Virus record (IMG/VR): IMGVR_UViG_3300018476_000019
Coordinates: 1 to 43,577 of that record
Length of the DNA stretch: 43,577 nucleotides
Source: a virus
Strand: one strand, 5' to 3'
Below, piece after piece: positions 1 to 43,577 of this stretch. The translations under genes were made by a program, and so were the position numbers. Position 1 is the stretch's first letter, and the number at the start of each line of letters is the position of its first letter. The notes beneath the pieces are model-generated. The model worked only from the letters and a program-made list of their open reading frames with translations. It was not told the origin of the DNA and made no database searches.

Positions 1-429
1 GCTGTTGATCGAGCGCACCGCTTCGACGTCGTCGGAAGCGACGCGACCGATCATCGCGTAGACGCTGACGTGCGTCACCGTCGCCGTGGCGTTGAACTCC
101 TCGACGACCTTGCGAGCTTCGGCGAGCGCCGCGTCGAGCTTCGCCTTGTCGCCCTCCGGGCAGAGCAGCCCGAAGTTCGATCCGACGCAGACCGAGTTGA
201 TGATCGACCGCGCGCGGCCACGTGCCTCGCCAGCCTTCTTGAACTCCTGCGGATCAGCGATCACGCGGGTGGTCTCGATCTCCGTGATCTCGCGACCTTC
301 CTCGTCGATGCTCACCGTGCGCTCGTGCGGGATGTACTTGGCATTCCCGCTGACGCTGGTCTTCAGCGACACGAGGAGACCGGGGCGCAGCGTCTGGATG
401 GAAGCGGCAGCTTGATTGATTGCAGACAT
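1..429 (-). CDS. Hypothetical protein, 3' end outside the window
   Basis: The reading frame is open from an ATG at 429 leftward to the window edge, giving 143 codons with no stop, so the C-terminus is missing. The start is set by an AAAGGAGCAACCCC leader just upstream. The product begins MSAINQAAASIQTLRPG and looks soluble. It has a short beta-rich N-terminal part, an Arg/Glu-rich middle (KKAGEARGRARS) and a helical stretch near residues 95-113 (DKAKLDAALAEARKVVEEF). I see no membrane segment and no catalytic motif. It is the last visible gene of the leftward group, 66 bp beyond the AAA+ ATPase gene. A MoxR/VWA-like partnership with the ATPase is conceivable, but nothing in the visible part shows it. 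Function unknown; the gene call itself is solid because of the leader and codon use. Confidence 0.75.
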   Translation of the reverse strand, partial: MSAINQAAASIQTLRPGLLVSLKTSVSGNAKYIPHERTVSIDEEGREITEIETTRVIADPQEFKKAGEARGRARSIINSVCVGSNFGLLCPEGDKAKLDAALAEARKVVEEFNATATVTHVSVYAMIGRVASDDVEAVRSINS

Positions 430-451
430 GGGGTTGCTCCTTTGAGCGTTG
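430..451 (-). promoter_or_regulatory. Repeated translation leader (ribosome binding site), copy 1
   Basis: Read leftward, this is CAACGCTCAAAGGAGCAACCCC directly before the ATG at 429. A nearly identical block precedes the gene starting at 2523. Shorter forms (GGAGCAACC plus two to five bases) precede the genes starting at 2097 and 2872. The core GGAG is a normal Shine-Dalgarno sequence; the conserved flanks are more than ribosome binding needs. Confidence 0.7.
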
Positions 452-495
452 AGATGAAGTGGCGACGCCGCAGGATTGCAGCGCCGCCGGTAGGC

Positions 496-2097
496 TTAGA
501 GGTCGAGAGCGCGAGCCTTGCTCGACGCCTTCGCTTCTTCGGGTGCAGACGCCGGGCGAGCCCGACCTGCAGCCCAGTCACGCAGCTTCGTGATCTTCTC
601 CGAAGCCGTCTTGCTCAGCGGCACCACCGTGCGGGCGGCGTCGATGATGTCCTTCGTGGTGATCTCGCGAGCACCGTCGTTGAACGCGGAGAACAGCGCG
701 TCAGGAACGATGGCCGCGATCTCGCTGCCGGTGAAGCCGTCGGTCGCCTTCGCCACCGATGCAGCATCCACCTTGACGTCGCCGCGACCGTGCTCGCGCA
801 GCGCTGCAGCCAGCACCGCCTTGCGCTCAGTCGTGGTCGGCAGATCGACGAACCAGACTTCGTCGAACCGTCCCTTGCGCAGCAACTCAGGAGGCAGCGA
901 CGACACGTCGTTAGCGGTCGCGATCACGAACGCTTCGCCTTGCCGCTCCTGCATCCACGACAGCACCGCGCCCAGTGCGTCGCTCGACACGCCACCGTCC
1001 GCCGATCCCGATGTTGCGCCTTGCAGCGCCTTCTCGATCTCGTCGAACCAGACGACGCACCGACCGATTGCCTCGATCAGCTTGAACACCTTGCGAAGGT
1101 TCGCTTCGGAGTCGCCGACGAACTTGCTCTTGAGCGCGCCGAGATCGACCTTCAGCAGCGGCACCGACCACGCCGTGGCGATGGCCTTTGCCGTCAGTGA
1201 TTTGCCGGTGCCGGGAATGCCGACCAGCATCGCGCCCTTCGGCGCAGGCAGACCGTAGGCACGAGCCGCCGGGCTGTAGGCTGACTTGCGAACCGCAAGC
1301 CATGTCTTCAGGTTGTCGAGACCACCGACGGCATCGAGCCCGCCCTTGATGGGCTCGTACCATTCGACGACGCGCTCGCGACTGACGACGCGCTTCTTCT
1401 CCGATGCGACCAGCACCGGATCGATGCGACGAAGCTGCACCAGCGAGCGAGCGTAGCAAGCCTGCGCCTCTTCACCGGAGAGGCCGACCGCAGCATCGAT
1501 GGCCGCATCGCGCTGACCGTTCGGCGCTGCGCTCTCACGCAGGTCGTCGGGCAAGCCTTCGATTGCAGCGTCGAGGATCGCGGCGATCTCCGCCCGATCC
1601 GGCATCGGCCAATCGATCACCGTCGCATGCCCGGCCAACTCGGCAGGCACCTCGCTCTTCGGCGAGATGATGATGATCGCCTGCGCCTGATCGCGCGGTG
1701 CGCCCGGCAACGACCGGGACAGGTTGCGCAGTTGGCGCATGGTGGTGAAGCCGACCGCGCCATCGAGCCACGCGGGAAGGTCCCGCATGATCCAGACGCC
1801 GCGCTCCTTCGTGCCACGGCTGCGATCACCGATGATGGTGAGCGCTGCGCCGGGGTCCTCGCTGCCGCGCAGCGCGCTGTCCTGCTTGCCAGCGAGATCG
1901 GTGAAGCCCTGCGCCACGTCCCACATGTGCGGGACGTAGCCAGCGACTGCGGAGGCTTCGATCAGCAGCGCCTCGACGCGAGCTTCCTCGCGGGTGACGA
2001 TCCAGATCAGCGGGTTGCGTGCGCGGAGAAGCGCCGAGACATCATCGGCGACGACTTGGCCGCGCGTGCGGAGTTCAGAGATGGGAAGTTCAGTCAT
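496..2097 (-). CDS. AAA+ ATPase, Ycf46-like
   Basis: This 533-residue protein is a P-loop ATPase of the classical AAA clade. Visible motifs: Walker A GIPGTGKS at residues 293-300, Walker B VVWFDEIEK at 348-356, sensor-1 region IATAND near 392-397, and the second region of homology with arginine-finger candidates (LLRKGRFDEVWFVDLP, 405-420). The N-terminal 240 residues contain LLRARNPLIWIVTREEARVE, which resembles the N-terminal domain of Ycf46/Ycf46-like ATPases. The frame extends 13 codons upstream, but the ATG at 2097 has the AGGAGCAACCACC leader and is preferred. ATP-driven remodelling is the family role; the substrate is unknown. Its leftward neighbours are hypothetical. A membrane-bound FtsH-type protease is excluded: there is no HEXXH motif and no membrane helix. 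Confidence 0.9.
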   Translation of the reverse strand: MTELPISELRTRGQVVADDVSALLRARNPLIWIVTREEARVEALLIEASAVAGYVPHMWDVAQGFTDLAGKQDSALRGSEDPGAALTIIGDRSRGTKERGVWIMRDLPAWLDGAVGFTTMRQLRNLSRSLPGAPRDQAQAIIIISPKSEVPAELAGHATVIDWPMPDRAEIAAILDAAIEGLPDDLRESAAPNGQRDAAIDAAVGLSGEEAQACYARSLVQLRRIDPVLVASEKKRVVSRERVVEWYEPIKGGLDAVGGLDNLKTWLAVRKSAYSPAARAYGLPAPKGAMLVGIPGTGKSLTAKAIATAWSVPLLKVDLGALKSKFVGDSEANLRKVFKLIEAIGRCVVWFDEIEKALQGATSGSADGGVSSDALGAVLSWMQERQGEAFVIATANDVSSLPPELLRKGRFDEVWFVDLPTTTERKAVLAAALREHGRGDVKVDAASVAKATDGFTGSEIAAIVPDALFSAFNDGAREITTKDIIDAARTVVPLSKTASEKITKLRDWAAGRARPASAPEEAKASSKARALDL

Positions 2098-2163
2098 GGT
2101 GGTTGCTCCTGAAGCGGAATGCTTCGTGCTGCGCACCGTGAGAGATGCGCAGTGTCGAAGAAT

Positions 2164-2523
2164 TCACTCGCGGACGATGGCTTGCTTGATGCCGGTGAAG
2201 GCGACGATGCGGCGAGCCTCCGCCATGCTGCGGCACGGACGCTCGCCGAACATGTTCGGAGAGAGCCAGACCGTCAGCACGCTGCGGTCAGCGTCGAAGC
2301 TGGCCGCCTTGGTGATCGCGTTGCGCTGCGCCTTGATCGCCTCGCGCTGCTCGATCAGGCCCTCGAAGACCAGTTCGAGTTGATCCACCCAGTGATCGGC
2401 GCGCGAGTGGCTGGCGCTGATCTCAAGGAAGTCGATGCAGAAGACGAAGCGATCAATCTCCGCCTCCCATGCCGTGGCGTGGTCGAGCGTGGCGGAGTTG
2501 ATCTTGTCGGTGATGGAAGACAT
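2164..2523 (-). CDS. Hypothetical protein
   Basis: This 119-residue protein starts at an ATG preceded by the full repeated leader (GGAGCAACCCCA). It reads MSSITDKINSATLDHATAWEAEIDR and looks soluble and mainly helical. The middle section, ELVFEGLIEQREAIKAQRNAITKAA, could form a short coiled coil. The last third (SMAEARRIVAFTGIKQAIVRE) is basic. I do not recognise a family. It lies 66 bp upstream of the ATPase gene in the same leftward unit and 25 bp after the stop of the gene before it, which suggests co-transcription. Confidence 0.7.
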   Translation of the reverse strand: MSSITDKINSATLDHATAWEAEIDRFVFCIDFLEISASHSRADHWVDQLELVFEGLIEQREAIKAQRNAITKAASFDADRSVLTVWLSPNMFGERPCRSMAEARRIVAFTGIKQAIVRE

Positions 2524-2547
2524 TGGGGTTGCTCCTTGAGCGTTGGG
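2524..2547 (-). promoter_or_regulatory. Repeated translation leader, copy 2
   Basis: Read leftward, CAACGCTCAAGGAGCAACCCCA lies directly before the ATG at 2523. It matches the block at 430-451 apart from one missing A and one added A, so the similarity extends well beyond the GGAG core. It ends just short of the stop codon of the upstream gene (2549-2551). Confidence 0.7.
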
Positions 2548-2548
2548 G

Positions 2549-2872
2549 TTACGCGGCGAGCGCGACGCCGGAGCGTGCGCGGACCGTGAGGGTGGGCACC
2601 GGCACGAGCTTGATGTGCGCGGTGCGGTACTGCGGCGAGAGACCGTCGCGGTAGTCAGCGACGACCGCCTTGATGCTCGCCTTCAGTTCGTCCGATAGCG
2701 TCTCGCGCTTCGGTGCGGTGACGGCGAGACGGAAGGCCTCGCCTTCGTAGTTGCCGACCGCGAGATCGGAGAGCGACTCCTTGATCGCGTCCTCCTCGAT
2801 CTTCAGTGCGGCGATCTGCGCCTTGAGATAGCCAAGGCGGTCGATGGTGGCAGTCAGGTTGGTGCGCTTCAT
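2549..2872 (-). CDS. Small coiled-coil hypothetical protein
   Basis: A 107-residue protein. The ATG at 2872 is chosen because GGAGCAACCCACC sits just upstream; the frame runs 100 codons further up, but that part is shadow of the intergenic region and the next gene. Residues 1-40 (TATIDRLGYLKAQIAALKIEEDAIKESL) have the leucine spacing of a coiled coil, followed by a short basic C-terminal part ending in TLTVRARSGVALAA. Small phage early proteins and nuclease inhibitors often have such an N-terminal coil, but no specific family is identified. It lies 16 bp downstream of the gene at 2889-3107. Confidence 0.7.
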   Translation of the reverse strand: MKRTNLTATIDRLGYLKAQIAALKIEEDAIKESLSDLAVGNYEGEAFRLAVTAPKRETLSDELKASIKAVVADYRDGLSPQYRTAHIKLVPVPTLTVRARSGVALAA

Positions 2873-2888
2873 GGTGGGTTGCTCCGGT

Positions 2889-3107
2889 TCAGTGGTTGAG
2901 AGCGGCGACTGCCGCGTTGATGTCAGCCTGCTTGGCCGACGTTGCGATGATCTTGAACTTCGTGCCCTTCGAGATCGTGAAGCCGATCTGGTCGTGCATG
3001 CTCTGGCCTTCCTCGACGACCACGTTGCGGTCGAAGTCGCCGAACTGCGGCGACCATGTCTTCGAGATCGGGCAGCGTTCGATGAGCGTGAAATATTTGC
3101 GAGCCAT
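2889..3107 (-). CDS. Small hypothetical protein, first gene of the leftward unit
   Basis: A 72-residue protein beginning MARKYFTLIERCPISKTWSP. The ATG at 3107 is preceded by AGAGGATCACAAC, a Shine-Dalgarno sequence of a different type from the GGAGCAACC leader of the genes that follow. The sequence suggests a small beta-rich fold (KYFTLIER, GTKFKIIATS) ending in a helix (KQADINAAVAALN). Part of the middle, FGDFDRNVVVEEGQSM, resembles nothing I can name. As the gene nearest the control region it would be transcribed first in the leftward operon. Confidence 0.7.
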   Translation of the reverse strand: MARKYFTLIERCPISKTWSPQFGDFDRNVVVEEGQSMHDQIGFTISKGTKFKIIATSAKQADINAAVAALNH

Positions 3108-3511
3108 GTTGTGATCCTCTGATGCTGAAGTGCATCTCGACACGGCGCGTTCGATGCGGGCTTGAATTGCAAACTGCGTTGTCCCGGTTACGTCGTCGCC
3201 GTGCTCAGATGCACTCGCTTGCGCGAGTGTTCGTTGATCCCTCCGCGCTGCTCGGGCCGTTATGGCGCGCCGTCGCATTTCCGTTGGTGTTAGCGGGAGG
3301 TGGCTGCCGTTCTTCAGAGCGTCGTGATGGCGTGCGCTCTGGTCTGAGTGGCAGTAGGCGACGCGGCCATTTGATTGGTCCCCCGGTAAGACCTGAGCCG
3401 CTCCTTTGGGGAGGGCGAGAACAGCGGGAGGCTTGCCTGCACCGCGTCTGGTCACCGGCCCCCGGTCGTCAAGTGAGCCTAGATGAGGCCGCACCGGAGG
3501 GGTCGTCCCGC

Positions 3512-3534
3512 CCTGCTATCAACCGGACAGCAGG
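3512..3534. repeat. Inverted repeat CCTGCT...AGCAGG
   Basis: Six-base arms CCTGCT and AGCAGG are separated by 11 bases. It is the leftmost of five dyads in the control region. It could be an operator half-site pair or a hairpin in a leader transcript; six-base arms alone are weak evidence. Confidence 0.4.
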
Positions 3535-3548
3535 ACGAGGCCCAGATA

Positions 3549-3565
3549 TAGGCCTTCCGGGCCTA
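3549..3565. repeat. Inverted repeat TAGGCC-5-GGCCTA
   Basis: Perfect six-base arms TAGGCC and GGCCTA flank TTCCG. It lies 10 bp before the next dyad. Operator-like; no binding protein is known. Confidence 0.45.
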
Positions 3566-3575
3566 GTCTACAAGT

Positions 3576-3596
3576 GCTTATTGTACGAGTATAAGC
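3576..3596. repeat. Inverted repeat GCTTAT-9-ATAAGC
   Basis: Perfect arms GCTTAT and ATAAGC are separated by nine bases (TGTACGAGT). A 21-bp dyad with AT-rich arms of this size is typical of dimeric HTH repressor operators. It lies in the most AT-rich part of the region, where a promoter -10 would be expected. Confidence 0.5.
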
Positions 3597-3627
3597 CGCT
3601 GGAAATACAGCCGAATTCCGGCCAAGT

Positions 3628-3652
3628 CTGCAGGTCCCGGCGGGATATGCAG
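3628..3652. repeat. 25-bp hyphenated palindrome
   Basis: CTGCA-GG-TCCCG-G-CGGGA-TA-TGCAG: ten of twelve positions on each side of the central G pair perfectly, with one symmetrical two-base mismatch. It is the most convincing operator-like element in the region. As RNA it would also fold into a stable stem, but no T-run follows, so it is not an ordinary terminator. Confidence 0.55.
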
Positions 3653-3676
3653 CCAAATCGCTCACCACCGGGAGAG

Positions 3677-3756
3677 ATATTGCGGATTATCAGAAGGCCT
3701 GAGTCGCATTGCCCGCAAGGACAGGATTGACGCTGCGGCAGAACGCTCCGCAATAT
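3677..3756. repeat. Paired inverted sites ATATTGCGGA / TCCGCAATAT, 60 bp apart
   Basis: Two perfect ten-base inverted copies occupy 3677-3686 and 3747-3756. A small palindrome (TTGC-CC-GCAA, 3709-3718) sits close to the midpoint. The right copy ends 31 bp before the start of the NusG-like gene and overlaps the only plausible -10 of the rightward promoter, so a regulator bound to both copies could close a loop over it. The spacing and geometry are seen directly; the function is inferred. Confidence 0.55.
3727..3756 (+). promoter_or_regulatory. Possible sigma70-type promoter for the rightward operon
   Basis: TTGACG at 3727-3732 is followed 18 bp later by CAATAT at 3751-3756, a weak -10. Its position 32 bp before the GTG of the NusG-like gene fits. 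The -10 overlaps the right arm of the 3677/3747 inverted pair. Match quality is modest, and phage or host alternative promoters could be elsewhere. Confidence 0.3.
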
Positions 3757-3787
3757 TCCCGCTTCCGCGAATCAGGGAGGGCACGCG

Positions 3788-4264
3788 GTGCACTGGTCAG
3801 TCGTTCAATCACAGCCAGCCAGCGAGCACCGCGCGATCCGGCACCTTGAGCGCCAAGGCTTCACCTGTTACGCGCCGCGAGAGAAGATCGTGCGCGTCGT
3901 GCGCGGTCGCAAAGTCCACGAGGCACGCTGGCTGTTTCCGCGCTACGTGTTCGTGTGGATCGAGCACCAGTGGCACGCGATCCTCTCGACGTTCGGCGTC
4001 TCGAACCTGATCATGAATGGAGAGCGACCAGCCGCACTTCCGAACGGCTGGGTCACCGCAATGAAGCAACAAGAACACCGCGACGGTCTCATCCACCTGA
4101 AGAAGTCTCGCTTCACGCAAGGCCAGCAGGTCAGGGTCGTCGGAGGACTACTCGACGGACAGCGCGGCATCTACCAAGGGCAAAGCTCTCGCCAACGAGA
4201 GATCGTCCTGCTAGATGCGTTAGGCAAAGTTGAACTGGCACCCGGTCTCCTGCAGGTGGGTTGA
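3788..4264 (+). CDS. NusG-like transcription elongation/antitermination protein
   Basis: A 158-residue protein starting at GTG (GGGAGG, 7 bp upstream). Residues 1-100 match the NGN domain of NusG/RfaH: WSVVQSQPASEHRAIRHLERQGF, then PREKI, then WLFPRYVFVWIE and a GVSNLI segment, corresponding to the NusG core that binds the RNA polymerase clamp. Residues 108-155 (FTQGQQVRVVGGLLDGQRGIY ...VELAPGLL) form the KOW domain. The family binds paused polymerase and either suppresses or promotes termination. As the first gene of a rightward run of about 39 kb without obvious terminators, directly beside a dyad-rich control region, a specialised processivity role like that of RfaH or LoaP is likely but inferred. 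An ordinary host nusG is unlikely because secE and ribosomal-protein neighbours are absent. Confidence 0.88.
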   Translation: MHWSVVQSQPASEHRAIRHLERQGFTCYAPREKIVRVVRGRKVHEARWLFPRYVFVWIEHQWHAILSTFGVSNLIMNGERPAALPNGWVTAMKQQEHRDGLIHLKKSRFTQGQQVRVVGGLLDGQRGIYQGQSSRQREIVLLDALGKVELAPGLLQVG

Positions 4265-4289
4265 GACAGGCGACACGTGGGCAACTGAT

Positions 4290-4308
4290 CAGGGATTGCC
4301 AATCCCTG
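4290..4308. repeat. Palindrome CAGGGATT-GCC-AATCCCTG
   Basis: Perfect eight-base arms with a three-base loop lie in the 99-bp gap between the NusG-like gene and the small terminase gene. No T-run follows (TGGTCCG), so it is not a standard intrinsic terminator. It may be an operator, an RNA processing or pause site, or a recognition element for the NusG-like protein. Confidence 0.55.
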
Positions 4309-4363
4309 TGGTCCGCCGGTAGGCTGCGCCCGGAATTTCATCATAGCCAATGAGGAGTCCGTG

Positions 4364-4783
4364 ATGAACGACGTGGCAACAGTCGATAAGGTCCCGGACC
4401 GATATCCGAACAGGTTCAGGAAGGGCGATGGCCGTCCGCGCAGGAACGGCGCAGGTCTCAAGCACACGCGCCTGTTGCGCGAAGCGATCCTCCTCGCAGC
4501 CGAACTCGAAGGCGAAGACGGCAAGGGTAAGGGCAAGCTGACCGGGTTCATGCGCAAGGTCGCACGTGAAGACATCCGGGCGTTCTGCTCCCTGCTCGGT
4601 CGGGTGATCCCGCTGCAGGTCGAGACCCGCGCGCACGAGATGAAGGAGGAGGTCACCTATCACAACATCGACGACGTCCGCCGCGAGCTTGCGCACCGTG
4701 GCATCTCGATGGAGATCGCACTCAAGGTGATGCGCCCCGATCTCGTGATCGATGATCTCGACGCCGACGACGTCGATGGCTGA
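4364..4783 (+). CDS. Putative small terminase subunit
   Basis: A 139-residue protein. The ATG at 4364 is chosen over the adjacent GTG at 4361 because GAGGAG ends six bases before it. Residues 15-40 are basic (NRFRKGDGRPRRNGAGLKHTRLLREA), like the DNA-binding start of many TerS proteins. The segment EDIRAFCSLLGRVIPLQVE (about 65-83) resembles the conserved part of short terminase small subunits found beside TerL in alphaproteobacterial phages. TerS recognises packaging sites and recruits TerL. Position supports the call: one small gene separates it from the large subunit. The C-terminus is acidic (DDLDADDVDG). The motif is weak, so this rests partly on context. Confidence 0.65.
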   Translation: MNDVATVDKVPDRYPNRFRKGDGRPRRNGAGLKHTRLLREAILLAAELEGEDGKGKGKLTGFMRKVAREDIRAFCSLLGRVIPLQVETRAHEMKEEVTYHNIDDVRRELAHRGISMEIALKVMRPDLVIDDLDADDVDG

Positions 4784-5114
4784 GCCGACCGACAAGGCAA
4801 TCGCCGATCTGCAGGAGCAACTGAACGCACTGCACGGCGTGATGGACCGGGTGAAGCGAGAGCTTGGCCCGGTGTGGGATGACGAGGCGGCGCTGAAGAA
4901 CCTGATCGCCGAGACGCACGGCGGACCGGGCAAGTTCAATCCGGCTGGTGCACCGCGCCGCAAGCCAGCGTTCGACAAGCTGATGGACAGCAGCGTCAAG
5001 CACGGACCGACCAAGCGGGACTACGCGCGACTGAAGAAGCTGACGAACGCGTACACTCGCGATCTCGCGTCGCTCGAAAGAGAATTGATGAAGCAGAGGT
5101 CGAAGGGGAAGTGA
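4776..5114 (+). CDS. Coiled-coil hypothetical protein between the terminase genes
   Basis: A 112-residue protein whose ATG lies inside the end of the previous gene (ATGGCTGA, 8-bp overlap), so it is probably translationally coupled. The N-terminus, DKAIADLQEQLNALHGVMDRVKREL, is a clear coiled coil. The C-terminus (LKKLTNAYTRDLASLERELMKQRSKGK) is a second basic helix. Between them is a Gly/Pro-rich linker. The position suggests a packaging accessory factor or even part of the small-subunit function, but no family is recognised. Confidence 0.75.
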   Translation: MAEPTDKAIADLQEQLNALHGVMDRVKRELGPVWDDEAALKNLIAETHGGPGKFNPAGAPRRKPAFDKLMDSSVKHGPTKRDYARLKKLTNAYTRDLASLERELMKQRSKGK

Positions 5115-5115
5115 T

Positions 5116-6588
5116 GTGGTCGTGTTTGCGCCGGAACGAACGGAAGAGTCTGAATACTTCGATGGAGATATTGAACCGTTCATAGGCGCTGCAGCGATTG
5201 GCGCTCAAGGTACGTTCTGGGAATTCCGCAAGCTGATGCACCCGACGATGCTGAAGGGCTGGTGGCAACGCGACGCCGCTCAGCACCTCCAGCAATTCTA
5301 CGAGGACATGGTCGCAGGCAAACGACCAGCGCTCGTGATGATGGCACCACCGCAGCACGGCAAGACCGAGACGGTGACCGACTTCACAGCGTGGCTGGCC
5401 GGGAAGAATCCAAACCTCAAGACGATCTTCGGATCGTACTCCGACGATCTCGGCGTGCGCGTGAACCTTAACCTGCAGCGCATGATCGACAGCTATCGCT
5501 ACCGCATCGCGTTTCCGAACACGAAGCTGAACACCTCGAACACGTCGAGCGATAGCGCGCGGTGGATACGCAATAGCTCGCTGCTCGAATACGTCGGTTA
5601 CGATGGGAGCTTCCGCAACACCACGGTGATGGGCCAGATCAACGGGCTCGGTCTCGACTTCGGAGTGATCGACGATCCGATGAAGGGCAGAGCCGAAGCG
5701 ATGTCGAAGACGATCCGCGACAAGACATGGGCGTGGATGACCGACGACTTCTTCGGCAGGTTCTCCGACAAGGCCGGGCTGCTGATGATCATGACACGAT
5801 GGCACCTCGACGATCCGCTCGGCAGATGGATCGAAGCATTCCCGAACACGAAGGTGCTGCGCTATCCCGCAGTGGCGGAGCGCGATGAGACGTACCGCAA
5901 GAAGGGCGGCGCGCTCTTCCCGCGATTGAAGCCCATCGAATTCCTGAACGAGCGCCGCAAGGTGCTGACGCAGTCTGGCTGGCAGAGCATCTATCAGCAG
6001 TCGCCTATCGCTGCAGGCGGCGACATGTTTCCGACGGAGCGCTTCAACGTCATCGCTTCCGTGGATCGACGAGAGATCAAGCGCAGCGTGCGCTACGTGG
6101 ACAAGGCTTCATCGACCGGCGAAGGCGACTACACGTGCGCGTCGCTGGTGCACGAGATGAAGAACGGCACGACCGTCGTCGAGGATGTTATCCGTGGCCA
6201 GTGGGGATCGCTCGAACGCGACGAGCGCATCATGCAAGCAGCCATCGGAGACAAGGCGCTGTGCCAGCGATATGAACTCTGGTTCGAGCAAGAGCCCGGC
6301 AGCGGTGGCAAGGAGTCAGCCGAAGCGTCGGTGCGCAAGTTCAAGGGCTTCACCGTGAAGCTCGACAAGGTGACCGGCAGCAAAGAAGTTCGCGCCGAAC
6401 CGTATGCCGCGCAGGTTCAGGCTGGACAGGTCTCGATCAAGGCCGCAGGATGGAATAGGGAATTCCTGCAGGAGCACGAAGAATTCCCCAATGGCAGGAA
6501 TGATGATCAGGTCGATGCGACAGCAGGCGCGTTCAACAAGCTCGCCGCATCCGTCGGATCGTATGATCGCACGTTGTCGTGGGTGTGA
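5116..6588 (+). CDS. terL: Large terminase subunit (ATPase and nuclease)
   Basis: A 490-residue packaging motor protein, the usual TerL length. It starts at a GTG one base after the previous stop, with AGGGGAAG upstream. The ATPase domain shows a Walker A variant MAPPQHGKT at 76-84, Walker B FGVIDD at 182-187, and the coupling motif MTRWH near 226-230. The C-terminal half is the RNase H-like nuclease: aspartates in YVDKAS...GDYT near 327-340 and in NDDQVDA at 462-468 are the likely metal ligands. TerL docks on the portal, pumps DNA into the prohead and cuts the concatemer. It belongs to the broad Terminase_6 type seen in Mu-like and alphaproteobacterial myophages. Confidence 0.95.
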   Translation: MVVFAPERTEESEYFDGDIEPFIGAAAIGAQGTFWEFRKLMHPTMLKGWWQRDAAQHLQQFYEDMVAGKRPALVMMAPPQHGKTETVTDFTAWLAGKNPNLKTIFGSYSDDLGVRVNLNLQRMIDSYRYRIAFPNTKLNTSNTSSDSARWIRNSSLLEYVGYDGSFRNTTVMGQINGLGLDFGVIDDPMKGRAEAMSKTIRDKTWAWMTDDFFGRFSDKAGLLMIMTRWHLDDPLGRWIEAFPNTKVLRYPAVAERDETYRKKGGALFPRLKPIEFLNERRKVLTQSGWQSIYQQSPIAAGGDMFPTERFNVIASVDRREIKRSVRYVDKASSTGEGDYTCASLVHEMKNGTTVVEDVIRGQWGSLERDERIMQAAIGDKALCQRYELWFEQEPGSGGKESAEASVRKFKGFTVKLDKVTGSKEVRAEPYAAQVQAGQVSIKAAGWNREFLQEHEEFPNGRNDDQVDATAGAFNKLAASVGSYDRTLSWV

Positions 6589-6590
6589 GC

Positions 6591-6779
6591 ATGATGGATC
6601 ATCGCCAGTTCGTTCGAGCCGTCGAGATACTTCGCGCCGTCGCTCAGCGTACTGGACCGCAGCATGCATCATGGGATGTGATCTTCGATGCTGAAGCGAT
6701 GCTTGCGGGGAGAGAGACTGTCATGCCGCGCCACGAAGTCGTGGCCGCTGTCGAGCGCGAGATGGAGATGGTGAAATGA
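6591..6779 (+). CDS. Small hypothetical protein
   Basis: A 62-residue helical protein beginning MMDHRQFVRAVEILRAVAQR, starting two bases after the terL stop. It is rich in charged and alanine residues and has no membrane segment. It ends in an ATGA overlap with the next gene. It is the first of six tiny genes between terL and the portal. No family recognised. Confidence 0.65.
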   Translation: MMDHRQFVRAVEILRAVAQRTGPQHASWDVIFDAEAMLAGRETVMPRHEVVAAVEREMEMVK

Positions 6780-7075
6780 AGATTGAAACACTCGCAGGCG
6801 TAGCGAAGACCGCATGGGCAATGGACATCACGGTGTCGCTGGAGTCGGAAGGTCTGCTGTTCACTCTGGCAAGGGGCAGGCACACCATCGCCGGACTGGT
6901 GCCGTGGGTGATGCTGGAGCAGTCGCGCGATCCGCACGGCGTGTGCGCGTGCACGATGGGCGACATGTCCAACGCGATGAAGGTTGCGCAGGGGCTCGAT
7001 GACGATGGGCCGCGCGTCGTCAAGCCGTCGCACTGGAGCGGCACTGGTCGCGCTGGCAACGGTGGCGACATCTGA
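6776..7075 (+). CDS. Small hypothetical protein
   Basis: A 99-residue protein beginning MKIETLAGVAKTAW, with GAGATGGTGAA just upstream and a four-base ATGA overlap with the previous gene. It contains alternating hydrophobic stretches (MDITVSLESEGLLFTLARG, IAGLVPWVML) that suggest a small beta-rich fold, plus a cysteine pair (VCACTMGDM). The C-terminus is Gly-rich (GTGRAGNGGDI). It is too short and too unlike any family I know to name. Confidence 0.65.
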   Translation: MKIETLAGVAKTAWAMDITVSLESEGLLFTLARGRHTIAGLVPWVMLEQSRDPHGVCACTMGDMSNAMKVAQGLDDDGPRVVKPSHWSGTGRAGNGGDI

Positions 7076-7236
7076 TGGACCTTGAGAAGCTGATCACCGC
7101 AAAGCAGGACGCTCTGCGTGGGCGACGCCGCGACTGGATCGACGACGCCAAGGACCGGCTTCAGTACGCCGACTGGTCAATCGCGTACCTCGTGGCGGTG
7201 TGCATCGTACTCGTGCTGATAGGGCTTAGCCTATGA
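7075..7236 (+). CDS. 53-residue single-pass membrane protein
   Basis: This short gene runs from an ATG that shares its A with the previous stop (TGATG) to a TGA at 7234-7236. The first 32 residues are strongly charged (LRGRRRDWIDDAKDRLQYADW). Residues 34-53 (IAYLVAVCIVLVLIGLSL) form one transmembrane helix that ends the protein. The basic cytoplasmic face followed by a C-terminal anchor suggests an N-in tail-anchored inner-membrane protein. A holin or spanin role is possible but unsupported: no endolysin is visible nearby. Coupled start and codon use support a real gene. Confidence 0.7.
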   Translation: MDLEKLITAKQDALRGRRRDWIDDAKDRLQYADWSIAYLVAVCIVLVLIGLSL

Positions 7237-7475
7237 TCGCGAAGGTCAGCACACTCAAGGGCGTTCACGTGATCATCGTGCCTGACGACGACGCGCTCAC
7301 GGTGGAGATTCCGCCGGGCATCCTGCAGATGCTCACGCAGGACAACGTGCTGATGAGCAACGACAGTCTGCGCATGTACGTGCGTCACACGAAGTGGGAG
7401 CGGATGAAGGACAGCTTCAAGCTGACCAATCCGGAGGCGATCATCGATCCAGAGCGCGTGAGGTTCGCGGGATGA
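7233..7475 (+). CDS. Small hypothetical protein
   Basis: An 80-residue protein starting in an ATGA overlap with the membrane protein gene. The first half (VSTLKGVHVIIVPDDDALTVEIPPGILQML) looks beta-rich; the second half (LRMYVRHTKWERMKDSFKLTNPE) is basic and helical. No known family. Overlaps at both ends place it firmly inside the coupled series of small genes. Confidence 0.7.
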   Translation: MIAKVSTLKGVHVIIVPDDDALTVEIPPGILQMLTQDNVLMSNDSLRMYVRHTKWERMKDSFKLTNPEAIIDPERVRFAG

Positions 7476-7660
7476 ACCATGCCGATGAATGGTTCAGCGC
7501 TGACAAGGTGTGGCAGCGTCTCGCGTGGATGCTGCCGCGACGTCTGGTCTACTGGTGCGCAATGCGTGTCGGCGCGCACGCTACGCAAGGCAAGTACAGC
7601 AATCAGGAAGTGCCTGCGCTCACGATGATGGACGCGGTGAAGCGGTGGGATGAGGTCTGA
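7472..7660 (+). CDS. Small conserved-type phage protein
   Basis: A 62-residue protein starting in an ATGA overlap. The core LPRRLVYWCAMRVGAHATQG, followed by VPALTMMDAVKRW, is of a type I recall from small proteins next to terminase or portal genes in other phages, where no function is known. It ends one base into the portal start (TGATGG). The Trp- and Arg-rich amphipathic middle might bind nucleic acid or membrane; that is speculation. Confidence 0.7.
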   Translation: MNHADEWFSADKVWQRLAWMLPRRLVYWCAMRVGAHATQGKYSNQEVPALTMMDAVKRWDEV

Positions 7661-7872
7661 TGGCGTATCTATTCGACACGTTCACGAACTTCCTCTCCGG
7701 GCTCGGCGTTGCTGGCCGGGACAAGATGACTGCGCATCGATACGTCCACCCGATCTGGACGCGTGAGCAACTCGAAGCCGCCTATCAATCGGACTGGATC
7801 GCACGCAAGGCCATCGTCATTCCTGCGCAGGACAGCGTGCGCGAGTGGCGCGCGTGGCAGGCGGAGGCGTAG
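7660..7872 (+). CDS. Portal protein, N-terminal fragment ending at an in-frame amber codon
   Basis: The 70-residue product MAYLFDTFTNFLSGLGVAGRD... is the normal beginning of a DUF1073 (PF06381)-type portal protein: the segment REQLEAAYQSDWIARKAIVIPAQDSVREWRAWQAEA corresponds to the opening of that family. It ends at TAG (7870-7872), but the same frame continues at once with FIELPEATEKRLLIQQKL and stays open to 11442. The fragment alone could not act as a portal. Either the amber is read through or suppressed, or the gene is interrupted by a CAG-to-TAG change or a sequence error. Confidence 0.85.
   Translation: MAYLFDTFTNFLSGLGVAGRDKMTAHRYVHPIWTREQLEAAYQSDWIARKAIVIPAQDSVREWRAWQAEA
7870..7872 (+). 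other. In-frame amber codon (codon 71) in the portal gene
   Basis: TAG falls between ...RAWQAEA and FIELPEAT in a frame of 1260 codons that is otherwise uninterrupted. A single C-to-T change from CAG (Gln) would produce it, and Gln fits the family context. TAG is used as a normal stop at least five times elsewhere in the window (27639, 28787, 35937, 38920, 41317), so TAG is not reassigned genome-wide. Confidence 0.9.
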
Positions 7873-7968
7873 TTTATTGAGCTTCCGGAAGCCACCGAGA
7901 AGCGGCTGCTGATACAGCAGAAGCTGCAGGAAGCGCTGATCAAGTCGCGGCTCTACGGCGGCGCGTGC

Positions 7969-10900
7969 ATGCTGATCGGCGTCGATGGCAACATGGCCGA
8001 GGAGCTTGATCCGGAGAAGATCAAGAAGGACGGGCTGAAGTTCGTGCACGTGTTCGCGCCGCATCAACTCGCGCCGCAGGAGATCACCAAGGACATCTCG
8101 TCGCCGTACTACGGCCAGCCATCGTTCTACAAGCTCAACGACACGAAGGGATTGTTCGGCGACGTGAGCATTCATCCGTCGCGCATGGTGAGACTTATCG
8201 GGCTCGATCCTCCTGATCCGATGGCGAACTTCGGATGGGGCGATCCGATGATGCACGTGATCCACGACGCGGTGTCGAGCGCTGGCACTGTGCTGCAGAG
8301 CGTGGCCACGATGATCAGCGAAGCGAAGATCGACGTCATCAAGATTCCGGGTCTCACTGAAATCTTCGCGACCACCGACGGCACGCAGCGCATGATCAAG
8401 CGCTTCACCGAAGCGAACATCGCGAAGAGCGTTGTGAACTCGATCCTGATCGACGGTGAGGAAGACTGGCAGCGCATCCAAGTGCAATTCCGTGGCATGC
8501 CCGAAGTGCTGCAGATGTACATTCAGGTCGCAGCGGGAGCGGCGGATATTCCGGTGACGCGGTTCGTCGGCCAGTCACCAGCCGGATTGAATTCGACAGG
8601 CGATGGCGATCTGCAGAATTATTATAATCGCATCGGCGCTGATCAGGCGCTGCGCCTCACGCCAGCGCTGGAGAAGCTCGACAAGGCGATCACGCGCAGC
8701 GCGCTCGGCACCAGCGATCCGAACGTCTTCTACATCTGGAATTCGCTGTGGGAGATGAGCGATCAGGAGAAGTCCGCGATTGCATTGAGCAAGGCGCAAG
8801 CCACCGCGCTCGATGTCAACTCAGGTCTCGTGCCGTTCGATGCGCTGAGCAAGGGCAAGGTCAATCAGTTGATCGAGGACGGCACCTATCCCGGCCTCGA
8901 AGCTGCGATGGAAGAGTCCGCTATCGATGAAGAGATGATGGCGGAGCAGACGCTGAAGAAGCACGAGCAGGCGCTGTTGCCGCCGCCGTCAGGCATGGGC
9001 GGACAGGTTGAAGAGGACGAAGAAGAGTTCGCCGAGGACAGCGTTGATGAGGAGGACGACACCGCACGCCGCTTGCGTCGCGCGATCCACTTCATGAACG
9101 ATGCGCTGCGTGCGTGGAATGAAGAGGCGCACTCGCGCGGCCAGCCGGAGAATGCAGGACAGTTCGGACCGGGCGGCTACGGTGCGAAGGCGAAGGAAGG
9201 CAAGGGCCGCGTTGCGCGTGCTCGCGCACGTGGCAAGGGTGCGAGAGCGAAGGCGAAGGCGCACATCGAGGAGCGTGCAGAGAAGGGCGGATCGAAGCGC
9301 GCGTCGAAGGGCAAGGCTGCGAGGATACCCGCGAGCGAGCGCGTCGCGAAGGCCGCGACGTTCGTATCGCCGAACATCCGCAGCGATCTCGATCTCTCTG
9401 GTGCAGAGAAGCAGCTTGATAGCAAGCAGCAGAAGCTGTTGCTGCGCACATCGAAGGGCATCAACAAGCGGCTCGATCTCGACGACGCCGAAGACGTCAG
9501 CATGATCGGCGCGTGGAAGGATGGTGCCGAGAACTCCATCATGACCGTGAGCGATGGCGACTACGACAAGGTCGCGCTCGCTGCCGTGATGAAGGCGCAC
9601 ATCGCTGATCAGAAAGCGGTGCTCGTGTTCGCCGAAGGTGACGAGGGCGACTCCACGCTGGCGTCGTTCAAGGCGACCGGCGATCTCAAATCAATTCACG
9701 AGAACCTGCTGCAGGACGGCGTCGTCAATCACACGCTGGTGCCGACCGAAGGCGGAGCGCGCGTGTACGTGGTCGATCTCGATGGATCGGCGAGTGATGC
9801 AATCAAACTGGGAGCAATGCGATATGGCGGCGAGTCAAACGAGATCAGGCTCCAGCACGGCAAGGGGGAGTTCATCGGGACCGACAAGGAAGACGGGACC
9901 GACCGCGAGCAAAGAGACAGCGCGCGAGAAGTATACGAGGCTTTCATTGAGCGATCCCCAGTTCGTGGAAGCGACCAAATCTGGAAGGAAGTCCACGATG
10001 CTTGGAGCGCGTCCAATGCCGCACTCGGGCAGAAAGTAAGGAACGTCATCGAGGGTCCGCAGGACAAGGACCCTGATCCGATGGGCCGGTGGGTTCAGCT
10101 TGGCGGCAAGATCGACACCGACGCTGTAGAGAAGCAGACGAGGGCGAACGTCACCAAGGCTGCGGCGGCGGCGAAGGCCGCAGGCACCACGCCATTGCCG
10201 GGCAGCAAGGCCGAACATCCGGCGACGATTGCATCGGCACCGATCACGGTGAAGGGCTCGACGCCGTCGTATCGCAGGCCTGAAGTCGCTGGCATGAAGC
10301 TCGATCCGGAGCGCTACGCGCACGACATCGGACTGTTCAGCAACGAGGACTTCTATCCGAACTTCGGGCCGAACGAATTGCAGGGCGACACCGATCAGCA
10401 GACGACAGCCATCGTCGCGCAGATGAAGGACAATCTGAAATGGTTGTACAAGTTCGCCGATCCTCACACTCAGGTCTGGTACGACGGCGCGCGTGCGCTG
10501 GTCGATGATCGCGTGAAGATATTCGGCTTCAACGATGCGAGCGTCGCTGGTGTTTACGCTGCGCTGTCGCCGACGAAGAAGTGGGATGAGAACGTCCAGA
10601 TCGCCGACGCGCTGATGGACATCTACAAGAACAAGCAGGATCACGCTTGGGACGACAAGATGACCGAGACCGCCGACGACATCTGGTCCGGCGGCACCAA
10701 GGTGGCGAAGAAGAATCAGGCGGTGGTGAAGTCGATCAGCGGCAAGAAGCTCGGCGAGTTGACCGATCCGACGGAGAAGGCGATCTGGATTCGCACCTAC
10801 GACGAGGCGCACAACTCGCAAGCCTATCGCGACGTGCTGCCGAACGGTGCGCTCGGAAAGTTCGCGCGCAACCAAGATGAGTTCGGCACGCCAGCGCATA

Positions 10901-11442
10901 TCGTGTGGCAGTCGGTGGCGTCGGTGAAGTCCGCCGTGATGGCGCTCGAAGCCAACGGTGATCGCGAGAAGATCGACGCAGCGTTCGGCAACGCGCACAA
11001 GGTGCGCTCGTTCTACAACAACATCCTCGATCCGCACTCCGAGAACGGCGACGTCACCATCGACACGCACGCGGTCGGCGCTGCGTTGCTGCGTCAACTC
11101 TCGAACAAGACGGTGCCGGTCGCGCACAACTTCGGCAATACGCCGGAGAAGAAGAACCAGCCAGTGGGTTGGGATGCTGCGGGCTCGTCGATCAAGACTG
11201 GATTGAGCGGACTCTACCCGGTCTATGCGACCGCGTATCACGAGGCAGCGAAGGAGCTTGGCATCCAGCCGCGTCAACTGCAGTCGGCGGTGTGGGTGGT
11301 GAAGCGCGAGACGTTCGGCAACATGAGCGACAAGGCGAGAGCCGACAGTGAGCAGGCATGGCACGACTATCACGACGGCAAGGCCACGCTTGATGAGACG
11401 CGTGAGAGGATCGCGAAGCTCGCAGGATTGAAACGCAAATGA
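7969..11442 (+). CDS. Portal protein main part fused to two non-portal domains
   Basis: The frame is open from 7873; 7969 is only its first internal ATG and has no clear ribosome binding site, so the true product probably begins at 7660. Numbering from 7660 (1260 codons): residues 1-450 are a DUF1073-type portal, with AGAADIPVTRFVGQSPAGLNSTGDGDL and an acidic end (EEDEEEFAEDSVDEEDD). Residues 484-506 carry AWNEEAHSRGQPEN-AGQFGPGG, followed by a Lys/Ala/Gly-rich linker. Residues about 566-770 form one globular region (MIGAWKDGAENSIMTV... GARVYVVDLDG). Residues 877-1260 form another, ending in VTIDTHAVGAALL and LGIQPRQLQSAVW. The portal is the 12-mer DNA channel; the extra 750 residues are far beyond the family length and may be internal cargo. 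The PF06381 family is linked to anti-CBASS Acb1 fusions, but I do not see the paired HxT motifs of Acb1. Confidence 0.88.
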   Translation: MLIGVDGNMAEELDPEKIKKDGLKFVHVFAPHQLAPQEITKDISSPYYGQPSFYKLNDTKGLFGDVSIHPSRMVRLIGLDPPDPMANFGWGDPMMHVIHDAVSSAGTVLQSVATMISEAKIDVIKIPGLTEIFATTDGTQRMIKRFTEANIAKSVVNSILIDGEEDWQRIQVQFRGMPEVLQMYIQVAAGAADIPVTRFVGQSPAGLNSTGDGDLQNYYNRIGADQALRLTPALEKLDKAITRSALGTSDPNVFYIWNSLWEMSDQEKSAIALSKAQATALDVNSGLVPFDALSKGKVNQLIEDGTYPGLEAAMEESAIDEEMMAEQTLKKHEQALLPPPSGMGGQVEEDEEEFAEDSVDEEDDTARRLRRAIHFMNDALRAWNEEAHSRGQPENAGQFGPGGYGAKAKEGKGRVARARARGKGARAKAKAHIEERAEKGGSKRASKGKAARIPASERVAKAATFVSPNIRSDLDLSGAEKQLDSKQQKLLLRTSKGINKRLDLDDAEDVSMIGAWKDGAENSIMTVSDGDYDKVALAAVMKAHIADQKAVLVFAEGDEGDSTLASFKATGDLKSIHENLLQDGVVNHTLVPTEGGARVYVVDLDGSASDAIKLGAMRYGGESNEIRLQHGKGEFIGTDKEDGTDREQRDSAREVYEAFIERSPVRGSDQIWKEVHDAWSASNAALGQKVRNVIEGPQDKDPDPMGRWVQLGGKIDTDAVEKQTRANVTKAAAAAKAAGTTPLPGSKAEHPATIASAPITVKGSTPSYRRPEVAGMKLDPERYAHDIGLFSNEDFYPNFGPNELQGDTDQQTTAIVAQMKDNLKWLYKFADPHTQVWYDGARALVDDRVKIFGFNDASVAGVYAALSPTKKWDENVQIADALMDIYKNKQDHAWDDKMTETADDIWSGGTKVAKKNQAVVKSISGKKLGELTDPTEKAIWIRTYDEAHNSQAYRDVLPNGALGKFARNQDEFGTPAHIVWQSVASVKSAVMALEANGDREKIDAAFGNAHKVRSFYNNILDPHSENGDVTIDTHAVGAALLRQLSNKTVPVAHNFGNTPEKKNQPVGWDAAGSSIKTGLSGLYPVYATAYHEAAKELGIQPRQLQSAVWVVKRETFGNMSDKARADSEQAWHDYHDGKATLDETRERIAKLAGLKRK

Positions 11443-13526
11443 GTGAACCCGCTGATGACATGATCGAGTGGATGAAGGCCGAAGGGCTCGACATCTCTCG
11501 CGAGAACTACATCGCGTTCAACTGGGGCAGCGTTGCCGAGTGGACGGTCGAGCACGAAGCCGAACTTCCGGAGTCGCTGCAGGACTGGTCGCTGTTCGTG
11601 CCGGACAAGAAGACCGGCGAGCTTGTCTACATCGGCGATGAGGAGGAGCCCGACGACCCTTTCCGTGATGCCCGCGCGTGGAACGAAGAAGCTCATTCGC
11701 GCGGGCAACCTGATAACGCTGGCCAGTTCGGCCCCGGCGGCTTCGGTGGGAAGGCAAAGGCAGCGAAGGCGAAGGCACGCGCGAAGAGTGCAGGCAAGCG
11801 ACGCCGCAGTGAAGCGGAAATCTCCAAGCACATCGCACGCCTGAAGAGGGAGGGCGGCAGCAAGGCGGAGATCACAGCAGCGTACAACGAGAAGCGCGAG
11901 CTTCGGATGGAGGGTGTTCGCCGCGAGCGCAAGGAGTCTGCAGCCAAGCGAGCGAGCAAGCCAGCGAGCAAACCGGCACGCCGAACGCCAGCGGAGATCG
12001 TCACCAAGGCGCAGATGGAGCAGGAGGCGAAGGTCAGCCGCCTGAAGGAGAAGCGCGAGGGCAAGGGCAAGAAGCCGGTAGACAAGAAGGCGTTCGACGA
12101 AGCGAAGATCAGGATCGGCAGCGGCACCGACGAGAAGAACTTCATCAAGAGTTGGAACGACAAGATCGGCATCGATCCCGAAGTGTTCAAGCATGACTTC
12201 CTTGGCGGCGTCGATGCGACGATGTCGATCAACAAGGAGGGCAGCAAGTTCGTCGTCAACGGCTCGATCAACGGCACTGGCCGACATGAAGGCCGCAGCG
12301 TTGGCACCTACACGCGCGAGATCGATCCGGATCGCAAGTACGCTTACAGCGCGTTCTTTGAATTGCAGAAGGGCGTGCAGCACGGCGACATCGGCAAGAA
12401 GGTGCTGGCTGGCAACGTCGAGACCTACGAGAAGCTCGGCATCGAGGTCGTCGGCGTCACTGCGAACATCGATGTCGGCGGATATGCGTGGGCGAAGTAT
12501 GGATACGTGCCGACGCCTGAAGCGTGGAGCGATCTGCGCAGTTCGCTGAAGCGCTCGATCAACAGCGGCGGTGGCTCACGTGGATCATCGCGCCGCAGCG
12601 CAAATCAGGAAGAGGCGGAAGAGTGGGACTGGCTGAGCGAGGAAACGCAGAACGATGTGCGTGATCGCTGGATGTCCGACAGCCGACAGGAATTCCTCGA
12701 CAGCGAGATCGAGAACTGGCGCGACAGCGGACAGGCGCTGAACGAAGCGAAGCGCGAACTCGCCAGCAACTTCAGCGACAACGTCGATCCGCCGGAGTGG
12801 GTCAACGATGCGATCCAGTCCGCACGTGAAGAGCACGAGGAGAGCGGCAAGAAGATTCCCTTCACCAACCAGCAAATCTATCTGGCGATGAAGGCTAACG
12901 AATACAATTCGCGCTACGACGACGGGCGCGACGACATCGAGTTCGAGTTCGACGACGGTGAACTGAAGGAGCCGAAGGGCTACGATCCGAACCAGAAGAC
13001 GCTGCCCGGCATCGAGAAGGTCGAGCCGCACGAGTACCTGACGCAGGACGCGCGCGATATCATCATCAAGCACGTCGCATCGGATGCGAATGATCGCGCC
13101 GAGAGCGAGGCCGGTAACGTCGAGCCGCCGGAGTATCTCGCCGATCAGGTTGGCGAGTATCAGGACGAATACTGGGACTCGATGGACGACGACCAGAAGC
13201 TGGAGCACGCGCGGCGCTACGATCTGCACTACTACGAGGGCGCACCGGACGAAGACGAGGACGAGGACGAAGAGGAAGAGCCGGATCAGAAAGAGATGGA
13301 CGTCGGCAAGGTGCAGACCGAAGACGAGAAGCTGCTTGAGATACTGGAGTCGAACAATCCGAAGGCGGTGTGGAAGTTCGCTGACAGCGGTGAGCGCGCG
13401 AAGAAGTTGCTGCTCGGCACCAACTGGCGCGGCAAGCTCAACCTCAAGGACCCGGAGGCCTACAAGCGCTTCAAGGATTACGTGGCGCGCGTGAAGAAGG
13501 AAGAGGCCAGTGGCAAAGAAGCCTAA
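11439..13526 (+). CDS. Multi-domain virion-associated protein with GQF motif and GNAT-like domain
   Basis: A 695-residue protein starting in an ATGA overlap with the portal gene. Residues 1-60 (MIEWMKAEGLDISRENYIAFNW...AELPESLQDW) resemble a short stand-alone protein found near phage portals. Residues 79-101 repeat the portal motif AWNEEAHSRGQPDN-AGQFGPGG. Residues 105-215 form a Lys/Arg/Ala-rich coiled coil. Residues 218-365 look like a GNAT acetyltransferase-type fold: AYSAFFELQKGVQHGDIGKKV occupies the place of the acetyl-CoA loop, followed by VGGYAWAKYGYVP. Residues 395-610 are acidic and helical with an internal repeat (DPPEWVNDAI, EPPEYLADQV). The C-terminus is Asp/Glu-rich, then basic. 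A head-packaged effector or morphogenesis protein is inferred from motif and position; enzymatic activity is unproven, since the canonical Q/R-x-x-G-x-G/A loop is not intact. Confidence 0.8.
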   Translation: MSEPADDMIEWMKAEGLDISRENYIAFNWGSVAEWTVEHEAELPESLQDWSLFVPDKKTGELVYIGDEEEPDDPFRDARAWNEEAHSRGQPDNAGQFGPGGFGGKAKAAKAKARAKSAGKRRRSEAEISKHIARLKREGGSKAEITAAYNEKRELRMEGVRRERKESAAKRASKPASKPARRTPAEIVTKAQMEQEAKVSRLKEKREGKGKKPVDKKAFDEAKIRIGSGTDEKNFIKSWNDKIGIDPEVFKHDFLGGVDATMSINKEGSKFVVNGSINGTGRHEGRSVGTYTREIDPDRKYAYSAFFELQKGVQHGDIGKKVLAGNVETYEKLGIEVVGVTANIDVGGYAWAKYGYVPTPEAWSDLRSSLKRSINSGGGSRGSSRRSANQEEAEEWDWLSEETQNDVRDRWMSDSRQEFLDSEIENWRDSGQALNEAKRELASNFSDNVDPPEWVNDAIQSAREEHEESGKKIPFTNQQIYLAMKANEYNSRYDDGRDDIEFEFDDGELKEPKGYDPNQKTLPGIEKVEPHEYLTQDARDIIIKHVASDANDRAESEAGNVEPPEYLADQVGEYQDEYWDSMDDDQKLEHARRYDLHYYEGAPDEDEDEDEEEEPDQKEMDVGKVQTEDEKLLEILESNNPKAVWKFADSGERAKKLLLGTNWRGKLNLKDPEAYKRFKDYVARVKKEEASGKEA

Positions 13527-13752
13527 GTCCGACGGCTACGGCGACTACTTCGAGTCCGAGTTCGAGGACGAGATCAACGCTGAGCTTGATGCGCTGAAGG
13601 GCGACAGCAACGAGTTCTTCTATCGCGATGAGTTCGGCGAGAAGCAAGACCAGCGACTGCACGGGCCGATCATCAACCCGGTTGACTACGAGATCGACGA
13701 CGATCTCATGGAGCCGATCCGCGCAAGGTATCGCAAGAAGTTCGGGAGTTGA
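13510..13752 (+). CDS. Small acidic hypothetical protein
   Basis: An 80-residue protein starting at GTG with GGAAGAGG upstream, overlapping the previous gene by 17 bp. It is acidic (YFESEFEDEINAELDALKGD) with a basic tail (IRARYRKKFGS). No domain recognised. Its position between head genes suggests a minor structural or chaperone role only by context. Confidence 0.65.
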   Translation: MAKKPKSDGYGDYFESEFEDEINAELDALKGDSNEFFYRDEFGEKQDQRLHGPIINPVDYEIDDDLMEPIRARYRKKFGS

Positions 13753-13754
13753 CC

Positions 13755-14267
13755 ATGCTCGCTAACCTACCAGCCACCATCCGCGCAGGTGAGAGTATAT
13801 CCGAAGCCGTCGATTGCACTGGCGGTCGCGTGCTGCGCATCACCATCCCAGAGAATTACGACGAGCACGACACGCCAGTGATGACGTTCCAGTCGTCTGC
13901 AAATGGTGTGGACTTCTTCGATCTGGTCAACGATCAGGGCATGCAGCTATCGATCACGGCGCGACGCAGCACTACGATCCACGTCGGGCAGGCTTGGACG
14001 CATGCGCTCGGCTGGATCAAGATGAGAGCCGGATCGAAGGCCAACGCGCGCGAGCAGTCGGAGGATGTCACGATCATGGTCTCGATCACGCCATCAACCT
14101 CCGTGGTGTTCGGCGGTGGCGGTGCCTACACCGGAGAGACAGCGCCGGAAGGCGTTGCCGATGGATCGATCTGGTGGAATTCTGCCGACGGTCCGAGTGC
14201 AGCGAAGCGGCTCTACGTGAAATACTTCGACGGGAATTCATCGCAATGGGTAGCGGCAGAACAGTGA
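13755..14267 (+). CDS. Small tail/fibre-type structural protein with a WW-DG module
   Basis: A 170-residue protein. The ATG at 13755 (GGGAG six bases upstream) is preferred to the TTG at 13749. Residues 1-115 are beta-rich (AGESISEAVDCTGGRVLRITIPE ... VTIMVSITPST). The C-terminal 43 residues, ETAPEGVADGSIWW ... LYVKYFDGNSSQWV, are one copy of a module that recurs five more times in the fibre proteins downstream. This suggests a small adhesin, decoration or fibre-connector protein rather than a head enzyme. It precedes the MuF gene, so a virion role is likely; no named family. Confidence 0.75.
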   Translation: MLANLPATIRAGESISEAVDCTGGRVLRITIPENYDEHDTPVMTFQSSANGVDFFDLVNDQGMQLSITARRSTTIHVGQAWTHALGWIKMRAGSKANAREQSEDVTIMVSITPSTSVVFGGGGAYTGETAPEGVADGSIWWNSADGPSAAKRLYVKYFDGNSSQWVAAEQ

Positions 14268-15175
14268 GCGGCTCGCGCGATCCGACACGAAGTCAGGGCT
14301 TGCGCAGCCAAGGGCGCGGCATGGTCACTCGAAAGGTGATCGAGCTTCATCGCGGCTTGCGTCAAGCTGTGCTCGACTATGATGTTGCAGGTCTGCGTGA
14401 GCGCGAACCGGCGATGACGTTCATCAACTGGGGCGAGGCATCGTCGCATCATCTGCAGCGCACGTCGTCGGTGATACAGGCGACCGTTGACACCGCGCTG
14501 CTCAATCCTCCCGACTGGCTCGGCGGATTGATCGAGCGCGCTGTGCAGAAGGGCGTCGATCAGGCGGCGCAGGAGTTGAAGGCGTCGCTCGATCACCTCA
14601 ACATCGATGACGCGCTCGCTGTGCATTCGTTCGCCGTCATGAGCGAGGTGACCGGCATCGCGAATGAAACGATCCGCCGCACGTTGCGCCACGTGAGCGA
14701 TGCAGTGGAGCGCAAGACGTCGCCGGAGATATTGATGCGCGATCTGCGCATCGTGCTGGAGAAGATCACGAAGTTCAGGCTGAACATGCTGGTGAACACC
14801 GCAGTGGTCCGCGCGGTGAACGCTGGCAAGATCGTTGCCTACAAGGATCAGGGCATTCGGCAGGTCGGCGTCACGCCGGAGTGGATGCCGGTGCCGCACA
14901 TGCACGACGCGAAGAAGAAGACGAAGAAGGCGACGACGAAGAAGAAGAAGGGGAAGGTGGTCGCGGTCTGGAGTCCTGATCCATTGCTGGTCAACGTGCT
15001 GACGTCGGGCGACGACCGCGTGTGCGACGACTGCAACGATCTTGCCGAAGACGGACCATACGACATCGACACCGCGCAGGAATTGATACCGAGTCATCCG
15101 AATTGCAGATGCGCGTTCGTGCCGTTCGATGATAAGCGCTACGCTCCAGTCGAAGAACAGGATGAGGAGTGGTGA
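14264..15175 (+). CDS. MuF-type head morphogenesis protein
   Basis: About 303 residues from the GTG at 14264 (GTGA overlap); an ATG at 14246 is an equally possible start, and the ATG at 14322 a third. The C-terminal half carries the Phage_Mu_F signature: NTAVVRAVNAGKIVAYKDQG, then WSPDPLLVNVLTSGDDRVCDDCNDLAEDGPY ... IPSHPNCRCAFVPF, in which two CxxC/CxC-like pairs and a histidine may bind zinc. A Lys-rich insert (KKKTKKATTKKKKGK) sits in the middle. MuF proteins are minor capsid proteins attached to the portal and needed for head assembly and DNA delivery. A second protein (34125-34748) shares the same Cys/His motif. Confidence 0.88.
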   Translation: MSGSRDPTRSQGLRSQGRGMVTRKVIELHRGLRQAVLDYDVAGLREREPAMTFINWGEASSHHLQRTSSVIQATVDTALLNPPDWLGGLIERAVQKGVDQAAQELKASLDHLNIDDALAVHSFAVMSEVTGIANETIRRTLRHVSDAVERKTSPEILMRDLRIVLEKITKFRLNMLVNTAVVRAVNAGKIVAYKDQGIRQVGVTPEWMPVPHMHDAKKKTKKATTKKKKGKVVAVWSPDPLLVNVLTSGDDRVCDDCNDLAEDGPYDIDTAQELIPSHPNCRCAFVPFDDKRYAPVEEQDEEW

Positions 15176-15178
15176 AGC

Positions 15179-15370
15179 GTGAACTTGCAGCGGGGCTATC
15201 TTCCTGACGGCAAAGATCGGCAGCATCCTGTTCGTGATCCCGATGATCGCGAGCAGCCGATGCAGCCTGCGCTGTGGGTGAGTCCGCACTCGCTGACATG
15301 GTATCAACTCTCCGGCGTGCGCGTCGTGCCTCCGGCAACAGTGATACCGGAAGAACCGGATAATGGCTGA
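15179..15370 (+). CDS. Small hypothetical protein
   Basis: A 63-residue protein starting at GTG three bases after the MuF stop, with GAGGAG upstream inside the MuF gene. The sequence [23 protein letters not shown] is hydrophilic. It includes [22 protein letters not shown], a short segment that could form beta strands. It overlaps the start of the collagen-like gene by eight bases, so coupling is likely. No family recognised. Confidence 0.6.
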
Positions 15371-18300
15371 TGGCAACTCACGTGCGAAGATGCGTGGCTT
15401 CGTGGTTCAGGATGCTGGAGCACAGCTTCCATCGGAGTCGCCTGCCGATCCGCACGTCTGGCTGATCAATCGACTTCACCGTGATGAGCACGGTGATCCT
15501 GTTCAGGAAGGCATCTTCGCCAACTACAACGATGACATCGTCATCGAGCAGGATGCAAACACTCTCGTTGGCCGAACCTCCCCGGCGAGAGGACCCGCTG
15601 AGCGCATCGTCGTCGCGTCCCCCCTGACGCTGCGCGATGGTGTGCTCAGCGGCACGCCCGGCGGAGAGCAGGGACCGCAAGGTCCGATGGGTCCGCAGGG
15701 TCCGCAGGGTGCGCAAGGTCCGAAGGGAGAGAAGGGCGACAAGGGCGACACTGGCGCGCCGGGCGCGCACGGATCGCCGGGACCAACAGGCCCGCAAGGT
15801 CCGCGTGGTTATCAAGGACCGCGCGGTGAGAAGGGCGCGGACTCAACGGTGCCGGGTCCTCCGGGTCCGCAAGGCGAGCGCGGCATCCAAGGCGATGAAG
15901 GCGCACCGGGTGCAGACTCGACTGTACCGGGACCGCCCGGCGCAACAGGTCCGCAAGGTCCGCAAGGCCCGCAAGGTTCTGCAGGTCCTGCATCAACGGT
16001 GCCCGGTCCCGCTGGCGCTGAAGGTCCGCAAGGTCCGATAGGTCCTGCAGGTCCGACAGGTGCAGACTCAACTGTGCCCGGCCCGCCCGGCGCGACTGGT
16101 CCTGCAGGTGAGCAAGGACCGCAAGGTGTCGCTGGTGCAGACTCGACAGTGCCGGGTCCTGTTGGTCCCGCTGGTGTCGCTGGTCCGATGGGACCGCAGG
16201 GCGAGCAAGGACCGGCGGGGCCGCAAGGCCTGACTGGAGAGAAGGGCGACACTGGCGACGCATCGACAGTGCCCGGTCCTGCCGGACCGCAAGGCGTCGA
16301 AGGTCCTGCAGGTGCGAAGGGCGATCAAGGTGTAGCAGGCGCACAAGGTGCGCAAGGCATTCAGGGTGTGCCGGGCGAAGTCGGCGCACAAGGCCCGCAG
16401 GGTCCGGTCGGTCCGGCCAGTACGGTGCCGGGTCCTGCGGGTCCGAAGGGTGATGCAGGCGCGCAAGGTCCTGCAGGTGTCGAGGGTGCTGTCGGTCCCG
16501 CTGGTCCGCAAGGTGTCGCTGGCGCTGACTCGATTGTGCCGGGACCTGAAGGCCCGCAAGGAGTCGCTGGTCCCGCTGGTCCGCAAGGCGCGAAGGGTGA
16601 TGCGGGAGTCGCTGGTCCTGCAGGCCCGCAAGGTTTGCCGGGTGACGTCGGCGCGCAAGGTCCGCAAGGAGTCGCAGGTGTCGATGGCGCTGATGGTGCC
16701 GACTCGACAGTGCCCGGCCCGCAAGGTCCCGCTGGTGCGCAAGGTGTGCAAGGCGTCGCTGGTCCTGTTGGTCCCGTTGGTCCTGCAGGTCCGCAAGGTA
16801 TTCAAGGCGAGCCCGGCGTCGGTGAAGTTGATGAAGCTCCGCTCGATGGGAAGATTTACGGACGCGTCATGGCGACGTGGACCGAAGTCATCCACACGGG
16901 TGAAGGCGGCGGCGGCGAGCAAGGTCCAATCGGTCCCGCTGGTCCTGCTGGACCTGCTGGCCCGGCTGGTGCTGATGGCGTTGATGGTGTCGATGGCGCA
17001 CCGGGTGCGCAAGGACCACAAGGCGCGCAAGGTCCTGCAGGCGCGAACGGCATCGACGGAGTCGATGGTGATGACGGCGCGATAGGTCCGCAAGGTCCGG
17101 CTGGTCCGAAGGGCGACGCAGGCGCGAACGGAGTCGATGGTCGCGACGGTGTCGATGGCGTTGACGGCGCACCGGGTCCGCAAGGTGTGCAGGGACCGAA
17201 GGGCGATCCGGGCGCGAGCGTCACGGGTCCTGTCGGTCCGCAGGGTCCGCAAGGTCTGCCCGGCGAGCAAGGCTTGCAAGGCGTGCCGGGTGCCGACGGT
17301 GCCGATGGCACGAACGGAATTGATGGCGCACCGGGAGAGATGGGACCGCCCGGCCCGATGGGCGCGAACGGTCCGCGCGGTCCGCAGGGTCCTGAAGGCA
17401 TCGCTGGCGTCGATGGCTCACCGGGAGAGACGGGAGCGCAGGGACCGCAGGGCGAGCAGGGCATTCCCGGCGCTCCGGGCGTCGCTGGTGCAGACTCCAC
17501 GGTGCCGGGACCGCAGGGGCCGAAGGGCGATCAAGGACAGCAGGGCGCGCCCGGCGCTGACGGTGCGCCCGGTCCGCAAGGTGTCGCGGGTCCTGCAGGT
17601 GCCGACGGCACGAACGGAGTCGATGGCGCGCAGGGTCCGCCCGGCGCTGATGGTGCCGACGGTGTCGATGGGCTCGAAGGTCCGCGCGGACCGCAAGGCA
17701 TCCAAGGCCCGCCCGGCATGGCGGGATCGCAGGGCGCGCAAGGTGTGCAAGGTCCTGAAGGTCCTCCCGGTCCCGAAGGCGCTGCATCGACGGTGCCGGG
17801 TCCTGCAGGTCCTGCGGGTCCGCAAGGTCCCGTTGGTGATCGAGGACCGCAAGGCATTCAGGGAATGCCCGGCGCTATCGGTCCGCAAGGTGAGCGAGGC
17901 GAACAGGGCGAACAGGGCGAGCAAGGCGTTCCCGGTGACATCGGGCCGCAGGGCGAATCGGGATCGCAAGGAGAACAGGGACTCACGGGTCCGGCTGGTC
18001 CGATAGGTCCGCAAGGCGAGATCGGACCGCAGGGACCGCAAGGTGCGATGGGTCAACCCGGCGAGGTGCAAGAGGCACCTATCGACGGGAGAGTCTACGG
18101 GCGCATCAACGCGACGTGGCAGGAGGTCATCCACGGCGAAGGCGGTGGAGGTGGCAGTGCACGTGTCACGATCTCCGATACAGTGCCGACGACGGCTGTG
18201 CACGGTGACCTGTGGTGGCAGTCATCGTCGGGCACGATGTTCATCTACTTCGATGATGGCACCAGTGCTGCGTGGATCGTCGAAGCGCAGTGGCCAGTCA

Positions 18301-19178
18301 TCGCGAGTGATGCGCCGCCGCAAGGTGCGCGCGATAACACGTTGTGGTTCGACACGCGCACGTGCGTGCTCTTCATTCGACTGAACGATGGCACGTCATC
18401 GCAGTGGGTGCAGATCGGATCGAGCGGTGGTGGTGATGGCACGCAAGGTCCGCCCGGACCGCAAGGTGAGCCGGGACCAATCGGACCGGCGGGACCGGCT
18501 GGTCCTGCGGGTGCTGATGGTGCTGATGGTAGCGACGGCATTGATGGCGCTGATGGTGCTCAAGGTCCAGTAGGTCCGCAAGGTCCCGCAGGTCCTGCAG
18601 GCAGCGGCGAAGGTGGAGCAAGAGTCACAACGGCGGATGCGCCGCCGCTCGATCCCGTCGATGGCGATCTCTGGTACGACACGCGCGTCGGTCAGTTGTT
18701 CGTCTACTACGTCGAGGACGATGAGTCGTCTGCGCAATGGGTGATCTCGAATGTCGGCAACGAAGGACCGAAGGGCGACACTGGAGACGCGGGCGCTCCG
18801 GGCGCAGCGGGTCCTGTTGGACCTGAAGGCCCGCAGGGTATTGCTGGACCGGCTGGTGCTGCAGGCGTTGACGGAGTTGACGGTGCTGACGGGGCTGCGG
18901 GTCAACAAGGTCCAGCGGGACCGGCTGGTGCGGACGGTGCACAAGGACCGCCAACCTACGCGCTGATCAGCGACACCGCGCCAATCGATCCACCGGATGG
19001 TTCTTTCTGGTGGAAGTCATCAACCGGCGTGCTGTACGTTCGCTATCGTGATGGGGACAGTGCCGCGTGGATTCAGGCAGTCGCATCACCGACATCAGAG
19101 ATCGCAGCGCTCACCGCTGCATTGAAGTCAGCGCTTGAACGCATCGAAGTGTTAGAGGCGAAGCTCAATGGGTCTTAA
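15363..19178 (+). CDS. Giant collagen-like fibre protein
   Basis: A 1271-residue protein. Residues 1-95 are a non-repetitive head, probably the virion anchor. Residues 96-485, 519-899 and shorter tracts near 1025-1080 and 1132-1195 are Gly-X-Y repeats rich in GPQ, GPA, GAD and GVD, expected to form trimeric collagen triple helices. Eleven (S)TVPGP segments break the triplet phase and may act as hinges. A module EAPxDGxxYGR...ATWxEVIH occurs twice (about 489 and 902). Four WW/WF-x-DG modules lie in the last 360 residues ([60 protein letters not shown]). The C-terminus, [22 protein letters not shown], is a coiled coil that could nucleate trimers. Collagen-like tracts are known in phage tail fibres; this one is unusually long. 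Host-receptor contact is inferred. Confidence 0.9.
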
Positions 19179-21813
19179 CTTTCCATCATCACCACTCGTC
19201 GGAGAGGTTTATCCGAACCCCGCAACGCCCGGCGTGCCGCAGTACATGTGGGACGGTGAGGTGTGGGGCTCTTCGCTCGGCGGCGTAAACCCCGCGCTGT
19301 TCGTGCAGAAGAGCGGCGACGTGATGAGCGGCGATCTCGTGATTGGGAAGAACGCGCCGCAACTTGTTCTCGACCGACTCGACACCACGACGAACGCGTC
19401 ACTGGTCGGCAAGACCGCAGGCGTTGTGCGCTGGTCGATCAGCATGGAGGACATTCTCGAAGTCCTCTTCCATGATGGCAGCGTCGCGTCGCCGATCCTC
19501 ACTGGCCAGTATGCCGACGGCAGAGCGAAGGCGTCGGTGCCTCAGCTTGATGTCGCACGCAGAGCAAGCGTTGCCGATCTCGCGATCAAGGGTCCGACGC
19601 CGCGCGTTGATATCTACAGGAACGGCGAGACCGTCGATCAACTACGCTGGTCGCTGCGATCCGTCGATCCGGAGAGTAGCGGCACGAACACCGGATCGAA
19701 CCTCTTGCTCGAACGCCGCGCCGACGACGGCGGACTTCTCGGCTACGCGTTCGAGGTTGATCGCGCGACTGGTCGCTTGGACACGCGAGCGATCAGCACG
19801 AAGGGCGACGTCACGATCACGCGCGACAACGACACCGGCTTCCTGTTCTTCGGCAATGTCGTCGGCGATGCGTATCTCGGATTCTCCGGCACGAGCTTCT
19901 CTCTCTACGGTGGGCCGCTCTATCTCAACGAAGGTCTGACCGTTGACGGTGATCTGCGAATTCAAACCGACGGCGACGTCACGTTGCTGCGCGATCCATC
20001 GCAGCCGCTGCACGCGGTGACGAAGCAGTACGTCGATGCAATCGAGTTGCTGCCCGGCCCGACTGGTCCCGCAGGCGCGGACGGTCTCGATGGCGCACCG
20101 GGAGCGACAGGACCGGAAGGCCCGAAGGGTGACACTGGCGACATCGGCCCGGCTGGTGCTGATGGTGTCGCAGGCGCGCAAGGTCCCGCAGGCGCAGATG
20201 GCGCACCGGGAGCAACGGGACCTGCAGGTGCGGACAGCGTGGTGCCGGGACCGACCGGACCGCAGGGACCGCAGGGTGAAGTCGGACCGCAAGGACCGGC
20301 AGGCGTCGCCGATACTTCAGCGCTCGTGCTCAAGAGCGGTGACGTGATGACCGGCAATCTATCGGTGCCGAGTCTCACGCTGGGCTCGACGTCGATCACC
20401 GAGAGCTTCACGGAGTGGGGCTCGACCGCTGTCGTGACGCCGGTCTACTTCGACTATCATTCGAGCGGACCGAGTGGCGCAGACTACGACGTGCGCATCA
20501 GCTACAGCGGCGGCACTGCTGTATCAGCGCAAGGCACGATGCAGGTCGAGGCCGCGCAATCGATCTTCACTGGCTACCTGAGAGCAAACGGCGGAGTGCA
20601 TGCGTGGCCGCTTTGCGTGAAGGGTGGACCGGACATCAACATCGGCTTCCTCGACGGCGGCAGCGGCACTGCGCTGTTCGGCAACATCAACGATGCAGGA
20701 TCGTCGTGGACACCGATCAGCATTCCCGGCGCGCTGATTCTCTCCAATACGCTGACCACCTACGGCTACACGACCAACAGCGGGCAGACGTGCAACGGCG
20801 GGATGCTCATCAACGGCGACATCACCTCGCATCGCGGCGACACGACCGGCTACTACTTCCCCGGCAATTCCGGTGCGCGCTACTATGGCTTCGATGGCGG
20901 CTCGATGATCGTGAACGGCGCTGGCGCTCCGTTCCGCTACGTCGGCTCTGGGTCGTTCGACGCGGGACTCACTGCCGGTGGCTCGATCAGCACTGCGGCG
21001 AACTTCCATCTCAACAGCGGCAACGGCATCTACTTCGAGCAGGGCAACACCGTCCGACTCTATTGGGACGGCACCAACCTTGTCAGCAGCTACAACGGAT
21101 TCTATTCGGTTGGCGCGCTCGGTTGCAGCGGTAACGTCAACTGCGGAGGCACGAGCTATTCGACGTGGGGCTTCTGGACGCACAGTTGCAGTGGCGCTGG
21201 TCAGCCGTACATCGCGAGCATCGCTGGCGGCAATCCTGCGTGGGGCAACATCTATCTGCAGGGACTGCACTACGGCGGCAACTGGGCGGGCTTCAACATC
21301 GACAACGGCGGACAGGGCACGTTCTCGCTGCGCGGTGGTGGTGTTTGCTACAAGAGCGGCGGCTTCATGTACTGGGACGGCTACTCCGACGCGCGCATCA
21401 AGGATGTGCTCGGCGAGTACAAGCAGGGACTCGAAGCTGTCTGCGCGCTCGAACCCGTGAGCTACGTCTACAAGGGCAACGACACGTTCGCGCCAGCATC
21501 GCACTTCAGCGACACCGTGACGGCGAAGGCCGAGTATCCGGCGAACCGCGCGGAGATCGAGGCGCTGCCGCTCATTGCTCCATTCGAGAATTCACCGAAC
21601 GCGTTCGTCGCGCGCGAGCGCACGGTCTACGTCGGGCTCGTTGCGCAGCAAGCCGAGAAGTCGATGCCGGAATTGTTCAGACGCGAGAAGGGATACATCG
21701 ACGGCATCGAGGTCGATGATCTGCGCAGCGTCAACTACACTGCACTGACGTTCGCGATGATCAACGCATTCAAAGAACTGAAGGCACGCGTCGAAGCGCT
21801 GGAGGCTGCTTAA
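19168..21813 (+). CDS. Tail fibre with collagen patch and S74 intramolecular chaperone
   Basis: An 881-residue protein starting 11 bp before the stop of the collagen-like gene. Residues 1-36 are the module [15 protein letters not shown]...MWDGEVW. Residues 45-290 contain two units of the LDRxDT...VVRWSIS type, ending in [16 protein letters not shown]. Residues about 295-378 are Gly-X-Y repeats. Residues 380-735 are a Gly/Ser/Asn-rich beta region, probably the receptor-binding shaft. From residue 740 comes a Peptidase_S74 (endosialidase-type) chaperone: SDARIK with S740 and K745 as the likely autocleavage pair, then [17 protein letters not shown] and a terminal coiled coil [14 protein letters not shown]. 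The chaperone trimerises the fibre and then normally cuts itself off, leaving a mature fibre ending near 739. Confidence 0.92.
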
Positions 21814-21815
21814 CA

Positions 21816-24800
21816 ATGGCAATGAATTTCCCCGACGCGCCGACGAGCGGCGACATCTACGGACCCTATCAATGGGACGGCGAGAAGTGGGTGACCATCG
21901 GCACTGGTGATGGCGGCGAAGGCGGCGGCGGTCTCGATCAGGCAACCGCCGATCTGCGCTACGTCAACATCGCTGGCGACGCGATGGCTGGATTCCTCGC
22001 GCTGCACGCCGATCCGACCGATCCGTTGCACGCGGTGACGAAGCAATACGCTGACGCGCTGAGCGGCGGTGGCGGCGGTGGTGCGTATCTCCCGCTGAGC
22101 GGCGGCACACTCACTGGCAAGCTCAATCTTCCGGAGAATATCCCCGACGACTACATGCCGTCGCTGGCGTTCGGCCCGGAGAGAAACACCGGCCTGATCT
22201 TCGCAGCGGTCGATGACATCCCTGCGTATCAGGGACTGATGGTGATGCTCGACGGCCAGTTGAAGGCGTCGTTCTTCACCAACGGACCGACGTCTTTCTA
22301 CGGTCAACTGCAGTTGCCGCGCGATGCGATCACCGCGCCGCCCTACACGTTCTCTGCGATGTACGGCTCCGGCCTGTACGGATCAGAACCCGTCGAGGGC
22401 GAAGAGATCATCGGCATCTCGATCAAGACCGTCAGCAGGTTCGCGGTCTCGGAGACTGGCATCACCACGACAGTGCCGGTCACATTGCCTGCCGATCCGA
22501 CGGCGGCGCTGCATGCGGCGACGAAGGCTTACGTGGACTCCGTCGCGGGCGGCGGCGGCGGAGCAACCGGCGATTATCTTCCGCTCGCAGGCGGCACGCT
22601 GACCGGCGCTCTTGTCATCTCAACGAGCTATGCATCTCTTTATCTGGACAAGAACGGAATCGATCAGAGCGCCGTTCTTATTGGAATGCACGAGAACAAC
22701 TATCGATGGACTATGCATCTGGGAGACGAGGCTCCCGACAGTTCTGATAGCGGGAGCAACTTCAGGCTTGAGCGCCACACTGCCAATGGCGCGGCCACGG
22801 TTCTTACCTTTGATCGTGCTTCAGGACTCGGCACTGTCGCAGGCGATCCGACTGCTCTGCTCGGCGTCGCGACGAAGCAATACGTTGATGCCCTCGCAAT
22901 GGCTGGCGGCTCGTTCGTCGATGCGCCAAGCGACGGGCAACAGTACGCGAGGCAGGATGCGAACTGGGCTGTCGTCGCGGGCGGCGGTGGCGGTGGCGAT
23001 TATCTCCCGCTGACTGGCGGCACGCTGACTGGCGATCTCTCTGCGCCCGGCTATCTGCTCGGACTCAACAAGTTCGCGATGGTGGACACTGCGGCCAATC
23101 GCGTGACGGTGTGGGGCACTAACACCGTCAAGGAGACGCTGCGGCTCGGCGTTTCTGCCAACGAATACTTCGCCGACTCCCATAGCTTCAAAGGCAGCGA
23201 TGGGATGTCCACGATCTTCATCGCCAGCAAGACTTCTGGGGTGGCGTACTACAAGCCGGTCTCGTTGCAGGCCGATCCTCAACAGCCACTTCATGCCGCG
23301 ACCAAGCAATACGTTGATGCGCAGGTTGCTGCGGGTGGCGGCGGCGCGACCGGAGACTATCTTCCGCTGAGCGGCGGCGAGATCACTGGCGATCTCGCGA
23401 TCTCGAAGATCGATCCGGTGCTGGTGCTCGAACGTCCCGACACGCTGTCGAGCGCCCAGATCATCAGCAAGGTGAGCGGCGTCGATTACTGGACGATGAC
23501 GCTTGGCATCATTGGCGACAACGATTTCAGTCTTTATCGCAGCTTCAGCGGGAGCACGAATCCTGCTTTCTCCATTGAGCACGACACTGGCATCTTCAAT
23601 ATCTATTCGAGGCTCGAAGCGCGGGCCGACATCAATACTCCGAACCTGACGGTCATGTTCGATGCAACGCTTGGCCGCGATCCGACATTGCCGCTTCACG
23701 CCGCGACGAAGCAGTACGTTGACGCCGTCGCTGGCGGCGGAGGTGGTGGTGAAGGTGGCGCATACCTGCCACTGATCGGCGGCACGCTGACTGGCGATCT
23801 CACAATCGCGACAGCGTCACCAACGCTGACGCTTGATCGCGCAGACCATTCGACCAACAACATGATCGAGGCCAAGCGAGGCGGCGTGCCGGAGTGGCGC
23901 GTCGTGCTTGGCGACAACATCAACTACGACTTCTACATCGAGAAGTTCGACTCCGACGGCGTCAGCGGCGGCAAGGTCTTTCACATCGAGTCTGCCGCTG
24001 GCTGGGTCACGCTGACCACAGTGCTGCAAGCGCAGGCTGGAATCCAAGCGACGAACCTGAGTGTGAGCGAAGGCGTGTGGCTCGCGCGCGATCCGACGCA
24101 GCCGCTTGAAGCAGCGACCAAGCAGTACGTCGATCTGGTCGCGTCCGGTGGAGGTGGCGGCGCGTATCTCCCGATCACTGGCGGCACCGTCACTGGCAAC
24201 CTGCGCGTTGAAGCGCCTTCGGGAAGTCCGGCGGCTTACCTGATTGCGACGCAAGCCCAGATTCAGAACCGCCTTCAGATCACCGGAGCGGCAGACGAAT
24301 CCGCTGGCGGCTATTTGGAATTGGGCAAATGGGCGAACGGTCTGGTTGCTCGCGTCTACGGCTCATACCAAGGCGAGCCGGTGTGGGACATCACGCTCGG
24401 CAATGAAAGCCCGATGGGACTCCCTGAAGAGAACTGGAAGGGCAACGACTTCGAGATCGCGAGCTACGACAACTTTGGTCGCAACCGCGATATCAACTTC
24501 AAGATTGATCGCTACACCGGCAAGGCCACTGTTCACAGCGATCCTGTCGAGCCGCTTGGTATCGCGACGAAGAACTACGTCGATGCGCGGTTCGGCATGA
24601 TCCACGTTGATGACGTGATGCCAACCAACGTGCAAGAGCACGTGCTGTGGTGGGACACGGTAGAGGGCCAGCTTTATATCAGGATGGTCGATGCCGACTA
24701 TTCCGTGCAGTGGGTGCAGGCGGTCCCCGATCCCTACTACATGCTGAAGACGACCGGCGGATCGATGACTGGTCCGATGCTCCTCGCTGCCGATCCGACG

Positions 24801-24896
24801 CAGCCGCTAGAAGCTGCGACGAAGCAGTACGTTGACGGGGCGCTTTCGCCGCTCGCCGATCTCGAAGCTCGCATCAGAAAGCTGGAGCAAGCATGA
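21816..24896 (+). CDS. Repeat-built tail fibre protein
   Basis: A 1026-residue protein starting two bases after the previous stop, with GGAGG upstream. It begins with the shared module MAMNFPDAPTSGDIY...WDGEKW. It is then built from about six repeats, each a beta unit (LxLDRxD...GVxxWxxxLGD) followed by DPTxPLHAATKQYVDA, a Gly-rich hinge and YLPLxGGTLTGDL; eight copies of the DPTxPL...TKQYVD element are visible. A VDAPSDGQQYARQDANW module is near residue 368 and a WW-DG-like module (VLWWDTVEGQLYIR) near 945. The C-terminus, LADLEARIRKLEQA, is a trimerising coil. There is no S74 chaperone. Codon use at 22610-22830 is T-richer than the rest, hinting at a recently exchanged repeat. Confidence 0.9.
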   Translation: MAMNFPDAPTSGDIYGPYQWDGEKWVTIGTGDGGEGGGGLDQATADLRYVNIAGDAMAGFLALHADPTDPLHAVTKQYADALSGGGGGGAYLPLSGGTLTGKLNLPENIPDDYMPSLAFGPERNTGLIFAAVDDIPAYQGLMVMLDGQLKASFFTNGPTSFYGQLQLPRDAITAPPYTFSAMYGSGLYGSEPVEGEEIIGISIKTVSRFAVSETGITTTVPVTLPADPTAALHAATKAYVDSVAGGGGGATGDYLPLAGGTLTGALVISTSYASLYLDKNGIDQSAVLIGMHENNYRWTMHLGDEAPDSSDSGSNFRLERHTANGAATVLTFDRASGLGTVAGDPTALLGVATKQYVDALAMAGGSFVDAPSDGQQYARQDANWAVVAGGGGGGDYLPLTGGTLTGDLSAPGYLLGLNKFAMVDTAANRVTVWGTNTVKETLRLGVSANEYFADSHSFKGSDGMSTIFIASKTSGVAYYKPVSLQADPQQPLHAATKQYVDAQVAAGGGGATGDYLPLSGGEITGDLAISKIDPVLVLERPDTLSSAQIISKVSGVDYWTMTLGIIGDNDFSLYRSFSGSTNPAFSIEHDTGIFNIYSRLEARADINTPNLTVMFDATLGRDPTLPLHAATKQYVDAVAGGGGGGEGGAYLPLIGGTLTGDLTIATASPTLTLDRADHSTNNMIEAKRGGVPEWRVVLGDNINYDFYIEKFDSDGVSGGKVFHIESAAGWVTLTTVLQAQAGIQATNLSVSEGVWLARDPTQPLEAATKQYVDLVASGGGGGAYLPITGGTVTGNLRVEAPSGSPAAYLIATQAQIQNRLQITGAADESAGGYLELGKWANGLVARVYGSYQGEPVWDITLGNESPMGLPEENWKGNDFEIASYDNFGRNRDINFKIDRYTGKATVHSDPVEPLGIATKNYVDARFGMIHVDDVMPTNVQEHVLWWDTVEGQLYIRMVDADYSVQWVQAVPDPYYMLKTTGGSMTGPMLLAADPTQPLEAATKQYVDGALSPLADLEARIRKLEQA

Positions 24897-25309
24897 GCGG
24901 ACCGATCCGGATCGCATCGACAGTGGTCAAGCCGCAGCGGCATCTGAAGCGAGATGCTGCGCTGGTGCCGACGTTCCCGGTGGTGTTTCAGTTTCCGGGC
25001 TCACCGACGTGGCGCGTCAACGTGCCGATGGTGGACTCGGTCGAGATCGACTTCGTCGGATCGCGTGGCTTCTGCGAAGCGGCGGCAACCGCCGATGCGC
25101 AATTCCAGATCAGGCGGATCGACGCGATGGGCAAGATGACTGTGATCGGCATCGCGGTCTTCAAGGCGACGCAGCTATTCCACGTCATGTTCTCCGGCTA
25201 CGTGACGGCGATACTCGATCCGGGCGATCTTCTTCAGGTGATTGCACCTAGCGTGGCCGATGCTACGCTGGCGCACGTCAGCATCACGATGCGAGCGGTG
25301 AGGATTTAA
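24893..25309 (+). CDS. Stand-alone fibre-tip-type beta domain protein
   Basis: A 138-residue protein starting in an ATGA overlap with the repeat fibre. The sequence (RVNVPMVDSVEIDFVGSRGFCEAAATADAQFQIRR ... VIGIAVFKATQLFHVMFSGYVTAILDPGDLLQVIAPSVADATLAHVSITMRA) matches, from memory, a jelly-roll-like domain often fused to the C-terminus of alphaproteobacterial phage fibres. Here it is a separate gene. The GDLLQVIAPSVADATLAHVSIT stretch is the most characteristic part. A fibre tip, cap or carbohydrate-binding subunit is the likely role; no catalytic residues are evident. Confidence 0.75.
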   Translation: MSGPIRIASTVVKPQRHLKRDAALVPTFPVVFQFPGSPTWRVNVPMVDSVEIDFVGSRGFCEAAATADAQFQIRRIDAMGKMTVIGIAVFKATQLFHVMFSGYVTAILDPGDLLQVIAPSVADATLAHVSITMRAVRI

Positions 25310-25311
25310 TA

Positions 25312-27639
25312 ATGGCGGTACTCAATTTCCCCAACGCACCAGTTTACGGCGACGTCTACAGCAAGTGGACGTGGGACGGAGCGCGCTGGACCTGCGGTCA
25401 ACTTCCACCGCCGCCTGCTCCAGAGTGGGTGCCGCAGGACGCGGTGTTCTACATCGACTTCGTCGGCGGCACGCCGCAAGGTCGCGGGTGGGATGGCTGG
25501 AAAGTTCTCGATGCCGCTGGCATTGGCGAGGTGCTCGGCACCGATCCGGTCAGCGATCTCTACCAAGGCGGCAGTCGATACGATGCGAGCGGCATCGTGC
25601 CGCCCGGCGATCCGCTGATTCCTCCGGGCTATGATTACAAGCGCGTGTCGGACGGGCTCTATTCCGTCGCGATCATCGGCAAGATCAAGGAGATGCTGCA
25701 GACCACCGGCATGTCGGTCGTGATGCAGTGCCGGATGCAATCTGGCTACAGCGAATTCTACATGCCGTTCATCGACTCCACTGGCGAAGTCGCGATGGAG
25801 ATTTACGACACGGCGAACGGTGAGGTTGGCAGCGTTGTCGGCTCCAACGCAGCGACCGGCGCTTCCCTGTTCACGCTTCCGGATGTCTTCGATACGCCGA
25901 CCGTCGGCTTCCTGCCGAACCGCGTTGGCGTGACGCTGAAGCCGACGATCACTGGCGACACGGGCGACTTCGACTGCTGCGTCAACGGCAGCTACACGCC
26001 GCACTTCTCGTTCGACGGCACCGAATATCCATACGGTCCGCAGGATGCGCTGTACATCGACGGCATGATCATCGAGACCATCGCATTCTATAATCCGATG
26101 CCGTGGTCATTGCTGACGCCGCTGTGCATCCTTCCGCTTGATCCGATCATCGAGACGATCACGCCGACATCGGTCGCCGCTGACCCGACGGGCTTGGGCA
26201 CGTTCGATCTCACCGTGACCGGCAACTACTTCACAGCAGGCTCGGACATCTATCTTGATGGCGTACCAATCGCGACGTTCTACGGACATCGCAAGCTGGT
26301 GAGCGGCATCGACATTCCGATACCGACAGCCGCGAAGATGATCGCGGTCACCGTCGTGACGCCGGAAGGGCGCACCAGCGCGCTCGTCAATCTTGAGATC
26401 ACCGCTGCGGCAGCGCAGCCACCGACGGTCACCAGCATCAATCCAACGACGGCAGTGGTAGGGAGCGCAGCCTTCACGCTGACAGTGACCGGCACCAACT
26501 TCGCCTCGACCAGCGTCATCAACGCTGGCGGCGGTGATGTGCCGACGACATTCGTTAACGCCACAACGCTGACCGCAACCATCACGCCGCCACTGACGGC
26601 AGGCAACATTGTGGTCTACGTGCGCAACGCAGACGGCAGCGTCTCGTCGTCGTTCGAGATTGCGTTCACTGCTGCCGGTGCGGCGACGGCGAGCATCACG
26701 CGCATCGATCCGCGAGACAAGATCGCCAACGGCGGGACCTACACTCTCACGATCTACGGCACCGGCTTCACGGGCAGTGCCGTTTGCCAGTTCGATGGCG
26801 TCGATGTCGCGCATAACACGGCGTTCGTCACGCCAACGATGATCAGATACGGGCTCGTCGCTCCGCCCACCGGCACGGTCGGCATCCACACCATCACCGT
26901 CAAGAATGGCGACGGCACGATTGCGGAGGGCAGCGGAACGCTTGAGTGGGTCTCAAGTACAACTGGTCCGTCGTGGGCGAGGGGCTCTGATGTCTTCATC
27001 GACTTCGTCGATCCCGGTCGCATCTGGAATGTCAGCAGTCTGGGTGGTGAGAACGAGATCGGCTACGCGGTCAACAACGACGCGGAGTCGACCACGTATC
27101 TGGGCGGAAACAATTCCGGGTTCGACACGGCTGGGTGCACGTGGGTGGGCTACGACTACTCCGCCCTTGGAGGAACGTATCCGCTCATCCCGGCGTACCT
27201 TGGCACGATTGAGATGATGATGCTGTCCAGTGGATCGTTGATCATCACCGCGCGAACGGAGGTTGGTGCGATTGAGCAGAAGATCGCGCTCACGACAGCG
27301 GACGCCGCCAACGTCATCGAAGTCTTTCAGCAGGGCGCTGATCTGGTTGCTACATCGAAGACCGGAGGGCTGAACGTCTCTCTGCCAGCCTCACTGACAG
27401 TGCCGACTGAGGGAGCGCCAGCCCGCAACCGCTTCGGCTTCACGTATGAAACCGGGGTCATCGGCATCGCAGCGAACGGCACGTTCAGCACCACCGCTGC
27501 GCTCGACGACACCATGAGACCACCGGCAAATCCGTTTGCTGCCCTCGTTCATCAGGGGTGCAGCATCGAGAGCGTCGAGCACCATTTCCCAGCGCTGCCG
27601 ATTGCGGACTTGCTGGCGAAGACGGCGATTGAAGTGTAG
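25312..27639 (+). CDS. Fibre/adhesin with IPT/TIG domains between two related beta domains
   Basis: A 775-residue protein starting two bases after the previous stop (AGGATTTAATA before the ATG). Residues 1-27 are the shared module MAVLNFPNAPVYGDVY...WTWDGARW. Residues 42-270 form a lectin-like beta domain (FYIDFVGG ... NRVGVTLKPTITGD). Residues 280-545 contain three IPT/TIG immunoglobulin-like repeats, each with a phrase such as VTSINPTTAVVGSAAFTLTVTGTNF. Residues 555-775 repeat the first beta domain in diverged form (DVFIDFVDPG ... NRFGFTYETGVIG). IPT domains are common in surface adhesins. Probable role: host-surface binding on the baseplate or tail. It ends with TAG. Confidence 0.82.
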   Translation: MAVLNFPNAPVYGDVYSKWTWDGARWTCGQLPPPPAPEWVPQDAVFYIDFVGGTPQGRGWDGWKVLDAAGIGEVLGTDPVSDLYQGGSRYDASGIVPPGDPLIPPGYDYKRVSDGLYSVAIIGKIKEMLQTTGMSVVMQCRMQSGYSEFYMPFIDSTGEVAMEIYDTANGEVGSVVGSNAATGASLFTLPDVFDTPTVGFLPNRVGVTLKPTITGDTGDFDCCVNGSYTPHFSFDGTEYPYGPQDALYIDGMIIETIAFYNPMPWSLLTPLCILPLDPIIETITPTSVAADPTGLGTFDLTVTGNYFTAGSDIYLDGVPIATFYGHRKLVSGIDIPIPTAAKMIAVTVVTPEGRTSALVNLEITAAAAQPPTVTSINPTTAVVGSAAFTLTVTGTNFASTSVINAGGGDVPTTFVNATTLTATITPPLTAGNIVVYVRNADGSVSSSFEIAFTAAGAATASITRIDPRDKIANGGTYTLTIYGTGFTGSAVCQFDGVDVAHNTAFVTPTMIRYGLVAPPTGTVGIHTITVKNGDGTIAEGSGTLEWVSSTTGPSWARGSDVFIDFVDPGRIWNVSSLGGENEIGYAVNNDAESTTYLGGNNSGFDTAGCTWVGYDYSALGGTYPLIPAYLGTIEMMMLSSGSLIITARTEVGAIEQKIALTTADAANVIEVFQQGADLVATSKTGGLNVSLPASLTVPTEGAPARNRFGFTYETGVIGIAANGTFSTTAALDDTMRPPANPFAALVHQGCSIESVEHHFPALPIADLLAKTAIEV

Positions 27640-27643
27640 GCAA

Positions 27644-27668
27644 GCGAAGACGCATGGTGCGTTCTCGC
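27644..27668 (+). other. Imperfect hairpin after the IPT fibre gene
   Basis: GCGA-AG-ACGCA-TGG-TGCGT-TC-TCGC can pair as a 4-bp and a 5-bp stem separated by a 2x2 internal loop. It begins five bases after the fibre stop codon and no T-run follows. It may be an RNA-processing or stabilising element; weak. Confidence 0.35.
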
Positions 27669-27684
27669 AATGGAGGAGAAGTAA

Positions 27685-27945
27685 ATGGATCGAGCACAAC
27701 AGCTAAGCCAGAAGGTCGAGCGGGAAGTTCGCCAGCAACTCGGCGACCTGATGATGCAGACCATCGTGCTCAAGAGCATGCTGGAGATGCAGGGCGGTGA
27801 GCAGCAGCCAGCGCCGCCGCCGCAGCCGAAGCAGCCAGTCACGCCGCCGCCGGAGCCGGAGCCGAAGGAGACTGAAACTCCGCCGGAGCATGCCGCTTCG
27901 GTCTCGCGCGGCAATGGCAAGGCAAACGGGCAGCTTAGCCGATGA
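27685..27945 (+). CDS. Small helical, proline-rich hypothetical protein
   Basis: An 86-residue protein with a strong ribosome binding site (GGAGGAG). Residues 1-38, VEREVRQQLGDLMMQTIVLKSMLEMQ, form a helix or coiled coil. Residues 40-75 are a Pro/Glu/Gln linker (PPPQPKQPVTPPPEPEPKE). A short coil plus disordered tail is typical of small phage assembly factors, but no family is recognised. It starts a group of three small genes ahead of the prohead protease. Confidence 0.7.
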   Translation: MDRAQQLSQKVEREVRQQLGDLMMQTIVLKSMLEMQGGEQQPAPPPQPKQPVTPPPEPEPKETETPPEHAASVSRGNGKANGQLSR

Positions 27946-28358
27946 CCGTAACAACCAGCGTCGATGCGACGTGGCGCGTGGGGCGTGTCGAGATCGACAC
28001 GCCTCACGACAAGCCCGGCACCGTGAAGGGTGTCGGGGAGGTGGTGATCGCGCAGCCAGCCGGTGGCGCACGGAGTGCTGGTCTCATCACGTTCGGCGCG
28101 ATCCCCGGCGACAGCGTCACGCGCAAGATCGACGACGTGATGGGCGACACGGTCGAGATGGCTGGCGGCACGACTGTCAGTTGGCTGACCGTGATGGAAG
28201 CGATCCCGCTGTTCATTGAGAAGTGGCGCACCGAAGACATTCAGAATCCTCCGGAGCGCATGATCCCAGAGAAGCCACCTGAACCGACTCACGTGCCGGA
28301 CTTCAGGGACCTGCCGATCATCGGCAAAGGCGAACTGCCGCCACCGAAGGCGATGTGA
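27942..28358 (+). CDS. Hypothetical protein
   Basis: A 138-residue protein in ATGA overlap with the previous gene. The first 65 residues are beta-rich (SVDATWRVGRVEIDTPHDKPGTVKGVGEVVIA). Next comes MMGDTVEMAGGTTVSWLTVMEAIPLFIEKW-type helical sequence, then a Pro-rich tail (PPERMIPEKPPEPTHVPDF). No membrane helix and no recognised motif. Unknown function. Confidence 0.65.
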   Translation: MTVTTSVDATWRVGRVEIDTPHDKPGTVKGVGEVVIAQPAGGARSAGLITFGAIPGDSVTRKIDDVMGDTVEMAGGTTVSWLTVMEAIPLFIEKWRTEDIQNPPERMIPEKPPEPTHVPDFRDLPIIGKGELPPPKAM

Positions 28359-28370
28359 CCGGAGATTGAA

Positions 28371-28787
28371 GTGGAGCAAGGTCAGCCAACAGGAATACTG
28401 GAGCGGGCGTTCGGCGTCATCAGATCGATGAGCCTGACGAACATCCTGATGCTGTTGCTGACCGTGCTGATCGCGGTCCCGGCTTACTTCGCCTACAAGT
28501 TCATGACCGACATTGCGTTCAGGCGAGAGTTCATGTCGTCGGCGATCATCCTCGATGCGCACGCGCCGTGCATCGTGCTCGAAGGTCACCGCTATGGCGC
28601 GCAGGCGCGGCACAGCGTGTTCATCGTGTACGGTCTCGACGGTCGCAACGAGAAGCTGCTTGGGCTGCGTGCGCCAGCGGAGTTGAGTCATCCTGAACTG
28701 ACGGAAATGTGCAACCGCGTTACGCAGTTGGCTGACGAGATCAAAGAGTTCAGGCGCAAGGAAGAACTTGATAAGAAGGACAAGTAG
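28371..28787 (+). CDS. Single-pass membrane protein
   Basis: A 138-residue protein starting at GTG with GGAG seven bases upstream. Residues 22-46 (LTNILMLLLTVLIAVPAYFAYKF) form one transmembrane helix. The following domain (AIILDAHAPCIVLEGHRYGAQARHSVFIVYGLDG) is a small beta domain, and the tail ends in a charged helix (DEIKEFRRKEELDKKDK). One helix near the N-terminus with a larger C-terminal domain is unlike a classical holin. It could be an envelope accessory or superinfection factor; unproven. The stop is TAG. Confidence 0.75.
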   Translation: MEQGQPTGILERAFGVIRSMSLTNILMLLLTVLIAVPAYFAYKFMTDIAFRREFMSSAIILDAHAPCIVLEGHRYGAQARHSVFIVYGLDGRNEKLLGLRAPAELSHPELTEMCNRVTQLADEIKEFRRKEELDKKDK

Positions 28788-28788
28788 C

Positions 28789-29979
28789 ATGCCCGATTTC
28801 ACCGAGACGTTTGCGCTAGACTCCAAGATGTTCAAGGACGACAACGGTCTGCGTGAGACCGGCGACGGCTACATGATCTGCCGCCCGCGCATCGCGCGCA
28901 CCGGCATCCAGATTTATCAGGGCGCTGAAGTCGGCAGGCCCGATCTCAAGACGGTCCGCGTCTATCGCCCAGAGAGCGAAGTCTTCTCCGCTGATGCGAT
29001 GTCGTCACTGGCGCACAAGCCGGTCACCGTCGAGCATCCGTCCGAACCAGTCACCGCGAAGAACTGGCGCAAGTACGCCGTCGGTCGTCTCGACGACGAG
29101 ATCGTGCGCGATGGAGAGTTCATCCGAGTGCCGCTGATCCTGATGGATGCTGAAGCCATCGAAGTGGTGAAGGGCGGCAAGTCGCAGTTGTCGGTCGGCT
29201 ATAGCGCGCAGCTACAGTGGGCCGACGGTGTGACCAAAGACGGTGAGAAGTACGATGTCACGCAAACAGCGATACGTGCCAACCACGTTGCGATCACCCA
29301 TACCGCACGAGGTGGACCCAAGTTGCGTATGGGCGACAATGATGAACATCAAAGGAGAAAGACAATGGCTACCAGAACCATTCAAGTGGACGGCATCTCG
29401 GTTGAAATGGAAGAGCGCGACGTGCAGGTCGTGGAGCGGCGTATCGCCAATCTTCAGGCTGAGGTTGCCTCCGCACAGGCAGCACTAGCAACTGCGCAGA
29501 CCACCGCGCAGAACGACGTCGCCACTGCGCGGACCGAGACCGCGAATGCGAAGGCGGAAGTGCAGACCAAGCTCGCCGAGATCGCGACGCTGCAGAAGCA
29601 GCTTGGCGATGCGAAGCTGACGCCTGCGGCTCTCGACAAGATGGTCTCGGATCGCGTTGCCACCGTGCAGCGCGCGAAGTCGATCATCGGCGACGCGCTC
29701 ATCGTCGAGGGCAAGACCGATGCCGACATGCGTCGTCAGGTGGTCTCCGCCAAGATGGGCGACACCGCCAAGGACTGGAGCGACGACATGATCAACGCGT
29801 CGTTCAATACGCTCGCGGTTCTCCCTGACAGCGGCGGCGGTCACAACGGTCTCACTCACGTCATCAACGTGATGCGCAACAACGACAGCAGCGGCCTCGA
29901 TCCTCGCGCGAAGGCCTACAGCGAGTACGACGAGAACATCCAGAATCGCTGGAAGACTGCGGGCAGGCAGAAGGCGTAA
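28789..29979 (+). CDS. Prohead protease (DUF2213) fused to scaffold
   Basis: A 396-residue protein. The ATG at 28789 follows the previous stop by one base. Residues 1-185 match DUF2213: GIQIYQGAEVG, VRVYRPESEVFSADAMSSLAHKPVTVEHP, NWRKYAVGRL, VRDGEFIRVPLILMDAEAIE and IRANHVAITHTARGGPKLRMGDN. This family supplies the capsid maturation protease in many myophages with DUF2184 coats. H in VEHP, S in QLSVGYS and H in RANHVA are candidate catalytic residues. Residues 193-396 are a scaffold-like region with an Ala/Gln/Thr-rich coiled coil. A strong internal start (29365) would also make the scaffold alone, as in lambda C/Nu3. Confidence 0.85.
   Translation: MPDFTETFALDSKMFKDDNGLRETGDGYMICRPRIARTGIQIYQGAEVGRPDLKTVRVYRPESEVFSADAMSSLAHKPVTVEHPSEPVTAKNWRKYAVGRLDDEIVRDGEFIRVPLILMDAEAIEVVKGGKSQLSVGYSAQLQWADGVTKDGEKYDVTQTAIRANHVAITHTARGGPKLRMGDNDEHQRRKTMATRTIQVDGISVEMEERDVQVVERRIANLQAEVASAQAALATAQTTAQNDVATARTETANAKAEVQTKLAEIATLQKQLGDAKLTPAALDKMVSDRVATVQRAKSIIGDALIVEGKTDADMRRQVVSAKMGDTAKDWSDDMINASFNTLAVLPDSGGGHNGLTHVINVMRNNDSSGLDPRAKAYSEYDENIQNRWKTAGRQKA
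29365..29979 (+). CDS. Nested in-frame scaffold protein
   Basis: Inside the protease gene, in the same frame, AAAGGAG lies seven bases before ATG 29365, the best ribosome binding site in that gene. The 204-residue product MATRTIQVDGISVEMEERDVQVVERRIANLQAEVASAQ begins exactly where the protease domain ends. It has a long coiled coil (about residues 20-85), then a helical C-terminal domain that would bind the coat protein. The arrangement parallels lambda C/Nu3, with separate scaffold and protease-scaffold forms. The site is seen in the sequence; its use is inferred. Confidence 0.7.
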   Translation: MATRTIQVDGISVEMEERDVQVVERRIANLQAEVASAQAALATAQTTAQNDVATARTETANAKAEVQTKLAEIATLQKQLGDAKLTPAALDKMVSDRVATVQRAKSIIGDALIVEGKTDADMRRQVVSAKMGDTAKDWSDDMINASFNTLAVLPDSGGGHNGLTHVINVMRNNDSSGLDPRAKAYSEYDENIQNRWKTAGRQKA

Positions 29980-29989
29980 CAACGCCTTC
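29970..29989 (+). other. Hairpin over the stop codon of the scaffold gene
   Basis: GAAGGCGT-AACA-ACGCCTTC gives a perfect 8-bp stem with a four-base loop; the TAA stop lies in it. No T-run follows. It probably protects or sets the relative level of the downstream decoration and coat mRNAs rather than ending transcription. Confidence 0.5.
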
Positions 29990-30030
29990 ACCTTCCGCTC
30001 CATCAATTCAATTCAACAGGAGTTACGACA

Positions 30031-30639
30031 ATGGCAGAACATCAAGCGAACCAGACTGCTCCCGCTGCGCCTCCGCGTGCAGCGACCGGGCATCCCGGTG
30101 ACACGAGAGTCGGCGACGCGAAGTTGCCGCAGACGAAGGCTGGCGCTGAAGGGCAACTCGCTCCTTCCACGCGCGTGGTTCAGTCGGAGTTTCCGGAGCA
30201 CATGAAGGCTGGCCTTCCGGGCATGATCAACCGGATGGTGGACTACAACTCGGTGACGCGTTCGGCGGAAGCCGATCCGATCCCGGCGTGCCGTGCCGTG
30301 AGCCAGTCGCTGCAGAGCGACATCGGCGCGGTGATGGGCGGACCGCTTGCGCAGTTCGTCGGCCTCACGATCCTCGATCCGACGCTGATCGTACCGCTCA
30401 CCGTGAGCGGCACTCCGATTGACGCCTATCCGCCCTACTCGAACATGGGCGTGCTGTCGAAGGGCGAGATGTTCGCCATCGCCGATGTGCCGACCACCTC
30501 TGGTGATCCGCTCTACTACGAGGCGCTCACCGGCATTCTCAAGAATCTTGCCGGGATCGGTCCGGTCCCCGGCGCAAGCTGGAAGTACACGCGCGGCGCT
30601 GGCGAACTCAACGTCGTCAAGCTGGGCATCCAGACCTAA
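30031..30639 (+). CDS. Putative capsid decoration/cement protein
   Basis: A 202-residue protein with ACAGGAG upstream. The first 50 residues are Pro/Ala/Gln-rich and likely flexible. The remainder (INRMVDYNSVTRSAEADPIPACRAVSQ ... FVGLTILDPTLI ... MGVLSKGEMFAIADVPTTSGDPLYYEALTGIL ... PGASWKYTRGAGELNVVKLGI) resembles the trimeric decoration-like structural proteins placed between protease and coat genes in phages with DUF2184 coats. It would stabilise the expanded capsid. The family match is from memory; position strongly supports it. Confidence 0.75.
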   Translation: MAEHQANQTAPAAPPRAATGHPGDTRVGDAKLPQTKAGAEGQLAPSTRVVQSEFPEHMKAGLPGMINRMVDYNSVTRSAEADPIPACRAVSQSLQSDIGAVMGGPLAQFVGLTILDPTLIVPLTVSGTPIDAYPPYSNMGVLSKGEMFAIADVPTTSGDPLYYEALTGILKNLAGIGPVPGASWKYTRGAGELNVVKLGIQT

Positions 30640-30695
30640 AGCGTCTTCTTCGACGTTCCACCCTTTCATAGACTTCAACCGTCAAGGAGGCGGAG

Positions 30696-31652
30696 ATGAA
30701 CTTCAACATGTTTACGAGAGACGCGCAGCAAAGCGCGTACAACTTCGTGGTCAATCAGACGTCCGCGATTGAGACGCAGGTTGTTAAGATACAATATCCG
30801 GAAGTGCAGTATCCGGACCTTGTGCCGGTGGACACCACCACCGGCAACGAGTGGGTTAAATCGATCACGTACTACTCACAGGATATGGTGGGTGCTGCGG
30901 ATTGGTTTCACCACACTGCACTCGACGTGCCGCTGGCCGAACTGACCCGCGACAAGTTCGAGCGCGGGATCGAGATGGCAGCGATTGGTTATCGCTACAC
31001 TCTCGAAGAGGTTGCCACGGCAATGAACACGCCGGGCCTCAACCTCACCGCAGACAAGGCGGTCGCTTGCCGTCGTGCCTACGAAGAGTTCGTTGACAAC
31101 ATCGCATTGCGCGGTGCGCCAGCGAAGAACATGCAAGGCCTGATCAACTCGACGCAGGTCGCTGCAACGACACTGCCTGCTGACGGCGCAACAGGCGGCA
31201 CCGAGTTCGCGGACAAGACCAACGAGCAGGTCATCCGCGACATCAACAGCGCGATGATGGGAATCGCGCAGGGCACCAACTGGCTCTACTACGCCGACAC
31301 GGTGCTGCTCCCGCCTGCCGTGCTGCTCGGTCTCGCCGGTCGCGTGATCCAGTACACGAACGTCACACTGCTTGAATGGATCAAGCAGTACAACGTCCTG
31401 ACGGTTCAGACTGGCGCACCGATCACTCTCATGGGCGTTCGCGGTCTTGAGACCGCAGGCGTCGGAGGCATCTCGCGCATGGTGACCTATCGTCGCGATC
31501 CGCAGGTGCTGAAGATGTGGATTCCGATGGCGCATCACTTCCTGCCGGTCTGGCAGCGTGGGCCGTTGGTGTTCGACGTGCCCGGCATCTTCCGTCTCGG
31601 CGGAGTCGAGGTGCGCATGCCCGCAGCGATGCGGTACAGCGACGGCTGCTGA
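30696..31652 (+). CDS. Major capsid protein (DUF2184 type)
   Basis: A 318-residue HK97-fold-type coat protein with a very strong ribosome binding site (AAGGAGGCGGAG). Signature stretches are VKIQYPEVQYPDLVPVDTTTGNEWVKSITYYSQDMVGAADWFHH, then GYRYTLEEVATAMNTPGLNLTADKAVACRRAYEEFVDNIALRG and WLYYADTVLLPPAVLLGLAGR, as in the DUF2184 family. It forms the capsid shell. The protein lacks a long N-terminal delta domain, consistent with a separate scaffold. A hairpin covers the stop codon, as expected for a highly expressed gene. Confidence 0.9.
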   Translation: MNFNMFTRDAQQSAYNFVVNQTSAIETQVVKIQYPEVQYPDLVPVDTTTGNEWVKSITYYSQDMVGAADWFHHTALDVPLAELTRDKFERGIEMAAIGYRYTLEEVATAMNTPGLNLTADKAVACRRAYEEFVDNIALRGAPAKNMQGLINSTQVAATTLPADGATGGTEFADKTNEQVIRDINSAMMGIAQGTNWLYYADTVLLPPAVLLGLAGRVIQYTNVTLLEWIKQYNVLTVQTGAPITLMGVRGLETAGVGGISRMVTYRRDPQVLKMWIPMAHHFLPVWQRGPLVFDVPGIFRLGGVEVRMPAAMRYSDGC

Positions 31653-31665
31653 GTCCTCAGCAGCC
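31644..31665 (+). other. Perfect 10-bp hairpin at the end of the major capsid gene
   Basis: GGCTGCTGAG-TC-CTCAGCAGCC is a perfect inverted repeat with the capsid TGA stop inside the left arm. No T-run follows. Probably an mRNA 3'-end stabiliser, or a partial attenuator separating high coat expression from the neck genes. Confidence 0.6.
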
Positions 31666-31684
31666 CACAACATCAGGAGACTAC

Positions 31685-31960
31685 ATGGCTCACATCAAGA
31701 ACATCGGCAGACAGCCTATGGGCTTCTTCGACGACGCTGGAAACAACGTCGTCGTTCAGCGTGGGGCTGAAGCCGATATCCCCATGACCGAACCTTACTA
31801 CGCGAAGCTCGAAGCGATTCTCGCGAACTGCGATCCGAAGCCTTACGAGCTTACGGGTGGCGCTGGTGGGAAGCCGCCGAAGGAAGCGAAGAAGGATGAG
31901 CCAGCGAAGCACCAACCTCCGAAGGATGATCCTCCGAAGGCAGAAGCACGAAGGGGCTGA
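31685..31960 (+). CDS. Small protein with lysine/proline-rich tail
   Basis: A 91-residue protein with an AGGAG site. Residues 1-60 are a compact region (IKNIGRQPMGFFDDAGNNVVVQRGAEADIPM). Residues 60-91 are repeats of Lys/Pro/Glu (KPPKEAKKDEPAKHQPPKDDPPKAE), probably disordered. Similar small proteins follow coat genes in related phages. A head-completion accessory role is inferred only from position. Confidence 0.7.
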   Translation: MAHIKNIGRQPMGFFDDAGNNVVVQRGAEADIPMTEPYYAKLEAILANCDPKPYELTGGAGGKPPKEAKKDEPAKHQPPKDDPPKAEARRG

Positions 31961-31965
31961 GACCA

Positions 31966-32427
31966 ATGGCCATCGCAACCAACATGCCGCCGACTGTCGA
32001 GGAATTCCGGAAAGCGTTTCCGCAGTTCTCGACGGCGACCGATGACCAGATTCAAATGGCCATCGACACCGGCATGACGTGGATCGATGTCTGGTGGTTC
32101 TGGCCCGATATGAAGATGGCAGTGATGTATGCCGCCGCTCACTATCTCACGCTCAACGACAGGGCGACCGGCGGCATGATCACTGGCGGCGGCGGAACGG
32201 GCGGTGGCGGCAGCGTCACTGACCCGGACGTCGGATTGATCTGGGTCAAGAGCGTTCGCTTCCGTGATCGTTCAGTCACCTATGATCGCGTCGGCACCGA
32301 GTCCAGCGAGCAAGGTGGCAGCGGGCCGACGACGTCATCGGCTACCGACTTCTGGAAGTCTACGCCTTACGGGCAACTGTATCTTTCATTCTTGCGGCGC
32401 AATGCCCCACACGTGGCGGTGATCTGA
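31966..32427 (+). CDS. DUF4054-type head-tail connector
   Basis: A 153-residue protein beginning PTVEEFRKAFPQFSTATDDQIQMAIDTGMTWIDVWWF, then AVMYAAAHYLTL and SVRFRDRSVTYDR ... FWKSTPYGQLYLSFLRRNAPHVAVI: the usual DUF4054 pattern of an N-terminal helix pair and a C-terminal tail. This family is a gp6-like adaptor binding beneath the portal ring. It directly precedes other neck genes with a TGATG junction. Confidence 0.82.
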   Translation: MAIATNMPPTVEEFRKAFPQFSTATDDQIQMAIDTGMTWIDVWWFWPDMKMAVMYAAAHYLTLNDRATGGMITGGGGTGGGGSVTDPDVGLIWVKSVRFRDRSVTYDRVGTESSEQGGSGPTTSSATDFWKSTPYGQLYLSFLRRNAPHVAVI

Positions 32428-32810
32428 TGGAATACACGCTCCCGGTTAAACGCGCTCGCATGATGCAGGTGCTGCAAGCAATCGACGGCGGCAATGGTCC
32501 CGGCAGCATCGAGCTTCGCAATGACGAGCACGTCATCCTCGCGACGCTCGTCCTGACGAAGCCGTCGTTCTATCTGGTCGGCGACGATCTCCAGCTTGCC
32601 GCGCCGACGACAGCGTTCGTTGCGATCCAAGGCACAGCGACCATCGGCACCATCAGCGATGGCAGCGGCAACCTCGTGATCGACGAGATGAGCATCGGCG
32701 TCGATGTCACCGAGGACGAGGTGCACGACTACGAGATCATCCTCGACAACAACGTGCTGGAGATCGGCAAGCAGGTCACCATCGTCTATGCAGTGATCGA
32801 GCACGGCTGA
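32427..32810 (+). CDS. Hypothetical neck/structural protein
   Basis: A 127-residue protein coupled by TGATG to both neighbours. It is beta-rich (HVILATLVLTKPSFYLVGDDLQLAAP ... VHDYEIILDNNVLEIGKQVTIVYAVIEHG). No family named. Its place between the adaptor and the next neck genes suggests a structural or connector role. Confidence 0.7.
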   Translation: MEYTLPVKRARMMQVLQAIDGGNGPGSIELRNDEHVILATLVLTKPSFYLVGDDLQLAAPTTAFVAIQGTATIGTISDGSGNLVIDEMSIGVDVTEDEVHDYEIILDNNVLEIGKQVTIVYAVIEHG

Positions 32811-33211
32811 TGAGCACCTACAACGACACCAAGCCGCTCGATGCCCGCGTTGACAGCGTGTTCGGCGAGCCTGTCGTGCTGAAGCCGATGAAGACGCAGA
32901 GCCGTGGCATGCGCGAGGCGATCCCCGATCCTGATCGCATCGAGACAATCGCGGTCGGCATCTACGACTCGACGCGAGGCGCTGAAGAGCCAACTGGCGG
33001 CGGAGCGATCCATCGTCAGGCAACGGTGGACGCGTCGCTGTCGATCCGCGACGAGCACGTGCAGCGAGCGCAGCTTCGCAAGGGCGACCGCGTCTGGTTT
33101 CCGGATCGCAAGGAGATGCACGACGTGACGTTCATTCATCCCGATCCCGGCGGTCGGCCTGATGTGCATCTGGTCCGCGTGCTCGACGACGTGCCGGTGG
33201 TGAACCCATGA
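32810..33211 (+). CDS. Probable head-tail joining/neck protein
   Basis: A 133-residue protein starting in TGATG with the previous gene. The segment FGEPVVLKPMK and the C-terminal LRKGDRVWFPDRKEMHDVTFIHPDPGGRPDVHLVRVLDDV look like the small beta-barrel stopper proteins (gp16/FII-type) that follow adaptor genes. Motif match is loose; context supports it. It ends in an ATGA overlap. Confidence 0.65.
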   Translation: MSTYNDTKPLDARVDSVFGEPVVLKPMKTQSRGMREAIPDPDRIETIAVGIYDSTRGAEEPTGGGAIHRQATVDASLSIRDEHVQRAQLRKGDRVWFPDRKEMHDVTFIHPDPGGRPDVHLVRVLDDVPVVNP

Positions 33212-34128
33212 GCATCACGCGCATGCTGACACGGATGGCGGCTGTGGCGGCGTTGCGCGGATCGACGTGGGCTGATGATCGCGTGTTCGATTCCGACAAT
33301 ACGCCGCTGAGCCAAGCGCTCACGCTGAACGCTGCGGCCAAGCCTTACATCGTAGTCTACACCGACAGCGACAGCCGGATGGATCAGAACGGCACCGATC
33401 TCTACGGCATGACGCGCGAACTCAATCTCGTGCTGGAGATCGGCGTCGCATCGAAGGTCGAAGGCACGACTGGCGAAGAGACGATCAAGACGCCGCTGAC
33501 TGACGAAGGCATGGAGATCGCGCTCGACATGGTCGAGGATCAGGCGCTCGCGGCACTGTTCGGCGATGCGCAGTCAGGCTGGGCCGAACTGCTGAAGAGT
33601 CTGGTGCTGCGTGTGCAGCGCGTTTCTGGCCAGCGTGGTGCCAGCGCTGATCGAGATCGCAGGTGGGCGGCGCGGCAGTTGTCGATTGTCTGCGACGTGG
33701 TGAGTGATCTTCCGCCGGGCGTCGCTGTGCCGCACGATCATCCGATCCAGTTGTTCGTTCGCACGTCGAACGATTATCCGGATGCCGGGATGCAGCCCAT
33801 CTCTGACATCTGCAACGCAATCATCGGCGCGAAGCCGTCGCCGAAGTGGGAGCAGATGCAAGCAATGTTCGGCGTCAGGCGCATCGGCCTTCGCGCGGCT
33901 GGTCTCGCGCCGCTGTCCGCCGGACCGCTGAGCCGCTTCGCGACGATGCATGGTCCCGATCTCACCGACAAGCGTGGCGAGGCACCGATCCTGCGCAAGA
34001 TCGGCGCAGACGACTTCGACTGGGTGCCCGATCCGGAGATCGGCCTCACGGAGGAGAAGACGATCTCGACCAACGTCGGCACCATCGAGCCGAAGGAGCC
34101 GAAGGACAAGGTCGAGATGGGGGAATGA
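33208..34128 (+). CDS. Probable tail terminator/completion-type protein
   Basis: A 306-residue protein in ATGA overlap with the previous gene. The N-terminal half (RMAAVAALRG...WADDRVFDSDNTPLSQ ... PYIVVYTDSD ... LNLVLEIGVASKV ... GMEIALDMVEDQALAALFGD) has the order expected of tail-completion proteins, which cap the tail tube before head joining. The C-terminal half (from about residue 200: AIIGAKPSPKWEQMQAMFG) is extra and unnamed. The assignment is based on order and a loose pattern. Confidence 0.6.
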   Translation: MSITRMLTRMAAVAALRGSTWADDRVFDSDNTPLSQALTLNAAAKPYIVVYTDSDSRMDQNGTDLYGMTRELNLVLEIGVASKVEGTTGEETIKTPLTDEGMEIALDMVEDQALAALFGDAQSGWAELLKSLVLRVQRVSGQRGASADRDRRWAARQLSIVCDVVSDLPPGVAVPHDHPIQLFVRTSNDYPDAGMQPISDICNAIIGAKPSPKWEQMQAMFGVRRIGLRAAGLAPLSAGPLSRFATMHGPDLTDKRGEAPILRKIGADDFDWVPDPEIGLTEEKTISTNVGTIEPKEPKDKVEMGE

Positions 34129-34748
34129 AGATAAACATCGACACCGGCGAACTCGCTGACTTCACCAAGGCGCTCGACAACGCGCAGAAGCTGACCAAGC
34201 CGCTGATCGCCGCAGGTCTCAACGAAGTTGGTGACAGCGTCTCGGCGCTGATTGCGACGAGCCTGTCGAAGCAAAGCGGGTTGCCGCTCGAACAGGTGCG
34301 CGGTGTGATGGATATCCGCAGAGCGTCGCGCAGCAACATGAGCTACGAGATCAAGGTCGATCCCGATCTGATGGAGGGCAAGCCGGGGATAGAAGGCGGT
34401 CGTGAGCGAACCGACTTCCTTGGCAAGAGCAATCCTTCGATGCTGGTGATTGTGGTCTCGAAGCAGGACGAGTTGGTTTGCATGGACTGTGAAGAGCTTG
34501 CCGCCGCTGGACCGATGCCACTTCGCGTTGCGCAGGAGCACGTGCCGAAGCATCCGCACTGTCGCTGCATCATCCTGCCATACGTGCAGAAGGGAAAGCG
34601 ATTGCCGGTGACGATGACATCGCTGTCAGGCACCAGCGCAAGCAAGAGGATGGGAGCGCAGTCGATGGACGTCGATCTGACACTGCGCCAGATGGCACAG
34701 CAGATTCTCGACAGCACGTCGAACAGGATCAAGATCGAGTTGTCATGA
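34125..34748 (+). CDS. Tail-completion (GPZ/gp10-like) protein with a MuF-type Cys/His motif
   Basis: A 207-residue protein starting in an ATGA overlap. The first half (TALNEVGDS-type: AGLNEVGDSVSALIATSLSKQSGLPLEQVRGVMDIRRAS) resembles minor tail protein Z / HK97 gp10-like completion proteins. The middle carries LVCMDCEELAAAGPM...AQEHVPKHPHCRCIILPY, almost the same Cys/His arrangement as the MuF protein at 14264-15175 (CxDC..LA..GP....AQE..P.HP.CRC). This addition is unusual for a tail completion protein and may bind zinc. The C-terminus is helical (LTLRQMAQQILDSTSNRIK). Confidence 0.7.
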   Translation: MKINIDTGELADFTKALDNAQKLTKPLIAAGLNEVGDSVSALIATSLSKQSGLPLEQVRGVMDIRRASRSNMSYEIKVDPDLMEGKPGIEGGRERTDFLGKSNPSMLVIVVSKQDELVCMDCEELAAAGPMPLRVAQEHVPKHPHCRCIILPYVQKGKRLPVTMTSLSGTSASKRMGAQSMDVDLTLRQMAQQILDSTSNRIKIELS

Positions 34749-34757
34749 GGTGCAGCG

Positions 34758-35453
34758 ATGGCTGACGACTACAACCGATTGCTTCAGGAGATCGCGAACC
34801 TGCGTCGGCAGATCGCGAACACGCACCAGACCGGCACCGTGCACGAGGTGGACGGCACCAAGGTGCGCGTGATGATGGGCAAGGACAAGGACGGCAAGGA
34901 GGTGCTGTCGCCTTGGCTGAACACGAACAACATGCGCGGCGGCGCACGCGAGCAGCGCTTCTTCAAGAAGGGGCAGACGCTGTCGCTGGTCTGCCCGAAC
35001 GGCGACATCGGTCAAGGCATGATCGCGCCGTATGCGCCAAGCAAGAGCTTCAAGACGCCGGAGCATGCCGACGGCAGCGGGCAGGACGAGGAGAGCTATC
35101 AACTCGACGACTATCGCGGCAAGCAGACGAAGGAAGGCCACGACAACTGGCTGCAGGCTGATGACGAGAAGGATCAACAGCAACAGGGCGGCGGGCAGCA
35201 AGGCGGCGGTGGCGGCGGCGGCAAGCAGAAGAAGAAGGGCCACGTCGGCGGCGACAAGGCGACGATGAAAGCCCGCATGAACAAGGACGGCGGGCACACG
35301 CTCCGCGTCGGCAAGGATGTTAGAGTTGCCTCGCACAAGGAAGGTGCGAAGATACGCGCATCGTCCGACTGGGTGGTGGTCAAGAAGGGGAAGATCATCT
35401 TCAGTAGACCACCGATTCTCGGCAAGGACCCGATCCCGAACGACAACAAGTAA
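34758..35453 (+). CDS. Baseplate spike / assembly protein V-like
   Basis: A 231-residue protein with GAGGT upstream. Residues 1-100 match the gpV/gp45-type OB-fold start: LRRQIANTHQTGTVHEVDGTKVRVMMG, WLNTNNMRGGAREQRFFKKGQTLSLVCPNGD and GQGMIAPYAPSKSF. Then comes a Gln/Gly-rich linker (QQQGGGQQGGGGGGGKQKKK) and a C-terminal beta part (ARMNKDGGHTLRVGKDVRVASHKEGAKIRASSDWVVVKKGK) likely to form the trimeric needle. The spike pierces the outer membrane on contraction. It follows directly on the neck genes; sheath, tube and tape measure are not between them. Confidence 0.82.
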   Translation: MADDYNRLLQEIANLRRQIANTHQTGTVHEVDGTKVRVMMGKDKDGKEVLSPWLNTNNMRGGAREQRFFKKGQTLSLVCPNGDIGQGMIAPYAPSKSFKTPEHADGSGQDEESYQLDDYRGKQTKEGHDNWLQADDEKDQQQQGGGQQGGGGGGGKQKKKGHVGGDKATMKARMNKDGGHTLRVGKDVRVASHKEGAKIRASSDWVVVKKGKIIFSRPPILGKDPIPNDNK

Positions 35454-35472
35454 TCTTTCAAAGGAGAGTCAC

Positions 35473-35937
35473 ATGGCACCTACCTCTGCAGTTCTCAGGA
35501 AGTTCTACGTCTACGATCCCGGCCTTCACGCTGGCGACGAACTCGGTCGTCTGCGTGTCGTCGAGGACGACAAGGGTCTGCACGTCATGGCCCCGTTCCT
35601 GACGATGCAATACTGGCTCGATCAGGGTCTCGTCGGCCTCGTGCCGTTCGCCGAGGTGAGCGACGCTGGCAAGAAGTTCATCGCGCAGGTGACGCGCGGT
35701 CGCAGCGAGTCCGATGAGGACCCGAAGAAGCTGCCGAAGTACGACCGGCAGATTCAGTCCGGTGCGCCGGGCATGGCGTTGAAGGTGCCGCTGTCAACGC
35801 AGCGTCGCAATGAGATGCTGAGGGCGCGGAAGAAGGCGGACAAGAACGGCAAGAAGGCTGCGCCGAAGAAGCCGGAGCCGAGGAAGCCGGAGGAGAAGAA
35901 GCCGGAGACCGGATTCTTCAGCCGCCCGGCGGAGTAG
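35473..35937 (+). CDS. Hypothetical baseplate-region protein with basic tail
   Basis: A 154-residue protein with AAAGGAG upstream, ending in TAG. Residues 1-110 form a compact domain (AVLRKFYVYDPGLHAGDELGRLRVVEDD ... MQYWLDQGLVGLVPFAEVSDAGKKFIAQVTRGR). Residues 110-154 are Lys/Pro/Glu-rich (KKADKNGKKAAPKKPEPRKPEEKKPE) and probably disordered. It sits between the V-like and W-like baseplate genes, so a baseplate role is likely. No family named. Confidence 0.7.
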   Translation: MAPTSAVLRKFYVYDPGLHAGDELGRLRVVEDDKGLHVMAPFLTMQYWLDQGLVGLVPFAEVSDAGKKFIAQVTRGRSESDEDPKKLPKYDRQIQSGAPGMALKVPLSTQRRNEMLRARKKADKNGKKAAPKKPEPRKPEEKKPETGFFSRPAE

Positions 35938-35940
35938 CGC

Positions 35941-36504
35941 ATGCCCTACGTCTACGATCCCAACTTGGACATGTGGCCGGACCTGAAGTACGGCCACATC
36001 GTTCTGAGTCCTGTTCGCATCGGTGTGGATCGTCACACCGGCAAGATGCTGACAGGGTGGGATCACGTCATCCAAAGCATGCTGTTGATCTTCTCTACGA
36101 AGTACCATGAGCGCGTTCTGCGTCGGTGGTGCGGTTCGTTCGTGCCTCACCTCATCGGTCAGAACGCGGACGAACCAACCATCGCGCGCTTCTACTTTGC
36201 GATCTGCACCGGCATCGATCTCTGGGAGCCGAACTACCGCATCAACCGCGTGCGCGTCGCCAACCGATCCGACGGATCGCTGATGACGTCGCCGGAGGAG
36301 TTGCGCACTGGTCGGCTGCAGACGTCGATGGAGGGCACCTATCGACCGCGCGGCCATCTGGGGAATTCTCAGCCGCAAGTTCGTCGTGGCGTCGGTCTGG
36401 TGTCGCGTGGTTACAATCTCTGGGAAGGCCGAGTCGGCAACATCGGCGGTGCGCCTGAAGGCGGCATCGGCACCACGCCAACGATACCGGGAGCGAAGCC
36501 TTGA
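35941..36504 (+). CDS. Baseplate wedge protein W-like (gp25 family)
   Basis: A 187-residue protein. The core TGWDHVIQSMLLIFSTKYHERVLRRWCGSFVPHLIGQNADEPTIARFYFAICTGIDLWEPNYRINRVRV is the GPW/gp25 pattern (early helix, central RxxxGS, then helix and EPRxxI-like strand, here WEPNYRI). gp25-type proteins initiate sheath polymerisation, so this argues for a contractile tail. A C-terminal Gly/Arg-rich extension (from about residue 130) is additional. Confidence 0.85.
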   Translation: MPYVYDPNLDMWPDLKYGHIVLSPVRIGVDRHTGKMLTGWDHVIQSMLLIFSTKYHERVLRRWCGSFVPHLIGQNADEPTIARFYFAICTGIDLWEPNYRINRVRVANRSDGSLMTSPEELRTGRLQTSMEGTYRPRGHLGNSQPQVRRGVGLVSRGYNLWEGRVGNIGGAPEGGIGTTPTIPGAKP

Positions 36505-37463
36505 GCGACATCTATGACATGGGCAGCGGCAGTCAGGCCGGACAGGCAATCGCATCGCGTCTGAGCGAGCGCATCTCCGTGCTGATCCCGGCCAACCTGC
36601 AGCCGATGATCGTGCTGGAGAAGATCAGCACCGAAGACATTCTTGAGACGCGGATGATCCGCTTCAAGCAACTCTGGGCGAAGTACGATCCGCCGATGGC
36701 GGCGCAGTACGACGTCGAGAACCTTGAGTTCGATCCGATCAAGATCAATCAAGAGGCGTGCACCTACTTCGAGTTGATGCTGCGAGATCGCGTCAATCAG
36801 GCGGCTCGCTCGATCACGCTGGCCTACGCCATCGGCACCGATCTCGACGCCATCGCGTCGCGCTATCCCGGCGGCGTGCCGCGTCAGGAGGGCGAGTCCG
36901 ATGATCGATATCGTCGGCGCATCTGGCTGTCGCCGAACACGCTGAGCCCGCACGGCACAGCGGAGGCTTACGAATTCTGGGCGCTGACGGCATATCCAGA
37001 ACTGCGCGACGTCACAGCGCAGCGCAAGGTGACGCACGACTATTATCCGACGATCCTGATCACGTGCCTGATGCAGCCGCCGAACGAACCCGGTCCGTCG
37101 GATCAGGCGCTGGTCCGCATCCGCTCCTACATCCAGACGCTGTCGCGCATGGGACTGACCGACGTCATCTCCGTCAACAAGCCGAAGATCAAGGACATCG
37201 AATATCGGATCGCGGTCTGGCTCTATCCCGGCACGCTGCAGGATCAGTGCATCGCGAAGATCGAGGACAATCTGGCGACGCTGGTCACTGAGCAATACTG
37301 GCTTGGGCACGATCACTCGCTGATGGCGATCAATGCTTGCTGTGCAATGCCCGGCGTGCACCATGTCGATATCGTCGAGCCGACGGAAGATGTCTTCGTG
37401 CCGCTCGACTGGGTGGTTCGCGTCAACAAGATCGAAGTGAAGATGGCAGGTCGCACGCTGTGA
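36501..37463 (+). CDS. Baseplate wedge protein J-like
   Basis: A 320-residue protein starting at TTG (GGGAG upstream; TTGA overlap). The sequence follows gpJ-type wedges: FKQLWAKYDPPMAAQYDVENLEFDPIKINQEACTYFELMLRDRVNQAARSITLAYAIGTDLDAIASRYPGGVPRQEGESDDRYRRRIWLSPNTLSPHGTAEAYEFWAL. The C-terminal part (VSVNKP-type: ISVNKPKIKDIEYRIAVWLYPG ... HVDIVEPTEDVFVPLDWVVRVNKIEV) completes the family. It forms the baseplate wedge together with the W- and I-like proteins. Confidence 0.88.
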   Translation: MSDIYDMGSGSQAGQAIASRLSERISVLIPANLQPMIVLEKISTEDILETRMIRFKQLWAKYDPPMAAQYDVENLEFDPIKINQEACTYFELMLRDRVNQAARSITLAYAIGTDLDAIASRYPGGVPRQEGESDDRYRRRIWLSPNTLSPHGTAEAYEFWALTAYPELRDVTAQRKVTHDYYPTILITCLMQPPNEPGPSDQALVRIRSYIQTLSRMGLTDVISVNKPKIKDIEYRIAVWLYPGTLQDQCIAKIEDNLATLVTEQYWLGHDHSLMAINACCAMPGVHHVDIVEPTEDVFVPLDWVVRVNKIEVKMAGRTL

Positions 37464-38920
37464 ATGATATCGTCACCGAAGGCATCATCTCTGCACCCGG
37501 AGCGAGGTTGCTTTATCGCAACGCGACCGGCCTTGAGAAGGCGATGGCCGACGTTGACGGCGAGCGACTGATCGGCACCTACGCCGAGATCATCAACGAT
37601 CAATGGAATCCGTTCGCGATCTCGCTGAACAATCTTCCCTATCTCGCCTACGCTATGGGCGCGTTGCTGTGGGAAGAGGGCTGGAGCGAGAGCACGCAGC
37701 GCGAATGGGTGGAGCGTCAGTTCGAGTACAAGAGTCTGCGCGGCACGCCAGACGGCATCGCGATGGCGCTGAAGTACAGCGGTCGCGACTTCTCGCCGCC
37801 GCAGGGCTACACGATCCAAGAGATGCTACGACCGCCGCAGGGTTTCTGGGCGTCGCCCTCCATGAGCAAGGAAGCGTTCGACTACTGGATTCACCTGATG
37901 CCGGAGTTGCGCATCACGTTCTACGAGGGAGTCGGTTGGGATAGCGAAGACGTCCTGTTCTGCGGTGACGGCGGCTGCAACTGGTTCGTCGGCCTTGATG
38001 ATGGTGAGGCGCTGCATGGTCGTAAGGCCTTCCTGCGCGTGCGCGGCAAAGACATTCCGCTGGAGGTTTACACCTTCACCAAGGAGATCAACAGCGAAGT
38101 CTCCATCGACTACGAGCGCGTGTGCATTCCCGGCGTCGCCGGTCCGGCCTATCTGCAAGGCGACTTCGTCAACGACGATCAGTACGTCTGCGCGGAAACG
38201 CTGGTGCCGCAACTGGTGACGGTGCGGATCGACGGCAGCTACGATCACGAACAGTCGGCGCTGCATCTCGACACGGTGGTGCCCGGCATGGAGCCCATCG
38301 ACGTCCGCTACGAGCGCGAGAGCGACATCGGCTGGGGCAACAGCTTCTTCTTCGTCGGCGACTGGAGTGATCATCGCAATACGCTGCCGGAAGATGATCC
38401 GCACCCGGAGCATCCGATTGAAGTGCCGCCGCCGATTGCGCCGGAGCATCCGATAACTTATCCGCCGTCGTCTGGTCTGCCGACGGAGCCGCCGCCGCTG
38501 CCGACGCAGCCGGTCCCGATTGTCTACTACGCCGACGCAGGATACGACGCAGCACGCATGCTTGCGGATCGCGTCTTCCTGCACGATCCGGAAATCATGG
38601 GAGTCATCACCGGGGGCATCTCTTACGTGGGCGTCGATTACGTTTCATGGCCAGCCTACACCGCTGATCTGATGATCGACCTGCACATGAACGACGATAG
38701 CTGGTCGTGGTTCGCTGACGAAGGCCACACCAACGACGACAACTACTTTGCAAGTACAGTAGACATGGCAGACTTTGACCGGGCTTGTCGCGCGGTCGTC
38801 GTATCGCAGGCGCTGCGTGATCGGGTGCGCACTGCATTCGATCCGACGCGCCTGATCGAACTACGCGAGAGAGCTTGGACGGAAACAACGGTTGACCAAC
38901 AGGTCATCAACCTTCTCTAG
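37460..38920 (+). CDS. Baseplate wedge protein I-like, extended
   Basis: A 486-residue protein starting at GTG in a GTGA overlap. Residues 1-200 follow gpI: NDQWNPFAISLNNLPYLAYAMGALLWEEGWSESTQREWVERQFEYKSLRGTPDGIAMALKYSG. A beta-rich middle is followed by a Pro-rich linker (residues about 310-355, PHPEHPIEVPPPIAPEHP) and a further 130-residue domain rich in Asp and Trp (MIDLHMNDDSWSWFADEGHTNDDNYF). Usual gpI proteins are about 180-220 residues, so more than half is an extension, perhaps a fibre attachment site. Stop is TAG. Confidence 0.82.
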   Translation: MNDIVTEGIISAPGARLLYRNATGLEKAMADVDGERLIGTYAEIINDQWNPFAISLNNLPYLAYAMGALLWEEGWSESTQREWVERQFEYKSLRGTPDGIAMALKYSGRDFSPPQGYTIQEMLRPPQGFWASPSMSKEAFDYWIHLMPELRITFYEGVGWDSEDVLFCGDGGCNWFVGLDDGEALHGRKAFLRVRGKDIPLEVYTFTKEINSEVSIDYERVCIPGVAGPAYLQGDFVNDDQYVCAETLVPQLVTVRIDGSYDHEQSALHLDTVVPGMEPIDVRYERESDIGWGNSFFFVGDWSDHRNTLPEDDPHPEHPIEVPPPIAPEHPITYPPSSGLPTEPPPLPTQPVPIVYYADAGYDAARMLADRVFLHDPEIMGVITGGISYVGVDYVSWPAYTADLMIDLHMNDDSWSWFADEGHTNDDNYFASTVDMADFDRACRAVVVSQALRDRVRTAFDPTRLIELRERAWTETTVDQQVINLL

Positions 38921-38929
38921 GAGAGGCAA

Positions 38930-41317
38930 ATGGAACGTAAAGTTAATATTCAAGACTGGCAGAAGGTCACCGTCGAGGACTTCAACAACTTCGGACTCTT
39001 CCCTCGCGCGTCGTTCGACCACATCGTGTTCGACACGATCATTCCTGATATGGCCTTCACCGGCTTCACGGTCGTGCAGACTGCACCGGCAGTCGTCACG
39101 GTCGGCGCTGGTCGGCTCTATCACGCAGGTCTCGTGTTCTATAACGACAACGAGGGCGGCACGTCGCTCGATCTGCTTGGCGTGCTCCCCGTGGTCACGC
39201 GTCGCTGGGTTGGCATCGTCACGTGGGGCCAAGAGATTCAGACCGACACCGAACCGCGCACGTTCCTCACCGATCCGGTGACGCGCGCCACGGTCGCTCG
39301 CGTTGTCTCCACCGAGTCGCGTCGCTGGGCCAACATCTCTTCGGTGGTCGGCGCTGAGAGTCCCGATCCGCAGAAGCCAGCCATCGCGTCGAACACGCTG
39401 GCAGTGTGCTGGGTGCTTCTCGACTCGACCGGCATCCTCGCGATCCAGATGGAAGAAGAGAACCGCGCGCCGAACCTGCGCGATCTCGACAACCGGATGA
39501 ACGAGAACGACGGCTGGCGCATTCGCACGTCGTCACGGCTCGACACGCTCGCAACCGATCTCGCCGCACTGGCTGCGCGTCTGGCTGGCACCGCGTCGAT
39601 GCAACTGGCGCTGCGGCTCGCTGCAGACATCGCGCGCGTGAAGGAGGAGCTTAACCTTCCCGACAGCTACACCTCGTGGGGCGCGGATCACTTCCTGACT
39701 GACGACGAGTCCGACGTTCACACCGAACCGCCGAACCCGGACTTCCTCGCCAAGGTCGAGGAGGGCATTCGCTTCTCGTGGGCGGCGCAGCGCGATGCGC
39801 AGTTCGCGTTGCTGAACCCGCTCGATCCGGCGGTGGTCAATCAGGCGAACTTCGTGCTGCCGCTCTATCACGAGAAGGCGCGGCTCGAAGTGCTCGGCAA
39901 CGACAGCGAGTTGTCGATCTCGCAGTATCAATTCCAAACCATCTCTTGGGAATTGTGCACGCGCACGCGCACGCGCATCCGCTTCGGCACGCCGATGTAC
40001 GTTTGCTACAACGGTTGCTGGTGGTTCGCGCCGTCAGGTCAGGACTGGCAGACGTCAATCGGCATGGGTGAGTGGGCGAACGGCTTCGGCGGTTCGACCG
40101 GCATGACACCGAACACCGATCTGATCTACGATCCGATCCGCAACATCCTGACGCGCGGCGATGAGACATTCCAAATCCTCGACGTGCAGGACGTCTCGAC
40201 GCACACCGTGCTGCGCATCGCGCAGTTCTGGGTGGATGAGATCATCGACTCGTACTACTGGCGGCAGATCGTCACCATCGAAGGACTCAGCGGCGCTGTC
40301 GTCGGGCAGAGCTTCCTGAATTCGCAGGGTGGCTGGCTGACGTCGGTGGAAATCTTCTTCACGCGCGTGGCCACGACCGGCGACGTGCACGTGCTGATCT
40401 GCGAGTGCAACGACATCGGTGCGCCGAACTATCAGAAGGTGATCGCTCGCGCGACGCATCCGGCTGATCTCCTGCGCATCTATCCCTACGGCACCAAGGT
40501 CCCGCTGCTTCCGACCTATCTCGCCAAGGGCAAGCGCTACACTGTCGTGCTGCAGACCGCAGGTAATCACTTCGTCGCCTGCGTTCATAACAACAAGTTC
40601 GCGCAGGGCTCGCTGTTCACTTCGACGGACGGCGCGTGGGCGTCCGGCGATCTGCAGAAGGACTTGGCGTTCCGCCTGAACTTCGCAGAGTTCGAGTCCA
40701 CACGCTGCACCGTGCAGCTTAATTCGCTGGAGTTGAACGGCGGCATCGCGGAGATCGACCTCAACTTCGACTCGACGCGTCCGCCCGGCACCACGATCTC
40801 GTTTGAGATTCAGCACAACGGCGTGTGGGTGCCGCTCGGATACTACGACAACAATCCGCTGGTGAACCTGCCGCCGCTGTTGCCGTTCAGGTGTTTGCTG
40901 GTCGGCACCACGGATGAGATGCCGGGCATCGGTGTCGCGTCCAACTCGCGAGCGCTGACGTCGCGACCGCGCAACGACTTCAAGCACATCTCGACGGCGA
41001 GAGTCATGCCGCAGCCGGTGAACACGGTCTACGTGGACTTCCGGCTTGATGCATGGCGCGGCGATCCGGAGCATACCTTCTCGGTCACGCTGCTGACTGG
41101 CGCGGACTATTCGACATCGCGTCCGCCAGCGGTGGTCGAGGACTCGGTCGCGCCGGACGATCCGACTGGCTTGATCAAGCGCTGCACGTGGGACCTCGCC
41201 GCACTCGGCGGTGCTCCAGTCACCGGCTATAAGATCAGGTGCGAAGGCCGCACGCTGAACGAGCTAACGCTCTTCCACGTGTCGGAGCGTGTCGATATCG
41301 GCATCAACCTGATGTAG
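38930..41317 (+). CDS. Tail/baseplate-associated structural protein
   Basis: A 795-residue protein with TAGGAGAGG upstream, ending in TAG. It opens MERKVNIQDWQKVTVEDFNNFGLFPRASFDHIVFDTIIPDMAFTGF and continues with VTVGAGRLYHAGLVF and TRRWVGIVTWGQEI; I recall such an N-terminus (DUF4815-like) in proteins next to gpI genes of alphaproteobacterial myophages. A coiled coil lies near residues 210-240 (LAADIARVKEELN). The C-terminal half is beta-rich (VEIFFTRVATTGDVHVLICECND ... DRP-like ARVMPQPVNTVYVDFRLDAW). Likely a fibre-to-baseplate connector. Family name uncertain. Confidence 0.65.
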   Translation: MERKVNIQDWQKVTVEDFNNFGLFPRASFDHIVFDTIIPDMAFTGFTVVQTAPAVVTVGAGRLYHAGLVFYNDNEGGTSLDLLGVLPVVTRRWVGIVTWGQEIQTDTEPRTFLTDPVTRATVARVVSTESRRWANISSVVGAESPDPQKPAIASNTLAVCWVLLDSTGILAIQMEEENRAPNLRDLDNRMNENDGWRIRTSSRLDTLATDLAALAARLAGTASMQLALRLAADIARVKEELNLPDSYTSWGADHFLTDDESDVHTEPPNPDFLAKVEEGIRFSWAAQRDAQFALLNPLDPAVVNQANFVLPLYHEKARLEVLGNDSELSISQYQFQTISWELCTRTRTRIRFGTPMYVCYNGCWWFAPSGQDWQTSIGMGEWANGFGGSTGMTPNTDLIYDPIRNILTRGDETFQILDVQDVSTHTVLRIAQFWVDEIIDSYYWRQIVTIEGLSGAVVGQSFLNSQGGWLTSVEIFFTRVATTGDVHVLICECNDIGAPNYQKVIARATHPADLLRIYPYGTKVPLLPTYLAKGKRYTVVLQTAGNHFVACVHNNKFAQGSLFTSTDGAWASGDLQKDLAFRLNFAEFESTRCTVQLNSLELNGGIAEIDLNFDSTRPPGTTISFEIQHNGVWVPLGYYDNNPLVNLPPLLPFRCLLVGTTDEMPGIGVASNSRALTSRPRNDFKHISTARVMPQPVNTVYVDFRLDAWRGDPEHTFSVTLLTGADYSTSRPPAVVEDSVAPDDPTGLIKRCTWDLAALGGAPVTGYKIRCEGRTLNELTLFHVSERVDIGINLM

Positions 41318-41336
41318 TTCAAAGGGAGAAACCAGA

Positions 41337-41816
41337 ATGGCTACCAATAAATTCCCGCAGCGGAACGTCGTGATGCCGATGAATCCGGATCGCGTCGCGG
41401 CGGCTCGCGCGAGGCTCGACGTCGGTCGATCATCGCCGGGCACGATCTACACGCCACCGGATGGCAAGGGCTCGCGGCGAGAGGTGCGCAAGGGCGAATG
41501 GATCGACGACCGCGTCATCAACCACGGTGCGCACCAGACGAAGTTCGCTGGCTCCGGCACACCTCCGCCGCTGCCGGACAAGCGGGAGCTTCCAGCGTCG
41601 TATGATCCCGCGATGGTCTACGAGGTGAAGTTCGGCGGAGCGGTGCCGTATCTCGGACGGCTGCTCAATCCGGCGAAGACCTACTCGATGAATGGTGCGG
41701 TCTGCGCTCTGCCGACGATCCAGCCAGCCATCGTGGAAGCAGTGCTGCTCGGCCCGATCCCGGTGCCGACACCTCCGACTCCTCCGGCAACGCAGGCTGC
41801 GAAGAAGAAGGCTTGA
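41337..41816 (+). CDS. Hypothetical tail-region protein
   Basis: A 159-residue protein with AAAGGGAG upstream. It is basic and Pro-rich (VAAARARLDVGRSSPGTIYTPPDGKGSRREVRKGEWIDDR), with a compact middle (YEVKFGGAVPYLGRLLNPAKTYSMNGAVCALP) and a low-complexity tail (PVPTPPTPPATQAAKKKA). The middle resembles a small beta fold of unknown role. It lies between the connector-type protein and a fibre. Confidence 0.65.
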   Translation: MATNKFPQRNVVMPMNPDRVAAARARLDVGRSSPGTIYTPPDGKGSRREVRKGEWIDDRVINHGAHQTKFAGSGTPPPLPDKRELPASYDPAMVYEVKFGGAVPYLGRLLNPAKTYSMNGAVCALPTIQPAIVEAVLLGPIPVPTPPTPPATQAAKKKA

Positions 41817-41820
41817 TCGA

Positions 41821-43577
41821 TGGCTCTCAAACGGCTGGACGAAGAATTTGAACTGAAGCCCGGCACGCAGTTGCTTCCCTATATGAAGCGATTGCTGCCG
41901 TCGCTTGAGGCTCGCTTCCAAGATTTGGAAGAGGTGGATCGAGCGCTGAAGAATATCGGCGAGGACATCCGCGCGGCTGCGCTGTTGCGCATGAACGAGA
42001 TTCTGATCCCGGCCACTGAAGACATCATCGCTGTCACGAAGCTGGGCTTCCTGCTCGCGCCGATCACCGACGTTCTCTACGAGATGAAGATCGGCTACAT
42101 GGGCGTCTACGTTGACGAAGGCCCGCAGCGCGACACCTTCACGCCGTCGCCGTATCTGATCGTCGAAGGCATCGACGACAAGAACAACTACTGCATCGCG
42201 AAGCTGATCGGCTACGATCAGGGCAGCGGCATTCTTGAGATGGACGTCACCGCGATCCACGGCGATCCAAGTGCTCAGCCGTGGATGGTCTCATCGACGC
42301 CGGGCATGGCGCACTCTGCTCGCGACTATCACGACGCCATCGAGCCCATGCACGCGACCGTCGTCACCGACACCGCCGAAGTCATTCACCTGCATGCGGA
42401 GATCATGGCCGCAGCGGAGGCGCTCGCAGAGTCCGGGCTTGATGCCTACGCGTTCATTCGCCGCGACGGTGTCGTTCCGTTCGAGGCGCTGCAAGTTGCC
42501 GTTGCGCCACCGCCCGGCGCGAACGACGCCTACATTCCGACCACCTCATGGGTGCGATCACGCGTCATCGAGTACACCGATCCGCTGGTGAGGAAGAACG
42601 GGAGCACGATGACAGGCCCGCTCTATCTGAGCGGATACCCGACGCAGCCATCGCAGGCCGCGACCAAGGATTACGTTGACTCCGCGTTCGGCGCTGGCGG
42701 AACGATGCGCGGCCATCTGACGATCCACACTGCTGACCCGTCGATCTACATGCGGGAGACCAGTATCGGTCAACAGGCTCTGATCTGGTTTCAAGCATAC
42801 GACGGCACCAATCGGTGGGTCACGCTGATGGACACCGGAGAGAATTACGGCATCTATCGTTACCTCGACGGCGGCGCGTGGGGCGGCGTTGCGATGTCGA
42901 TCAATCGCCAGAATGGTCACACGAACTTCGGCGCGGGCATCACTGCCGCTGGCGGCAGCATCGTCAACGGCAACCTGACCGTCAACGGCGATCTCTACTC
43001 GACGCGCGGCAACGGCACTGGCGTCATCTTCTTCGGCAACGGCTATCACCACTTCGATGGCGGGACGCACGTCTTCACTGGCGGCGGCGGCACCTTCCAC
43101 GGCGGTGTCAACATGCACCACCTCGCCTGCTACAGCATCTCGACGCAGGGATACTTCACCACGACGTGGGGGCTGACGTCGCACGGCGCGATTGACATCA
43201 ACGGACCGCTGACCATTCGCGGCGACGTGGTCATCGAGGGCCACGGCGGCTCAAACTACATGCGCTTCTGGGATGGCAACTGGGGCAACATGTACATCCA
43301 TCACAACGATGGGACCATCGGCTTCCTTGGTCACGACGGTGGATGGCGCAGCTACACCAACAACGGCGGGCACATGTGGGCGTCGGCCTACGGGTGGATT
43401 CACGACTACGTCAACGGGCAGGCGAACTGGTACGCGTGGGACGCCGCGAACTATCGCTACAATCAACTCGTCGCGACGATCCGCTTCGCGCATCTCGGCG
43501 ACGTGCAGCACTACTACAATCAACTGCAGGAGCCGTGGGGCGGCGGCGTGATCACCGGGATCACCGGCTGCTACTCC
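41821..43577 (+). CDS. Tail fibre protein, C-terminus outside the window
   Basis: The frame is open from ATG 41821 to the window edge (585 codons, no stop). Residues 1-250 are an attachment region (MALKRLDEEFELKPGTQLLPYMKRLLPSLEARFQDLEEVDRAL; long helices, then PYLIVEGIDDKNNYCIAKL). Residues about 260-285 contain the fibre element STMTGPLYLSGYPTQPSQAATKDYVDS, as in the 19168 and 21816 genes. From 290 onward the sequence is Gly/His/Asn/Trp-rich beta structure (YHHFDGGTHVFTGGGGTFHGG), typical of a receptor-binding fibre. An S74-type chaperone may follow outside the window. Confidence 0.85.

Follow-up and report, generated by a model that had tools for sequence, protein, structure and literature searches.

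The window analysed here is the whole of the IMG/VR record IMGVR_UViG_3300018476_000019, a linear stretch of 43,577 bases with 62% GC. It belongs to a soil phage lineage in which an RfaH-type gene heads the long operon of late genes for capsid and tail. Leftward and rightward genes are separated by a divergent non-coding region of ~670 nt. The ORF at 3788-4264 is the first rightward gene beyond this region, and all identified genes from there to the end of the window lie on the + strand, in agreement with a previous interpretation of the same DNA (hereafter the sequence-only reading) that had placed the gene first in the rightward run. The identified late genes follow in the order TerS, TerL, portal, MuF-like, fibres, protease, major head, baseplate and tail; the portal gene (7969-11442) encodes 1157 aa with a portal domain and a long extension carrying DUF7178 repeats. 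The operon of ~39 kb proposed earlier measures 39.8 kb in the window and ~49 kb in near-complete relatives (G004 and G005). Both contig ends of G004 (80.6 kb) fall inside the same MuF gene, so that this genome is likely near complete and circularly permuted; its rightward run occupies ~72.0-80.6 plus 1-40.1 kb.

Table 1. Features of the window, with coordinates, strand and basis of assignment
Feature	Position	Strand	Basis or detail
Leftward genes: AAA+ ATPase and small genes	ATPase 496-2136	-	
Putative operator, imperfect palindrome TTGCCCGCAAGGACAGG, abuts the -35 box	3709..3725	+	family consensus TTGYCC-N3/4-GGACA
Putative promoter of nusG and late operon	3727..3756	+	-35 TTGACG, 18-nt spacer, -10 CAATAT
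RfaH-like NusG paralogue (NGN + KOW), 158 aa	3788..4264	+	Pfam, PHROGs, NCBIfam, PDB sequence search, AlphaFold2/Foldseek, tree
Hairpin of the element	4290..4308	+	stem CAGGGATT, loop GCC, stem AATCCCTG
ops-like site GCCGGTAGGCTG	4315..4326	+	core CGGTAG 4317-4322
terS-like gene, first after the element	4361..4783	+	PHROGs (phrog_11043)
Terminase large subunit	5116..6588	+	Pfam Terminase_6N/6C, phrog_38
Rest of late run, continues off the contig	7969..43577	+	
Late genes within this run	portal 7969; MuF-like 13814; fibres 15363-24896; protease 28768; major head 30696; baseplate 35941-37463; then tail	+	

The ORF at 3788-4264 has a GTG start and the SD-like sequence AGGGAGGG. Its product matched Pfam NusG (E 1.3e-17) and PHROG 6386 'transcription antiterminator' (1.2e-17), and the NGN domain of the NusG family is present (PF02357, 64.5 bits against a cut-off of 22.2). 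The earlier description of a NusG-like protein is therefore right as to the family, but the protein is RfaH-like and not a generic NusG. Among the NCBIfam models RfaH ranked first (TIGR01955, 98.5 bits against a curated cut-off of 144.5; NF006534, 83.9 against 124), followed by UpxY (61.9 bits), housekeeping NusG (TIGR00922, 49.9 against 135.7) and LoaP (NF033641, 29.8 against 125), with all scores below the cut-offs. The closest PDB sequence was RfaH (3.5e-12, versus ~2e-5 for NusG). Foldseek superimposed the NGN of the AlphaFold2 model on the RfaH:ops structure 5ond with an rmsd of 2.0-2.6 A at 31% identity, and a plasmid RfaH (9ik0) was also among the matches. The KOW of RfaH is alpha-helical when autoinhibiting and refolds to beta. 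AlphaFold2 predicted a beta KOW for the phage protein and likewise for a control RfaH above the cut-off, so we dropped the alpha versus beta fold of the KOW as evidence.

We compared the window with 15 distinct IMG/VR relatives (50-70% identity), giving 16 loci. The phage proteins form one clade (support 100/99) apart from the bacterial RfaH-like proteins and separated at 100/100 from the distant NusG. RfaH-like genes in bacterial records were distant (28-39% identity), and a search of isolated-phage records returned no close protein relative, only RfaH or NusG genes from bacterial assemblies and a handful of short contigs that lack annotation. Two further phage-like contigs, L021 (10001-10474) and L022 (a Deltaproteobacteria MAG contig, 5146-5643), carry RfaH-like genes at or near their ends, directly 3' of replication modules. 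These modules are unrelated and phage-type, with PolA, clamp loader, gp32-like and RecA-like genes or with helicase and Prim-Pol/DUF3987. No additional viral relatives came from searches seeded with L021 and L022. Because the gene directly follows a replication module there too, the strategy proposed below may be widespread in uncultured phages.

Of the residues that mark RfaH, H20, Q24 and T72 are invariant in all 16 family proteins, R23 is kept in 12 of them, and the position of R16 holds R or K. H20, Q24, R23 and R16 are absent or mostly absent in NusG, T72 being the exception. Throughout the family, K10 is replaced by Q or H and R73 by F, I or L. Two of the four RfaH side chains that contact ops (K10, H20, R23 and R73) are thus exchanged, and the ops readout must differ from that of RfaH. 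The best reading is that the protein works like RfaH; we do not claim RfaH membership, because the score falls short of the curated cut-off and two of the recognition residues are different. If this reading is true, the loss of K10 and R73 provides a naturally altered form of the NusG paralogue that has been studied most.

Upstream of the gene, a block TTGYCC-N3/4-GGACARGG-TTGACG lies 79-120 nt 5' of the start codon, both in the window and in most relatives; no other site in the same record matches better. TTGACG or TTGACC is found 61-102 nt 5' of the start in the window and in L005, L009, L010, L011, L013, L015, L017, L018 and L032, and reads as a putative -35 box with the palindrome as adjoining putative operator. 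The upstream dyads, which had been suggested as recruitment sites, thus look like promoter and operator sites instead. The divergent region also contains conserved CAAGTGCTTA- and ATATCARSCACTTAG-like sites (window ~3575-3630), partly in inverted orientation, which recur in L005, L007, L010, L011, L015, L017, L018, L030 and L032 and are perhaps operators of the leftward promoter. In a scan of the 39-kb run for sigma-70-type sites, no internal promoter stood out.

Terminator-like sites occur at chance level in the window, and runs of at least four A or T are found nowhere in it, so that the usual intrinsic terminators can hardly exist there. The earlier description of the run as terminator-free thus holds for the window, and Rho and pausing are the likely opponents of late transcription, as for RfaH. 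The composition of the window is unusual: AAAA and TTTT together occur 0 times on both strands versus ~114 expected from base composition, and AAA reaches about one third of expectation. Both tetranucleotides are partly depleted in the sister record G004 (74 versus 211 expected, with the minimum in the late operon) and near expectation in more distant relatives. Palindromes of 6 bp are depleted in the window (550 versus 944 expected) and in G003-G005, as if many restriction sites were avoided; in the window, CGATCG (147 expected), GCCGGC (72), CTCGAG (57) and AAGCTT (34) all have counts of 0 on both strands against a Markov expectation. A Stutzerimonas stretch shows no such palindrome depletion.

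Downstream of the gene, the sequence-only reading had pointed to a perfect palindrome, which indeed spans exactly 4290-4308 (CAGGGATTG-C-CAATCCCTG). With 8 perfect palindromes with arms of at least 8 in the window versus 6.4 expected, the palindrome is at chance level, and we rejected it as a signal by itself. It does form the hairpin part of a conserved element whose second part, the CGGTAG at 4317-4322, had been missed; the idea of a recruitment site thus stands for the composite element and not for the palindrome alone. The element consists of a stem-loop, then 5-10 nt, then CGGTAG, and is found 3' of stop codons. CGGTAG is present at 14 of the 16 distinct loci, where ~1.7% per 100 nt is expected; the exceptions keep the stem and have a degenerate core (GGTGT in L002, CGGACG in L030/L031). 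Both degenerate-core loci (L002 and L030) are among the four whose protein carries R23W, a weak hint of coevolution between protein and site. The whole window contains 8 CGGTAG versus 8.2 expected, so only position, hairpin and conservation carry weight. The window site GCCGGTAGGCTG is identical to E. coli ops GGCGGTAGCGTG at 9 of 12 positions without keeping the full 12-mer, a level of match reached by chance at many other places. We rejected the search for exact E. coli ops as too degenerate to help in a GC-rich genome.

Stem pairing is kept with altered sequence at all 16 loci. A MAFFT alignment of the whole element misplaced the stems between subgroups, and the stems were therefore compared by hand and also tested against shuffles and background sites. 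The 5' stem arms share 37% identity, stem and loop sequences are not conserved, and each of the first six stem pairs occurs as 4-6 pair types. Summed over 14 loci, the stem length was 97 versus 37.9 (sd 8.5) in dinucleotide shuffles, none of 1000 being as high, and at least 6 stem pairs were found at 13 of 14 loci versus 6 of 58 other CGGTAG sites (Fisher p 5e-9). A protein that binds the nascent RNA stem-loop, with CGGTAG only as pause or spacer, would account for a stem that persists even at the two loci with degenerate CGGTAG, and LoaP does act via an RNA hairpin (PMC12691694). However, the sequence of stem and loop drifts whereas CGGTAG is invariant at 14 of 16 loci, and the protein scores far from LoaP; we consider such a LoaP-like, hairpin-led mode unlikely.

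The ops core has a pairing of its own. In C3-G4-G5-T6-A7-G8, the C3:G8 pair forms a mini-hairpin on the non-template strand that presents G5 and T6 to RfaH (PMC5995543). The adjoining 2:9 pair was complementary at 14 of 14 phage loci (AT 8, GC 4, CG 2, no mismatch), versus ~29% of background CGGTAG sites. Cells with double changes numbered 6 versus 1.5 by shuffling (0 of 500 as high), although these cells are related and the double changes on the tree possibly as few as two. If the proposed role is true, this natural covariation offers a ready test of how far ops recognition depends on hairpin shape and how far on sequence. Phage antiterminators are diverse, and a stem-loop behind a promoter recalls boxB or put: the element could be an RNA site resembling nut or put that works by itself or together with host NusA/B/E/G, and not be the target of the NusG-like protein, which would then be a general factor, for example a genome-wide competitor of host NusG. 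We regard this as quite improbable, since no boxA-like TGCTCTTTA with up to 2 mismatches was found at 3135-5075, CGGTAG with 2:9 pairing is exactly what RfaH targets, and the element always accompanies the RfaH-like gene.

The position of the element is informative as well. terS was found 3' of it in 14 of 15 relatives. In L005, L006 and L014 an inserted HNH endonuclease gene (~10465-10902 in L005) overlaps the nusG stop codon and separates the RfaH-like gene from the ops-like element. In these loci the element lies 3' of the HNH gene (in L005 CGGTAG is 506 nt past the nusG stop) and still adjoins terS, which makes it part of the late leader rather than of the nusG gene end. Lying 40 nt 5' of terS in the window, the element might instead serve terS as operator, attenuator or translational leader, with the NusG paralogue only an autoregulator or translation coupler; RfaH is known to activate translation too (PMC7819879). 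Yet the hairpin has no T-run on its 3' side and so is not an intrinsic terminator, and the stem stays paired while its sequence changes, when in a plain operator the sequence itself should be conserved. This explanation appears very improbable. Between CGGTAG and terS, L010, L013, L015 and L018 have a second, AT-rich inverted repeat CTGTAAATTACAG, with variants in L002, L011, L017, L020 and L030; the window has no such repeat or only a degenerate form.

Across the genome stretches examined we found no second conserved copy of the element; another hairpin with CGGTAG in G004 (~40.4 kb, minus strand) is not matched in the searched stretches of G003 and G005, and we took it to be due to chance. 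Two exact element patterns matched only viral contigs that also carry the gene, and the element is fully conserved only in one phage lineage and L021. The L021 element gave JUMPstart as the top of 4227 Rfam families, with a weak match (14.3 bits, E 0.98). In the window, JUMPstart (RF01707, gathering threshold 35 bits) found no match and the Rfam scan nothing at gathering threshold; at L019 and L032 there was no JUMPstart match and nothing useful. The JUMPstart model gave only 19.6 bits at the Stutzerimonas ops locus. Stutzerimonas rfaH genes (L027 ~10600-10630, and L028) offer a cellular parallel, a stem-loop followed by the exact ops GGCGGTAGCGTG.

From the protein family, the order of the genes and a conserved element of two parts that shows compensatory changes, we propose that the gene encodes a phage RfaH-type antiterminator that acts in cis on its own late operon and is recruited at a JUMPStart/ops-like element (probability roughly 0.78). 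Host RNA polymerase would start at a single late promoter (~3727-3756), transcribe the RfaH-like gene and pause at the ops-like site (4315-4326) in the terS leader. In the paused complex the non-template strand would display the CGGTAG mini-hairpin, with the nascent RNA stem-loop just behind the polymerase; in the window the stem would be ~14-17 nt behind the expected pause position, where it could hinder backtracking or help display. The phage protein would bind this complex via its NGN, stay on the enzyme, displace host NusG and suppress pausing and Rho-dependent termination across the 40-49 kb late operon, and its KOW domain would perhaps couple the ribosome. Given the order of promoter, factor gene, ops-like pause with stem-loop and late genes, each transcript would yield the factor before the loading site is passed. 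We also put forward, tentatively and on odds somewhat short of even, that this is a further class of phage processive antitermination. In it, a virus-encoded RfaH-type factor would load in cis just past its own gene, at a composite site that serves as both non-template DNA hairpin (XC-GGTA-GX') and nascent RNA stem-loop, and its DNA readout, having lost K10 and R73, would depart from the RfaH code.

The sequence-only reading had likened the system to RfaH and LoaP, as a phage variant of their strategy; comparison supports this, of the RfaH and not the LoaP type by score, with antitermination as the presumed outcome. The phage system shares with RfaH and ops/JUMPStart of E. coli and other proteobacteria a NGN+KOW paralogue, a long operon, a leader stem-loop followed by CGGTAG, pairing of the C3:G8 and G2:C9 type and part of the T6 pocket (H20, R23, Q24). 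A conserved stem-loop is already known from JUMPstart elements (PMC2864571), and the anatomy of stem-loop plus ops is thus known in bacteria. The phage system differs in that the gene is a phage gene and stands first in the operon that it should control, with one dedicated site; K10 and R73 are replaced, the ops flanks vary, the spacer from stem to CGGTAG is ~8 nt, and the protein falls below the NCBIfam RfaH cut-off in a separate clade. rfaH-like genes occur on plasmids and prophages (PMC7593976); in our literature search this one sentence on prophages was the nearest statement, and we found no description of a phage ops site or of a phage factor and site pair. ActX/TraB-type RfaH paralogues of conjugative plasmids, likened here by description only (PMC12691694 and general knowledge), are also mobile-element NusG paralogues near a long operon of the element, whereas the phage gene serves a packaging and virion operon. 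LoaP is likewise a specialised NusG paralogue with a leader hairpin, but it works with an RNA hairpin of the UNCG type and does without ops (PMC12691694). Lambda N/nut, lambda Q and HK022 put share the role, processive antitermination of a phage operon, but rely on unrelated proteins or RNA, and the search at 3135-5075 found no boxA in the phage locus. To our knowledge, none of the known phage solutions for long operons (lambda N, Q, put, phage polymerases and Xp10 p7) uses the NusG fold; if our proposal is true, phages too have adopted the RfaH/ops principle, and the operon opened by the factor is also the one that encodes it.
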